Part shown: positions 1-64,000 of the stretch, one piece after another
Numbering within the stretch: the first letter of the stretch is position 1
Layout of the letters: the number at the start of each line of letters is the position of its first letter
DNA from: Theocolax elegans
Lineage: Eukaryota; Arthropoda; Insecta; Hymenoptera; Cerocephalidae
Direction of reading: 5' to 3'
Length of the DNA: 64,000 nucleotides
Assembly: GCA_026168455.1 (NCBI GenBank)
Contig: CM047430.1
Coordinates: 6,427,277-6,491,276, forward strand
The notes under the pieces: generated by a model
The model's database searches: none
The model's input: only the letters and a program-made list of their open reading frames with translations
What the model was told of the DNA's origin: nothing
Translations under genes and position numbers: made by a program

Positions 1-596
1 TAATCTTTACTTAGCGAAACGCGAGAAAAAGGAGTAAACAACTAAATAAGCAACAATGCAATATTTAATTAATAATTAAAATAAATGTATTCAGAAAAAG
101 TAATACAGGCGCGTCGCAGCGCGCGAGACGCAGGTCGATGTATACGCGAAATAAATAAAGAGAGAAAGGGAGAGAGAGAGACTACAAAACTGGCACTTAC
201 AGTGCGTGAGCCGCGGTCGATGATTAAACAACCAGGCGAAGTCTGCGTAGTCGCTACCCTTTAGCTTCCTGGGCTGCGTCGTCGCCAAACAAACTAATAT
301 AACTCCACTGGATCACCAGCACAGCACCAGGATCACAAGCACGGGGCGATCAAAATATGGAGAGAACAAATCACAAGGTTTCTCACGACAGTTGAAATTA
401 ATCGCACGGTTGAATTTTAATCTCTCGGCGGTTGAGATTAATCTAAGTGCTCTCGCACTTACGAACCGAAAACTCTCTCTCTCTTTCCCTACTTTTACCT
501 TTACGAAGGTCCGCGAAAATCGCCGAAAATCGTCGAACGTCGACCTGTAACATCTGTAAAGATTAATACACAGGCTAGACAGAGAGAGAGAGAATG
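1..596. other. Non-coding stretch, no gene recognised
   Basis: No convincing coding potential on either strand: the short open frames here are serine/leucine-rich translations of GA/CT-rich DNA. Short GA runs lie near 161-180 and 581-592. It could be the tail of a transposon whose body lies left of the window, but I recognise no motif that would prove it. Confidence 0.4.
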
Positions 597-641
597 TAAC
601 GAGCAATGTAATATAATCAAATATTACATTGATTCGTTACA
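597..641. repeat. Imperfect inverted repeat (hairpin) next to a TA microsatellite
   Basis: The arms GTAACGA...ATGTAATAT and ATATTACAT...TCGTTAC are complementary around a short AT-rich loop, and a (TA)n tract begins at about 640. This is typical of a transposon terminus or small foldback. I could not define target-site duplications. Confidence 0.5.
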
Positions 642-1725
642 ATATATATATATATATAATGTCGTATACAAACGTTTTAGCGTCATGTTAAAAAATGCTA
701 CCGTTTAATATCTATTCGACCAATTTGGTTCAAAATAGCAACGTTTACTTCTCTATTTATGTAGAAGATATCATAAAAATTTGAGCCAAATGGGTTCAAA
801 ATTGGCTGAGTTATTCTATTAACTTAACTACATACATACTTACACACATACATACTTTTTCAAAAACGTTTAATGACTTATTTTCTGGACGAAGAATGTT
901 TTTATGTATAAATAAACAATTATTTATAGTGTTACATTTTACAACACAGCAAAAAATCATTATTTTTCTCCTGATTTTTTTGGTAGATAAAAATTTTTCT
1001 GTTTCTTCGACACTAGGTCCTCTTAAATCTAACTATTGTCTACTAAATGTACCATACTACTAGTAATTAAATGAATGTGTTTCTGTATTGGTAAAATTTC
1101 AGGCATTTTCCTAAACATTTTTGCAGAAGTGATTTGTTGTTTCAATATTGCTTGATATGTTTGACGACTGGGCAAAAAAATCTAAATTGTTAAATAAATA
1201 ATTTTTTTAACAAATAATTATATTTTTAACTTCTCGAAAATAATTTATTCAAATAATTAATAATCATTTCTGTGAAGCTTTCATCCCTGTGAAAACTGTA
1301 GTCCAAAACCAAGAATTAAAATTATCATACATTAAACATAACCAATAATTGTCACTGACAGGTTCTGTTACGCGCACGCTTCTCGGCAAATTAGATGATT
1401 GACGACCATGTAAGATAAAAGATGACCGTTTAAGATAATAATGAAAAAATAACTAGATCACGCGTGTCTCACTCACTCTTTCGTTTTCCCCTATAGCTCT
1501 GTCTCAACTTTTTCGAGTAGTCATATATATATATATATATAGGAGACGAAAAAGATATCGAAAAATACATAGCCGAGTAAAAGAATTTGAGATCTCAGAT
1601 ATTTACATGAAGTTTTATTGAAAGTATTACTAAATAATTTATCGAAAACTTAATAAACTGAAAAAATATTAAAAAAGAAATAATGTATGATATAAAAAGT
1701 TACGTAAATAACATATTATATATTA
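642..1725. other. AT-rich region without a gene
   Basis: Non-coding AT-rich DNA with (TA)n tracts near 642-658 and 1525-1541 and an ACATAC-type run at about 831-857. I see no coding region or RNA gene. Confidence 0.5.
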
Positions 1726-2113
1726 GTTACAAAATTTTAACGTTCGGTAATATGTATATGTATAATAATATCGGTCTCTCCGAACCAAATGCTTTACTTT
1801 TAGAATAAAGCAGGCCTATCGTACTCTTTGTCCACTATGGTTGGTGGAATTTCCCAGAGCACGGCCTTTTAAAATAATTAAAGGCGTTTCGTCCTCGATC
1901 TCCAGCTTGGACTCCTCAGTAAGGAACTGGAGATCATACCTTAGACGCCTGTCGCAAGATGATATGCGACGCCAGCGAGATGTTCTGCGGCTATATATAT
2001 AGAAAACAGACGACGATCTCTCCAACGAGTGTAGAGAGATAGTCGTCTCCCTCTGGTGGTGGGAAAAGCCACCAGCCAGAGCGCGAATTTTTAGACCGTA
2101 TCGCGAGTTATTT
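1726..2113 (-). mobile_element. 388-bp LTR-like / retrozyme-like unit, copy A
   Basis: First of two direct tandem units with a period of exactly 388 bp (GTTAC starts at 1726, 2114 and 2502). Read on the minus strand the unit runs from TGTAACAAATAACTCG through a TATA-like TATATATAG to a 3' portion ending in ...AAATTTTGTAACA. That 3' portion (the CTGAGGA...GAAACGCC block, a TCCACCAACNATAGTGGAC motif and the TTTTGTA..AACA end) is homologous to the end of the LTR at 33206-33944, so the unit is LTR-derived or LTR-like. The 69-codon open frame inside it appears in all copies only because the copies are nearly identical, and is unlikely to be a protein gene. Each full unit carries a hammerhead ribozyme. 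Confidence 0.75.
1882..1950 (-). ncRNA. Type III hammerhead ribozyme, copy A
   Basis: On the minus strand the order is: stem III strand AGGCGT (1950-1945), cleavage-site C17 (1944), stem I TAAGG/CCTTA closing a 14-nt loop, core CTGAGGA, stem II GTCC/GGAC closing a 14-nt loop, core GAA, then stem III strand ACGCCT ending at 1882. Every conserved core base (C3 U4 G5 A6 G8 A9 G12 A13 A14, the A15.1-U16.1 pair, and H17=C) is present with no spacer between core and stems. Predicted cleavage lies 3' of position 1944. The two hairpin loops share a 9-nt complementary stretch. The family is known for plant retrozymes and viroid-like RNAs; activity here is inferred from sequence. Confidence 0.88.
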
Positions 2114-2501
2114 GTTACAAAATTTTAACGTTAGGTAATATGTATATGTATAATAATATCGGTCTCTCCGAACCAAATGCTTTACTTTTAGAATAAAGCA
2201 GGCCTATCGTACTCTTTGTCCACTATGGTTGGTGGAATTTCCCAGAGCACGGCCTTTTAAAATAATTAAAGGCGTTTCGTCCTCGATCTCCAGCTTGGAC
2301 TCCTCAGTAAGGAACTGGAGATCATACCTTAAACGCCTGTCGCAAGATGATATGCGACGCCAGCAAGATGTTCTGCGGCTATATATATAGAAAACAGACG
2401 ACGATCTCTCCAACGAGTGTAGAGAGATAGTCGTCTCCCTCTGGTGGTGGGAAAAGCCACCAGCCAGAGCGCGAATTTTTAGACCGTATCGCGAGTTATT
2501 T
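2114..2501 (-). mobile_element. 388-bp LTR-like / retrozyme-like unit, copy B
   Basis: Second direct copy, nearly identical to copy A, with differences such as GTTAGG for GTTCGG near the left end, one base in the ribozyme and one in the AT-rich side. With no internal retrotransposon sequence between A and B, the array is a head-to-tail concatemer. That is what LTR-LTR recombination or reverse transcription of a multimeric or circular RNA would leave. Confidence 0.75.
2270..2338 (-). ncRNA. Type III hammerhead ribozyme, copy B (GUU site)
   Basis: Same 69-nt fold as copy A, but the nucleotide at position 17 is U instead of C (the plus strand reads AAACGCCT rather than AGACGCCT at the right end). 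H17 may be A, C or U, so the motif is still formally permitted, but GUU sites generally cleave less well than GUC. All stems and the other core bases are unchanged. Confidence 0.8.
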
Positions 2502-2631
2502 GTTACAAAGTTTGTACACCAACCATAGTGGACAAAGAGTACGATAGGCCTGCTTTATTCTAAAAGTAAAGCATTTGGTTCGGAGAGACCGATATTATTA
2601 TACATATACATATTACCGAACGTTAAAATTA
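2502..2631 (+). mobile_element. Junction and partial 388-bp unit in inverted orientation
   Basis: After copy B the array flips. From about 2519 the plus strand repeats the 3' portion of the unit (the ACCAACCATAGTGGAC motif through the CGTTAAAATT end), and the next unit starts at 2632. This partial copy begins downstream of the ribozyme and so lacks it. The flip makes the locus an inverted repeat of more than 350 bp per arm, an unstable arrangement prone to template switching or mis-assembly. Confidence 0.65.
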
Positions 2632-2990
2632 TGTAACAAATAACTCGCGATACGGTCTAAAAATTCGCGCTCTGGCTGGTGGCTTTTCCCACCACCAGAG
2701 GGAGACGACTATCTCTCTACACTCGTTGGAGAGATCGTCGTCTGTTTTCTATATATATAGCCGCAGAACATCTTGCTGGCGTCGCATATCATCTTGCGAC
2801 AGGCGTCTAAGGTATGATCTCCAGTTCCTTACTGAGGAGTCCAAGCTGGAGATCGAGGACGAAACGCCTTTAATTATTTTAAAAGGCCGTGCTCTGGGAA
2901 ATTCCACCAACCATAGTGGACAAAGAGTACGATAGGCCTGCTTTATTCTAAAAGTAAAGCATTTGGTTCGGAGAGACCGATATTATTATA
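2632..2990 (+). mobile_element. 388-bp LTR-like / retrozyme-like unit, copy C
   Basis: Full-length unit on the plus strand apart from its last ~30 bp, which are replaced by AT-rich sequence after 2990. It starts TGTAACAAATAACTCG at 2632, has a TATA-like TATATATAG at about 2751, a GTCGC/GCGAC hairpin just before 2801, and then the ribozyme. On this layout a transcript begun about 30 bp downstream of the TATA element would carry the ribozyme near its 5' end. Confidence 0.72.
2801..2869 (+). ncRNA. Type III hammerhead ribozyme, copy C
   Basis: Stem III is AGGCGT 2801-2806 paired with ACGCCT 2864-2869 (6 bp). C17 is 2807, with predicted cleavage between 2807 and 2808. Stem I is TAAGG 2808-2812 with CCTTA 2827-2831. 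The core CTGAGGA is 2832-2838. Stem II is GTCC 2839-2842 with GGAC 2857-2860. GAA is 2861-2863 and A15.1 is 2864. Loop I (2813-2826) contains GATCTCCAG and loop II (2843-2856) contains CTGGAGATC, a perfect 9-bp loop-loop complement. The same 9-mers could instead form an extended hairpin that would hide the core, so an active/inactive switch is possible. Confidence 0.88.
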
Positions 2991-4235
2991 CATATTATAT
3001 ATTAATATTCAAAAATAAAAAAACCGCAGGTGCAGTTAGATGTCTAATAGGTGCTAGCGCGCATTATACTTGCGTTGGTTGCGCTACCGCGCACCTTGAT
3101 GTACAAAAAAATATTATTATCTATAATTTTACAAAAATTTTTTTTATATACATTATTTGATTTACTTCTAAGTATCTAAGTTGGATAATTACATTTCATT
3201 AATTACTTGAAATCACATGTCAAATTACTTTTATCAAACGATAAATTATTTGTTAAATAAACAAGTTTTTATTTCAAATATTTACTATATATTATTACTT
3301 CAAATAAAATTTTCAGTATATGGTTTAAATATAAATTTTAAATGTAATTTTTTAAAATACGTTATAACAATATTTAAATCGATTTATGAATAGATATTAT
3401 CTACGCACAACAGAAATTTTAATTGAACATTTTATTGAAGTATAAATTATCAATGAACGCCATCTAATCAACGCATATCGAATTACAAATTACCGACATA
3501 GTGTGCTGCCCCCTCCATGAATTTCAAAAACTAAAGAGTGGCTCTGATTGGTGGGCGGAAAAACGTCACATCGGTCTCTCATTGGTAGGCGTTTTGTTCC
3601 CTGGGCGAAATGATCCCCATTCTCAATATGTCCCCATAAGCAAGAAATGCCAGAAAATTAATTTCCCTTGAGGCCCCATACCAGATTCGAAATTAAACAT
3701 CCAACATTCAAAATTCATTTTACCCCGTATGCTAGAAATGACGTAAATCAATTACTCTCATTACCCCTGGAACACAAATACAACAAAATCTTTTTCCATA
3801 CTTATAAGCGAGAAGTGCAATAGAATTAATTTCCAATAAACTATAAATGCAACCGGGCTGCAAGATAGCACTTTCTTCAACCGGTCTTCGAAACAGCACC
3901 TTAAACCTCTCAGTCGTCGATATCGAGTTAAAAATATAGTATGTAAAAATAAAATAGTTATATATAATATTAATCATACCTCGTATATCACATATAATAG
4001 CATTATATCGTTGAATTACAAATAAATTTTGTACCGAAAAACGAAATCCCGATCACGATAAATTTATTAATATACAATAAATATATAAATAAATATACAT
4101 TTACCTTCCTACTTTGCCTCCATATAAGCCCTACGATCACGCTAATCTATAGCGCGTAACTGGCAGCCACCTATCGGCCGTAACTGGTACTACCGTGAGC
4201 AAGTGCAGTAGTCATATTTCAAAACTGTTTCGTTA
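2991..4235. other. AT-rich region, no gene recognised
   Basis: Mostly 70-80% AT, non-coding. Around 3490-3720 composition rises and there is a promoter-like cluster of CCAAT and GC boxes, listed separately. At about 4140-4195 the phrase CGTAACTGG occurs twice 32 bp apart. No RNA gene or open frame with family resemblance. Confidence 0.5.
3536..3592. promoter_or_regulatory. CCAAT/GC-box cluster, possible promoter remnant
   Basis: Two inverted CCAAT boxes (CTGATTGGTGGGCGG and CTCATTGGTAGGCG) lie 40 bp apart. The first abuts a GGGCGG Sp1-type box and is followed by CGTCAC, a half CRE. This combination is frequent in metazoan promoters. No coding exon or transposon ORF starts nearby, so the assignment is only by motif. 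Confidence 0.25.
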
Positions 4236-4278
4236 CTGTATCATCAATTAAACAAAAGTTGTTTAATTGATGATACAG
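4236..4278. repeat. Near-perfect 20-bp hairpin
   Basis: CTGTATCATCAATTAAACAA is followed by a three-base loop and then its exact reverse complement. Related words (CTGTATCACCAATAAAAC near 4463, CTACATCATCAATG near 5584) recur in the adjacent foldback region, so this is probably one terminus of that element. Confidence 0.65.
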
Positions 4279-4882
4279 AGTACTAAAATTGGCAGAAAGT
4301 ATATTCTAGTAACAATTATAACTAATATTAGTATAAATTGTTCGTTTCTGATAAATACATAAGGCTTTCTACACTATTAAATTTTATAGAAAGTTTCAAT
4401 ATATTATATATAAAATAATAATAAATAAATATAACAATACTTTCTGACAAGTTTAGTATGCTGTATCACCAATAAAACAATATAAATTATTATTTTAATG
4501 TATAATACAGTTCCCAACATAGAGAACCCAGTATACTGCCTTGCGCTATTTTTTTAAATACAAGTTTTTATTAGTAGTTCTGTAAAATAATTATTATACC
4601 ACTTCACTATGTATTTATAAAGATTCTACATAATTTTACCAATTAATTCATGTGCTGTAAAGATACTATTTTTTTAATTACACCTTTTTTTATATGTAAC
4701 TTATACAACACAATAGTTTTCTGCATTTAACAGTACTGAAATTAAAAACACCTTCCAAGAAGGTATGACAATCCACAAGTATAGTGTTTTTCTAAACAAA
4801 CTTATCAAAATTCTTGTCTGATAAATACATATCTTTAATTCGACCTCCCATATTTTTCTATTTCTTTAAATACTAATTACAC

Positions 4883-4920
<38 letters not shown>

Positions 4921-6660
4921 CTTATACTCCATAATAGTTTTCTGCTGTTGAAAAAACTGAAATCAAACTGGAATCGACAAGTATTTTAAAATAAATAAAT
5001 ATCTTTGATCCTAACTCCCATATTTTTTATACTTATTTATATTTTAATTACACATTTTTATAAGTAATTTATACTCCATAATAGTTTTCTGCAATTGAAA
5101 GTACTAAAATCGAAAACACCTTTCAAAAAGGTATCAAAACCCGCAAGTATTGTGTTATTCTAATCAAACTTTGAAAATTGTTATCTGATAAATAAATATA
5201 TTTTTCTATTTCTATAAATACTAATTACACTTTTTTTATATATAACTTATACACCATAATAGTTTTCTGCTGTTGAAAGAACTAAAAACAAACTGGAATC
5301 GACAAGTATTTTGAAATAAATAAATATTTTTGATTCTAACTCCCATATTTTTTCTACTTATTCATATTTTAATTACACCTTTTTATAAGTAATTTATAGT
5401 CCATAATAGTTTCTTTTAAATAATAAAATAATACTTGCACCACCGTTAGTTAAACGCTTCATATATGTGTTAATTCTGACTTACTAATGTATTCCTTCAC
5501 ATTTATGAAAGTATAATACCGTGAAGAAACTGCAATGAGTAATAATAAATGAATATAGCAATACTTTCTGGCAATTTTATTATCCTACATCATCAATGAA
5601 AAAATAGACATCATTACTTTATCTAATAAAGTTCCCTAAAGAGGCCTAACCAAAGGTGGTGCAAGTATTAATTTATTATTTAAAAGAATAAAAAAGAAAT
5701 GTCCATTTTATTAGTATTGCAGAAATTAATTTTGCACAAATTAATATCATTAGAATATTATTTATTTATTACTGTAAAACATGTGAGGGCCAGAAATGAA
5801 CAATAATAGTGTAAGATACTTTTCATAAAAAAAATCTGTATTCAGATTGGTAGAAATTTTTGCATCGTTCAAAATACTTGTCGATTACAGTTTGATTTCA
5901 GTGCTTTCAATTGCAGAAACTTTTTACGAAGTTTAAGTAATATATATAAAAATGTTTATTTAAAATATAAATTTATGGTACGATTCAAAATACTTGTCGA
6001 TTTCAGTTTGATTTCAATTCTTTCAATTGCAGAAATTTTTTATACGAAATTTTCGTAATATTTAAAAAAATGTTTAATTAAAATTCAAAGAAATAGATTA
6101 AATAAGGTAGTTAGAATGAAAATTATTTATTTATTAGATAACAATGTCAGATTGAATTGCAGAATTTATATATCAGATAACAATTTTCAAAGTTTGATTA
6201 GAATAACACAATACTTGCGGGTTTTGACACCTTCTTGGAAGGCGTTTTCGAATTGAATACTTTCAATTGCAGAAAAATATTATGGAATATAAGTTAGATA
6301 TAGAAAAGGTGTAATTAAAATATAAATAAGTAGAGAAAATATGGGAATTAGAATCAAAGATATTTTTATCTTATACTTTAAAATTTATCAGACATATAAC
6401 AATTTTATTTATCAGATAACAATTTTCAAAGTTTGATTAGAATAACAACACAATACTTGCGGGTTTTGACACCTTTTTGAAAGGTGTTTTTGATTTCAGT
6501 ACGTTCAATTGCAGAAAACTATTATGGAGTATAAATTACTTATAAAAAGGTGTAATTAAAATATGAATAAGTAGAAAAAATATGGGAGTTAGAATCAAAA
6601 ATATTTATTTATTTCAAAATACTTGTCGATTCCAGTTTGATTTCAGTTCTTTTTTATGCT
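4279..6660. repeat. Foldback-like region with repetitive inverted arms
   Basis: A block of about 245 bp at 4960-5205 recurs almost exactly in inverted orientation at 6400-6650. Within the left arm it is also directly repeated at about 5283-5410, and more divergently at 4741-4930, with a spacing of 320-365 bp. An inner inverted pair around TACTTGCACCACC (about 5430 and 5655) brackets a ~210-bp core. Arms built from tandem repeats are typical of Drosophila FB-type elements. I find no transposase. A pure (TA)n tract occupies 4889-4918. Exact termini are uncertain. Confidence 0.6.
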
Positions 6661-7509
6661 TACAATTTTGATATAATTCCAAAGATATGTAATCTACAAA
6701 AATCCAAAAGTTTAATTAATACCAACAAACTATTTAATCTACACTCAAAATAATTTAAAAACTATTATTTTATTATGACGAAATAGAACCGCGGATAAAT
6801 AACACGACAATTAATGGACTAAATGAATATACTAAACATAAGTTACAATTTTTTTCGAGCGCAAAAAATTTGAAGTTGTTCACATTTTTACGCGCGTAAA
6901 AAATGCGAAGTTATTCACTTCAACTTAGTATATTTACAATTTACATACAGTTACAAAAAAATTTCGAAATTTATAACTAAAATTTTATTTAAACAATAAA
7001 TCAATTTATAATATTAATAACACAATATAAATAATTAAATTATTTAATATAATATGTTAATTAATAAATTATTTTAATAGCATTTAAATAAGAATATCTA
7101 AATTATACGAATATCTAATAATAACAAGATTCACTCTTCCGCTGACTCTTGAGGTGGCGGCTTTCCTGATCGCTGTACTCCAATCTAATCCGACGGACCG
7201 ATTCCCTACCGACCGAGCGAGACATTGCAAGCCTCTATATATATACACACACATATATATATAATTAATAAAATACTAGCCAAAAACGCTCGCTTCGCTC
7301 GCGATTAAAACAAGGTTTGGGACACAATATTAAAAAAAATACAATATCGAAAGAAAATGTAATAGAAGAATCTCAAAATTATAAAGAAGAATTAAAAACA
7401 AAGATAATGTAAAAATAAGTATTGACAGAAAACAAAAACAAGAAATAGTCAACAAAAATAATATTGAAGACAAAAATATTAATATATTAAAACAAGGTAT
7501 TAAAATAAA
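6661..7509. other. AT-rich spacer before the satellite
   Basis: No gene. It holds a local inverted repeat around TATACTAAACATAAGT / ACTTAGTATA (6828-6937), an (AT/AC)n tract near 7237-7263, the G+C-rich near-palindrome CGCTCGCTTCGCTCGCG at about 7288, and an A-rich run at 7320-7500. Confidence 0.5.
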
Positions 7510-10500
7510 AAATATCCAGGAAATCCCGTAATTAGTGGAGTCTTTCTGAAATATTTCAGCAATTCCCAAAATTTCTAGGAAATCCCGTAACTTATAGCGT
7601 CATCCCGAAATACCTCATAAATTCCCGAAATATCCTGGAAATTCCACAATTAATGGAGACATTTCGAAATACCTCAGAAATTCCCGAAATATCCAGGAAA
7701 TCCCTTAATTTGTAGAGTTATCCACAAATACCACATAAATTCCCGAAATATCCAGGAAATACCATAATTAGTGGAGTTTTTTTTTAAATATTTCAGAAAT
7801 TCCCGAAATATCCAGGAAATTCCACAATTAGTGGAGACATTTCGAAATACCTCAGAAATTCCCGAAATATCCAGGAAATCCCGTAATTAGTAGCGTCATC
7901 CCGAAATAAATCAGAAATTTCCTAAATATCCAGGAAATACCATAATTAGTGGAGTTTTTTTTTAAATATTTCAGAAATTCCCGAAATATCCAGGAAATTC
8001 CACAATTAGTGGAGACATTTCGAATTTCCACAGAAATTCGCGTAATATCCAGGAAATCCCGTATTTGGTAGAATCATCCCGAAGTACCTCGGAATTCCCA
8101 AAAGATCCAGGAAATCCCGTAATTGGTAGATTCATCCCGAATTTCCTCAGATATTCCCGAAATATCCAGAAAATCCCTTATTTAGTAGAGTTATCCAGAA
8201 ATACCTCAGAAATTCCCAAAATATCCAGGAAATTCCGTTATTATTGGTGATATCCCGAATTTCCTCAGAAATTCCCGAAAGATCCAGGAAATCCCGTAAT
8301 TGGTGGAGTCAGCACGAATTTCCTCAGATATTGCCGAATATCAAGGAAATCCCGTAATTAGTAGCGTCATTCCAATCCCGTAATTAGTAGAGTTATCCAG
8401 AAATACCTCAGAAATTCCCGAAATATCCAGGAAATCCCTTAATTTGTAGAGTTATCCAAAAATACCACAGAAATTCTCGAAATATCCAGGAAATACCATA
8501 ATTAATGGAGTTTTTTTTAAATACCTCAGCAATTATCGAAACATCCAGGAAATCCCGTAATTGGTAGAATCATCACGAAATTCCTCAGATATTCCCGAAA
8601 TATCAAGGAAATCCCGTAATTAGTAGCGTCATTCCAAAATATCTCAGAAATTCCCGAAATATCCTGGAAATCCCGTAATTAGTATAGTTATCCAGAAATA
8701 CCTCAGAAATTCCCCAAATATCCAGGAAATCCCTTAATTTGTAGAGTTATCCAAAAATACCACAGAAATTCTCGAAATATCTAGGAAATACCATAATTAG
8801 TGGAGTTTTTTTTAAATACTTCAGCAATTACCGAAAGATCCAGGAAATCTCGTAATTGGTAGAATCGTCACGAAATTCCTCAGATATTCCCGAAATATCA
8901 AGGAAATCCCGTAATTAGTAGCGTCATTCCAAAATATCTCAGAAATTCCCGAAATATCCTGGAAATCCCGTAATTAGTATAGTTATCCAGAAATACCTCA
9001 GAAATTCCCCAAATATCCAGGAAATCCCTTAATTTGTAGAGTTATCCAAAAATACCACAGAAATTCTCGAAATATCCAGGAAATACCATAATTAGTGGAG
9101 TTTTTTTTTAAATACTTCAGCAATTACCGAAAGATCCAGGAAATCTCGTAATTGGTAGAATCGTACGAAATTCCTCAGATATTCCCGAAATATCCAGAAA
9201 ATCCCGTAATTATTAGTCATCTCGAATTTTTTCAGAAATTCCCGAAATTTCCAGAAAATCCCGTTATTATTGGTGTTATCCCGAATTTACTTAGAAATTT
9301 CCGAAATATCCTGGAAATCCCGTAATTAGTAGAGAGATCCAGAAATACCTCAGAAATTCCCGAAATATCCAGAAATTCCCGTAATTGGTAGCGTCATCTC
9401 GAAATACCTCAGGAATTCCCGAAAGATCCAGGAAATTCCGTAATTATTAGTCATCACGAAATTCCTCAGATATTCCCGAAATATCCAGAAAATCCCGTAA
9501 TTAGTGGAGTCTTTCTGAAATATATTCAGAAATTCCCGAAATATCCAGGAAATTCCGTTATTATTGTTGTTATCCCGAATTTCCTCAGAAATTCCCTAAA
9601 GATCCAGGAAATCCCGTAATTGGTAGAGTCATCACGAAATTCCTCAGATATTTCCGAAATATCAAGGAAATCCGGTAATTAGTAGCGTCATTCCGAAATA
9701 TCTCAGAAATTCCCGAAATATCCTGGAAATCCCGTAATTAGTATGGTTATCCAGAAATACCTCAGAAATTCCCCAAATATCCAGCAAAATCCTTAATTTG
9801 TAGAGTTATCCAAAAATACCACAGAAATTCTCGAAATATCCAGGAAATACCATAATTAGTGGAGTTTTTTTTGAAATACCTCAGCAATTACCGAAAGATC
9901 CAGGAAATCTCGTAATTGGTAGAATCGTCACGAAATTCCTCAGATATTCCCGAAATATCCAGAAAATCCCGTAATTATTAGTCATCTCGAATTTTTTCAG
10001 AAATTCCCCAAATATCCAGGAAATCCCTTAATTTGTAGAGTTATCCAAAAATACCACAGAAATTCTCGAAATATCCAGGAAATACCATAATTAGTGGAGT
10101 TTTTTTTTAAATACCTCAGCAATTACCGAAAGATCCAGGAAATCTCGTAATTGGTAGAGTCATCACGAATTTCCTCAGATATTCCCGAAATATCCAGAAA
10201 ATCCCGTAATTAGTAGCGTCATTCCAAAATATCTCAGAAACTCCCGAAATATCCTGGAAATCCCGTAATTAGTATAGTTATCCAGATATACCTCAGAAAT
10301 TCCCCAAATATCCAGGAAATCCCTTAATTTGTAGAGTTATCCAAAAATACCACAGAAATTCTCGAAATATCCAGGAAATACCATAATTAGTGGAGTTTTT
10401 TTTTAAATACCTCAGCAATTACCGAAAGATCCAGGAAATCTCGTAATTGGTAGAATCGTCACGAAATTCCTCAGATATTCCCGAAATATCCAGAAAATCC

Positions 10501-12436
10501 CGTAATTATTAGTCATCCCGAATTTTTTCAGAAATTCCCGAAATTTCCAGAAAATCCCGTTATTATTGGTGTTATCCCGAATTTACACAGAAATTCCGAA
10601 ATATCCTGGATATCCCGTAATTAGTAGAGAGATCCAGAAATACCTTAGAAATTGCCGAAATATCCAGAAATTCCCGTAATTGGTAGCGTCATCTCGAAAT
10701 ACCTCAGGAATTCCCGAAAGATCCAGGAAATTCCGTAATTATTAGTCATCACGAAATTTCTCAGACATTCCCCAAATATCCAGAAAATCCCGTAATTAGT
10801 GGAGTCTTTCTGAAATATTTCAGAAATTCCCGAAATATCCAGGAAATTCCGTTATTATTGGTGTTATCCCGAATTTTTACCTCATAAATTCCGAAATATC
10901 CAGGGAATTCCGGTATTAGGTGGAGACTTTCTGAAATATTCAGAATTCCCGAAAGATCCAGGAAATTCCGTAATTATTAGTCATCACGAAATTTCTCAGA
11001 CATTCCCCAAATATCCAGAAAATCCCGTATTAGTGGAGTCTTCTGAAATATTTCAGAAATTCCCGAAAATATCCAGGAAATTCCGTTTATTATTGGTGTT
11101 ATCCCGAATTTCCTCAGAAATTCCCGAAATATCCAGAAAATCCCGTAATTAGTGGAGTCTTTCTGAAATATATTCAGAAATTCCCGAAATATCCAGGAAA
11201 TTCCGTTATTATTGTTGTTATCCCGAATTTCCTCAGAAATTCCCGAAAGATCCAGGAAATCCCGTAATTGGTAGAGTCATCACGAATTTCCTCAGTTATT
11301 CCCGAAATATCAAGGAAATCCCGTAATTAGTAGCGTCATTCCAAAATATCTCATAAATTCCCGAAATATCCTGGAAATCCCGTAATTAGTATGGTTATCC
11401 AGAAATACCTCAGAAATTCCCCAAATATCCAGGAAATCCCTTAATTTGTAGAGTTATCCAAAAATCCCACAGAAATTCTCGAAATATCCGGGAAATACCA
11501 TAATTAGTGGAGTTTTTTTTGAAATACCTCAGCAATTACCGAAAGATCCAGGAAATCTCGTAATTGGTAGAATCGTCACGAAATTCCTCAGATATTCCCG
11601 AAATATCCAGAAAATCCCGTAATTATTAGTCATCTCGAATTTTTTCAGAAATTCCCGAAATTTCCAGAAAATCCCGTTATTATTGGTGTTATCCCGAATT
11701 TACTCAGAAATTTCCGAAATATCCTGGAAATCCCGTAATTAGTAGAGTGATCCAGAAATACCTCATAAATTCCCGAAATATCCAGGAAATTCCGTAATTA
11801 GTGGAGACTTTCTGAAATATTTCAGAAATTCCCGAAAGATCCAGGAAATCCCGTAATTAGTAGAGTGATCCAGAAATAGCTCAGAAATTCCCGAAATATC
11901 CAGGAAATTCCGTAATTAGAGGAGTCTTTCTGAAATATTTCAGAAATTCCCGAAATATCCAGGAAATTCCGTAATTAGTAGCGTCATCCCGAAATACCTC
12001 AGCAATTCCCGAAAGATCCTGGAAATCCCGTAATTGGTAGAATCATAACGAATTTCCTCAGATATTCCCGAAATATCCAAAAAATCCCGTAATTAGTGGA
12101 GTCTATATGAAATATTTGAGAAATTCCCGAAATATCCAAGAAATCCCGTAATTAGTAGTCATCCCGAATTTTTCTAGAAATTCCCGAAATATCCAGAAAT
12201 TCCCGTAATTAGTAGCGTCATCCCGAAATACCTCAGGAATTCCCGAAAGATCGAGGAAATTCCGTAATTGGTAGAGTCATCACGAATTTTCTCAGATATT
12301 CCCGAAATATCCAGGATATCCCGTAATTAGTGGAGTCTTTCTGAAATATTTCAGAAATTCCCGAAATATCCAGGAAACCTCGTAATTAGTCGACTCATCC
12401 CGAATTTCCACCGAAATTCCCGAAAGATCTAGGAAC
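7510..12436. repeat. 59-bp satellite array with higher-order repeats
   Basis: About 4.9 kb of head-to-tail units, roughly 83 copies, built on the phrases GAAATTCCCGAAATATCC, AGGAAATCCCGTAATTAGT and GGAGTCATCCCGAAATACCTC. Successive GAAATTC starts are 59 bp apart (for example 8411 and 8470). Variant monomers recur at multiples of 59: the CCATAATTAGTGGAGTTTTTTTT variant lies at 8496, 8791 and 9086 (295 bp apart, five monomers), then 9850, 10085, 10381 and 11499. This is a higher-order repeat. The short open frames inside it are satellite translations, not genes. Confidence 0.93.
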
Positions 12437-12975
12437 TGTTTGTCATAATTCCAGGGACACATAAAGTCTTAAAAAGATATTGTTTATTTACATAATTATT
12501 TACAGTAAAATGGGAATTCACAGAAAAATGCTTATTTTAGATATATTTCTAAATATAATTTGTTATTAATATTACAAATAATATATATTTATTATAATTT
12601 TTAAATACATACAGTTTATACCTGGCACCACGACAATTAATTGTTGACAACAAAATTAATTATCGGTTGTGCAATTGTAATAATTAATGGTAAAATGTAT
12701 GTATAAAAAGTTGTACGTACGTACGTACGGACGTACGTACGTACGCGGACTACTGAAACTTCCAAGCCAAAAAACTAATAAAAAACGACTCTTTAAAAAA
12801 TTTGTAATAGTGGTAAATTTATCCTCGTATCAATGCGATCACAATGGACTCATAAAAAATGACATTCACTAAATATTTTTTACAGTATAAGGGGTTTTTA
12901 CAGAAAAATTCACAATTTCACTTATAAAATTTTAATATTATGTATGTAGATTACTTAAGTCGACTGTAGTATAAC
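12437..12975. other. AT-rich flank with a TACG microsatellite
   Basis: No gene. An interrupted (TACG)n tract lies at about 12713-12746. The rest is AT-rich non-coding DNA between the satellite and the Penelope-like element. Confidence 0.5.
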
Positions 12976-13386
12976 TAAATTAATTAATATTGTTATCGGT
13001 CTTACAGTCAATTATATGGGCAGTTAGATTGCCCCTACTTATAATCACCCCCGAAGAATCTATAAAAATAAAAATAAAAAATAAAAACTAAAAACACTAA
13101 CTGAAAATAAAAATAAATTATTAATAAAGCAATGTGACTGCCCCCCCCCCCGCACCAAAAATCTACTAACCCCAAATATGCTGTCCGACGTTTCGAGCTC
13201 GCTGCTGCTCCTCATCAAGGACTGAAATGAAAAACTATTCCACACGATATTTATACCCTCAAAAAAGCCTCCCCACTCCAAGGACCCACACCTAAATAAA
13301 TTCACATCAATAAACTAAGTTAAGTTAAGATAGGATGATAAATCTTATTTAATTTACTTGACTCTAACATTAAATTAACATTCTTA
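12976..13386 (-). repeat. Penelope-like terminal repeat, left copy (inverted)
   Basis: Nearly identical in reverse complement to 14625-15024, covering the hammerhead, a poly-C tract (13141-13151), the GGGCAGTNAGATTG motif and the GACTGTAAGACCGAT end. Inverted pseudo-LTRs flanking an RT/GIY-YIG body are characteristic of Penelope-like elements. This copy carries a mutated ribozyme. Confidence 0.8.
13183..13222 (-). ncRNA. Type I hammerhead-like motif, mutated core
   Basis: Minus strand: GTCC, TTGATGA, a GAGC/GCTC stem II, GAAA, CGTC, GGAC. Stem I (GTCC/GGAC) and stem II are intact but the core begins U instead of C (C3 to U), a base normally essential for cleavage. It is otherwise identical to the intact copy at 14782-14821. 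Confidence 0.75.
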
Positions 13387-13980
13387 TCATGTCTTAAATA
13401 TATGAATATTCTCAAGACTTTCTCTTTTAGATTTATTCATAATATTTTGTTCTAAAATTTCTACATTATTAAAATCAAATGAATGAACAAAATCTAAACA
13501 ATTCTCTTTCAAACCTGATGTGAAAGATACACTCCTGAAACTATATTTATGTTCATAAATTCTCTTTTTCAAATATCTACTAGTTTGACCAATGTAACAC
13601 TTATCACAATCAATACAATTTACTTTATAAACAACTCCAGATTTATCATCCTTTCTATCTCTATCCTTACAATTATTAAACAAAAAACTTAAATTATTAA
13701 TATTTCTAAAAAAAACTTGAATATCTAGTTGTTTAAATTCTTTTCTTATTCTTTCAGATAAACCTCTAACATACGGTATAACAACAAATGCATCATTTTT
13801 AATATCTACTCTAACTTTTAATTTACTATTATAAATTTGATACACTCTCTCTTCGATCACTCTATTAATCAAACCTATCGGATAATTATTATTAACAAAA
13901 GTTTTTTTAACTAAATTCAAATTTATTTTTCTAAAATCACCGTGTGACAGTCCAACGGCACGGTCAATAACACCTTTCAA
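13387..13980 (-). pseudogene. Penelope-like element, GIY-YIG endonuclease end of the polyprotein
   Basis: About 197 residues. The C-terminal third has the hallmark Penelope GIY-YIG nuclease pattern: VVYKVNC, then CDKCYIGQTSRYLKKR, then EHK. The preceding residues (VVIPYVRGLSERI) match the linker between RT and endonuclease in this class. The nuclease makes the target nick for reverse transcription. The frame is separated from the RT piece upstream (14110-14540) by about 130 bp without an uninterrupted joining frame, so the element is decayed, though the nuclease domain itself is open. It probably ends at the TAA near 13387, just inside the left terminal repeat. Confidence 0.85.
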
Positions 13981-14109
13981 CGCACCAATCTTGTCACTGA
14001 ACTGGTGATGAGAATGGAAATTTAAAAATCTACCCGACCAAGTAGGCTTTCTATACCAATTTAATTTAACTTGATTTTTATCATCCCTAATAACTTTAAT
14101 ATATAAAAA

Positions 14110-14624
14110 ATTTTATTCTTTATCAATCTCAACCTCTACTGTAAATTTAATTCTATCATGAATTGAATTAAAAACATCAACCATTTCATCAACAAAACAT
14201 TCAGGTACTATCGTAAAGATGTCATCAACAAATCTAATAAAAATCATTGGTTCAAAACTCAATTTTGACAAAGCAATACCCTCTAACTTTTCTATTACTA
14301 AATTAGCTATTACAGGTGACAACGGTGATCTCATTGGGCAATGTATTATTAAATACTAAATTAAGTGCTTTGGTAAATTCATTAATATCTAAAATAGTAT
14401 ATAAACTAATATCTGACCATTTTTCTATTATTATATCATTCACAAAATCTAAAGGAACGTTTGTAAACAAAGATACAACATCCAATGAGATCATTTTACA
14501 ATTATTCGGAATAATCACATCTTTCATCGTATTATAAAAACTCCAACTATCTTTAAGATAAGAATTTGTTTTACCAACTACATTAAGAACTACATTATTT
14601 ATTATATTTAAGAATGATAAGAAT
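14110..14624 (-). pseudogene. Penelope-like reverse transcriptase fragment
   Basis: Two overlapping frames on the minus strand hold RT motifs: KMISLDVVSLFTNVPLD (14527-14303 frame; the palm-A motif typical of Penelope RTs) and, shifted by one frame, SPLSPVIANLVIE followed by IRFVDDIF (14334-14113; the catalytic DD motif as FVDD). The join near 14310-14330 is a frameshift. The N-terminal RT and upstream domain are missing: the coding part stops where the right terminal repeat starts, so the element is 5'-truncated. Confidence 0.82.
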
Positions 14625-15024
14625 GTTAATTTAATGTTAGAGTCAAGTAAATTAAATAAGATTTATCATCCTATCTTAACTTAACTTAGTTTATTGGTGT
14701 GAATTTATTTAGGTGTGGGTCCTTGGAGTGGGGAGGCTTTTTTGAGGGTATAAATATCGTGTGAAATAGTTTTTCATTTCAGTCCCTGATGAGGAGCAGC
14801 AGCGAGCTCGAAACGTCGGACAGCATATTTGGGGTTAGTAGATTTTTGGTGCAGGGGGGCAGTCAGATTGCTTTATTAATAATTTGTTTTTATTTTCAGT
14901 TAGTGTTTTTAGTTTTTATTTTTTATTTTCGTTTTTATAGATTCTTCGGGGGTTATAATAAGTAGAGGCAATCTGACTGCCCATATAATTGACTGTAAGA
15001 CCGATAAAAATATTAATTAATTTA
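14625..15024 (+). repeat. Penelope-like terminal repeat, right copy
   Basis: Inverted partner of 12976-13386. It contains an intact hammerhead core and, further right, the GGGCAATCTGACTGCCC / GACTGTAAGACCGAT end. The high similarity of the two arms argues that the element is not very old despite the broken ORF, or that the arms have been homogenised. Confidence 0.8.
14782..14821 (+). ncRNA. Type I hammerhead ribozyme of Penelope class
   Basis: Stem I GTCC (14782-14785) with GGAC (14818-14821); core CTGATGA (14786-14792); one unpaired G; stem II GAGC (14794-14797) with GCTC (14806-14809); GAAA (14810-14813); then CGTC with the cleavage site after 14817. Stem III is only A-U/C-G with no loop, which is usual for Penelope-type hammerheads and suggests they work as dimers. 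Core bases are all present. Confidence 0.85.
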
Positions 15025-15039
15025 TATACATATATATAT

Positions 15040-16688
15040 GGGTGGTTCTCTGTGACATCGAAGATGAAAAAAATAAATATTGCTATAACTGTGGGAATAT
15101 GTTTTAGAGGTATCCAGTAGTTCTGAATTTTTTCAGATTTTTTCTGGGCCATTATTTTAAGTTACAGAGAGTCAAAGTTGACATTTTAGCACTTTTTTGC
15201 ATTATATGCCCATTTTCATGAATTTTTAGCTCCCAGGGGATGAATTTTTCACTAAAAACATAAGTATGACTTTTTTTGTAAAATTTTCCGAACTTTTCAT
15301 TAAAAATACTTTTAAAGACATAAATGTATGCTGTCACACTCTTGTAAGCCATTTAAACCTTAAATAGTGAAAATCAGCAATTCTGCTCCGGACTCTGGTA
15401 ACCTAATACTGTCTAAAAGATGTCTTTTTATACTCAGAAACTGCCTAAAAATTTCCAGAGTGGGTCTAAATCATTAAGATCACTTATGGTCATAATATTC
15501 GGGAAAAGTGCCCGAAATATTAATAGAAATGTATATTTGTTGCCTTATAACGATGAATCTAGTAGCATGATCATTGCAAAAAAATTTGTGCACTTACCTT
15601 GGAATGGTAGAAAAGTATCTCCACTTGTTTCAGTATCCATCTAATCCCCTGTAAGCTGCTAAAAACACAAATATTATTATAAAATTATAAAAAATTATCT
15701 TTTAAACATTTATAATGCTGGATTTTTAGTTTTAAATCCCTTACAAGAATTATAATACTAATCTGAAGGATTACTATAAAAGTATCAACATTATTATTAT
15801 TATTCAGCAATACATTCTTTAGATTTCACAAACTTGTCACTGTCACGTTATCATATTATTCATTATAATTATATATCCGATTTATTTATATATCTTTTGT
15901 ATTAAATACGTATATTCAGTTATTGTAATAATGATGTTTATATATTTATAGTAATCCTTCAGATTAGTATTATAATTCTTGTAGGGGATGTAAAACTAAA
16001 AATTCAGCATTATAAATGTTTAAAAATTAATTTTTTACATTTGTATAATAATATTTGTATTTTTAGCAGCTTACAGGGGATTAGATGGATACTGAAACAA
16101 GTGAAGATACTTTTCTACCACTCCAAGGTAAGTGCACAAATTTTTTTGCAATGATCATGCTAATAGATTCATCGTTATAAGGCAACAAATATACATTTCT
16201 ATTAATATTTCGGGCACTTTTCCCGGATATTTTGACCATAAGTGATCTTAATAATTTAGACCCACTCTGGAAATTTTTAGGCAGTTTCTGACTATAAAAA
16301 GACATCTTTTAGACAGTATTAGGTTACCAGAGTCCGGAGCAGAATTGCTGATTTTCACTATTTAAGGTTTAAATGGCTTACAAGAGTGTGACAGCATACA
16401 TTTATGTCTTTAAAAGTATTTTTAATGAAAAGTTCGGAAAATTTTACAAAAAAAGTCATACTTATGTTTTTAGTGAAAAATGCATCCCCTGGGAGCTAAA
16501 AATTCATGAAAATGGGCATATAATGCAAAAAAGTGCTAAAATGTCAACTTTGGCTCTCTGTAACTTAAAATAATGGCCCAGAAAAAATCTGAAAAAATTC
16601 AGGAGAACTACTGGATACCTCTAAAACATATTCCCACAGTTATAGCAATATTTATTTTTTTCATCTTCGATGTCACAGAGAACCACCC
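15040..16688. mobile_element. 1.65-kb palindromic (foldback) element
   Basis: Starts GGGTGGTTCTCTGTGACATC and ends with the reverse complement. Arms are about 741 bp (15040-15780) and 744 bp (15945-16688), near-identical, with a 164-bp AT-rich centre. It is flanked by TATATA on both sides, so the target duplication could be TA, TATA or longer. Both arms give the same open frames (66 and 74 codons) on opposite strands, simply because the arms are copies. No transposase, RT or known domain is visible. Class unknown; the structure suits a non-autonomous DNA transposon. Confidence 0.75.
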
Positions 16689-16709
16689 ATATATGTATAT
16701 ATATATATT

Positions 16710-17152
16710 CTTTTTTTTTTTTTTATTCTTGATTTTGTGCCCTTTTTTTTCCTGGCACTTCCTACCGTTTATCCCTGGGAACTTTAACGGTGTTCACCTA
16801 CCACCTATGTGTGGGTGCTTTTATCCCTCCCTTAAAAACCCCACCATCTCGCATTCGCCCGGGGTTATGCCCGTGGATGAGGGAAACCTGTGAAGCAGGG
16901 AAAACCTCACTCGAGATGGCCGGTATACTCGAAACATTCTTTTGGGTGTCAAAGTCACATTGCGTAGGCCTTGACACCGAAACCGAATGTTTCACACCTC
17001 CCGCTCACATTGTGAAGTGTGAAAAAACACCTAACCCGCCACGAAAGCCAAGCGACCGAGAACGTCACCCATCCACTTGGGTACCGCGCTCAATACTGCT
17101 TAACTTCCGTGACCGGCCGAGGTGCGTCTCTGCCACTCCGCCACCGCGTCGG
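16710..17152 (-). mobile_element. SINE with 5S-rRNA-like promoter head (SINE3-type)
   Basis: Read on the minus strand it begins at about 17152 with a tRNA-like A-box word TGGCGGAGTGGC (17143-17132). A block clearly resembling the internal promoter of 5S rRNA follows: GAAGTTAAGC (17107-17098) and GGATGGGTGAC (17074-17064), at roughly 5S spacing. A unique body and a poly-A tail (T-run at 16710-16724 on +) complete it. It sits in a TA-rich target next to the palindrome. RNA polymerase III transcription is inferred from these boxes. It is not an intact 5S gene: only the central promoter part matches. Confidence 0.78.
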
Positions 17153-17154
17153 TT

Positions 17155-17350
17155 ATATATATATATATATATATATATATGTTTATATATCAATAGAAAT
17201 GTATATTTGTTGCCTTATAACAATGAATCTGTTAGCATGAACATTACAAAAAAAACAAAATGGCAGTTACCTTAGTGTGGTAGAAAAGCATCTCCACATT
17301 ATTATACAATTATAAAAAAAATTTCATTTTAAACATTTATAATGCTTAAT
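17155..17350 (+). repeat. TA microsatellite and third, deleted copy of the palindromic element arm
   Basis: A (TA)n tract (about 17155-17180) is followed by 17189-17350, which matches the left arm of the palindrome at about 15518-15715 with a ~50-bp internal deletion. So the same family has another fragment here, separated from the intact palindrome by the SINE. Confidence 0.65.
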
Positions 17351-17680
17351 TATAATTAGAATAAAATTATATATTATAATTAGTATAAATTGCGCCCATC
17401 CATCTTTATCATTTGAATCGGTCGCGCCTAAGTCAACCACCCGGAGCCAAGATGCTCTGCGCAAGCGTCTGTTTTCTGTTCAACATAAATATACTGCATT
17501 TATTTCCGTCGCGCCGCATTCAATCGCTATAGGGGTTATTGGCGGTCATGTTTTGACTGTCAAAGGTGGTTACTTAACTACTTTCGTGAATAAAGTAATA
17601 ATTGAAAACAAATTTTTTTTGTAAATTTTTTTTATACATAAAATTTATTATGGATGTAACTTATGATACATTTTTTTTAG
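17351..17680. other. Sequence upstream of the unc80 exon, intron-like
   Basis: No coding region recognised. It ends in a splice acceptor: a T-rich tract (ACATTTTTTTTAG) with AG at 17679-17680, directly before the first unc80 exon. Confidence 0.45.
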
Positions 17681-18161
17681 TTCGCCGTGCAGATTCAGTT
17701 CAATGTAAACGAAAAGTTAGTTCGTTATCTGATAGAAGCGACACTTCGGAAGCCGGTATATTTGGAGAAATCAGCGGTGAAGAATCACCTGGTATATTAA
17801 GTGATGATCAACCCCCTGAAAGTCCAAGTGATAGTAACGATACTGAAGATACAAGCAAAATATTTCCTTGGATGAAGGTTGTGGTCCAAGTGATAAGTAG
17901 TTTAAACTATCATTGTAGCCATCAAAACTTTTGTCATCCTTGTTGCCACAGGCGACAAATACGATCAAGTCAAAGATTAATGAAATCAATTCAGAAAGTT
18001 TATGGTAAAAAGTTTGATATATCTAATGGTATTGAGTCCTTTCGCGATAAAAATAAAAAAGATTATAATAAAAAAGATAAAAGAAGTAGAAAAGTATCAG
18101 AACCAATTAATATACAAATTTCACCTGCACGAAGAAAAGATAGCATGGAACATAAAACGAA
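17681..18161 (+). CDS. unc80: UNC80 (NALCN channelosome subunit), internal exon
   Basis: Internal exon of 481 nt, bounded by a TTTTTTTTAG acceptor and a GTAAAT donor (18162). It is open in one frame with an initial partial codon. The translation is serine/acid-rich and then basic, with FPWMKVVVQVISSLNYHCSH and a Cys/His-rich CHPCCHRR stretch. It continues in frame into the next exon, whose identity is clear. UNC80 is the large scaffold protein that links UNC79 and the sodium-leak channel NALCN at the neuronal plasma membrane. The assignment of this exon depends on the join to the next one. Confidence 0.75.
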
Positions 18162-18250
18162 GTAAATACTACACTGTTAATTAATATATGTTACATACTT
18201 TGGTAAAAATATTATGTTCTATTATTTTATTGCATTTAAATTTTTTACAG

Positions 18251-18887
18251 GTGTAGCAAAACTGTTGAAGATTGTCATACATCACACAGTTTCAAGGGAA
18301 ACACTGATTCAGTAAAGATTTTAACAAAACTTAATTCAATTTATGATAAAAATTTTCTAAAAGCTGTTTATCCAGTGCAAGACGATAAGGAAAAAGAATC
18401 CCATCCAATGTTAAAATATATAAAACATCAAGCAATTGATTCTTTTTATTCTCCACTGGCTACTCTTTTAAAAGGTGCAGTTATTATATCTGAAGAGCTT
18501 TTTACAGACATTTTACGGGTTGCATGGGAGTTGCTATTAGAAATGAATCAAGAAGTTGCTGCATCGGCAGCTTCGTTATTTATCGTAGCTGCAGTTCGTG
18601 CTCCATCTCAGGCTACTGATATTATGCATCGTGATTTACAACACTTAAACCCACTAATACGAATTAATTCGGTATTAAAATTTCAAATATTATGGAAATT
18701 TAGATACCAAGTTTGGCCTAGAATGGAAGAATCAGCGCACTTGACATTTAAAGTTCCGCCTCCGGGAATTGAATTTACTTTACCTTCACCGAAAATTGGT
18801 ATTGAATCATTACCTGTTATTGATCCACCTTGGATGCCACAAGTCAAAACAAAGGTTGAAGAGGTTACAATCAATCAAGAGCGCCAC
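18251..18887 (+). CDS. unc80: UNC80 (NALCN channelosome subunit), following internal exon
   Basis: 637-nt exon with acceptor TTTTTTACAG (ends 18250) and donor GTAAGA (18888). Across the 89-bp intron the reading frame is kept (codons ACG AA/G TGT). It contains the strongly conserved UNC80 segment: LKYIKHQAIDSFYSPLATLL, AWELLLEMNQEVAASAASLF, LWKFRYQVWPRMEESAHLTF and PPPGIEFTLPSP, then DPPWMP. No stop or frameshift interrupts it. The next exon is not found in the ~2 kb before the gypsy element, so either this sits beside a very large transposon-filled intron or it is a partial gene copy. Confidence 0.88.
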
Positions 18888-19689
18888 GTAAGAACTTTAC
18901 ATATTCTAATTTTAGTAATTAATTGCATAACTTTATGGAGACAATTTGTCTCGTCCTTGAGGTGCTAAAATTTATTAAAAATTATTACATTTATTACAAT
19001 GGAATAGTTACATTAATTATATTCAGTAGCATCAATTTATCATATTTCGCAAAAATTAGGCTAAATATTTTTTACAATCAATCTATTAACCCTTCAGTCA
19101 CAGTGGAAGCCTGAGCATCCCACCTAAACATTATTTCCATAACCTATCATTATTATAATGATAATAAAGCTTGAATTTCACCTTCCATTGTTAATTTATA
19201 AAATTGAAAGGATTATTTTTTTCTTGAGGGCCAGGTATGTTTTTTTAGTTTAAATAAATAAATTAACCATTTTTATGTTAAGTGCAATGTTTCCTTGGCA
19301 AAATTTACCAACCTCCTCAGACTAAACAAAATAATTTTCATTAATAAATCACACAATCGGAAAACTAATATAAACTTAAATCAACACAAAGACAGTTTAC
19401 GTTATTAATCTGACAAAAATCTCATCGTACTGAATATATACAATCATTTTCACCTATCTATATATAAATTAGTGTCAAACAAGTACGTAATGTGAACGCA
19501 TGTTACTAACCATAATTAAACCTTTTATTTTCAATTCCTTAGAAAAGGGAAATAAGCTTTATTCAAAGAATATATGACCTCTTTCTTATTTATACTATTG
19601 TTTCTGAAATAATTCTACTTTTATAATTAAATTCTACATCTAAACTTGTTATCTGTTTTCAATTAAATTCATGATTATAATTTAACGAA

Positions 19690-19800
19690 AGTGCTCAAAC
19701 TACCGATTGATTATTTTTACTGCTTTTACATTCATTTATTCGAATTTTTACTGTTCTTTTTGTTTCACCAATATATGATACCGGATAACTTATACATGTA
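19690..19800 (-). pseudogene. Penelope GIY-YIG relic
   Basis: The minus strand reads LFTCISYPVSYIGETKRTVK followed by IRINE, the signature of a Penelope-type GIY-YIG nuclease (YIG plus the TKR helix). The surrounding frame is full of stops, so only a fossil remains. It is a different lineage from the element at 13.4 kb. Confidence 0.6.
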
Positions 19801-20324
19801 AATAGACAGAAACAACGTTAGTTTTGTCTAAAACCTTTGTTCTATCTTTTCCTAATTTTACAATTGAATATAAACTTTCCAGAATTATGAGAATGGTCAT
19901 AAAATTTTCTATTTACTAAAAATAGTAGTATTTATATAATTTTTCTTATTATTTTTTATTTTGTTTAAAGAAGTTTTTATGTGTAGGTTTCTAATATTGG
20001 GTAATTATTTTTTATTAATAACTTGTTCATAATTTTTACGAAATTTTATTTTAATTCTAATTGTAATTTTATCTCTAATTTCACTTTTTATCAGTAGTTG
20101 ACAGTTCAACTTATTCTTTAGTTAAACACATTTATGAGGACTTTTTTACTTGAGCATTTCAAAGCTTATTAGAGCCTTATATCTGCTGTATAATTTATTG
20201 AAAAGTATAGCTTCTAATGCATGTAACTTTTTACATCATTATACAAAATAATTTACATAAAATACATGTTTACGATGATCGTTTAATTAAATCTAGAAAA
20301 TTAACTATACCGTCGTCTTCATAT

Positions 20325-20455
20325 AAAACTGCGATAATTCAGAATTTTCTTTAAAACTCCGTTAACTCGGAATTGTTTTGAAAACTGCGTTAACAATAGA
20401 ATTTTCTTTAAAACTGCGGTAACTCAGAATTTTTTTGAAAAAGGCATTACCTTGG
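20325..20455 (-). repeat. Small relic of the 28-bp minisatellite, inverted
   Basis: Four degenerate units of the type AAACTGCGTTAACTCGGAAT. On the minus strand they resemble the 28-bp units of 27565-29816 (ATTCTGAGTTAACG). The next ~90 bp (20515-20607) also match, in reverse complement, 27130-27220 beside the large array. Confidence 0.55.
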
Positions 20456-20514
20456 ACATAAATTTTATTACCCTGACTTTAAGTTGGAAGTACTGCAAGA
20501 CATTTTTCGCTACA

Positions 20515-20607
20515 TACTTTCATTACTGTTTATTTATACGTAAGATTATACTATTTTGCACTAGACGCAATGATCCTATATTCTAATGCTATAGCCCATA
20601 TCCGCGG
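20515..20607 (-). repeat. Dispersed segment shared with 27130-27220
   Basis: About 90 bp, from TACGTAAGATTATACTATTT through GATCCTATATTCTAATGC to ATAGCCCATATCC, is the reverse complement of 27130-27220. At both sites it lies close to Penelope fragments and 28-bp repeats, so it is probably part of one Penelope-type family. Confidence 0.6.
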
Positions 20608-20797
20608 CTAAGCGGTAGAAGGTTTTACCTCGAAAGCATTTTATTTTCTTAAATTTTGTAGTAGCAGCCCTGCAATATTCTAATATGCTTAATTTTCAAT
20701 TTGAAAATATCTTTCGGAACCGAGAAAAAATTACAAATATCAGGAAATTGACGAAATATTGACGAGATATTCTATTATATATACACATAAATACGAC

Positions 20798-21058
20798 TGT
20801 TAGATCCTTGTATAATGTATGTAAATATGTATGTATGTAAACAGAGTATATGTATTTGTATTGTACACATATGAGTATAAGTATATAGATAATATATATA
20901 AAAAGCATGGTCAACGGGAGCAGTCGTAGCCTAGCTGTATTACTCTACGGATCTTTCTCTTATTGTACACGTGAACTGTGCTAACCGAAATATACAATAA
21001 ATATATATATATACAATTACGAGTGTACATTAGTTACCCACGCCTTACGTACATAACA
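20798..21058 (+). repeat. 5' LTR of gypsy element 1
   Basis: 261 bp, starting TGTTAGATCC and ending ACATAACA, with the matching TGTTA/TAACA ends of an LTR. A TATA element (ATATATAAAAAGC) lies at about 20892. The next bases, AATTGGCGACGAG, are in the position of the minus-strand primer-binding site, immediately before gag. No matching 3' LTR was found downstream, because the element is truncated at 25906. Confidence 0.7.
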
Positions 21059-21060
21059 AA

Positions 21061-21829
21061 TTGGCGACGAGTCGGAAACAATATCACAGTGTTTGTAAAA
21101 ATTTAAAAATTATGAAAGTAAAAGATGATTCAAAAGTGCCATATCTTCTACATTATATTGGTACAGCAGCGTTTGATAATCTGTGTGATTATTTGGGTTC
21201 TAAGGATCCGTTTACAAAAACATATGAAGGATTACAAGAAGATTTACAAAACTTATATTCTCCACCTGTACTAGAAATTGCTGGAAATTTCAAATTCAAT
21301 TGTCGTAAACAACAACCTGGCGAGGATATACAATCATTTGCGAATGCATTAAACAAATTAAGCTTAATGTGTGAATTTCGAAATTTCCAGAAAACCGCTT
21401 TGCGAAATCAGTTTGTGTTTGGTCTTGCAAATAAGCGTGTTCAAAATAGGCTATTAGAAACGAAAGATCTTACAAACGACAAATGATTACAAACAGCTTC
21501 AGCCATGGAACTAACGCGAATCGGGTGTATTAAATAAGCTGGCATTAAGTGACGACGCTATAGTCTATATAAACACAGATTGGAAATCCAACCATAAGAA
21601 ACCTGCTTACAAAAAGAAACAAACTAATACATATTCCAATCAAAAAGGGCAAATTAGCAAACAAAATATTCAATGTCACCGATGTGGAGGCAATCACCTA
21701 GCGAATAAATGCACGCTATGTAAACAAATAAAATGCAATTTTTGTGGAGGTGCCGGTCATTTATCAAAAGTTTGCTTTAAAAAGAAATCTAAATCAAGAT
21801 ATACAAATTCCATACAACATCTGCCAACT
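21061..21829 (+). pseudogene. Gypsy element 1 gag with two zinc knuckles
   Basis: The first 141 residues are open (capsid-like, with EDIQSFANALNKLSLMCEF) and end in a TGA at 21484. The frame then shifts, and further on carries two CCHC zinc knuckles: CHRCGGNHLANKC and CNFCGGAGHLSKVC (about 21676-21780). Gag forms the particle that packages the element RNA. Close packing with the LTR and pol gives the usual LTR-gag-pol order. It is inactive as it stands. Confidence 0.8.
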
Positions 21830-23719
21830 ATGGAAGAATCGGGTGAAATCTTGGAAATTTTATCAGCGGAGCAGACAAATGGAAGAGATAAATTTTGGAC
21901 AACGCTATCGGTACAAGGTAAATCAATACAATTTGAAGTGGATAGTGGTGCTGCAGTTACGTTAATAGGTGAAGAGATGGCAAAACAACTTTTTAAGGGG
22001 TATCCGTTACTAGCTACGAAATTACAGTTGGTGTCATATTGTGGTCGTCAAATTCGAATTTTGAGATACATATCAGTAAATGTTTCTTACGAGGACAATA
22101 TTTACAAACTACACTTATACATAACTGAAATAGATCGTCATCCATTATTAGGCCGCGAATGGATAAGAGCATTTTTAAAAACAAAACTTACAGATAATTT
22201 ATTTTCTATATTTGAAATAAATAATTGTGATTACAATCCCAACATTAAGGAACTTTTTAGTAAATACAAAAATCTAACGCGCAAAGATATGAGTAGCATT
22301 CGCGGAATTAAAGCTAAATTAATATTGAAAGATAATGCTAAACCCGTGCACTTAAAATCTAGACCAGTACCGTTCACATTTCTACCACTAGTTGAACAAG
22401 AATTAAATAGGTTAGAAAAAGAACGAATTTTAGAAAAAGTAGATGCTTCTGAATTTGCAACTCCGATTGTACCGGTATTAAAAAAGAATAATTGCGTTAG
22501 ATTGTGCGGTGATTATAGCGTTACTGTGAATCCCCAATTGCATATAGATGATCATCCCTTACCAAGTATTGAAGATTTGTTTACAGGAATGTTTGAATGC
22601 ACTATATTTTCAAAAATTGACATAAAACAAGCCTATTTGCAATTGGAAGTTGACGAAAGCAGCGCAAATATTTTAACCTTAACCATATACATGTAAACGA
22701 TTAATGTACGGTGAAGCGCCCGCATCAGCGATTTGGCAAAAAGTATTAGATAATCGACTTCGTCACATTCCAGGTGTCAAATGTTTTATTGATGATATTC
22801 GAATTGCAGCTAAAACTATGAAAGATCATTTACAAAGAGTTGAATCGGTATTACAAATTTTAGATGCGCATAATATAAAAATTAATTTAGATAAAAATGA
22901 ATTTTTAAAATCGGAAATTGAATATTACGGTTACATAATAAATAAGAATGGTATAAATAAAGATAAAGAAAGATGGAAGCTGTTGAGAAAATGCCTAGAC
23001 CTATGAACGTAAGCCAAGTTCGCGCATTAATAGGTATGATAAACTATTATCACAGATTTATAAAGAATATACACCAAATTTTGAAGCCTCTGTACGATTT
23101 ACTACAAAATGAATCTAAATTTAAATGGACAATAGTTCATGAAGCAGCTTTCAAAGGAGCGAAGCGAGCTTTTACAAGTGATAAATGTTTGGAATTTTAT
23201 AATCCAAAACTTCCTTTAGTACTTGCAACCGATGCTAGTCATTATGGCGTAGGAGCGGTACTTTCTCATCGGTTTCCTGACGGACAAGAAAAAGCTATTC
23301 AGTACATATCGAAAATGGTCAATAAGACCCAGCAAAAATACAGTCAGATAGACAAAGAAGCATTTGCTATTGTGTACGCTGTAAAACGTTTTCATTTATA
23401 TTTAGTTGGAAATAAGTTCATACTTGTTACGGATAATAGACCGTTAACACATATTTTTGCACCGAACAAAAGTTTACCAATTTACAGTGCTATGCGTATG
23501 CAACACTATGCTATATTTTTACGTGGTTTTAATTATGAAATTGGATATAAAACGTCAAAAGAAAATGCAAATGCTGATTGTTTGTCGAGGCTGCCTGTGT
23601 GTGAAACAGATAAAGAATTGGATGTTGTAAATATTTATTATACGAATGTAATTGAAAATTTACCTGTTACACCGGATGAAATTATACGAGCGAGTATGAA
23701 TAATATATATATAAATTGA
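21830..23719 (+). pseudogene. Gypsy element 1 pol: protease, reverse transcriptase, RNase H
   Basis: Domains in order: aspartic protease with FEVDSGAAVTLIGEE and LLGREWI; reverse transcriptase (LPSIEDLFTGMFECTIFSKI, DIKQAYLQLEVD, then CFIDDIRIA with the catalytic IDD); RNase H (LATDASHYGVGAVLSHR, KEAFAIVYAVKRFHLYL, ILVTDNRPLTHIF, ENANADCLSRL). Frameshifts near 22690 and 22960 break it into three frames. The resemblance is to the insect K02A2.6-like gypsy lineage. The coding sequence resumes after two nested insertions, at about 25118. Confidence 0.85.
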
Positions 23720-24115
23720 TGAATCGGTACTTATGCCGACAAATTCTTACGAGAAATGGGAATTGTGCTTACTTTGGGGGAATTATGCCGACGTCAGCAT
23801 ATTCCACCGAAAATTCAACCATGTATCGGTACTTATGCCGACACACAAAAAAATCGGAAAATTAGCTTTGTAAGCCCCGCTTTGACGTTATATAACATAA
23901 TATTAATGAAGGATTGAAGTCATAACGTCTTTCGAGGTGCCGGAGGCCGGAGGCTCACAAAGCTAATTTTCCGATTTTTTGTGTGTCGGCATAAGTACCG
24001 ATACATGCTTGAATTTTCGGTGGAATTATGCTGACGTCGGCATAATTCCCCCAAAGTAAGCACAATTCCCATTTCCCGTAAGAATTTGTCGCCATAAGTA
24101 CCGATTCATCAATTT
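23713..24115. mobile_element. 0.4-kb palindromic MITE-like insertion in gypsy 1
   Basis: Terminal inverted repeats of about 165 bp (23713-23876 and 23953-24115) begin AAATTGATGAATCGGTAC. Each arm contains CGGTACTTATGCCGAC twice. The flanks are TATATA. It carries no ORF and splits the gypsy pol between RNase H and integrase. Confidence 0.78.
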
Positions 24116-24121
24116 ATATAT

Positions 24122-25117
24122 GGGGTATTCCACGTGAAGTGGTCCGATCAAAATTTTAAAATGCACCAAATTTTGGGTACACTTTGCAAATGTTTTTCAG
24201 AATACAGAAAAAAATTTTTAGGTACTGGAATCTATTTGCTCAAAAGTTATTCTAACCTCAAAAAGTGAATTTTTCCATATTTTTTTCAACACCAGCTGGG
24301 TTTACCGCTATATAACTCAAAATCTATCAACTTTTACTATAGAACATTATATGTAACATTCGTTGCTAATTATATCTAGAATTTATTCTTCTGGGTTAGA
24401 ATTTCTAATCTCAAGGTCAATGTTACATAAACTACATGTCAATATTCAACTTGAAAAAAGTGCAAGTGCGCCACCTTTGATTTTTTCATCCAAAAGTCTA
24501 AAAGAAAGCTTGGAGCAATACCTTTCAAATGGTCTGTAGCATTTTTATGGCCTCCAATTCTGTAATAAGTTATGACAATTTAAAGGAACACGAAATTTTT
24601 TTAAAAATTTAAATGGGAATTACCATGTTAATTTTTGTGAATTTTTTGTCTTTCTTTAAATTGTCATAACTTTTTACAGAATTGGAGGCCATAAAAATGC
24701 TACAGACCATTTGAAAGGTATTGCTCCAAGCTTTCTTTCAGACTTTTGGATGAAAAAATCAAAGGTGGCGCACTTGCACTTTTTTCAAGTTGAATATTGA
24801 CATGTAGTTTATGTAACATTGACCTTGAGATTAGAAATTCTAACCCAGAAGAATAAATTTTAGATATAATTAGCAACGAATGTTACATATAATGTTCTAT
24901 AGTAAAAGTTGATAGATTTTGAGTTATATAGCGGTAAACCCAGCTGGTGTTGAAAAAAATATGGAAAAATTCACTTTTTGAGGTTAGAATAACTTTTGAG
25001 CAAATAGATTCCAGTACCTAAAAATTTTTTTCTGTATTCTGAAAAACATTTGCAATGTGTACCCAAAATTTGGTGCATTTTAAAATTTTGATCGGACCAC
25101 TTCACGTGGAATACCCC
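24122..25117. mobile_element. 1.0-kb palindromic insertion in gypsy 1
   Basis: Arms of 464 bp each (24122-24585 and 24654-25117) start GGGGTATTCCACGTGAAG, with a 68-bp centre. The arms differ by only a few bases. It lies directly beside the 0.4-kb element in the same TATA-rich target. No coding capacity. It resembles the 1.65-kb palindrome in architecture but not in sequence. Confidence 0.8.
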
Positions 25118-25124
25118 ATATATA

Positions 25125-25906
25125 TATAAAACATAATTGATAAATTGAAAAACGGTAAAATCATAACGAATAAAGATACATGGGGAATAAATACCCAAGA
25201 GTTTTCTACAGAAAATGATATTTTGATTCGTGGTCATAAGATAGTAATTCCAAAAGTATTACAATCACGAGTATTAAAAGAGTTACATATAGGTAATTTT
25301 GGAATTGTAAAAATGAAATGTCTTGCGAGAGGGCACTGTTGGTGGCTCAATATAGACAAAGATATTGAAAATTTAGTTAAAAGTTGTATGGAATGTCAAT
25401 CTGTGAGAAACAATCCAGTAAAAGCGGATAAGCATGTATGGGAGCCAGCAACAGAGCCGTTCGAGCGCGTCCATGTGGACTTCGCAGGTCCTTTCATGAA
25501 TAAAATATTTTTTATACTAGTTGATACGTTTTCTAAGTGGCCGGAAGTGTACATTGTAAAAAACATGCTAAGCGAAAATACAATACTAATTTGCAAAAAA
25601 AATTTTGCATGTTTTGGTTATCCAAAAGTGTTAGTATCTGATAATGGTAGAACGTTCACATCAGGATTATTTAAAAAATTTTTAAAATAAAATGGTATTT
25701 TACATAAATTAATTGCGCCATTTCATCCAGCGACTAATGGACAGGCTGAACGCTATGTACAATTAATTAAGAATTCCCTGCGTAAAGTTGCGAGTCAAAC
25801 AAATTTAGATTACGAATTGCAAACTATTTTGCTCCAATATAGGACAATGATGCATAGTGAAACGCGTATGTCACCTTCAGAATTAATGCTAGGGAGGAAA
25901 GTAAGA
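25125..25906 (+). pseudogene. Gypsy element 1 pol, integrase part
   Basis: Continues pol after the nested insertions. H2C2-type zinc-binding region (LHIGNFGIVKMKCLARGHCW, CMECQSV), then the integrase catalytic core: HVDFAGPFMNKIFFILVDTF with the first Asp, LVSDNGRTFTSGLF with the second, and, after a stop at 25688-25690, HPATNGQAERYVQLIKNSLR with the catalytic Glu. It is cut at about 25906 by the half-palindrome, so the C-terminal domain and 3' LTR are missing. Confidence 0.82.
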
Positions 25907-26196
25907 ACCGCGTACGTTATACGTATGTAGTAAGGATATTCCCCAAGAAGTGGCGCTGTATGGGTGCATCGATGTTGGGGTTAGCAGTTTTAGACTAATC
26001 AGAAAGGTTTTTCTTTCAATTATCGCCGCTTTTCGATGCACAGCCCAATTCTCTGCATCATTTTATATATCCTGTGCAAATTTCATTGAAATCTAGCAGC
26101 AAATAACGAAGAATAGTGTGAAACTGTAATTGCGAATATGTGCCATTAGGTAGAGTTACTCTGATGGTAAAAATGCTAGCTTCGACGTCCTCTTAA
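25907..26196 (+). mobile_element. Half copy of the TTAA-flanked palindromic element
   Basis: 286 bp nearly identical to 30855-31145, from ACCGCGTACGTTATACG to GACGTCCTC followed by TTAA. It corresponds to the central loop plus right arm of the complete palindrome. The break on the gypsy side is exactly at the centre of that palindrome, so this could be a deletion derivative or a template-switch product. Confidence 0.7.
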
Positions 26197-26830
26197 TTGA
26201 TTTCTTTTGCAAATTAATATGCACTATTTCGGATGCAATTCTTTTATCACGGCTTATTTCTTTGTCTAAAATTTTGAAATTTTGCCAATCAAACTCGTGT
26301 TTTTTGCTTTGTACATGTTGAAAAACAACAGAATATTTTCTTTTTTTACGTTTATTTACTCGTGTGATTATTTATCTTTTTGTTTGTCCTACGTAAGATA
26401 CATCACATTCCTTGCAGTTTAGCTTGTATACTACATTATTTAATATATTTCTATCTGTAATGTCTTTTCCTTTGATTATGATATCATTTAATATATTTTC
26501 TACAGATGGAATGGTTTTAATTCCATGTTTTTTTAAATTGATCGTCATTTTTTCATAGAGAACTTTAGAATAAGGTAAAATAAGGACCTGTTTAAATTTA
26601 GTACTTTCGATTCTGCTTCGATTATTTTGTTGGTTATTTCAGATAGCAAGACGTTTCTTTATGTATTTTTCTATAAATCCCTCCGGATAATTATTTTTAA
26701 TCAAATACTCTTTTATTTTAATTATATTATTTTGATGAAATTTTTGGTTAGACAATTTGATTGATCCGTTAATTAAATTATAGATCATATCAATTTTACG
26801 TGATATTGGATGTGCAAATTAACAAATATT
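26197..26830 (-). pseudogene. Penelope-like element fragment (RT tail and GIY-YIG)
   Basis: The minus strand holds NNYPEGFIEKYIKKRL, ILPYSKVLYEKM and then the GIY-YIG signature NVVYKLNCKECDVSYVGQTK, followed by NKRKKRKYSVVFQH. In-frame stops interrupt it (for example after the TKR). It is the same family as the plus-strand fragment at 27221-27545, which lies head to head with it. Confidence 0.78.
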
Positions 26831-27220
26831 ATGAACACTGACAGTTGTATTAAGAATTTAACTAATATCCAGTTACCTAAGAACGTCACTGATATAATAT
26901 CATTTGGACAAAAATTTAGTTTGTAGATTAGGTATTATATCGATAATTGATGAACACACTGTATTGTTTACATTACATTGCAACGTTTCGATGGAAATTC
27001 TCCATGCTCTAAAATAATAAAATACCGATAATTTAGATAAAATATTTGGAAAATTTTGTTTATATAAATAAAATACACAATGATCTTGCTAATTCTCTGA
27101 GACAAAATTTAGTTGAAAATTTAAATACATACGGATATGGGCTATAGCATTAGAATATAGGATCATTGCGTCTATTGCAAAATAGTATAATCTTACGTAT
27201 AAATAAACAATAATGAAAGA
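26831..27220. other. Spacer between two inverted Penelope fragments
   Basis: AT-rich and non-coding. A GAAACGTTGC word preceded by a GGA/TCC hairpin on the minus strand (about 26981-27010) looks like a decayed hammerhead stem II and GAAA, without the CTGANGA core. The last 90 bp are the dispersed segment also present at 20515-20607. Confidence 0.4.
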
Positions 27221-27545
27221 ATGTTGCGAAAAAAAATTAAAACCATTCCATCTCTAGAAAATAAATTAAATAACATTATAATCAAAGTGAAAGACATTAC
27301 AGATAGAAATACATTAAATAATGTAGTATACAAGCTTAACTGTAAGGAACGTGATGTATCTTACGTAGAACGAACAAAAAGACAAATAAACACACGAGTA
27401 AATAAACATAAAAAAAGAAATATTCTGTTGTTTTTCAACATGTACCAAGCAAAAAACACGAGTTTGATTGGCAAATATTCAAAGCTATAGACAAAAAAAT
27501 AAGCCGTAATAAAAGAATTGCATCCTAAATGGTGCATATTAATAA
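27221..27545 (+). pseudogene. Penelope-like GIY-YIG fragment
   Basis: 89 open residues, with NNVVYKLNCKERDVSYVERT and KRQINTRVNKHKKR. The nuclease Gly of YxG is replaced by Glu (YVER instead of YVGQ), which should inactivate it. It is homologous to 26197-26830 in the opposite orientation. The 28-bp minisatellite starts directly after it. Confidence 0.75.
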
Positions 27546-27564
27546 CCCAAAAATTCAATTAATA

Positions 27565-29816
27565 ACGTTTTTCCAAGCGATTTTTCAGTTAACGTATTCT
27601 CCAAGCGAATTCTTAGTTAACGCGTGTTCCAAGCGATTTCTCAGTTAAATCGTTCTCCAAGCGATTTCTCAGTTAACGTGTTCTCCAAGAGAATTCTGAG
27701 ATAACGTATTCTGCAACCAAATTCCGTGTTAATGCGTTGTCCAAGCAATTTTTGAGTAATAGTGTTCTGCAACTTAAATGTTATTTAACGTATTTTCCAA
27801 GGGATTTTTTAATTAAAGTATTCCCAACGTATTGTTTAACCAATTTCTGAGAAAACGTGTTTTTCAAGCGATTATTGAGTTGACGTGTCCTCAAAGCGAT
27901 TTCTAAATTAACGTGACTTTCAAGCGAATTCTGAGTTTACGTATCCTGTAAGCGAATAATGAGTCAAAGTTCTTCCCAAGCGAATTCTGAGGTAACCATT
28001 TCTGTAAGCGTTTTTTCAGTTGCCGTTTTCTCCAACCAGACTCTGGGTTAGCTTGTTTTCCAAGCGATTTTTAAGTTAATATATTCTACAACTAAATTCT
28101 GAGTTAACGTGTTCTCCAAGCGAATTCTGCGTTAACGTGATTTCCAAGCGAATTCTGAGTTAACCTGTTTTTCAAGCGATTTTTGAAATAACGTGTTTTC
28201 CTAGTGATTATTGAGTTAACGTATTCTGCAACCGAATTCTGAATTAATGTGGTCTCCAAGCGTTTTCTGACTTACCATGTTATTTAATCGAGTTCTGAGT
28301 TAACGCATTCTCAATGCGTAATCTGAGTTAAAGTGTACTCTAAGCGCTTTCTCAGTTAACGGGTTTTCCCAGCGATTTCTGAGTTAACATATTCTTCTAG
28401 CAAACTCTAAGTTAACGTGTGTTCCAATCGATTTTCAAATTAATGTATTCTGCAACCAAATTCTGATTTAACGTGTTCTCTAAGCGTTTTCTCAGTCAAT
28501 GTATTCTCCAAGCGAGTTCTGAGTTTAATTAGTGTCCAAGCGAATTCTGAGTTAACGAGTTCTCCAAGCGATTTCTCATTTAACGTGTTCGCTAAGAGAA
28601 TTCTGAGTCAAGGTATTCTTCTACCGAATTCTGAATAAACGGGTTTTCGATGCGATTTCTGAGTTAACGAGTTCTCCAAGCGATTTCTCATTTAACGTGT
28701 TCTCTAAGAGAATTCTGAGTCAAGGTATTCTTCTACCAAATTCTGAATAAACGGGTTTTCGATACGATTTCTGAGTTAACGTTATTTTCAAGCGAATTCT
28801 GAGTTGACGTATTCTCCAAGCGAATACTGAGTCAACGTTTTTCCCAAGCGAATTCTGAGGTAACCTTTTCTGTAAGCAATTTTTCAGTTACCGTTTTCTC
28901 CAACCAGAATCCGAGTTAGCTTGTTTCCAAGCGATTTCTGATTTAACCTGTATTCCAAGCAATATTTGAGATAACGTGTTTTTCTAGTAATTTTTGTGTT
29001 AACGTATTCTGCAACCGAATTCTGAGTTAACGTGTTCTCCAAGCGTTTTCTCAGTTAACATGTTCTCCAATCGAGTTCTGAGTTAACATGTTCTCCACGC
29101 GATTTCTCAGTTAACGTATTTTCTAACCGAATTCTGAGTTATCCTGTTTTCCTAGCCATTTTTGAAATCACGTGTTTCCTGGCGATTTTTCAGTAAACGT
29201 ATTCTCAAAGCGATTTTGAGTTCACGTATTCTGCAACCAAATTATGACTAAACGTGTTCTTCAACCAAATTCTGAGTTAGCGTATTATCAAAGCAAATTC
29301 GGAGTTAACCTGTTTTTTAAGCGATTTTTGTGATAATGTGTTTTCCAAACGATTTCTGAGTTAACGTGTGTTCCAAGTGATTTTTGAGTATACGTGTTCT
29401 CCAAATAAATTCTTATTTAACGTATTTTGCAATAGATTTTAGAATTAATCTATTCCCAACCAAATTCTGAGTTAACGATTTCGCCAAGCGATTTCTCAGT
29501 TAACGTGTTCTCCAAGCGATTTTTATGTTAACATATTCTGCAACCAAATTCTGAGTTAACGTGTACTCCAAGCGATTTCTCAGTTAACGTATTTATCAAG
29601 CGAATACTGAGTGATAGTTGTTCCCAATCAAATTGTGAGGTTACCATTTCTGTAAGAGATTTTTCAGTTACCGTTTTCTCCAACCAGACTCTGAGTTAGC
29701 TTGTTTTCCATGCGATTTTTGAGTTAACATATTCTGCAACCAAATTCTGAGTTATCGTGTTCTTCAAGCGATTTCTCAGTTAGCGTCTTCTCCAAAAGAA
29801 CTCCGAGTCAACGTAT
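27565..29816. repeat. 28-bp minisatellite array
   Basis: About 80 tandem units of CCAAGCGATTTCTCAGTTAA plus CGTGTTCT, with strong variation between units (CGAATTCTGAG and CAACCAAATTCTGAG variants). The period is 28 bp at the start (27568-27680). Each unit holds a GTTAAC palindrome and many hold GAATTC. No coding capacity. It adjoins a Penelope fragment, and a small related cluster at 20325-20455 is also near Penelope relics. Confidence 0.9.
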
Positions 29817-30633
29817 GGAACACGTGCGGCAGTTTCTCATGACTAGATCTCTGACGAAGTGTCTCCAATCACTCTCGCCAATACGCCAGATAGCTTCGCC
29901 TAATTTGACTTTCATATAAGGAATTTAAGTGCTGGTTCAGTCACACCTTATACGATAAGCTTGACAGGTCTCCATTTAAATTTGTACTGTTCGACACCAT
30001 CTGATCGTACAAGAAAGACCATGGCGTCAGAACCGAAAAGTGCTTTAAAGTACTATCCATCTAGTCTTACCAAAAAAAATAGCCAGTTATCCGATTGGAT
30101 GCCAGCAATCAACTACTAGATTTGACTGTCGACGTTAGGAGTCGATGCCGTGTGCGTCATTTTAGACGTATTTGATGCGGCACCTCCCCCTCTTGAACTG
30201 TACTCCTCGGTAACGAGTTTCTACGGTTCATACTTTGCACACCATCAACAACTACCTTCTCCACCAAGGGCTCCTTGTTGAGGACAATTTCCTTCTCCAC
30301 CAAGGACTTCTTGTTCTCTTTACCAGGTGTGTCACAGCGGTGTCACGATGAGCAACAACCAAAGAGATAACGATCTCTTTACGCCTTCTTCACCCATTCT
30401 ATCTCTGATACCACAGTATATTTTCCTTTGGTTCTTTAGCCCAATTGTTAGCTTCACGCTTTTGTTTGTCTAATAAGGTTCCTTGTTACGTTTTTCCTTG
30501 CTAAGCTTGGGTGGGACTAACAGGTTGTGTTCTAAGAACTTTTCCATCTGTCGAATCCCCAGAACGTTTAGGATCTTTACACTCAGACTTACTTTCAACA
30601 CCAACTTCGGTCTGAGTGGGAATTTGGTCTCCG
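29817..30633 (-). pseudogene. Decayed retrotransposon coding remnant (probably the gag-pol of 31146-32998 continued)
   Basis: The minus strand shows stretches of plausible but broken coding: VGVESKSECKDPKRSGDSTD, KSLVEKEIVLNKEPLVEKVV and WRIGESDWRHFVRDLVMRNC, separated by stops. It lies immediately beyond the TTAA palindrome inserted into the gag element, on the same strand, and its composition is less AT-rich than the surroundings. I recognise no catalytic motif, so identity rests on position. Confidence 0.4.
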
Positions 30634-31145
30634 TTAAGAGGACGTCGAAGCTAGCATTTTTACCATCAGAGTAACTCTACCTAATGGCACATTTTTCGCA
30701 ATTACAGTTTCACACTAATCTTCGTTATTTGCCGCTGGATTTCAATGAAATTTGCACAGGATATATAAAATGATGCAGAAAATTGGGCTGTGCATCGAAA
30801 AGCGGCGAAAATTGAAAGAAAAACCTTTCTGATTAGTCTAAAACTGCTAACCCCAACCGCGTACGTTATACGTATGTAGTAAGGATATTCCCCAAGAGGT
30901 GGCGCTGTATGGGTGCATCGATGTTGGGGTTAGCAGTTTTAGACTAATCAGAAAGGTTTTTCTTTTAATTTTCGCCGCTTTTCGATGCACAGCTCAATTC
31001 TCTGCATCATTTTATATATCCTGTGCAAATTTCATTGAAATCTAGCAGCAAATAACGAAGAATAGTGTGAAACTGTAATTGCGAATATGTGCCATTAGGT
31101 AGAGTTACTCTGATGGTAAAAATGCTAGCTTCGACGTCCTCTTAA
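30634..31145. mobile_element. 0.5-kb palindromic element with TTAA target duplication
   Basis: TTAA at 30634-30637 and 31142-31145 flank an inverted repeat whose ends are GAGGACGTCGAAGCTAGC and its complement. Left arm 30638-30854, right arm about 30920-31141, central loop of about 65 bp. TTAA duplication is the signature of piggyBac-type insertion, although the termini do not start with CCC as classic piggyBac ends do. It interrupts the gag-pol remnant. A half copy lies at 25907-26196. Confidence 0.72.
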
Positions 31146-32120
31146 GGATTTTAGAGAAGTCAGCAAATAATTTGCTAGACTTCTTAAAGAGTTGAAAGGG
31201 TTCTCCGACGTTAAACTCTTGCCCTTGCAAACCACGCGGTTTACTTACTGCAGTGCAGGGCGCCCGGGGCAGCTCGGGTGCCCTGCGTTAAGGTTTCCCA
31301 CGTTTTGGAGGAACCTGACGCAGTTCGGACACATTTGAAGTGTAATGCCGCTGGCTCCACGCAGCTGGCACTCCTTTGCTACCAATTCAGTAGAGCACTG
31401 CTTAGCGGAGTGCCCAATATTTCCTCATCGGTAGCAGGTTCGGCTCGGGCAATCCGACGACCTATGACCGACTTTTAGGCATGTGAAACACACGCCGACA
31501 AAGTTGGTGCTCAGGTTCGTTGGGTTTACTGCCGTCGCCTAAGGTTGCACATACCTCACCAGATTTTGTGCCATTTGTGGGACAAAAAAATTTTGCTGAG
31601 GCAGTTGAGAATCCGTCAAAGAACGTCTTTCCTTTTACCCGAGCTCTGCTTTTGTTGCCCAGGTGACTATTAAGAAACAAGCACGTACGATACGGATTTC
31701 GAAAAGCGGGCCCTCACTACATTATTTGATTTGCCGTACCGTTTCTCAAAACTATTAGCGTCGTTGGATATATCGTACACAGCGACTACTTCGTGTTCGT
31801 TTGATAAGAGTTTGACGAGTTCTTCGCACTTTTCTTGCTCTGCTTTTTAATAGTTTTCTTGGACGACTGTTTATCCGAATAAGAAGACTCATCCTTACTC
31901 CTTTTGGTAACAGTCGCCACTTTACCCGAAACTCGTGCTCCACCACTCTGTTTCTGGAAAGCTTCTGGTACGAGCTTTTTGCGCTTAACGTTGGAACAAG
32001 ATAATTTCGTGTCCCATGTAAAGTGCTGCTCGTACTCTTCTGATTTGACGTATTGGTATGTACCTACGGTAATCTGGCCTCATCTGCGAGTAGGCCATCT
32101 TCACCTGTTGTTCTAATGAG
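31146..32120 (-). pseudogene. LTR element gag, C-terminal part with zinc knuckles
   Basis: The minus strand holds CFTCLKVGHRSSDC, a standard CX2CX4HX4C knuckle, then a second knuckle CYR*GNIGHSAKQC in which the second Cys codon is now a stop. A basic linker lies upstream (KSRARVKGKTFF). It continues the gag of 32129-32998 with frameshifts. The first ~135 bp after 32120 are also present in the plus-strand copy, up to 48754. Confidence 0.7.
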
Positions 32121-32128
32121 GGAGGGCA

Positions 32129-32998
32129 TTATAATCTGTTCACAATCGCTCTAAAACTGTTCAAAAACGTTGTAGCCTTTTCTCCCTCATTTTGTATTCT
32201 TGATCGAAGTTCCATGAGTAAATCTTCGTCATTTATGATACGGCCATAATCATTTAGGAACTCGATCTCACAATCACGCCAATCTCGAAGAGATGGCTGA
32301 ACTGTTCTATACCAGATCAGAGCTGATTTTGAGAACACATTGGGCAGGGCACTGTGAACTGAAAACTCGTTGTCATTTCTGAGGTTGTGCAAAGGGTTCA
32401 GAAACTCTTCCGCGTCCTTTTTGGTCTCACCATCAAAGGACATGTTCCAGATACGCAGCTCTCGTGCGCACCCTGTCCGATCGTGCGTTCAGTTATCGTC
32501 TGCACGATACCTTGGCCTGGCCTCGTAGGAGTCTCTTTCCCGACGGTCATCTCTATTACCCGTCCGGGAACTCCTACGTCTACTACTAGAAGCATTCCTA
32601 TTCTCTTGTCGGCCTTCAGCCGCCCTACGAGAAATGGATCTGCTACGAGTAGGTTTGCGATCAGACTGATACCCATCGGACGAATCCGGCCGAGTACATT
32701 GATCGCAAGTCGCCACCGCACGTTTCTCTTGAGGCATTTCTCTGCGTCTATCCGACCTCTCTTTGTGACCTTGCTCCGGAATTTCCGGATGTGCTCGGTC
32801 GTCAAGTTTGCGGTTCGAATGACGTTTCTGAGTACGTCTCTCCGTACAACTCTCACGACGTTGATCGTTGCTTGAGGCTCTACTCAAAGAACGATGGTGT
32901 CGTGGCTTTCTGTTTGGAGTCGTGTACTCACGTCTCTCTCTTCTATCTTGTCCCTCACAAATCTTAGAAGAGGCATGACGACGTCTCGGTTCAAACAT
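32129..32998 (-). pseudogene. LTR element gag, N-terminal and capsid part
   Basis: Two open blocks in the same frame, separated by a single TGA at 32489-32491. The first (32998-32492) is very rich in Arg/Ser (RRRHASSKICEG, RSISRRAAEGRQ), like a nucleic-acid-binding N-terminus. The second (32443-32129) is capsid-like (MSFDGETKKDAEEFLNPLHN, SLRDWRDCEIEFLNDYG). In the second copy (48232-48234) the stop codon position reads CGA, so the stop is a C-to-T change. The two copies are broken at different codons. Confidence 0.78.
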
Positions 32999-33205
32999 TG
33001 GTTTTCCGTAAGATTGAACGCTGACGTCATTAGGAAGGTCATATCCTTCCGTCCCGTATATAAAGCAAAGAAAATTAATTATAATTTTCTTTAAAAGAGT
33101 AGGGGGGCGAGTCAGCTACCTCTCCCGAAAGGATCTAGTATTTTACTCTCACACTCCAAAATATATACTAGATCCCGCGTGGGAACGAATTAATTTTATT
33201 AAAAT
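32999..33205 (-). other. Leader between LTR and gag
   Basis: Untranslated leader of the minus-strand element between its 5' LTR and gag. The usual TGG-type primer-binding site directly after the LTR is not visible: the LTR is followed on the minus strand by ATTTTAATAAAATTAATTCG. It may have been lost, or the element may prime differently. Confidence 0.4.
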
Positions 33206-33944
33206 TGTTAATACAAAATTTTATCGGACTTTGCGAACCAGTATGCTTTATTTAGCGTTTAGCGAGGCTTTTACTCTTCGTCCACTATCGTTGGTGGAAG
33301 CCCCAGAGTAAACCTTTAAAATTTAAAAATTGGCGTTTCGACCACAGCACTCTAGCTTTGGTGTCCTCAGTAAGGAGCTAGCTTTATTAAAATTGAATAA
33401 AATAATTCGCCGCAGTGGTTTGTCTCGGCGAAACCAGCTGCAAAGACTTTATACACGCGAAAGGGCTAGGCGATCGCGCTATCTATCTCACTCACACACC
33501 GAATAGCCCGCCTCGCACCTAACTGCGATTCACCCCGATTAGGGATTCTCTCTCTCTCTCTCTCTTTCTTTCCACTCGCGGGCGCAATCGGAGAGAGCCG
33601 ATGATGATCGGCTGTCACGAAGTCTTACCTGCGCGCTGTACGGGGCCAATTCTCGCTGACCGTGATCTACGGCGCAAGCTACTCTCTCCCTACCTTACCG
33701 CTTCCATACAAGCTAGGCACAGATCTCCCGTCAAGATCTCCCGTCAGATGAACGCGGTCGCGCGCAAACTCTCTCCCGATATACTGGAGTACACCTCTCC
33801 TCGGATACCCGAGCTAGAGGGGGAATACTCCGGTATAGAGACGCGTCTCACACGCTGTCTCTCTCGCTCTCTCTCACACTAATTCGTAAAACTCACTATC
33901 TTTCTCACTCTCTCCCTCCCTCTCTCTCTCTGGTGAGTGTAACA
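33206..33944 (-). repeat. 5' LTR of the gag element, with hammerhead-related block
   Basis: 739 bp with matching ends TGTTA...TAACA on the minus strand (33944 to 33206). A TATA element (TATAAAG, 33453-33447) is followed by a block homologous to the 388-bp ribozyme unit: CTCCTTACTGAGGA, then ACCA...TGGT, then GAAACGCC (33385-33341), a polyadenylation-like AATAAAG and the TTTTGTATTAACA end. The U3 part (33944-33480) contains CT/GA microsatellites and matches the + strand fragment at 46790-47200. The ribozyme is degenerate here: stems I and III are not complete. Confidence 0.72.
33341..33386 (-). ncRNA. Degenerate hammerhead-like block in the LTR
   Basis: The core CTGAGGA (33370-33364) and GAAAC (33349-33345) are intact. 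Stem II is ACCA/TGGT instead of GTCC/GGAC in the 388-bp unit, that is, paired but with different bases. The upstream AGCTAGCT and the loop AAGCTAG keep loop-loop complementarity with changed sequence. The upstream stem III and cleavage-site strand (GGCGTC) is replaced by AT-rich sequence after GGCG, so self-cleavage is not expected from this copy. Confidence 0.55.
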
Positions 33945-34352
33945 GTCGTGCTTCACATCGACCAGTCTTTGTTTTATTATATTTTGCTCACAATTGGATT
34001 TTGAGTTTTATTTCAGGATGACCGGACTTCCGCTGGCTCACGCTACCCGAGCATCAACAGCACGTCTCGAATAAAGAGTCAGTTGGTCCGCTATCATCCT
34101 GTAAAGTTTTTACCATTGATGATTTGCAAAAATTCTTTGGCGTGTTGGAGCATGAACCATAGTTGCAATTAACATCTAGATCGATCAAAATTGAGAAGCG
34201 GTACCTTTAAGGGCCCTCTACTGGGCCGCAGCGTACAACTCTACTTCGCCTTGCTTCTGTGAGCGCTACGACGGTGATCTTCTTGCTTGCTGATTGTGGT
34301 CGCGTGAGTAGTTGCGCAGGCGTATGGGTTCCCGAACAACAGCTGTGAATAC
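33945..34352 (+). other. Probable 5' region of LINE 1
   Basis: Non-coding or badly broken sequence between the LTR and the first LINE 1 coding remnants. No promoter motif could be pinned down. Confidence 0.35.
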
Positions 34353-35622
34353 TTGTTGATTGACATGCTATCTCCGCCGAAAGAGCCAGACGAGCCTCTC
34401 GTTGAGTATTCTGCTTCAGGCTCTTCTCCGTCAAATGAAGGAATTAAAAGAGCGGGAACCACGTTGCTCGAAAGCGATAGTGCGGTACCACTGCCCCCGT
34501 GTAACATTAGTTTGACAATAACGGATATTCAAGAGAGATGTTAATGAAAATCGCGACGTTCTTCTTTCTTGCTTGGCCAACGAGTAAGAAACTAATAAGA
34601 AAGCGCGCCTGCGCACGGCGTTAAATGTTTTTTGTGAGGCTTACAATATAATTTCTGGCGCTTATGTTGCTCGACTTGCAGTAGAGAGCGATCTCAACAA
34701 GTGTAAAGAGGCATTAAAAAACGCGTGTAATAGCGTTGCATCGGCTACTAAAGCGTTGAATGGCATTGTCGCGCGTGATTCATTGCCTCCTGCGCCCTCG
34801 TACGCTCAAGCCTTATCGGCTAATATGCCTACAGAGTTAAGCAAAATCTTGTTGTCTTGGAAAAAACTCTTCATGATCCACAATACTGAGCGATTTATCA
34901 TTGGACCTATCGGGGACGATGTAACCAAATTTAGCTCTTTGCAAGTTACTAAGACCACACTATATAATTGCTTTGACCCGGTTCAATTAAAGATGCGAGC
35001 TAAGCGCGTACGTTTTGACCCTAAAAGCTCGGTCGTTTTAGAGGGGGAATCATTGAACGTTGACAAATTATCAAAATGTGATCTTCTCGCGCGATCGGGA
35101 CTTGAAGTTAAGAAGGAAGCGAAAATGAATCCGAGGATTATCGTGCACGATGTTCCTGTTAACCTCGAAAAAGAAGAGATTATTACTCGTATTGTTGAGC
35201 AAAATTTGGACGAGGGTTGTCGCGATGACTTAAAAATTGTATATTTATATCCGCCGCGTGAAAAAAAGTATCGTTCATGTATTATAGAATTACTACCGCG
35301 TCACAGAGCGTGTTTGTTAAATAGAGGTCGAATAAATATTGATTGGAACTCGTGCAGAGTTGAGGAACACATTTCCATTGTACAGTGCTATAAATGTAAC
35401 GGTTTTGCACACATTGCGCGTAATTGTAAGAATAAAGTAAGTTGTGCGAGATGTGCGGGGGAACATGAGACTAGGAGTTGTACATCGTCTGCCCACAAAT
35501 GCATTAACTGCATTAACTTGAAGATCGGGAATACGGCACATACAGCGACGGATAAGGGAAAATGTAGCATCTTGAGAAAGAAAATTAAAGCTAAAATCTG
35601 TGCAATCAATTATGATAATTAA
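34353..35622 (+). pseudogene. LINE 1 ORF1 (gag-like, three zinc knuckles)
   Basis: The open part from 34596 reads KKARLRTALNVFCEAYNII and onwards to 35622. An in-frame TAA lies just upstream (about 34582), and more coding in another frame reaches back to ~34353 (MLSPPKEPDEPLVEYSASGS). The C-terminus carries an array of CCHC knuckles: CYKCNGFAHIARNC, CARCAGEHETRSC and CINC. ORF1 proteins of the Jockey/R1 superfamily have this layout and coat the element RNA. ORF1 ends at the TAA 35620-35622, overlapping the ORF2 ATG at 35612. Confidence 0.78.
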
Positions 35623-38341
35623 ACCCGACTTTTTACGTGTAGGCCATATTAACGCGCAATCTATTGAGGCTCATTTTGTTGATATACTTTTGCTAATAGG
35701 TAGTTATCAGCTGGATGTGTTAGCGTTGAGCGAGTCTTGGCTTAAACCGCATCGTTCATCAAATGGGTTCATTATTCCTTCTTATAGCCTTTTGCGGCAT
35801 GATCGGTTGAATAAGGGAGGTGGAGGTATTGCCGTCTATATACATGAGGGCATAAAATTCAAAATAAATTCGCATTCTAGTCAGCCTTATCCTTATTGTA
35901 TGTGCCCGGAATACCTATTCGTGATGTTAAAAGTTTGTTCTAGAAATATATTATTAGGTATTGTATACAGTCCACCCAGGTGTGGGTACTGGAGTGACGT
36001 TGAGAATGCTCTTTTCAATGTCAATGAACCTTATGACATCGTGTCTCTTGTGGGAGATTTTAATATAAATTGGGCAGCAGCGTCCCCTAGCCGCGATATA
36101 CTCAAAAGTTTTTTTTATGTGTGCAGTCTCGAACCTGTGCCTTTTTCTCCTACACACCACGCGGGTAATCCACATTCCACTATCGACTATATTTGTGTAA
36201 GTGATCATTCTCGTGTATCGGAATTCGACCAACACCATATCCCTAGCATTTCTCAGCATGACTTGCTTGTGACGACTCTAAAATATAAATTTAATCAACA
36301 TTCGCTCTCTACTATTTGATGTCGCTCTTTCAAAAATTTTTCAGAGCAAGAATTCTACAACGATCTCGGTAATATTGATTGGCACGATATAACTTCAACA
36401 AATAGTGTGGATGATAAGGTTAGTTTGTTTATAGAGAGATTTACAGAACTGTATGATCGACATGACCCATATCAAACAGTCAAATTAAGGAAAAAACAGT
36501 CTCCATGGTTTAGTGCTAAGATTAGGAGATTGATCAAGGCGCGAAATATTGCTTGGAGTCAATTCAAGCGCTTTGACCGCTCTTCGGATCAGGATAGGTA
36601 TAAGTCGTTAAGGAATAGGATTAAGTTAGAATCTAGAACTGCTTATTCTAGTTACTATAAAAAAAGATTCTTGAGTTCTAATTCCCCCTCAGCTCTCTGG
36701 AAGTGTGTTAGTGAATTGGGCTTAGGAGGCGCCTCTGAAGAACTGCGTTCACTTCCAGTCGAGTTGGACTCGCTCAACGCTCATTTTGTGGGCTCGGACT
36801 CCCCAGCTGCACTTTCATTTACCAGGCCTACTGCACGCATATCACCTGATGATAGATTTTATTTTCAGCATATTGCAGTCGAGGATGTTGCCATAGCCAT
36901 CTGCAATGCTACGTCTAATGCGCGGGGAACTGATGACTTGCCAGTCAGCTTTCTTAAATAGTGCTTGCCATATATTTTAGCACCTCTGCTTAATATTTTT
37001 GACGCCTCGCTGCAATCTGGAGTCTTCCCTAAGTCGTGGAAAAGAGCCATCATCCGTCCCCTCCCGAAGTGTCGTACAACAACAGAGTTGACCTATTTTC
37101 GTCCGATTAGTCTGCTTTGTGCTACTTCGAAAATCTTAGAGAGGGTTGCACATCTACAAATATCTAAATACTTTTCTGATAGAAATATGTTTAGTAAATT
37201 CCAGTCCGGTTTCCACAGAAAACACAGCACTCAGTCAGCTCTTATCGATATTACGGATAACATACGTTGTGCTTTAGATAGGGAAGAGGTGACTCTGCTG
37301 GTGGCAGTCGATTTTTCTCGCGCATTTGACACGGTGAACATAGATTTACTGGTGCAAGAGCTTGAATCCTTTGGTTTCTCTGACCCGGCATGCAATTGGG
37401 CTCGTTCGTTTCTCGAGGACAGGTCTCAGGTGGTCTTGGATCCCTCCAATAAACGTTCCAAAGTGTTAACAAGAACGGTTGGTGTTCCGTAGGGTACTGC
37501 TAATGGTCCAACCTTCTTTAAGGTTTACATTGACGATTCAACTTCAATATTGAAATATTGTAAATATCATTTGTTTGCCGATGACTATACCATTTATGCA
37601 TCTAGTTCATTTAAGGATATCCATCAACTTATTAACAAAGTCAATACAGATATGGCTAACCTAGCGGATTGGTCGAGAAGTAATGGCCTTAAAATTAATG
37701 CCACAAAAACACAAGCAATTTGGTTTGACTCTCGTGGGTTTGTAAGCAGGTTACGAGGAATGCAAATTCCCAAGTTACAACTTACTGGTGCAGATATCAG
37801 TTATCATGAGAATATTAAGTTGCTTGGCTTTTCTTTAGACAGCACGTTAAGTGATTCGAGTCACTGCGTGGAAACATCCAGGAAGTGTTTTGCTGCACTC
37901 GCACAATTGCGCAAATGTGGCGACTGCATTGCCAACCCAACTAGACTATTGTTGATTAAATCATTGGTGTTTCCTTATCTTGACTATTGCCCCGGCGTCC
38001 TTTTAGGCCTATCCGCTGAGTTAACCCTAAAATTGCAGGGGTGTAAGAATGCAGCCCTCCGTTTTGTTGAGGGTTGCCGTAAAAGCGACCACATTACTCC
38101 GGTGTATAAAAAATATGACATTCTTTCTTTTGCGCAGCGTAGAGACTATCTCGTTTTGTGTCTACTTGCCAAAATCTTAGCCTCTGGAGAACCCGTATAT
38201 ATTAGAGAAAAATTGTGTTTCCGCGGAATGGATAGAATGGGTTCTAAGAGGGCTTCACAATACGATTTGTGCATTCCGAGGACGACTACTACTTGTTTCC
38301 AATCCTCGTTTATGGGATTCCTGATTGCCTGCGCGCAGTGA
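35600..38341 (+). pseudogene. LINE 1 ORF2: AP endonuclease and reverse transcriptase
   Basis: One continuous frame of 914 codons with no indel, interrupted only by TGA 36317-36319, TAG 36959-36961 and TAG 37490-37492. Domains: APE-type endonuclease (RVGHINAQSIEAHF, LALSESWLKPH, IVYSPPRCGYW, LVGDFNINW, STIDYICVSD); RT (FRPISLLCATSKILERV, LLVAVDFSRAFDTVN, GVP followed by the stop, then YHLFADDYTIY with the catalytic ADD); and a C-terminal region with no RNase H seen. The 37490 stop sits exactly where GVPQG is expected, so CAG became TAG. First ATG is 35612. Jockey/R1-like; I could not settle the clade. Confidence 0.88.
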
Positions 38342-38753
38342 ATGCTGGACCACGTTTTAAGCACTGCTTACTTAAATATTTTAAAGAAAAATTTGACGAT
38401 ACTAGGTAGTAATACGACGCTTATTTATGTATTATATTTTATTATCTATCTTACTTATTATGTTGTATTATTTTATATTACTTATATTATTATTTTTACC
38501 GTAGATTATTATATTTTACTATTGCGGATGTAGGATGTGAATGTTCGGGGACGAATGCATGTATCTCGCCTTTATAGTTATGTTTTTTTTTTACTCTTTA
38601 TTATTTATTTTAGTATTAAGTTTGCGAAATAATTGTACCAGCGTGATTCTCAGAGGACAATCTGCCTTTTCTTGTCAAATTTATGTATTTTGGCCTGACT
38701 ATTATGGACGACGAGTCCTTAGTCTAATAAAATTATTCAATTCAATTCAATTC

Positions 38754-38756
<3 letters not shown>
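38342..38756 (+). other. LINE 1 3' UTR with pentanucleotide tail
   Basis: Follows the ORF2 stop. It ends CTAATAAAATTATTCAATTC with about four ATTCA repeats (38736-38757). A short tandem tail instead of poly-A is seen in several Jockey/I-superfamily LINEs. The end of the tail marks the insertion end and runs straight into a (TC)n tract. Confidence 0.7.

Positions 38757-38823
<67 letters not shown>
38757..38823. repeat. (TC)n microsatellite
   Basis: About 66 bp of almost perfect CT dinucleotides, interrupted by one TA at the right end. A downstream frame reads as poly-Ser/Leu; it is not a gene. Confidence 0.95.
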
Positions 38824-38826
<3 letters not shown>

Positions 38827-39440
38827 AGCCCGCTAACGTTTCGCCGCGACACTGCTCGCGTACGAAAAGATGGCCAACACTTTTATTTTAATACAAAAAC
38901 GGTGAGGACGAAACCGTACGTCCTGCCACGATTGCCATTTGTAACGTGGTATTCGCGTACTCGGTAAAAATAATTAATTTTTATATTTAATAAAAATCAT
39001 TGGGCTGTGTTGCCCAATACCGCCTACAAAATTTAATTTATTTATCGCAAACTGTGGGCTGTCGCCAGGAACACGAGTTCGCTGGGACGAACGGTGTGGA
39101 GGGTTCGGGTGATCTTCCTTGCCTCGACACGATATATTTTAAATTAAAGGAATAGTCGGCGGGAGCGGGGAGAAATAATAGTTATTCAGATTTAAAATAA
39201 AGATAATAGAAATATTTATTTTAATAATATAATTACCAAAAGGCCATCCAGACTGTGTTCCGCGACAATATTAAATACGCGCGGGCGGAAGTCCCGGGAA
39301 ACCTGTCAGATCAAGATCCTCGCCTGCGACAGGTTCTAACTCCCAGGATCCGCTGTTCGAGTACCGTCGTACCCGAACACACTTTCGATGTACACACACA
39401 CACACACAAGGGGGGTGGGAGGGTCACGATAGTAAATCAG
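38824..39440. other. Mixed-composition region, no gene recognised
   Basis: Contains a GC-richer stretch (39050-39120 and 39260-39390), AT-rich spacer and a (CA)n run at 39393-39408. No family resemblance. Confidence 0.4.
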
Positions 39441-39449
39441 AGTACTCAC

Positions 39450-39594
39450 CGGTGACGCTCCTCGAGGATGGCCCAGCCGATCCATGGCGACTGGTCCACC
39501 TCCTAGACAAGGGGACGACCGGCGGTTGAGGTGGTGAAGGCGGCACTTGCCGCGGCGAGTGAGTATCGATCCGCGGTATCACCCGCGCACGACC
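39450..39594 (-). other. GC-rich exon-like island with splice consensus
   Basis: On the minus strand a 145-nt open, GC-rich segment (RVIPRIDTHSPRQVPPSPPQ and onwards) is preceded by TTAAAATACAG (acceptor AG at 39596-39595) and followed by a near-ideal donor GTGAGTACT (39449-39441). Composition differs sharply from the AT-rich surroundings. It could be a host exon or a chance GC island. The peptide is proline/arginine-rich and not recognised. Confidence 0.22.
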
Positions 39595-39695
39595 CTGTAT
39601 TTTAACACACACACAACTTAAACTCACGGGACACACGTGTACTTCCACTTGGGTCTGCGCACTTAGCCCTGCTTTGGAGCACCCGTTCACAGAGC

Positions 39696-39914
39696 TTAAT
39701 ACTGAGGTGGGTGGGGTGTACTCTCACTCGAACTGTCTTCATTGGAACATTCATCAATTCGCATTTCTTCTCCAGGCAATGAATTGTCAATGTCCATAAG
39801 TTCATCGCCCATTTTACTAACATTTTCAACATAAACTGGTGGCATCATAGAAGAGACATTTGCATATTTAAATGTGTTTTTTGTACGTGAAGAATGGCCT
39901 TCTGTGTTCGTCAT
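39696..39914 (-). CDS. Hypothetical small acidic protein frame
   Basis: A 72-residue ATG-started frame with natural-looking composition: a hydrophilic start (MTNTEGHSSRTKNTF), then MMPPVYVENVSKMGDELMDI and an acidic serine tail (ECSNEDSSSES). It is read away from the adjacent plus-strand conserved fragment, with about 30 bp between. No homologue recognised. It may be the first exon of a transposon or host gene, or chance. Confidence 0.25.
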   Translation of the reverse strand: MTNTEGHSSRTKNTFKYANVSSMMPPVYVENVSKMGDELMDIDNSLPGEEMRIDECSNEDSSSESTPHPPQY

Positions 39915-39945
39915 ACAGAAATAGCAGTCAAATCACTGTGTTAAT

Positions 39946-40606
39946 TTGAACAAAATTAAATACACAGAACATAAGTGTACCAATCGCATACCTTTAGTTG
40001 ATTCACCAGTTATGCTTCCACCACTTCACATTAAACTAGGTCTCATGAAACAATTTGTTAAAGCTTTTGACAAAGATGGTGACTGCTTTGAATACTTAGG
40101 AGAAAAGTTTCCGCAAATAAGCAATGCTAAACTAAAAGAAGGCATTTTTGACGGTCCTCAAATTCGCACCATGTTTAACAATGATACGTTTATTACAAAA
40201 ATGATCAACGATGAAAAAAGAAGCATGGCTAGGTTTAAAAAAAATTGCTCAAAACTTTTTGGGTAATCATAAAAGTGAGGATTACCAAAAAATTGTTGAG
40301 AAAATGTTAGAAAGTTACGAGCACTTACGCTGCTTGATGAATTTGAAATTGCATTTCCTGCACTTGCACCTGGACTACTTTGCAGCGAACCTCGGAGACT
40401 ATAGCGAAGAACATGGTGAACAATTACACCGGGATATCTAGGAAATGGAACGTCGCTACCAAGGAAAGTGGAATGTTAATATAATGGCAGATTTTTGTTG
40501 GATGCTGAAAAGAGAAATCAAGGCAAAGGGGGAAAAAAGAAAAAGAAATCCGCTGCATTGGACGTTTGAAGATAGCAGAGTTCGGTACAAGCGAGCAAAA
40601 GTGTGA
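39946..40606 (+). pseudogene. Broken conserved protein of unknown function, transposon-associated type
   Basis: PPLHIKLGLMKQFVKAFDKD, then EKFPQISNAKLKEGIFDGPQ, a frameshift at about 40235-40260, then LGNHKSEDYQKIVEKMLESY, LHLDYFAANLGDYSEEHGEQ, then a TAG at 40439-40441, then EMERRYQGKWNVNIMADFCW and MLKRE, ending at a basic tail. From memory, this arrangement belongs to an uncharacterised protein found in many copies in arthropod and cnidarian genomes, which suggests a mobile-element origin; I cannot confirm it by search. One frameshift and one nonsense codon make this copy non-functional. The 5' end is not identified. Confidence 0.6.
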
Positions 40607-41295
40607 GAGAATTGCTACAATGTTGAGGTTCTATATTTTAAAACACAGTAATTCTCCAACGTCAATTTCTTTCTTTTTCAGACTAAAAAAGAGAATTCAC
40701 TGGTGATATTTTGCAGTCAGATTAAACATATCGAAATACACAAAAAACATGAATCATGAAATCACAAAAAATGTATTGTAAGCTCTTACAGACAAATTTT
40801 AGGATTTTTTTGAGATTTCTCATGGTTTTTCACAAATAAATCACAATAATCACTAATCACAATTTTCACAAAATTCTAATTACCTACGAGTAAAACAGAC
40901 CATATATATGGTTTCAGCGCGTCAAAATATTTAAAAATCATGCATGATATAAGTTCAAAAAAATTTATTGCCTAATAAATGCGAACTCTTAAATGCAAAT
41001 TTTCACAATTTTCAGCAATTTTCACAGTTTTCTAACATATTTTCCAAATATATTCCAAATCACAGTTTAAAACATCACAGTCGCAGAATAAATGCAAATA
41101 CGGCAAATATCATAGTAAGTCAGCAAATAAAATATAATACAAATGAAACAACTGTCAATACATCTATCAGTCACAGTACTACAATTTCAAATTTAAAATT
41201 GGACGACACAATAAAGCAGTCATACGTCATCAAATTCTCTCGTCATCTAATATCCCTTAAATACTTTCATTCATGTATATATGGGACGGTACAAC
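40607..41295. other. AT-rich region without a gene
   Basis: AT-rich, with TTTTCACAATTTTCA-type repeats at about 40855-41065. An 115-codon open frame (40968-41315) is Asn/Ser/Ile/His-rich low complexity and is not taken as a gene. Confidence 0.45.
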
Positions 41296-41429
41296 ATGGA
41301 ATAACAAATAAATGAATAAATAAATAAAATAAATAAATAAATAAAATAAATAAATAAATAAAATAAATAAATAAATAAAATAAATAAATAAATAAAATAA
41401 ATAAATAAATAAAATAAATAAGTAAACAG
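41296..41429. repeat. (AATA)n microsatellite with ~17-bp periodic interruptions
   Basis: AATAAATAAATAAATA-type units interrupted regularly by AAAATAA, giving a higher period of about 21 bp. Simple sequence, no coding role. Confidence 0.85.
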
Positions 41430-41509
41430 TACATTTAGATTAAACCTATTCTAGTGCCAGACTAGAGAGAGAGTGAGAGAGTTATTACAAGTGAGAAAGA
41501 GAGAGAGAT

Positions 41510-41877
41510 TAGAGTAGATTAGATTAGATTATTTATTGGGTACTTTGGGGTGAGACCCCGTATACACATATGAAATCTCAGAAAGAGATCATAAAGCGCA
41601 GTTCCTAATAAATATTATAAAATAAAAAATAAAAACAATAATAATTGTATAACAAATTATTTACAAAAATAAAAATAAAAATACTAAAATCGTATAACAA
41701 TAAAATAATAACAAACGTAACCTAACAGAATAACAAATAAAATTAATAACAAAAAATAGTTTAACAAGATGAGTAAAAAATAGGAAGAGCAAAAGTAAAA
41801 CGCAATAATTGACATAAAATAACGCAATAAAATATCGGCTGACATAATTAAAGCATGGAATACAATCTATAAAACGC
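41510..41877 (-). other. LINE 2 3' UTR with (TAATC)n tail
   Basis: After the ORF2 stop on the minus strand, a short 3' UTR ends AATAAATAATCTAATCTAAT (complement of about 41517-41536), that is a polyadenylation-like AATAAA and pentanucleotide tail repeats. Like LINE 1, the tail unit is 5 bp, but the sequence differs. Confidence 0.65.
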
Positions 41878-43321
41878 TTAGAAATCTGGCAAGGAAGGCC
41901 AGGCAATTCCCTCATTTCTCATTTTCACGTCCCAATTCTGACGATCGAGCTCAGATAGATACGATGAAAGGGATGATTTGAATGAACTAAAGAGGAGAGG
42001 GTCAAAATTAGTGAAAGGAAGGTGATTAATGAGGCAAGAGGCAGCGATAATGAAGGAGTTATTAAGGGCCTCTGTCCTAGGAGGAAGATAAAAAAGGGAT
42101 GAGGGTGGGAGGCGTGAGGAAGAACGGGCAGGAAATAAAGCATCACGAATAATGAAGTGACGAGCAATATAGGAAGGGGAATTATAGGAAATGATGTTAA
42201 AAGCACTAGTAGCAATGAAAAGGGATCTGCTAAGCTCGACCGACAGCCAACCCAGCTTAAGACGGTAAGGTGTCATATGCTCACGCCATGGAATAGTACC
42301 CCATACAAAACGAACGCAAGCATTTAATAGACGCTGTAGCTTTAAATTCCTGGTAGCATCCAGGTCGTGAAAAACAGCGCAGGCGTAGTCGAAATGCGGG
42401 AAGATTAGAGCTTCGACAAGGTTCTTTCTGTTCTGACATGAAAGCGCTCTTTTAAAAAATCTTAAGGAGTGAAGAACTCCATGAACTCGCTGTGACACAG
42501 ATGCGACCTGACGAGACCAGTCCAGGGTGGGTGAATTCTATATGCCCAGAGATTTGACTTCAGATTCATAGTTAAGGATATCATTCCCTATTGAAACCTT
42601 CGGTGCAGTATCTAAGTCAATTCGTAAAATAAAAGCCTGACTGCCTAAGATCATCACCTTCGTCTTTTTCACATTCAAATTCAGACCATTTGATCTCGCC
42701 CAGTTGTCTATCGCATTAGCGTCTTCCGAAATTTTTTGTACACCCTGAGCAAGATCGGTTGGATAAAACGAGTGATAGATCTGAGTGTCATCCGCGAAAA
42801 TCATGTGGTTAGAATGTTTTAAAACCCGCGAGAAATCATTAATAAAAATAGAAAATAAAAGTGGGCCGAGGACACTGCCCTGTGGCACCCCTCTAGACGT
42901 GTCGAGCCAGGCCGAGCCCATCCCCAGTTCATCCACCACTGATTGAGTGCGGCCAACCAAATAATGGTAGAACCAAGAGACAACCATATCCGAACAGCCT
43001 ATAGAGCGTAATTTACTAAGCATCAAGTCATGTGGCACCGAATCAAACGCTTTTGAGAAATCAAATAAAATGAGAATCGTGATCATGCATTTGTCTATGG
43101 CTCTCCTAATGTCATCTAAGACACCTATTAGAGCAGTCTGGGTACTATACCCCCCGGCGGAAGCCCGCTTGTCTCTCAATAATTAAATTATTACTGTTAA
43201 GATATTCTGTGAGTTGTTCATGAACTAACTTTTCTAAGATTTTGGAGACATCACAGAGCTTTGCTATGGGCCTAGTGTCAGACGGCGAGATCACTCTGTT
43301 CGACTTAATTTTGACGAAAAT

Positions 43322-43605
43322 TTTGACTGTGATTTATTAAGCTAAATTTCTACAAATTTTTATTTCTGCTATAACTTTGCTCCATTGCCACGGATTTGAG
43401 CTTATTTTTTTTAAACTGTATCTATTTTATCTCAGCTTTTAAATGAATTTATATTTGAGGGCTGATAGTTTATTGTTTAAAAGTTATAAGCACTTGAAGT
43501 AAAGGTTCTTTTTTTTTTAAAATAGCATTAACAGTGTATAACTTCCGTAATATCGAGCGTTAGGGTCTATAACTCTGGCTTTCTTCATATTTTCATATAA
43601 CAAAA
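43322..43605. mobile_element. AT-rich insertion inside LINE 2 reverse transcriptase
   Basis: The coding match stops on one side at the segment reading VKIKSNRVISPSDTRPIAKL and resumes on the other only after about 280 bp with no LINE coding potential (T-rich, with a run of T at about 43509-43518). Its class is unknown: no terminal repeats were found, so the exact ends are approximate. Confidence 0.5.
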
Positions 43606-45199
43606 CTTATCCTAGAGTTAGGACAAGATCCGTGATCCGGACCTGGGATACTCTCCTTGTTAGTCAAAGGAAAAAGGAGAGACCTAGTCCAAGGCTTTGG
43701 AAAAACTCCCGTTGAGAGAGATAAGTTAAACAATTCAGCAAGATGGGGTGCTATTTGAGCAGCCAACAGTTTTAACATTGGAATAGAAATTCCATCATAG
43801 CCAGTAGCCTTGGAGGTGGTCCTTGAAATAGTAGACAGGACTTTATGCGAGGTGATAGGGGCAAAGTGAAAGGAAGTTAATGGATACGATGAGGGTAAAA
43901 TGTCTGTTGATGAAATGAGAGACTGAAGTTGGGTAAATGTAAAAGGACAGGGTCAATATAAAATAGAAGCATAGTGGGCGTTGAGCTGATCAGGTGAAAA
44001 AATATTGAGAGGTGATTGAGATGATTTAGACGCGAGACCCATGTTTCTGAGCTCTTTCCACAAACTAGACGAGTTAGAGGCCGATTTGATTCTGTTATTA
44101 TAGTATAAAAATGTATTAGAGTCTATGACATTTCTAACAAGATTACGTAGATCTTTGTACTTCTGATAGTCCGAGCTCAGGCCAGTGGCCAAGCATCTTC
44201 TATACCCCATGTTACGAGCTTTCATACTTTATTTAATGTGAGGTGTAATCCACGACTTTTTGATATTTTTGATGGTGATGAGTTTAGCGGGAGCGAGTGA
44301 GTCAAAAGTATGCATGATAGCTGAAACAAGGTTTGTTGATGGTAGTGGAGGATGAAGAACAAGACATCAGCATATGTTGAGAAGAGGAAGGTGAAGGGCC
44401 AGACGACGTTGTTGAAGGGTGAGAAATTGATGGCGAAGACGACACAGTGGTGGTGTATGAGTGAGCTGAAAGATGATTAAAAGTATCGGAAAAAAGAGCA
44501 GCAGCCTCCGGCAGATCAATTATAGCAAGTTTCCGCGACCAAATCTTCTTTACAGCCGGCAATGGTTTAATAAAATCAAAAGCAAGTACAATATAGTCGT
44601 GTCCAGCTGCAAAGGGAACTGATGATGGGTGGATGAATGCGTATGATGCGTAGGATCAGATTTGATAAGGAAAAGGTTTAATGAATCTAAATATGAATCC
44701 AACATGGCGGACGCCCCATCTTTATTGTACATATTAATATTAAAACGCCGATGATGACTACCTGGTCACATGTGTGAAAATAATTGTTCAACGTACCAAA
44801 AAATTGTGATGGGTAGGCCGCTGTGGGTCTCCTATAGACAACACTAAATAGCAGCGTACTGGTTTCATTACGAACTTGAAAAATTAAAAATTCCGGGGTG
44901 TTGGAAAAGACAGGGTCGGAGTGAGCCACAAGCCTAACATCAAGATTATTCCTGAAATAGGCGGCTACACCCCCCATCCTTACCAATCCGGTCCAATCTA
45001 TGTAAGATGTAGCCAGGAAGGCCCAGCATGTTGGAGGAGTCATGATCTGTGAGAAAAGTTTCTGAGAAAGCAATGATATCGTGATTCGATAGAAGGACTA
45101 GTGATTCAATAGATAAAAAGTGTGTTTTTAGGCGGTTAATATTTACATGAAAGATGGAGAATGAAGTGTTAGTAGATGATGACGTCTGACCAGACAACC

Positions 45200-45203
45200 T
45201 CAT
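45200..45203 (-). promoter_or_regulatory. ATGA stop-start overlap between LINE 2 ORF1 and ORF2
   Basis: The plus strand reads TCAT at 45200-45203. On the minus strand ATG opens ORF2 and the same TGA ends ORF1. In other non-LTR elements such overlaps serve translation re-initiation by the terminating ribosome. The coincidence with two independently recognised protein ends makes it unlikely to be chance. Confidence 0.75.
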
Positions 45204-46434
45204 TGCGAAGGAGAAGAATTATGAATTGAAAGGTTATTTAAGTCTGACTCAGAGTGCATCGGAAAAAGCTGCTCTCCCTTCGTTTTACGCATAAAAACCG
45301 TGTAATTTTTAACTAAATGCCTCGCGAAACCCAAGTCAACGGAACGACGCAGCACTTTACTTAACAGGGCGTGTAACTCCTTGGGCCAGAGCGCACGTAA
45401 AAAGATCAACAAGCCTCTACCCGCACCAAAGAGGGAATCCGCTGATAAACCCTTGAGAAGGCGAGCCTTCTCTAGAACAAGATCCCTAGTTGATGGGGAG
45501 GAAACCCGGAAAACAATTTCCTTATTGATGTTATCACCATTATTATTATTATTAAAATTAAAATTAGTACCGCTAGCAATCGAAGTCGAATTCGCCGATG
45601 CAGAATTTTGAATTCCCGGCTTGTTCCGAACAAGCCATGGACGTATAGCAACCGTTTGTGAGCAGACACGTGGGAGATTGATGTCTGATAGTACCTTTTC
45701 GACGGCCTCCTCTTCCGATAAGGCTACATCTGCAGGGATGCCCAACAATAATATTTCGCAGGTATCCGAAGAGGCTGCCATCGTCAACACTGCCGATGAT
45801 GACCGGCTGTTATGTGCGTCACCAATCATGCCACGGATTTCTTCGTTCGCTGCCTCCAGCGCTCCTAGGCGGTCCGAAACGCCGGAAAATCTTTCATCCG
45901 TCGCAGCTTCAATATGTAGAACCCGGGCGTTCAGATCCCGGATCTCGCTGGCCAGCCCCTGCACCGATGTTTCGATACGCGAGACCGTGCGCTCGAATTT
46001 GGCCTCTAACCGGCTCGCGAATTCGGAAAATAGAGCGGCCATGTCAACGGTACCAGACTTTTGCGCGGGTAGGTCGGAGCAGCTCTCAATGGGCTCTCAG
46101 TGGGAGGTTGCTTAGCAACCTACGCACATGGCGGCAAAGTGGGCGAGGCGACGCGCTTGGCCGTCCCAGTGGTGGGGGTCGCAGCAGATTGTTTGACGCT
46201 TGGCGCGAGCTCACCATCCGTTAGTGCCGTCCCGGGAAGTGCTGCCCCCTCACGCGGCACGGGCAAGGCAGAGTTTTCCGCTAGTTGGCAACAGCGCGGT
46301 TCGTTGGTGTCAGGCAAAATCGCGAAGCAGTTAGCATGTATGTAGCTGGCGCATCTAGAGCATACCTCTGCATGGTCCTTCTTTACGATCCTATGGCTAC
46401 AAACGAAGCAGGTGGTGCGCATGGCCGGCAGCAT
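45200..46434 (-). pseudogene. LINE 2 ORF1: PHD-like zinc finger, coiled coil, RNA-binding region
   Basis: The N-terminal block (46434-46120) has a PHD-like Cys/His pattern: CFVCSHRIVKKDHAEVCSRC then YIHANC and CC. A frameshift at about 46090-46120 follows. The second block, 280 residues, has a heptad-type coiled coil (EAKFERTVSRIETSVQGLAS, RDLNARVLHIEAATDERFSG) and then a conserved region resembling LINE ORF1 RNA-binding domains (ILLLGIPADVALSEEEAVEK, VFRVSSPSTRDLVLEKARLL). A poly-Asn stretch lies between. The ORF1 stop TGA (45202-45200) is embedded in the ORF2 start. Confidence 0.78.
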
Positions 46435-46789
46435 CTCTCCAAGGAGATAAGATTAAAAGCCTTGAGGAAACCGCGACGAGATTGACCTATAAATACAGGT
46501 GATAACCAGTAGAGGCGCTGTTCCAATTGTGCGAATACGTCCATGTAGAGCCGCCAATTTGCGCGTAGACGAGACCTAACCTCAAATATCCAATTTTTTC
46601 AGAGGAAATAAAAGGATTCCAGGGCGATAAAAAGTACCTGTTATTATTTCAGATAACAGCCGCCACTCCAGGGAATCCCCTCCTCTTGGCTGAAACTCGA
46701 GGAAAAGGGTGTGAACAAAGATAATACGATACTAGAGGAGGCGAAGTTTTGAGCGTCCAGTATACCACCAGAGATAGAGAGAGAGAGAG
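46435..46789. other. Probable LINE 2 5' UTR / junction, no gene
   Basis: Non-coding and moderately GC-rich. The boundary between the LINE 2 5' region and the following LTR fragment was not located exactly. Confidence 0.35.
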
Positions 46790-47205
46790 AGAGAGAGACA
46801 GCGTGTGAGACACATCTCTATACCAGCGTATTCCCCCTCTTGCTCGGGTATCCGAATATATCGGGAGAGAGTTCGCGTACTACCAAGTCTAGTCGGAAGC
46901 GCCTGATCTCACCGAGAGCTTGGCTCGTATGTGAGCAGCAAGGAAGGGAGAAAGTAGCTTGCGCCGCGAATCGCGGGCAGCGAGAATCCCCGTCGAACAG
47001 CGCAACGAGGAAAGACTTTCGCGAGAGCCCGATCATCATCGGATGTCTCCGATTGCACCCGCGAGTAAGAGTGAGAGAGAGAGCGAGAGAGAGAGAGAAT
47101 CCCTAGTCGCGGGGAATCAGTGTTAGGTGCTAGGCGGGCAATTCTGTGTGTGTGTGAGAGAGAGAGAGAGAGATAGCGCGATCGATTTCTCTCCTCCCTG
47201 ACCCA
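46790..47205 (+). repeat. LTR fragment (U3) of the gag element, plus-strand copy
   Basis: Matches 33485-33880 in reverse complement: GTGTGAGACACATCTCTATA, TGCTCGGGTATCCGAATATA, the CCGATTGCACCCGCGAGTAA block and the AGATAGCGCGATCGAT end. The part carrying TATA, ribozyme block and U5 is missing after about 47200. GA microsatellites are at 46779-46798 and 47076-47098. Confidence 0.68.
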
Positions 47206-47985
47206 CATATATTATTAATAGTAATATTAATTTAAAATATTGTATTTATTATATATTTTTTCTAATATATGTAACATTTTCTTTTGCTGTATATTAAATA
47301 TATTATTGCAACTTTTGTTAATTATTTAGACTTGTCCGTAAGTTAAATAATTTAATTTTTTTGCATATATTTTAATGATCAGCATTTAACCTAATATTTT
47401 GTATTCGTTATGTGCTGCGAATCTTAATATATGTAAAAATTTTATTTTCTTTTGTGTGTTATAAAATATAACACCACATATTTTTGTCAATTACTTAGTT
47501 TAGTTCGTTAGTTAAATAATTGACTACAAGTAATTTTGATGTGTTTGAGTTACGTAAAAATTTAGTGTATAAATTTACTTGTTTAGACTTATTAGCAAGT
47601 TAAATAATTAAATTTTCTATTCCTTTTTGTTCAACATACATAACAAGAGGAAATATGAATTATTTCAATTTGGTAGCAACATAAAATATTTATTTAGTAC
47701 TTTTTAGGATAAAAAAAATATATTTTACTAGAAAAATTATCGTTTGGGACGACAACTGGTGAAATAATTATTTGGTGCAAACCAAAAGGGATTTACAACA
47801 TATTGTAAACCGCCTGTAACGGGCCTAATATAAACTCGAAATACAAAAATACATTTATTTTTTGCCTAACCCAAAATAAATGTATTAGGTGGAAGAATCT
47901 GGGGTAGCTAAAGAATTAAACAAATAATTCTTTTTCATCCCAGTATATCCTCCAAATTAAATAAATTTGATAAATTAGGATAATG
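47206..47985. other. AT-rich region without a gene
   Basis: 80% AT, with repeated phrases around ATATATGTAA and TTAGTTAAATAATT (for example 47260-47350 and 47440-47530, about 180 bp apart), so perhaps two diverged tandem copies of a ~180-bp unit. No coding potential. Confidence 0.45.
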
Positions 47986-48754
47986 AAAACGCCTCGAGAA
48001 AAGCGTGCGGTGGTCACATGCGATCAGGGTACACAGACGAATTCGTCCGATGGGTATCAATCCGATCGCGAACCTACTCGGAGGAGATCCGAATCTCGAA
48101 GGGCGGCAGGAGGCTGACAAGAGAATAGGAATTCTTCTACCAGTAAAAGTAGGAGTTCTCGGACGGATAATGGAAACCGTCGGGAAAGAGACTCCTACGA
48201 GGCCAGGCCAAGGTATCGTCAAGACGATAACCGAACGCACGATCGGACAGGGTGCGCACGAGAGCTGCGTATCTGGAACATGTCCTTTGATGGTGAGACC
48301 AAAAAGGACGCGGAATAGTTTCTGAACCATTTGCACAACCTCAGAAATGACAACGAGTTTTCAGTTTATAGGATATTTACTGCTGTGCCCATTGTCTTCT
48401 CAAAATCAGCTCTGTTCTGGTATAAAAAAGTTTACCCATCTCTTCGAGATTGGCGTGATTTTGAGATCGAGTTCCTGAATGAGTATGATTGTATCATAAA
48501 TGACGAAGATATACTCATGAAACTTCGATCAAGAATACAAAATGAGGGAGAAATGGCTACAACGTTTTTGAACAGTTTTAGAGCGATTGTGAACAGATTA
48601 TAATGCCCTCCCTCATTAGAACAACAGGTGAAGATGGCCTACTCGCAGATGAGGCCAGATTACCGTAGGTACATACAAATACGTCAAATCAGAAGAGTAC
48701 GAGCAGCACTTAACATGGGATACGAAATTATCTTGTTCCAACGTTAAGCGCAAA
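47986..48754 (+). pseudogene. LTR element gag, second copy
   Basis: Homologous to 31985-32860 on the minus strand. N-terminal Arg/Ser-rich region (SSDGYQSDREPTRRRS) with a TGA, then the continuing frame through NRTHDRTGCARELRIWNMSF, then a TAG at 48316-48318 in place of the GAG found in the other copy, then LHNLRNDNEFSVYR, SLRDWRDFEIEFLNEYD. The match stops abruptly at 48754 (GCGCAAAAA), where the adjacent gypsy 3 sequence begins. Confidence 0.75.
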
Positions 48755-48846
48755 AATTTTTTGGGTCCGTTTTACGGTGACATGTATTTAACATTTAGAC
48801 TGTCGGCATTTTTGCCTTATAAATTGATATTTTTGATGTGCAAAAT
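48755..48846 (-). other. 3' non-coding end of gypsy element 3
   Basis: Short AT-rich stretch downstream of the minus-strand pol stop. No LTR ends recognised, so the element is probably truncated here. Confidence 0.35.
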
Positions 48847-50898
48847 TTATACATAAAAACACCTCATATCTCTAGAGGAGTGATCAATTTCACTCTGTCT
48901 TCTAAGACGCGTTAATCGCAATATGTTCGCATGTACAATGCGAGTTTTATTATTCTTATAACTTATTTCTATATTAACGCCATTATCGAAAATTCTTAAT
49001 ATTTTATATGGTCCCATATATTCAGGGTTAAATGGATTTATTTTTGATTCTTGTAAAAGTAGAACCGTATCTCCGACTTTGAACAAACACGGATTAATTT
49101 TCTGGTAATAATATTCTTTTGATTTTTCTTTTGAATGAACGAGGTTCTCACGGGCTAATTGTTGTATTTCGCCAAGCTTTTCATGCAATTGTGTAATGTA
49201 ATCTAAGTAGGTGCCTTCGAGATGATTTTCGGCTGTAATATTGGCAAATGGTACGCGCGCAATTTTACCGAATATGAGTTCGAACGGGGTAAAATGTATT
49301 AACGTATTATACGCAAAGGTGGCACATGATAACCATTCATCCCACAATCGTTGATTATTTAAATAATATTTCAGGTATTGCTTGATTACGTGATGCATTT
49401 TTTCAATCGAGCCATTTGATTGAGGCCTGTATGCCGTGGTAGTAATGTTTTTAATTTTACAGATTTTCGAAACGTTACGTATTAAACTACTTGTAAAATT
49501 TTTTCCTTGATCAGTAAGAATTATTTTTGGAGAACCGAATATGAAAACGAGATTGTGTAATAAAGCTGTGGCAATGTCCATAGAAGTAGCATTTTGTAAT
49601 GCTACCGCGATGATGTATTTTGTTAGAAGACATTGCATTGTCAGTATGTAGGTGTTACCTTTAGGTGTCGTAGGTAAATGTCCAACGATGTCGAGACTGA
49701 CTTTGTCGAAACTCGATCATGGGGTGTCAGTGATCACTAGTGGTTGTTTTACTTTCTTGCGCACTAGCTTGTTTAATTGCCACATTCGGTACTTAGAAAC
49801 CACTTCTTGAACTTGTGTTTTCAATCCGGACCAAAAGAAATCTTGACGAATTCTTTTATAAGTTTTTGCTACGCCTTTGTGTCCGTTGATTGGTGAAGAG
49901 TGAGTATCGATGATTAATTGTTCTCGTAGGGCGGGATCTGGTATTTTTACTAAGTGTCGACAAATTATAATTTTGACTGGAGTTTCTTTAAACAAGTCTC
50001 GTAGAATGTTAAGTATAAGAATCCAAGGTATGTCGTCGATGGAGTCTGTTTTCGATATTCTGAATGAGCTTAGTTTATGCGTGACGATAAATTCTTTGAG
50101 TAACTTGAGCGTGACACGCACAATCTCTGATTCCGTTCGTGAGTGAAGATCTTCCTTGACTTGTAGCGCGAAGAGATATTTCATTCCTTGCGTAGCCACG
50201 TTTATCTCACCTAAACTGATATTGTTGAGTGGAGGCAGATTGCGGCAATCTAAAAGACTATCGGCTCCTTTGTCGAGCGGTTCATTTTGCAATGTGACGA
50301 AGTAAGCTATGTTATCTTTAGCCATGAGTAAACCGTCTCTTGATTCGACGATGTTTGGAGCTGGTCTTGGATTTCTTTTGTCGAGACGATATGGTATTGA
50401 CGGAGGATCAAAGATATCGCTATTATTGGAGCTATCTTCGATGTCTGATTGTATTTCATCGTCGTTCGTAAATTCGTTTGAATTGATATTACTGTTCGCG
50501 TTGACTAACCGTTCTTCGTATTCGTTGATTGTTTTGCTTAAGCTGTCATCAGTCGCCATGGGGGTGTTTTTGTTCATCCCTTCTTTATCGGTTCGTTTTG
50601 CAGATTGTAGTGTCCGAATTCGTGGAGTAAATATTTCATCAGTATCGGACGTTAGTGTAAATACATTCGTCATTTCTTGGGTTGGCGGGTTTCTAGATAA
50701 CGCGTCGGCTACGAGATTTGTTTTTCCCGGAATATAAACTATTTTATATTCGAATTCTCTGAGCTTAAAATAAAATCTTTTCAATCTTGAAGTTGATTCT
50801 TTAATGTTGTGTAACCAAATTAAAGGCTTATGATCAGTATAAAAAGTTAATGTACGACCGAAAAGACAATGTCTAAATTGAAAGGCCGCATCAAGCAT
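48847..50898 (-). pseudogene. Gypsy element 3 pol: RNase H end, zinc-binding and integrase
   Basis: RNase H tail (LFGRTLTFYTDHKPLIWLHN, VYIPGKTNLVADALSRN), a long acidic linker, the H2C2-like region (HSSPINGHKGVAKTYKRIRQ; the CxxC is degraded to CRHLVK / RMWQL), then after a frameshift at about 49650-49720 the integrase core: IILTDQGKNFTSSLIRNVSK with Asp, AYRPQSNGSIEKMHHVIKQY with the catalytic Glu, and a C-terminal domain (FKVGDTVLLLQESKINPF, YMGPYKILRIF). Overall 17.6/297/412-like gypsy. The first catalytic Asp of the integrase falls in the broken region. Confidence 0.83.
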
Positions 50899-51237
50899 CG
50901 CGAGTAATTCCTTTTCTATTACAGCATATCGAGTTTCGGCGTCTTTTAAGAGTCTTGAATAAAATGCTACAGGGAGATCGGAACCATTTCTTTTTGGCTA
51001 AGAATTGCGCTGATCGCATATTGCGATGCGTCGGTAGTGACACGAAATTCGAGTGAAAAATCGGGATGTTAGAGAATTGGAGCTTCGCACAACTTTTGAG
51101 ATAATTGTTTGAAGGCCTTTTGTTGTTCTTTTTTCCAATTAAAAATACTTTCATTTTTTAGCAAATCAGTAAGCGGTTTGGCGATTTTTGCATAATTAGG
51201 TATAAATTTTCTATAATATCCCTTTAGTCCAAGGAAC

Positions 51238-51578
51238 TGTTTAATATTTTTATTTCAGAATGTACACCCTTCATGGTTATGATAAAATCCACAATATCGA
51301 TTATAAAGGGTTAAATCCAGGTTGTAATAAATTAACAACCAATTTTGATTTTAAAAAAATTGTACGACGTTTCGTCTGCCAGGTTTTGCAGACCTCTTCA
51401 AGTACATAAATGTCAAACAGTTAGCAATGAACTTCCATTACTCGTAGATGAGTAGAGTCAAGAGGTCTGCAAAACCTGGCAGACGAAACGTCGTACAATT
51501 TTTTTAAAATCAAAATTGGTTGTTAATTTATTACAACCTGGATTTAACCCTTTATAATCGATATTGTTTAATATTTTT
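51238..51578. mobile_element. 313-bp palindromic insertion with 14-bp target duplication and hammerhead relics
   Basis: TGTTTAATATTTTT occurs at 51238-51251 and 51565-51578, flanking a 313-bp insert inside the gypsy 3 RT/RNase H. From 51293 the insert is an inverted repeat (AATATCGATTATAAAGGG... and complement) with ~100-bp arms. About 41 bp at its left end are unique. A 14-bp duplication fits target-primed reverse transcription better than a cut-and-paste transposon. The arms contain hammerhead-type words (GTCTGC...GCAGACGAAACGTCGTAC), pointing to a Penelope-derived origin. Confidence 0.72.
51362..51405 (-). ncRNA. Type I hammerhead-like motif in the palindrome, mutated core
   Basis: Minus strand: GTAC, TTGAAGA, G, GTCTGC...GCAGAC, GAAA, CGTC, GTAC. 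Stem I (GTAC/GTAC) and the 6-bp stem II are intact, and A at position 7 is allowed, but C3 is U, as in the 13183 copy. The mirror arm (about 51455-51495, +) has a more damaged core (TCAAGAGG). Cleavage is not expected from either, but the architecture matches Penelope-class hammerheads. Confidence 0.6.
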
Positions 51579-52567
51579 CTTCTCTTTCGGTAAAGGGAAG
51601 TTTTTAACAGAATTAATTTTTCTAGGATCAGGTTTTACGCCGTTTGCTGATATGCTATGACCGAGGTATATGACTTCGGTTCGGTAAAATTGGCATTTTT
51701 CCGCTTGTAACTTCATTCCTGCGTCGCGTAATCTTTGAACTACCACTTCCAGTTTTTTATCGTGCTCTTCCAAGGTTTTAGCAAAGATGATGCAATCGTC
51801 AGCAAATACAAAAATTGTGTTACCTTGTAGGTTTTTGAAAAGAGCATCCATCATAGATTGGAATGTGGCTGACGCGTTTTTGAGCCCGAAAGGCATTTGT
51901 TTGAATTGATAGTGACCATAAGGGGTAGAAAATGCGGTATATTTGCGATCTTGTTTACGCATATTTATTTGGTGAAACCCCGAAGCGAGATCGAGACAGG
52001 AAAAATATTTGTTTCCACCTAAACTATCGAGAATATCATTAATGTTTGGTAAAGGGTAAGCATTACTGATTGTTTTTTCATTTATACATCTGTAATCGAT
52101 GACTAAACGCCATTTCTTCTCTCCCTGTGGACCATCCTTTTTGGGAACGATCCACAAAAGGGCTAGAATACGCGCTATCTGAAGGTTCTATTATTCCTTT
52201 TTCGATCAGCTTCGAGATTTGTACATTAACCTCTTCTATTAAAATTTGTGGCAAACGGTATTGTTTAGCTACTACAGGTATATCGTCTATTAAATCAATA
52301 CGATGTTCAGTCTCCCGGTAGTAAGAAAACATCGTTATACTCTTCGCTTATTTTATTAATCCTTATATTAGTGTCAGAGTCGCATTTTTCGGTTTGTAAA
52401 ATCTGACGCAGTTTTTCAGATCGCGTGATGTTCAAAGTGGGAGTTACTACCGTGTTATTCGATGTGTAACTAAATGTATAAATACAGTTCCCCATCATGG
52501 GAAGTTCGTGATCCGCGAGTATTAGTTCTGTTTGTGCGTCATTGTTTGTCATAGTTGTCAAGGTCAC

Positions 52568-53121
52568 AGGTGGCTCATATATGAGCCAGTCCGTCTGGCA
52601 ACGGTCGGTGTTAAAAATTTAAAATTTTTTTAAATTACTATATATTCATTTTTATCAGAATTTTCTTGATATTACAATGTAATAAGACCCCAAAAATACT
52701 TCTTTAGTTATCAATAAACCCGTAAGCATCCCAACTACCCCTAGTGAGGGGGTGAAAATTTCGAAAATTCATTAGTAGGCTGGTTTGCATTTTTTCTACG
52801 ATGTTTTCTCGTAAACACACGGTAACATGTGTAAAGCATACCCTGAAGTTTGTCACACCCTATAGAGGTGCTAAAACTACCCCTAGCGAGGGGGTGATTT
52901 TTTTAGCAAACGTTCTCGAAGACTGAAATATTCGACAAATTTGTGTACAATGTGTAAGAAATTTATTAGCAATATCCATATTTTACATATCTAAAACACT
53001 TTCCTTCTGCTAGAGATCAGAGAGCCTACTTATTGAGAAAAATGCATCAGAATATCTATATCCATTATTTAAGCTATAATTTTATTACTATCCCGTATAT
53101 GAGCCATGCCGGTAGTCTAAA
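52568..53121. other. Non-coding region with possible piggyBac-like ends
   Basis: Between gypsy 3 and the next integrase. It has a perfect 16-bp palindrome GGCTCATATATGAGCC (52572-52587) and, near the other side, TATATGAGCCATGCCGGTAG followed by TCTAAAGG and TTAA (53118-53121). A TTAA also lies at 52610. Word pairs CTACCCCTAGTGAGGGGGTG / CTACCCCTAGCGAGGGGGTG lie at 52735 and 52875. The TTAA and ATATGAGCC contexts recall piggyBac-type ends, but both have the same orientation, so no single element is bounded. Confidence 0.35.
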
Positions 53122-53127
53122 GGTTAA

Positions 53128-53844
53128 TCATTATCGACTCACCTTCTAAGTGGTCAGAAGCAATAAATTTTAAAAAGAATACCAAAGTATATAAACTAGT
53201 AGAAGAATTTAAAACATTGTTTGCGCGTTTTGGGTTACCGGAACATGTAGTAACAGACGGGTGACCACAATTTCGCGCTGATGAATTTACACAATTTTTA
53301 CATATTAATGGAATAAAACATAGTTTTTCACCGCCGTATCACCCTGCCACAAACGGTACAGCCAAAAATTTTATGGCAACGTTCATGAATAAAGTCACAA
53401 AAATTGTAAAAGGGGGAGAGACACCCGAAACTGCGGTTAATATGTTTCTATTCGATTATAGAAACATTGAACATTGTACTACGGAAACGAGTCCTGCGCA
53501 AATGATGTACAATCGTAAATTGCGGACATAATTTGACTTACTAAGACTATCGGTATATGAGCTGTAGAGAAAAATCAACGAGCCCAGATCGTAGCAAAAT
53601 CAGGATTAAGGCAAAATGATTTAAAAGCTGGCGATTTTGTTCTAGCCGACAACCATGGAGTTCGAGGAGACAAACGAGTACCAGGCGAAATAGTAAGTAA
53701 GTCATCCCTGTCAACGTTTATAGTGCGGGATCTTAATAATAACGTTCATAAGCGTCATGTGGACCAAATTGTCAAACGTTGGGAGTTGAAAATTCCTGTA
53801 CGACGCTCCCCGCGATTGAACCATTCTTGAAAAAGGCGGAAACT
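53128..53844 (+). pseudogene. Gypsy element 4, integrase fragment
   Basis: The plus strand reads SKWSEAINFKKNTKVYKLVE, LFARFGLPEHVVTDG then a TGA, PQFRADEFTQFLHINGIKHS, then HPATNGTAKNF, where the catalytic-site helix has Ala-Lys in place of the usual Glu (NGxAE), then FLFDYRNIEHCTTETSPAQM and multiple stops. It is an integrase catalytic core, 5'-truncated and non-functional. It ends in a purine-rich tract (GAAAAAGGCGGAAAC, 53828-53842) immediately before the LTR, in the polypurine-tract position. Confidence 0.75.
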
Positions 53845-54093
53845 TGTAGCATATAAGAATGTGTGCGTGTTCACGTATGAGAGTTAGCGACTATAGAGCA
53901 CACGGCACGAGTGCGCAACTGAGTTCAGTCCGCTACGAGACGCCCCGTAGGCATAAGCACGCTAAGCTGGCGTCGTTAGCTAGAGCGGTTCATTTGTATT
54001 AATTGTAACACTCACCTGTGCAAATATACGTTATACTTAGTTAATAATATCATTAAGACTAATTAATTTTTCTCACACCCCCAATATATTACA
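53845..54093 (+). repeat. 3' LTR of gypsy element 4
   Basis: About 249 bp from TGTAGCATATAAGAATG to CCAATATATTACA, with TGTA/TACA ends, right after a polypurine tract. No 5' partner in the window. Confidence 0.6.
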
Positions 54094-54099
54094 ATTACA

Positions 54100-54229
54100 T
54101 GACATCAAAAAAGGAATGCTTGGTTTTCATATGGGCTATTAAGAGATTGAGACCATGCATTGAGGCCTATCGATTTACGGCTTTGACTGACCATAGTGCT
54201 CTCAAATGGTTTAAGAATCTCAGCCGCTA
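54100..54229 (+). pseudogene. Isolated gypsy RNase H fragment
   Basis: TSKKECLVFIWAIKRLRPCI, EAYRFTALTDHSALKWFKNL and a stop. The TDHSALKW motif is the RNase H region of a Ty3/gypsy pol. It is only ~40 codons, joined abruptly to a minus-strand gag, so it is a truncated relic. Confidence 0.7.
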
Positions 54230-55988
54230 GATCTCTCGGGCTCAGCCGATGTCGTCGGGATATACGATGACTCTTCGATTGCCGAGTTCTCCTTATAGCG
54301 CTTCGCTGTAATTAAGGTTTCTGATCTGCTCTTACGCGGGGCAGGAACGGGAACTACCCTTTTCAACCGTTCCTGTTCGCGTTTCCCGAACAGTCCGGGC
54401 AATCTGCGCGCTTATACCCCAGTCGTCCGTAACCAAAACATTTCAACGGTTGTGTGATCTGCGGTCTCGCGATCTCGTTCCGATTGCCTCTTTCCTCTTT
54501 CGATGCGCCGCTTGTCCTTCCGGCGAGACCTACGTATTCTTGGTCCGATTTGGCTCCCTCGGTTTACTAATTCCGCCTCGGGATGCGGTCATCGAAAGGA
54601 CGAATTCTCTCATTTTCTCTTTGAGGACTTTGGCCAGCGTCTTTGCCAAGTCCTCTGGCGGATCTTTCTTCGTCTGCTTGTTTGGTGATATCGGTTGTAC
54701 CGCTGCCATCTTCGTTTGGCCCTCTTTTCATCCTTAGGCTTGTAAGCCGACTCCGGAATTAAGGCCGTCTCGGGTGGTGGAGGGTGTCTATACGCCTTCT
54801 GTCCCTCCAGTGTAAGCTCGGCTTTGACAGCAAGATCGAGAAGAGTATGGATCGAATTACAATCCGACCTGCGCACCAGATTTTGTATTTCGGGGCGCAG
54901 GTTGCCATGCAGTGTGTCTAGCTGCTGCTCGATCCTTGGCATTAGATTGAGTCGTTTTTGTCTTTTTCGTTTTTAAACCAGAGTGCTGCAACGCCTTTGA
55001 ATAACTCTGGCAATGAGCTTAATAATTCGGCTTCCGAAAGATTAGCCAGAATCCGACATTCCTCGACTCGTTCGAGAAATGAGTCAATGCTCTGGTCGTC
55101 GTCTGCTGAGAATTGTAGTCCCCAATTCCGGACAATTTGACCGACGTCTCTCGTCTACTGTCCTGCACTTCTCTGCCAGGTGCTGTTCTCGGTCATGGTA
55201 CAATTCGTATTTCTAAGTCTTTTCTGACCTTGGAAGTTCCCCCCCCCCTCCCAGACTCTGCCGACTTCTCTAGAGAGTGGTGCTGGGGAAATGAGCTGTG
55301 ATGGTCCAGTTGAATTGTCCAGGTAATGATACGTCAGCGTGTCCTGGAATCCAACCTGCTGTCGTTGGTTACGGACTTCGTGTCGTGGCTGGTCTAATCT
55401 AGTGCATGTTAATATAGGTTGGGCCTGCACTGCCGCTAACACGTTTACTTTTTCGGTTAACTGTTTAACTGTGTCTGACATTTCCTGCATAAAGCTTGCA
55501 AATTCTAGTGGGATTTCGAATGATCCTCCGTCTGTTGCAGTGTGTCTTATTCTGCTTGGATTTTGATCATCGTTTGTAATATTGTCGGCAGCTTTGTTAT
55601 TTGTTGATGGCGATTCCGTGGTTTCTTGCAATATTGCAGTAGTTTCTTTATGTTGGTTTTGTTGAACTCTTTTACGACTCGTTTCCATATTTTCTTTGAC
55701 TCTTTCATCGTTGCTAAGAGTTACCAATGGGTGACTTGTGTTGTCGTCAATTGTCGAATTCTCACATGGGTGTTCTGCCGAGCTATATTTATGGATAAAA
55801 TTTTGCCTGAGTTCTTCCCGATGGCGCCAGACGGTGATTTCATCCTGCTCAGATTCCTCAACGAAATCCCTTGGCTCGTAATCTTCTAGGAGCCATTTTG
55901 TCAGACGACTTAAATTATCAAATTTATTGCCTGTATCTTTAACTGACAGGTCATTAAGATATTGACATTGTGACAATGTGCTTTGCAC
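54230..55988 (-). pseudogene. Gypsy element 5 gag
   Basis: From 55988: N-terminal helical region (NKFDNLSRLTKWLLEDYEPR, DFVEESEQDEITVWRHREEL), a variable linker, FEIPLEFASFMQEMSDTVKQ, then after a frameshift a capsid segment (IVRNWGLQFSADDDQSIDSF, ECRILANLSEAELLSSLPEL, FKNEKD), PEIQNLVRRSDCNSIHTLLD, and a degraded knuckle CFGYGRLGYKRADCPDC. It is a relative of the gag at 59560-61421 (similar FEIP, ILANLSE and LGY...CPDC blocks). Several frameshifts; no pol is attached. Confidence 0.75.
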
Positions 55989-57312
55989 ATGTCAAAGTGG
56001 CAACTACCGAGCCCCTGGCGAACACCTACCTACCGGTACAAGCTATACGAGTCCCCAGATAAAGCTACCTATCCATCTATATATTGAGCCTAGCTACCTA
56101 CCCGCACATTAACTAAGCCCTACCTACCCTCACAGACTAATATCCCAATCCCAAGCACGGCACATAAACACTAAGGTGGTCCTGGCGTTGAGGACCTTGG
56201 GCGAGGATGAGGAGCAAGGAAGAGGATATACAACTGTATCCAAGAGACAAAGATAAAGGAAATACACGTACAGCTGTATGTAAACACTACAGCTGTACAA
56301 GGAACAGTATAGAGCAGAATGAGGCTAGTTTGCTATACGTAAACAACGTGTATAGCAGACCTCTTTAAACAGTATGTAAATGAATACGCATACTTGCGTA
56401 ATCCCCACGACAAAGTATTTACCTGGAGCTGTAGACGGAACAGCTATCAGTCACCGAGGTTGACGTCGTCGTCGAGGAGAAAGAGGTGACTCGGTTCTGA
56501 GCGATGCGACGGCGGGTGAGTTCCGTACCTGAAACTCACACAGTACAAATTATTTGAAGAACGCAAGAAGGAACGAATTAATAGTTACCTGGAATAAAGT
56601 TATACCGCATCTCCGAGACGTAAACAGCACAAGGTCACCATACACATTATAGCCGACTTGCACGGCTACAGCCTGAATACAGCGGTAATCGACTCGCTCG
56701 CTCGATGCGAGATCTATGTACCACATACAAGTACGTACTGCGCAGGCGCTCGGTACGATCGCGGCTCTCGAGCACGCCGAGAGCCAGAGCTCTACGGGAC
56801 GTGAGATCGACCGTACCTAACGGAATACAATAACCCATAGCGAGTTGCGAGCGAGTCAGAGTGCGAGAGTGCGGATAGCGCGTTTGAGGGACAAGGTCCG
56901 ATCTTCAAGCGAAAGGTTGGTGTTTTATTTACCCTCGCTGCTGACGGTACCGCCGAGTATCGGAATACGTGTGTGCGAGATCCTGGTCCCCTCCTTCCCC
57001 TTCCCTTCCCCTACAGCGAACCCGGTTAGCGGCAATGGAGTAAATCTCCGACTTGTTGACAGCCGCGAGTTGTCTCGTTTTTCGTCGCGTAAACGCGATT
57101 GGCGTCCACCCGGTAATATTGGTCTTTAATTAGTTTAATAAATCTTTTAAAAAAATCTTTCGATATCAATTATATACGTGCACCCTGATCCCCAGCGCAA
57201 CGTGACAACATATATCTTTGTCTCTATAAAACAAACACCAGTCTTCGATTTTCTGTTGTGTTGAACATGCCATATTTAAAATAACTGTTTAAATAAATAA
57301 TTTACAATAAAT
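55989..57312. other. Possible leader/LTR of gypsy 5 and flank; no gene
   Basis: GC-richer than average with dense short phrases (CTACCTACC at 56026-56114, GGAGCTGTAGACGG, GAGAGCCAGAGCTCTACGGG). On position it should hold the 5' leader and LTR of the minus-strand gypsy 5, but I could not identify TG...CA ends or a primer site with confidence. Confidence 0.35.
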
Positions 57313-58375
57313 TGTAATGGTAAGTGATGTACTCACTTACCATTACACGAATCAGGTAGGGAGAGACGAGCGCTATAAATAGATATAGACATAGCCAACG
57401 GCGAACGGCTGATACCCGCGCAACGATAGGAGAAATTGAGGGGAGAGTCGCGCGCGCACGAGAGTACAAGATCGCGACGACACGTGAGACGAGACATCCC
57501 GGTTGAATTGTACCTTTTTTATCCGCAAGTTTTCCGTGGAGTTTTGCCGGTTGTTTTGCTCGTTTGTTATACCGTGGGTGATTTTTACCGTGTATTCTGG
57601 TGTAGTGGTTTTATACACGCAAACGAAATAAAGTGATCGGTGGTCGAGGTATTCTCCCACCGACATTTTTCCTTTTGAACGGCAAAGAGACAACAAGAGA
57701 GAGGAATTGTTCTTTTTCTGGTATTCGAGGTCCGAAGAAAAGGAATTAGAAGTAAGTGGTACCACTTTCGCGCGGATAGTTATTATATATTTTATTTAAC
57801 GCGATCGTGCGAATAATTTTAAGTTAGTTAGTTCGCGTACCCCTTTCCCCTCTCGTGTTGAGTCGATGTTTTCGACTCAATCTACGTGCGCTTAGACCTC
57901 GACCATATTAATAAATCTTATTGTTTTCAATCATTTGTTCTTACTTAAATAAATCTATTATTTGTTAATCTATTTCAACTCGTGTTGATTTATATTCTTT
58001 TTCTAACCGGCGTATTATATTTTCGTTCCTCCGTTTTCCTTCGAGTCGTATTGCAAGATACGAATTCTCGCGGACTCAATTTTAATTTTCTTTCCGCGGT
58101 CCATTTTAGGAAAGAATCTCATCATTTTTACCTGCTGTTGTTGGAAATCGTAATTCGATTTCCATACAACTTTAACGGCAAGTGTGCGGACAGGTAACCG
58201 CAGCCGCTGCGCGGGAAAGATTTTTGTAAACAACATATATACATATATATATTCTATTGAGTCATTAAGTGTGCGATATCTAGTCGGCGAAATTATACAA
58301 GTTCGTTCGCCACGAACTAAAGATACGCAAGACGGACTACTCGGTAAGTTTTCCCCGGGCAAGCACACCGTTACA
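57313..58375 (+). repeat. 5' LTR of gypsy element 6
   Basis: 1063 bp with perfect 5-bp ends TGTAA...TTACA, followed immediately by a primer-binding site. A TATA box (CTATAAATAG) lies at about 57374, and polyadenylation-like AATAAA words follow from about 57627. The first 34 bp form a hairpin: GTAATGGTAAGTG (57314-57326) pairs with CACTTACCATTAC (57334-57346). This is the LTR of the best-preserved element in the window; the 3' LTR lies beyond the right edge. Confidence 0.82.
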
Positions 58376-58392
58376 TGGCGCCCAACTAAGTG
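58376..58392 (+). promoter_or_regulatory. Primer-binding site of gypsy 6
   Basis: TGGCGCCCAACTAAGTG directly abuts the LTR end. It starts with TGG, complementary to a tRNA 3' CCA, as expected for minus-strand priming. I have not assigned the tRNA. Confidence 0.75.
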
Positions 58393-59559
58393 AAGGAAAA
58401 AGTCCCTAGACGTTAGGATAGCTGATTGCGCGTACACGGCGCGCGACAAGGGAATAGGAACGGACCGGAATTGAATTGTTTGAACATATGCTCGGTTGAT
58501 TTACGTGTGTTTAAGGATTAATACGTTAGTTACGTTGATTAATGTATTAATTATTGTCGACAATTGAATTAGTTGAATTGCAATTAATTTCAATTAATAA
58601 ATTATTGTGTTTGACAATAATTTAGATAACTTTATCGGAAATCTTCGTTTTTTTTGTTTTTATCAGGAAGAAATCCGAAGTCGACAGTAATAAAATTTTT
58701 TTAGATAATTGTTGACACACGTAAATTATAATAATTTCAGATTTATTTATTTATATGAGATAGAATGGTTTGAGGTCCGCGATTTAATAACACGTGTCCC
58801 TGATTCCGTATAGGTTAGTCGGAAAATTAGCGAAAATCATTTTTTCGACTTAATAAAAATTGTTAATACCTGTGCAAGGGGGTGATTTTTGAAATTTGCT
58901 TTTGTTATAATTTTGACTACGCGTATCGGCTCTCGCGTCATAATAAAAATTGTATTTATTTTTTTTTATGTAATACGCGATTGTAAGAGGTCACTGCGTC
59001 AGATATTCTATATAGTTAGGTAGGAATATATTTATTTGTTAATTTATTTGTTGATCATTTATTAATTTATTTATTAATTCGTTGACGGATTTATTTAATT
59101 TTAAGTATATTTGCGTGCGCTGGTGACCGAGAGCCGAGGATAATCCGTTTTCTTCCTCATTTTATCGGATTAAAATTTGTTTTATTTGTTTATTATTTCG
59201 TTTGGTTTATTTATTGTACAAAAATTTTTTTTTTGGTTTTGTTGTAAATCGGGTACAGTATTTTAGAATAAATTAAACTGAAACGTGTATAACAAATTTA
59301 AATCGAAGGTGAAATTTAATTTATTTTGTGAAATAGTTGTCAAAATTATAAAATTTTTTTTATTACAAGCAAGTTTCAAATTGGTGAGCGTAAGGTGTTT
59401 ATTTAAAAGGGAAAAGATCACAATCTTCAACACAGTGGCCCAATAATTTAGTAGTTTAACCACCTAGTGTTGAATAACCGAACCTTGCACAAGTACCTGC
59501 GGAAGCGATTTTTCTTTATTTTTTTGTTGTTAAGAAATCGGCGATAATTTTAAATTAAT
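58393..59559 (+). other. Long untranslated leader of gypsy 6
   Basis: About 1.17 kb between primer site and gag ATG. It is AT-rich and T-rich, with no open frame. It would carry packaging signals; a stem-rich 5' end cannot be assessed by eye. Confidence 0.5.
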
Positions 59560-61421
59560 ATGGCAGAATCGATGACTAACCAGATTGACAACTGGATTGA
59601 TACTCAATCCGGTGAACAGATCAAGGCTCACCTCGAGTCGTTGGAGATGCGGGTTGACGGCCCAAATTATAAAAGAGCCGAGCGTCTCCAACGGTGGTTA
59701 ATGGGTAATTATACGGCTCAGGATTTCGCTGAAGAAACAAATCTGTTGGCAGATCGCGAAAGGCGAAATAGGCGGAGGTCGGATTGGTTTGAGGCTATGT
59801 TCGCCCAGAATCCGGCATTACCTGATCCGGATTCTGATCCAAACGTTGTAGAGGTTTTACAACAGACTCTTGCGCTGGACGTTCCAGACATAGAAAGGCA
59901 AGAGACAGACGTAGATGTTGAGGAAGATCAGCATACGGAGGATCAGTAATCCGAGGTCTCCAGCCAAGAAGTTAACAGAGAGGAGTGGATCACGCTAGTG
60001 TCTACAGGCGGAGCACAGTTTGAGATACCGGAGACATTCGCTGCGATGTTGACGTTGCAGTTGAAACAACAGGCCGTCATGACAGCACGGATAAAAGATT
60101 TGGAGGATCAAGTGAGTGCTCTGAAATTGGACTTCTACGCCCGCGATAGTACGCAGAGAACGAGTACCAACAGAAATAGAGAGCCGAACCAACATGTCCG
60201 ATTCCAGGACACGTATACGTGTCACACACTGGACGATACGGACGAAAGACCACGACATGTGCAGGCAGAGTGCGAGGGTTATCAAGCACCTCAAGCACCT
60301 GCTAGAGGAGCTTTGGGGAGGGGCGAGATATGGAGACAAGGTCAGCCTCCATATTCTAGCTCTCCCTACCCTAGTCGGATGGACTCGAACGTAACCGGCC
60401 AGTCTACAACTAGATCGGCCGGGACAGTGCGCGATGTCGGCGCAATTGTTCGTAAGTGGGGAGTTCGATTCTCTGGAGACAAAAGCCAGAGTATTGAAGC
60501 ATTTCTTGCGCGAGTAGAAGATTGTAGGATACTCGCCAACCTCAGCGAGGACGAGGTGTTACCGTCCTTGTCGGAACTTCTCACCGATAACGCAGCTACG
60601 TGGTATCGGAACGTGAAGGATAGATGGCACTCATGGCAAGATTTTGTGAGATACGCCAAGATGTGGTACGGAATGGGCCAGAGTTATCAACAACGGCTCA
60701 TCGAGGAGTCTAACGCTCGCACGCAAGGCGAAGATGAGCCGGTAAGGGATTATATCACCTGCTCGATTGCGATTATGCGTAAGCTCAAGCCGATTCCGGA
60801 TGAGCGGAGCCAGTTAGATCACCTGTACCGCAATATGCTACCTCAACTCCAACGTTTATTTAAGAGAGTTGAAGCTCGGTCGATCGAGAGATTTTGCAAT
60901 TGGCGTTGGACGCGGAGCAAACACTCGAACGAGAAAAATTATATCGGCCGCCTCCCGCAGAAGAAGACTTGATGCTACCTGAGTTAGCATATAAGTCGCG
61001 GAATAAGAAGCGGCCGAACGCTAAACCAAAGGTAGCAAGCGTAGCCAAGGAAGCGAGTGAACCGGCTCAGACAGATCTTTTGGAACGGTTCACGAAAATT
61101 CTCGAGGAGACGCTAGTCTCCGTTAAGACGAGTTGCCATACAGCTGGGGTGAGAGGCAAGGTGGATGTCTCTCAAAGCAAGAAGACCCACAGATCACCTC
61201 CTCGGTTCAAATGGGGACAGAGGAAGGGTAATCGCAAGAGTCCTGACCGACAGTCATCGAGTGGCCATACGTCAAGAAACGACGAGAAGTTGAATGCCGG
61301 TGATAAGGAGAAGCGTAAAGAGGTTGTCCCCAAGCCTGTAGCTTGCAATATATGTGGCAAACTGGGATATACAATTAGGACGTGTCCTGATTGTGCAAAA
61401 AACGCACGGGAAAGCGGCTAG
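59560..61421 (+). pseudogene. Gypsy 6 gag (one nonsense codon, one frameshift)
   Basis: Starts at an ATG (59560, MAESMTNQIDNWIDTQSGEQ). An in-frame TAA (59947-59949) is followed directly by open frame SEVSSQEVNREEW; it is the only stop until a frameshift near 60890. Capsid: FEIPETFAAMLTLQLKQQAV, VRKWGVRFSGDKSQSIEAFL, DCRILANLSEDEVLPSLSEL, AATWYRNVKDRWHSWQDFVR. After the shift: ALDAEQTLEREKLYRPPPAE, a basic stretch, and the knuckle-like CNICGKLGYTIRTCPDC in which the usual His is Tyr. It ends TAG at 61419-61421 in the zero frame, after a frameshift signal. Confidence 0.82.
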
Positions 61422-63541
61422 AGGGGACAGCCGCTGGTCCCGAGGTTGAGGGAGTCCCCAGAGAAGCGGTCGTAATCCTCGAATCTCGAGGCAATCAAGC
61501 TGCAGAGATGCGTCAAGAAGATCTGACGATAAGTGACTCCAGAGAAATTAGGACGGATCCGGTCACGAGTAAAATTTTAAAAATTACTCCGAAACCAAAT
61601 CAGCGAGTTTATAGTCCAGAAGATAAGACGCGCTGGTGGTGTCAAATCGATATCGGTGGATACCGGATCCGAGCGTTGTTTGATCCAGGTGCATCAACAA
61701 CGGTCATGGGTTTGAACGGTTTGCAGTTGGCAACCGCTCTTGGCAGATCCATTCTCGATAAGCAAGCAGGTAGTGCTAAGCTTGCGGATGGTAGCACACA
61801 CCAGTTGTGTGGACATGTTATGCTACCTTTTACCATCGGTAAAGACACGCGAGATATACGGGTCGCAATTATGCCAAATTTAGATGCGGAATGCTATTTA
61901 GGAGTGAATTTCATTCGAGCATTCCGAGCAGTTCTAGACCCAGACTCCGACTGTTTATACTTCAACGGGCCATCACAATTATTACAGCTGGAAGTGGCAA
62001 GTATTGAAAGTGGACACGCTTCGCTGTCGTCAGCGGGTGTGGCCGACGCGACAGAAGATGAGCGCCGACAACTGCGTGAACTTCTGGATCAAGTGCTGTT
62101 CAGTACTTTGCCAAAGATCGGCCGATCATACGATGTTGAACATGTTATCGACGTCGGTTCGGCGCGGCCGATCAAACAAAGGTATTATCCCGTCTCCGAC
62201 AAGTTTCGAGAGGAGATGCATCGACAAGTTCGAGAGATGCTTGAGACAGGCGTTATAGAACCGTCTAGTAGCGGTTGGTCCAGTCCAGTAGTGATGGCTA
62301 AGAAGGGCGAAAATGCAAGGCGTTTTTGCATTGATTTCAGGAAGGTCAACGCTTTGACCAAACCTGATGCGTATCCTTTGCCGTTTATGCAGGACATTTT
62401 ACGCAAACTCAAAAGAGCCCGATATATATCTACGATAGATATGAACTGCGCCTATCACCAAATACCTCTGCAAATGGAATCGCGCCCGATTACAGCATTT
62501 ACGGTACCTGGAATGGGCTTGTTCCAGTTTACTCGTATGCCCTTTGGGTTGGCAAATGCTGGCGCGACGTTCCAACGTATGATAGACCAGGTGATTGGAC
62601 CTGCTCTCGAACCGAATGCTTACTCTTATCTCGACGATATCATTGTCGTAACGGAAACCTTCGAAGAGCACAAAATGTTGCTAAAGGAGGTGTTGACTCG
62701 TTTAACTGAAGCCGGTTTATCGGTAAACCGAGAGAAATGTGTTTTCTGTCAACCCGAAGTAAGATATTTGGGTGTACGAGTCAATCGTGACGGGATAAGA
62801 CCTGATCCAGCTAAGACGAAGCCGATTCAAGAATATCCGGCTCCCCGAAATCTCAAGCAGCTGAGACGATTCCTCGGGATGGCATCTTGGTACCGACGAT
62901 TTATACCCGACTATGCTACGATCGCGGAGCCTTTAACACGTCTTACGAAGAAAGACCAAAAGTATGAATGGCTCCAAGAACAAGAAGGTGCATTTCAGCG
63001 ACTCAAAGCACTGCTGATGACTGCACCCGTTCTACAGACTCCTGATGAGAATGGCGAGTATACCATTCAAACAGACGCCAGTGACACCGGTATCGGTGCG
63101 GTATTGACACAGGTCGTTGATGGAGTAGAGAGAGTCCTGGAGTTTGCCAGTAGAGTACTCTCGCCAGCAGAACGTAACAATAGCGTCTCAGAACGGGAAT
63201 GTTTGGCCGTAGTGTGGGCAATTAGAAAATTTCGACAGTATATTGAGGGTTACCAGTTTAAGGTTATAACTGATCATAGTAGTCTCCGTTGGCTGTGCAA
63301 TATACACAATCCAACGAGTCGGCTCGCAAGATGGGCATTGGAACTCCAATCTCATAATTTTACAATTGAGTATAGGAAGGGAGCTCTAAATTATGTTCCT
63401 GATGCACTTTCTCGCATGTACGAGGAAGACGAGCCGGCCATCGCTTCAGTTTCTTGGAGCCAGACTACAAAAGATCCTTGGTACCTCTCATGGCTGAAAG
63501 ACGTATCAGAGCGACCTAGAGATTTCCGGAATGGAAGATAA
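61391..63541 (+). CDS. Gypsy 6 pol: protease, reverse transcriptase, RNase H
   Basis: 716-codon open frame, -1 relative to gag and overlapping its end. It has no ATG at the 5' end (the reported start is a TTG), as expected if made only by frameshifting. Protease RALFDPGASTTVMGLN; RT PSSSGWSSPVVMAKKG, RFCIDFRKVNALTKPDAYPL, MPFGLANAGATFQRMIDQVI and AYSYLDDIIVVTETFEEH (catalytic YLDD); RNase H YTIQTDASDTGIGAVL, ERECLAVVWAIRKFRQYIEG, VITDHSSLRWLC, VPDALSRM. All expected active-site residues of these three enzymes are present. Near 63524 a 1-base shift would be needed to continue into EWKIIGNNLYSYRVDNELDD. Integrase is not in the window. Confidence 0.88.
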   Translation: MCKKRTGKRLEGTAAGPEVEGVPREAVVILESRGNQAAEMRQEDLTISDSREIRTDPVTSKILKITPKPNQRVYSPEDKTRWWCQIDIGGYRIRALFDPGASTTVMGLNGLQLATALGRSILDKQAGSAKLADGSTHQLCGHVMLPFTIGKDTRDIRVAIMPNLDAECYLGVNFIRAFRAVLDPDSDCLYFNGPSQLLQLEVASIESGHASLSSAGVADATEDERRQLRELLDQVLFSTLPKIGRSYDVEHVIDVGSARPIKQRYYPVSDKFREEMHRQVREMLETGVIEPSSSGWSSPVVMAKKGENARRFCIDFRKVNALTKPDAYPLPFMQDILRKLKRARYISTIDMNCAYHQIPLQMESRPITAFTVPGMGLFQFTRMPFGLANAGATFQRMIDQVIGPALEPNAYSYLDDIIVVTETFEEHKMLLKEVLTRLTEAGLSVNREKCVFCQPEVRYLGVRVNRDGIRPDPAKTKPIQEYPAPRNLKQLRRFLGMASWYRRFIPDYATIAEPLTRLTKKDQKYEWLQEQEGAFQRLKALLMTAPVLQTPDENGEYTIQTDASDTGIGAVLTQVVDGVERVLEFASRVLSPAERNNSVSERECLAVVWAIRKFRQYIEGYQFKVITDHSSLRWLCNIHNPTSRLARWALELQSHNFTIEYRKGALNYVPDALSRMYEEDEPAIASVSWSQTTKDPWYLSWLKDVSERPRDFRNGR
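61397..61459 (+). promoter_or_regulatory. Gag-Pol -1 ribosomal frameshift signal with predicted pseudoknot
   Basis: Slippery heptamer A AAA AAC at 61397-61403, exactly in phase with the gag reading frame (GCA AAA AAC). After a 9-nt spacer, stem 1 pairs AGCGGCT (61413-61419) with AGCCGCT (61429-61435). Its 9-nt loop contains GGGGAC (61423-61428), which pairs perfectly with GTCCCC (61454-61459), giving an H-type pseudoknot: stem 1 of 7 bp, stem 2 of 6 bp directly stacked, loop 1 of 3 nt, loop 3 of 18 nt. The gag stop TAG lies in stem 1. A nearer GTCCC (61437-61441) leaves too short a connecting loop. Confidence 0.85.
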
Positions 63542-63627
63542 TAGGTAACAATTTGTATTCGTATCGCGTCGATAACGAGTTAGACGACGTGATGGAGGAC
63601 CATGACGCTTGGAAACTGGTTTACCGG
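63542..63627 (+). pseudogene. Gypsy 6 pol continuation in a shifted frame
   Basis: In another frame than 61391-63541 the sequence from about 63524 stays open: EWKIIGNNLYSYRVDNELDD, VMEDHDAWKLVYRG. This looks like the pol region after RNase H, so a 1-base indel near 63520-63540 separates it from the main pol frame. Confidence 0.65.
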
Positions 63628-64000
63628 GGAGCCTTTAACACGTCTTACGAAGAAAGACCAAAAGTATGAATGGCTCCAAGAACAAGAAGGTGCATTTCAG
63701 CGACTCAAAGCACTGCTGATGACTGCACCCGTTCTACAGACTCCTGATGAGAATGGCGAGTATACCATTCAAACAGACGCCAGTGACACCGGTATCGGTG
63801 CGGTATTGACACAGGTCGTTGATGGAGTAGAGAGAGTCCTGGAGTTTGCCAGTAGAGTACTCTCGCCAGCAGAACGTAACAATAGCGTCCTCAGAACGGG
63901 AATGTTTGGCCGTAGTTGTGGGCAATTAGAAAATTTCGACAGTATATTGAGGGTTACCAGTTTAAGGTTATAACTGATCATAGTAGTCTCCGTTGGCTGT
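63628..64000 (+). repeat. Duplicated RNase H segment, right end of window
   Basis: Copy of 62926-63296 at an offset of 702 bp, running to the last base. It differs mainly by two single-base insertions (GCGTCCTCAGAACG for GCGTCTCAGAACG; GTAGTTGTGGG for GTAGTGTGGG), so this second copy is frameshifted. It either reflects a local duplication in the element or is an assembly/read artefact at a repeat. Confidence 0.88.

What the first reader, a model, noticed from the sequence alone, without database searches (positions are those of the whole stretch)
1726..2990. Tandem 388-bp units each encoding a complete type III hammerhead ribozyme in an insect (retrozyme-like)
Seen: three full units (1726-2113 -, 2114-2501 -, 2632-2990 +), each with a 69-nt motif that satisfies the whole hammerhead consensus: AGGCGU-C | UAAGG..CCUUA | CUGAGGA | GUCC..GGAC | GAA | ACGCCU, with no spacers and no core mismatch (copy B has U at site 17). 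Known: type III hammerheads in ~350-bp LTRs define plant retrozymes; animal hammerheads in retroelements are, to my knowledge, mostly type I and Penelope-linked. Inferred: cleavage of a tandem transcript would give 388-nt monomers able to circularise, a non-autonomous retroelement with a plant-like architecture in an insect.
Basis: partly seen in the sequence, partly recalled or inferred. Interest (0 to 1): 0.93.

Follow-up and report, generated by a model that had tools for sequence, protein, structure and literature searches.

The report
Insect ribozyme circles riding Penelope retrotransposons
A small gene-less mobile element carries a self-cutting RNA of the 'plant' type in an animal genome, and the scars it leaves where it inserts suggest that it travels as an RNA circle copied by the enzyme of a Penelope-type jumping gene.

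Summary
Three complete type III hammerheads lie in 388-bp units at window 1726-2996 (RF00008 E 6.9e-6, 6.9e-6, 7.9e-5; all below Rfam's gathering score). The unit has at least 242 matches in its own 658-Mb genome. A second family (~510 bp), unlike it outside the ribozyme, has the same ribozyme class. Ribozyme loops 1 and 2 are perfectly complementary over 9 and (best copies) 12 bp.

The plant-like LTR reading fails. Tabulated insertions are mostly head-to-head arms flanked by 11-16-bp duplications (fam1 14 of 16, fam2 6 of 7; mismatched flanks 5 of 272 and 1 of 42). In fam1 one end lies at phase 387-388 (15 of 16), the inverted one at 353-366 (13 of 16). The resident Penelope-like element shows a similar offset and 13-bp duplications. 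All share a 3' hairpin with AGACCGA in its loop. This matches the published two-site 'tail' of Penelope reverse transcription.

Two variants absent elsewhere in the genome occur in both arms of single insertions (2 of 2 and 3 of 4 units), hinting at circle templates. Cleavage, circles and partnership are untested.

The parts
1711..1725 (.). left copy of the 15-bp target-site duplication ACATATTATATATTA
   Evidence: control of mismatched flanks
1726..2513 (-). direct cDNA arm, 788 nt read 2513 to 1726 (phases 377-388, 1-388, 1-388), outer end at the usual site TTTTGTAAC (phase 388)
   Evidence: BLAST of the unit on the window; phases
1882..1950 (-). type III hammerhead ribozyme, copy A (C17); predicted cleavage between 1944 and 1943
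   Evidence: RF00008 E 6.9e-6, 36.5 bits (gathering 48.5); descriptor
2270..2338 (-). type III hammerhead ribozyme, copy B with U at position 17
   Evidence: RF00008 E 7.9e-5, 32.8 bits; among the fetched copies this C-to-T occurs in this insertion only
2517..2996 (+). inverted cDNA arm (phases 268-388, 1 to ~359); its end overlaps the right target duplication by microhomology ACATAT
2801..2869 (+). type III hammerhead ribozyme, copy C (C17); predicted cleavage between 2807 and 2808
   Evidence: RF00008 E 6.9e-6
1726..1785 (-). 3' hairpin GTTCGG-[AGAGACCGAT...]-CCGAAC (phases 329-372) plus tail to phase 388; proposed Penelope RT initiation region (copy A)
   Evidence: fold and shared motif; end sites
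2114..2173 (-). same 3' hairpin and tail, copy B (one stem base changed, CCTAAC)
2578..2637 (+). same 3' hairpin and tail in the partial plus copy
2990..3004 (.). right copy of the 15-bp target-site duplication
33222..33376 (-). 75%-identical truncated relative (starts inside the ribozyme, insert runs on to about AAAATTTTGTATTAA); flanked by CAATTTTAATAAA on both sides
   Evidence: BLAST; flanks read by eye in the same output
12940..15020 (.). Penelope-like element, head-to-head, member of the candidate mobilising family; GIY-YIG ORF 13387-13980(-); hairpin 5' arm and loop GACTGTA-[AGACCGATA...] in both arms
   Evidence: Pfam GIY-YIG E 7.6e-5; ends; copies

Best explanation
This is a non-autonomous animal retrozyme with a type III hammerhead, mobilised by a Penelope-like element (PLE). 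Proposed cycle: (1) a genomic copy is transcribed (inferred). (2) The hammerhead, held by a 9-bp loop 1-loop 2 pseudoknot, cuts multimers at phase 170/171 and the monomer is ligated into a ~388-nt circle (inferred; sequence fits). (3) PLE protein recognises a 3' hairpin with AGACCGA at or near the start of its loop and cuts an AT-rich target on both strands about 13 bp apart (scars shown, protein inferred). (4) It starts reverse transcription internally on both target ends, at phase 388 and at phase ~353-366 inside the hairpin loop, and often runs round the template more than once (start sites read from genomic ends; the circle supported, not proven). (5) The two cDNA arms are joined head-to-head and the site is repaired, leaving an 11-16-bp duplication (shown).
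For: Ribozyme. Copies: at least 242 matches, the listed ones 96-100% identical. Ends: of 16 fam1 insertions tabulated, one end lies at phase 387-388 in 15 and an inverted arm ends at 353-366 in 13. Duplications of 11 bp or more: fam1 14 of 16, fam2 6 of 7, PLE 3 of 4, against 5 of 272, 1 of 42 and 0 of 12 mismatched flank pairs (L055 is left out of the fam1 count because its match is element sequence, but is still in the 272). PLE of this genome: direct arm ends ..TAATATTTTATTAA, inverted arm ends ..AATTAATTTA, about 35-40 nt apart; 13-bp duplications in L057, L058 (one mismatch), L059 and L061, by eye. Motif AGACCGA in the hairpin loop of fam1, of the PLE and of 6 of 7 dispersed fam2 loci. 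Published PLE biochemistry: two adjacent internal RT start sites 30-40 nt apart, both strands cut and extended, AT-rich targets (PMC11167929, parts 1-2 of 4); genomic PLEs often head-to-head, 31-bp tail, an inverted pLTR 37 bp shorter, 8-10-bp duplications (PMC3846280, passages). Circle: in 15 of the 16 insertions (L030 left out) 28 of 29 arms cross the ribozyme cut site, 39 crossings, and 0 of 29 inner ends fall at it (phases typed). Variant C29T occurs 2 times in the genome, in the 2 of 2 units that cover the site, one in each arm of one insertion. Variant C33G occurs 3 times, all at one insertion and in both arms, in 3 of 4 units that cover the site.
Against: No RNA data: no proof of cleavage, circles or PLE dependence. 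All copies score below the Rfam cut-off and fam1 is absent from the 14 genome-wide RF00008 matches listed. Without pseudoknots the minimum-energy fold pairs loop 1 with loop 2 and opens stems I and II. The ribozyme is not significantly more conserved than the rest (variable sites 20 of 69 against 104 of 275), and the 3' hairpin is the most variable part (24 of 44). The hairpins are not unusually stable against shuffles (fractions 0.395, 0.105, 0.20). The dispersed fam2 locus L016 and the fam2 arrays L013, L015, L017 read mostly AGACCAAC. At the C33G locus (L024) the neighbouring partial unit, phases 1-230, lacks the variant; that locus is rearranged and has no duplication, so recombination or a mixed template are both possible. 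One array outside the tabulated set, C3:28916348 to ~28921574, has minus units only, a 13-bp duplication with 25 nt of filler, an end at phase 355, no 388 end, and an inner end at phase 169-171, right at the ribozyme cut: for that copy a cleaved linear multimer is the simpler template. In the window itself the two arms are only ~17 nt apart in phase, as single-RNA twin priming would give. [quoted passage not shown] L022 has no 388 end; L024 and L030 give no clean duplication; L044's lies in an AT repeat. The PLE copies L057-L059 were chosen because one search listed paired matches, so their head-to-head form is not a random sample.
Confidence: 0.75

Rival explanations
1. PLE-mobilised, but the template is a long linear multimer transcribed from an array, not a circle; the ribozyme is a passenger or acts at another stage.
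For: [quoted passage not shown] Long arrays exist. A multimer also allows arms of more than one unit. One minus-only array ends at phase 169-171, the ribozyme cut, as a cleaved linear multimer would; with about 30 inner ends seen, one such hit by chance is not rare. One of four units at the C33G locus lacks the variant, as a mixed multimer would give.
Against: Variant C29T sits in both arms of one insertion and nowhere else in the assembly, C33G in both arms of another; a linear transcript would need a source array that was not found. Of 29 arms tabulated, 28 cross the cut site.
Confidence: 0.28
2. A LINE (non-LTR, L1-like) machinery moved the RNA and the head-to-head form is ordinary twin priming.
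For: Variable 11-16-bp duplications and inversions also occur with LINEs (recalled). The window holds RT ORFs, one of them at 36965-37492. The window's two arms are ~17 nt apart in phase. No LINE insertions were tabulated as a control.
Against: No poly-A or simple-repeat 3' end; the inverted arm ends in one narrow window (353-366) in 13 of 16 insertions; in other insertions the phase gaps between arms vary widely; the resident PLE has a similar end offset, duplication length and hairpin motif.
Confidence: 0.1
3. DNA record of a viroid-like or satellite RNA that was reverse-transcribed by chance.
For: Unit size, type III hammerhead and circular template resemble viroid-like RNAs (PMC11721086 passages).
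Against: RF00008 matches one polarity of the unit only; at least 242 matches with a PLE-like 3' signal; two families unlike each other with the same layout.
Confidence: 0.05
4. Plant-type LTR retrozyme in an insect.
For: Type III hammerhead in ~350-400-bp repeats.
Against: No LTR pair, 11-16-bp not 4-bp duplications, head-to-head arms, internal start sites (family description PMC7229834).
Confidence: 0.01
5. Ordinary satellite DNA or a DNA transposon with terminal inverted repeats.
For: Tandem arrays and inverted copies; some fam2 and fam1 arrays are long.
Against: Duplications vary in length, the two outer ends differ by 22-35 nt in phase, inner ends are scattered, dispersed insertions are numerous.
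Confidence: 0.03

Closest known systems
Metazoan non-LTR retrozymes (Cervera and de la Pena 2020, PMC7229834; section and passages seen)
   Different: Published ones carry type I hammerheads; this one is type III with an extended loop-loop complement. Their mobilising partner was only inferred (PMC7761336: no conserved motif to deduce it, PLEs likely candidates); here end scars and a shared hairpin point to a PLE.
Penelope-like elements (PMC11167929, PMC3846280)
   Same: Head-to-head arms, two end sites 30-40 nt apart (tail; 22-35 nt in fam1), AT-rich targets, stem-loop at the RT start, hammerhead nearby.
   Different: No ORF, 388 bp, canonical type III instead of minimal type I hammerhead; duplications mostly 13-14 bp rather than the 8-10 bp reported in rotifer passages.
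Plant LTR retrozymes (PMC4918200, listing only; features from PMC7229834)
   Same: Type III hammerhead in a non-autonomous retroelement with a circular intermediate.
   Different: No LTR, no 4-bp duplication; PBS and PPT were not searched for.
Pseudoknotted type III hammerheads of HDV-like RNAs, termites, dipterans, D. pseudoobscura (PMC7936874)
   Same: Type III topology with Watson-Crick loop 1-loop 2 pairing, also in insects.
   Different: The toad and termite RNA ones use an internal loop with a short GCCR/YGGC contact (passages), and the termite genome ones are isolated motifs; here 9- and 12-bp complements between terminal loops, in a tandem mobile unit. That paper's structure search reported no further similar ones in hymenopterans, hemipterans and a cockroach.

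Membership tests
Hammerhead ribozyme, type III (RF00008) | conserved core CUGANGA...GAA, H17, three stems, open at stem III | tested here: met
   copy B has U17, which is still H
Hammerhead ribozyme, type III (RF00008) | score above the Rfam gathering cut-off | tested here: not met
   36.5, 36.5, 32.8 bits against 48.5; E-values 7e-6 to 8e-5 in the 1,351-base scan
Hammerhead ribozyme, type III (RF00008) | self-cleavage | not testable with these tools
   needs in-vitro transcription
Metazoan non-LTR retrozyme | tandem 150-450-bp repeats with a hammerhead, no LTR | tested here: met
   fam1 388 bp; fam2 at ~510 bp is somewhat larger
Metazoan non-LTR retrozyme | type I hammerhead | tested here: not met
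   type III in both families
Metazoan non-LTR retrozyme | expressed as circular RNA | not testable with these tools
   no RNA data; indirect support; against it
Plant LTR retrozyme | pair of LTRs and 4-bp target duplication | tested here: not met
   11-16-bp duplications, head-to-head arms
Plant LTR retrozyme | tRNA-Met primer-binding site and polypurine tract | not tested
   no search made
Penelope-like element (as passenger) | two adjacent RT start sites (tail), head-to-head arms, AT-rich target | tested here: met
   defined. Offset in fam1 is 22-35 nt, at the low side of 30-40. AT-richness judged from the printed flanks, not computed
Penelope-like element (as autonomous member) | ORF with RT and GIY-YIG endonuclease | tested here: not met
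   no ORF of 120 aa or more overlaps 1-6000; unit is 388 bp

The most novel reading that the evidence does not exclude
Animal retrozymes are RNA-circle parasites of Penelope-like elements. They carry a copy of the PLE's own RT-start hairpin (AGACCGA loop) and are copied from both target ends round a monomer circle, so an insertion is a double-ended rolling-circle cDNA of one RNA sequence. The 9-12-bp loop 1-loop 2 complement may also act as a lock: once the circle is sealed, the alternative nested hairpin shuts the ribozyme off.
Probability: 0.42. Interest if true: 0.87.

Novelty: new variant of a known kind. Interest (0 to 1): 0.75.

Why it matters
The enzyme that moves animal retrozymes was open: a review says their repeats show no conserved motif pointing to a partner, and names PLEs as likely candidates (PMC7761336). 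Here insertion scars and a shared hairpin point to one and make it testable with a PLE enzyme assay already in print (PMC11167929). It also shows that the type I/animal, type III/plant split is not a rule for mobile elements, and supplies natural type III hammerheads with long loop-loop complements.

Tried and rejected
Rfam gathering scan of the window: no hit; hence the E-value scan. Phage relatives: a hammerhead pattern scan of viral contigs gave 14 stretches; by eye they are closed at stem III (type I topology) and unrelated. Purifying selection on the ribozyme: 20 of 69 against 104 of 275 variable sites, not convincing; the 3' hairpin is more variable, 24 of 44. 3' hairpin stability against shuffles: not significant. 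Overall distance between units: 4.4 differences within groups against 5.0 between, no support by itself, because arrays are mixed; only the private variants speak. Similarity between families 1 and 2 outside the ribozyme: only short AT-rich matches. Single-RNA twin priming with small deletions: fits the window, rejected as the general form because phase gaps between arms are scattered. Model R1 was built with a mis-registered structure and not used; R2 found the three window motifs at E 2e-21 to 1.3e-20, two of which were in its training set. A pattern search for further type III families, a copy count for family 2, and a COX1 search to name the host did not complete.
Full report
What is there. 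At 1726-2996 the window holds one insertion made of 388-bp units: a minus arm of 788 nt (2513 down to 1726) and a plus arm of about 480 nt (2517 up to ~2996), head to head. It is flanked by a 15-bp direct repeat, ACATATTATATATTA, at 1711-1725 and 2990-3004. Each of the three ribozyme regions fits a type III hammerhead: stem III 6 bp and open, stem I 5 bp, CUGAGGA, stem II 4 bp, GAA. RF00008 reports them at E 6.9e-6, 6.9e-6 and 7.9e-5, all below the curated cut-off. Copy B has U at position 17; among fetched copies that change occurs in this insertion only.

A second family in the same genome, which supplied the 14 RF00008 matches at E 0.001 or better, has units of about 480-514 bp and no real similarity outside the ribozyme. 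It too carries a type III hammerhead, with a 12-bp perfect complement in its best copies (0 of 200,000 shuffles). Others of its copies break the complement. Without pseudoknots the minimum-energy fold pairs the two loops with each other and opens stems I and II, so activity must rest on the pseudoknot or on folding order. That is untested.

Genome copies. The 388-bp unit has at least 242 matches in the genome; those listed are 96-100% identical and fall in 36 places by my count (counts are lower bounds). The ribozyme core is present in 55 of 55 full or near-full units of the best-matching loci L019-L048, and all stems pair in 48 of 55. Variable sites are not significantly rarer in the ribozyme (20 of 69) than in the rest (104 of 275), and the 3' hairpin is the most variable part (24 of 44), so I claim no selection from these data.

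How it inserts. I tabulated the fam1 insertions with both borders in hand: 16 after dropping L055, whose apparent repeat is element sequence, and L054, which is ambiguous. The C7 34.6-Mb loci L031, L032 and L034 share flanks and count once. One outer end lies at phase 387-388 (..TTTTGTAAC) in 15 of 16. An inverted arm ends at phase 353-366 in 13 of 16; exceptions are L024 (230), L049 (321) and L031 (no inverted arm). L022 lacks the 388 end. Shared flanks of 11 bp or more occur in 14 of 16 fam1 and 6 of 7 fam2 insertions; pairing the left flank of one insertion with the right flank of another reaches 11 bp in 5 of 272 (L055 still included) and 1 of 42 cases. L044's shared flank lies in an AT repeat. 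Family 2 shows the same two kinds of end, near phases 498-507 and about 454-470, in six loci (L009-L012, L016, L018).

The Penelope link. The window holds a Penelope-like element at about 12,940-15,020 with a GIY-YIG ORF (Pfam E 7.6e-5). By eye it carries the minimal type I hammerhead of such elements at 13180-13224(-) and 14780-14824(+); Rfam did not report these, so that label rests on recalled consensus. Of six copies examined (window plus L057-L061) five have two head-to-head arms, but L057-L059 were fetched because one search had listed paired matches, so this is not a random sample. The direct arm ends at ..TAATATTTTATTAA and the inverted arm at ..AATTAATTTA, about 35-40 nt earlier. Duplications are 13 bp in L057, L058, L059 and L061, one with a mismatch, by eye (the script finds 11 bp or more in three of four); I found none for the window copy. 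In all three families the end sites flank a hairpin with AGACCGA at or near the start of its loop: GACTGTA-[AGACCGATAAAAAT..]-TACAGTC in the PLE, GTTCGG-[AGAGACCGATATTATT..]-CCGAAC in fam1, and GCTCAGCA-[AGACCGACAAAATT..]-TGCCTGGGC in fam2 loci L009-L012, L014 and L018. The dispersed fam2 locus L016 and the arrays L013, L015 and L017 read mostly AGACCAAC. The inner site lies in the AT-rich part of the loop, the outer one in the tail after the hairpin.

Published work on a lizard PLE (parts 1-2 of 4 read, PMC11167929) found this behaviour: reverse transcription starts at two adjacent internal sites, which explains the 30-40-nt 'tail' of PLEs; the enzyme cuts and extends both strands and prefers AT-rich DNA. 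In rotifers, PLEs are most often head-to-head; one copy has a 31-bp tail, an inverted pLTR 37 bp shorter and a 9-bp duplication (passages, PMC3846280). A review of retrozymes calls PLEs likely candidates but says the animal repeats show no conserved motif that would reveal the partner (passages, PMC7761336).

Circle or multimer. A monomer cut at phase 170/171 could be copied from 388 only back to 171. In 15 insertions (L030 left out) 28 of 29 arms cross the cut site, 39 crossings in all, and none of 29 inner ends falls at it. Units within an insertion can share private changes. C29T occurs twice in the whole genome, in both units that cover the site, one in each arm of the C3:77696979-77698162 insertion. 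C33G occurs three times, in three full units and both arms of the C7:14457029-14458590 insertion, but the neighbouring partial unit of that rearranged locus (phases 1-230) lacks it: 3 of 4 units. Other shared changes (G108A/T109A, G224A) also occur in a second insertion and mark subfamilies. Further against a circle in every case: the minus-only array at C3:28916348 to ~28921574, not in the table of 16, has a 13-bp duplication (25 nt of filler on one side), an outer end at phase 355, and an inner end at phase 169-171, at the ribozyme cut. That fits a ribozyme-cut linear multimer, and would itself suggest that the ribozyme works; with some 30 inner ends examined one such hit by chance is not rare. 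The fam2 arm of L016 ends at phase 178, near its cut at 175/176. The published PLE assay, with unprocessed RNA as the dominant substrate, also argues for linear templates. So the circle is the likelier template for the C29T insertion, is not proven, and need not hold for all.

Novelty. Type III hammerheads with loop-loop pairing are reported in termites, dipterans and D. pseudoobscura; that paper's structure search found no further ones in hymenopterans, hemipterans or a cockroach, and points to unpublished work on dipterans (section 3.2 read). A review mentions insect elements with type III hammerheads as in preparation (passage). Described animal retrozymes are type I (passages and one section). 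My paper searches (titles and starts of abstracts, passages of some) showed no described type III retrozyme in an animal; subscription papers and preprints are not held, so this is not proof of absence. I call it a new variant of a known kind, with a mechanism that answers an open question if confirmed. The host species was not identified; an UNC80 exon indicates an animal.

Noticed in passing
12940-15020: Head-to-head Penelope-like element with a GIY-YIG ORF and, by eye, minimal type I hammerheads at 13180-13224(-) and 14780-14824(+); Rfam did not flag these.
   Followed up: yes
33222-33376 (-): Old truncated relative of the 388-bp unit, 75% identical, starting inside the ribozyme and flanked by CAATTTTAATAAA; suggests a long history of the family.
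   Followed up: partly
L028/L039 (C3:28916348 to ~28921574): Minus-only array of more than 13 units whose inner end falls at the ribozyme cut site; 13-bp duplication with 25 nt of filler.
   Followed up: partly
L013, L015, L017: Long arrays (about 18 units in view in L015) of the ~513-bp type III hammerhead family on small contigs, satellite-like, with a changed hairpin motif AGACCAAC.
   Followed up: partly
7510-12435 and 27563-29795: Two large tandem arrays with 59-bp and 28/56-bp periods.
   Followed up: no
15040-16690: Long inverted repeat, seen by eye, whose sequence recurs at the flank of insertion L020 on C6; probably a dispersed foldback-like repeat.
   Followed up: no
24508-24731 and 30782-30998: Long hairpins that score against plant microRNA models below their cut-offs; more likely palindromic repeats.
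   Followed up: no
L062-L075: Fourteen phage contigs with hammerheads that by eye are closed at stem III, some just upstream of an ATG; unrelated to the finding.
   Followed up: partly
18375-18968 (+): UNC80 exon (Pfam E 1.7e-77), so the window lies beside or within a host gene.
   Followed up: no
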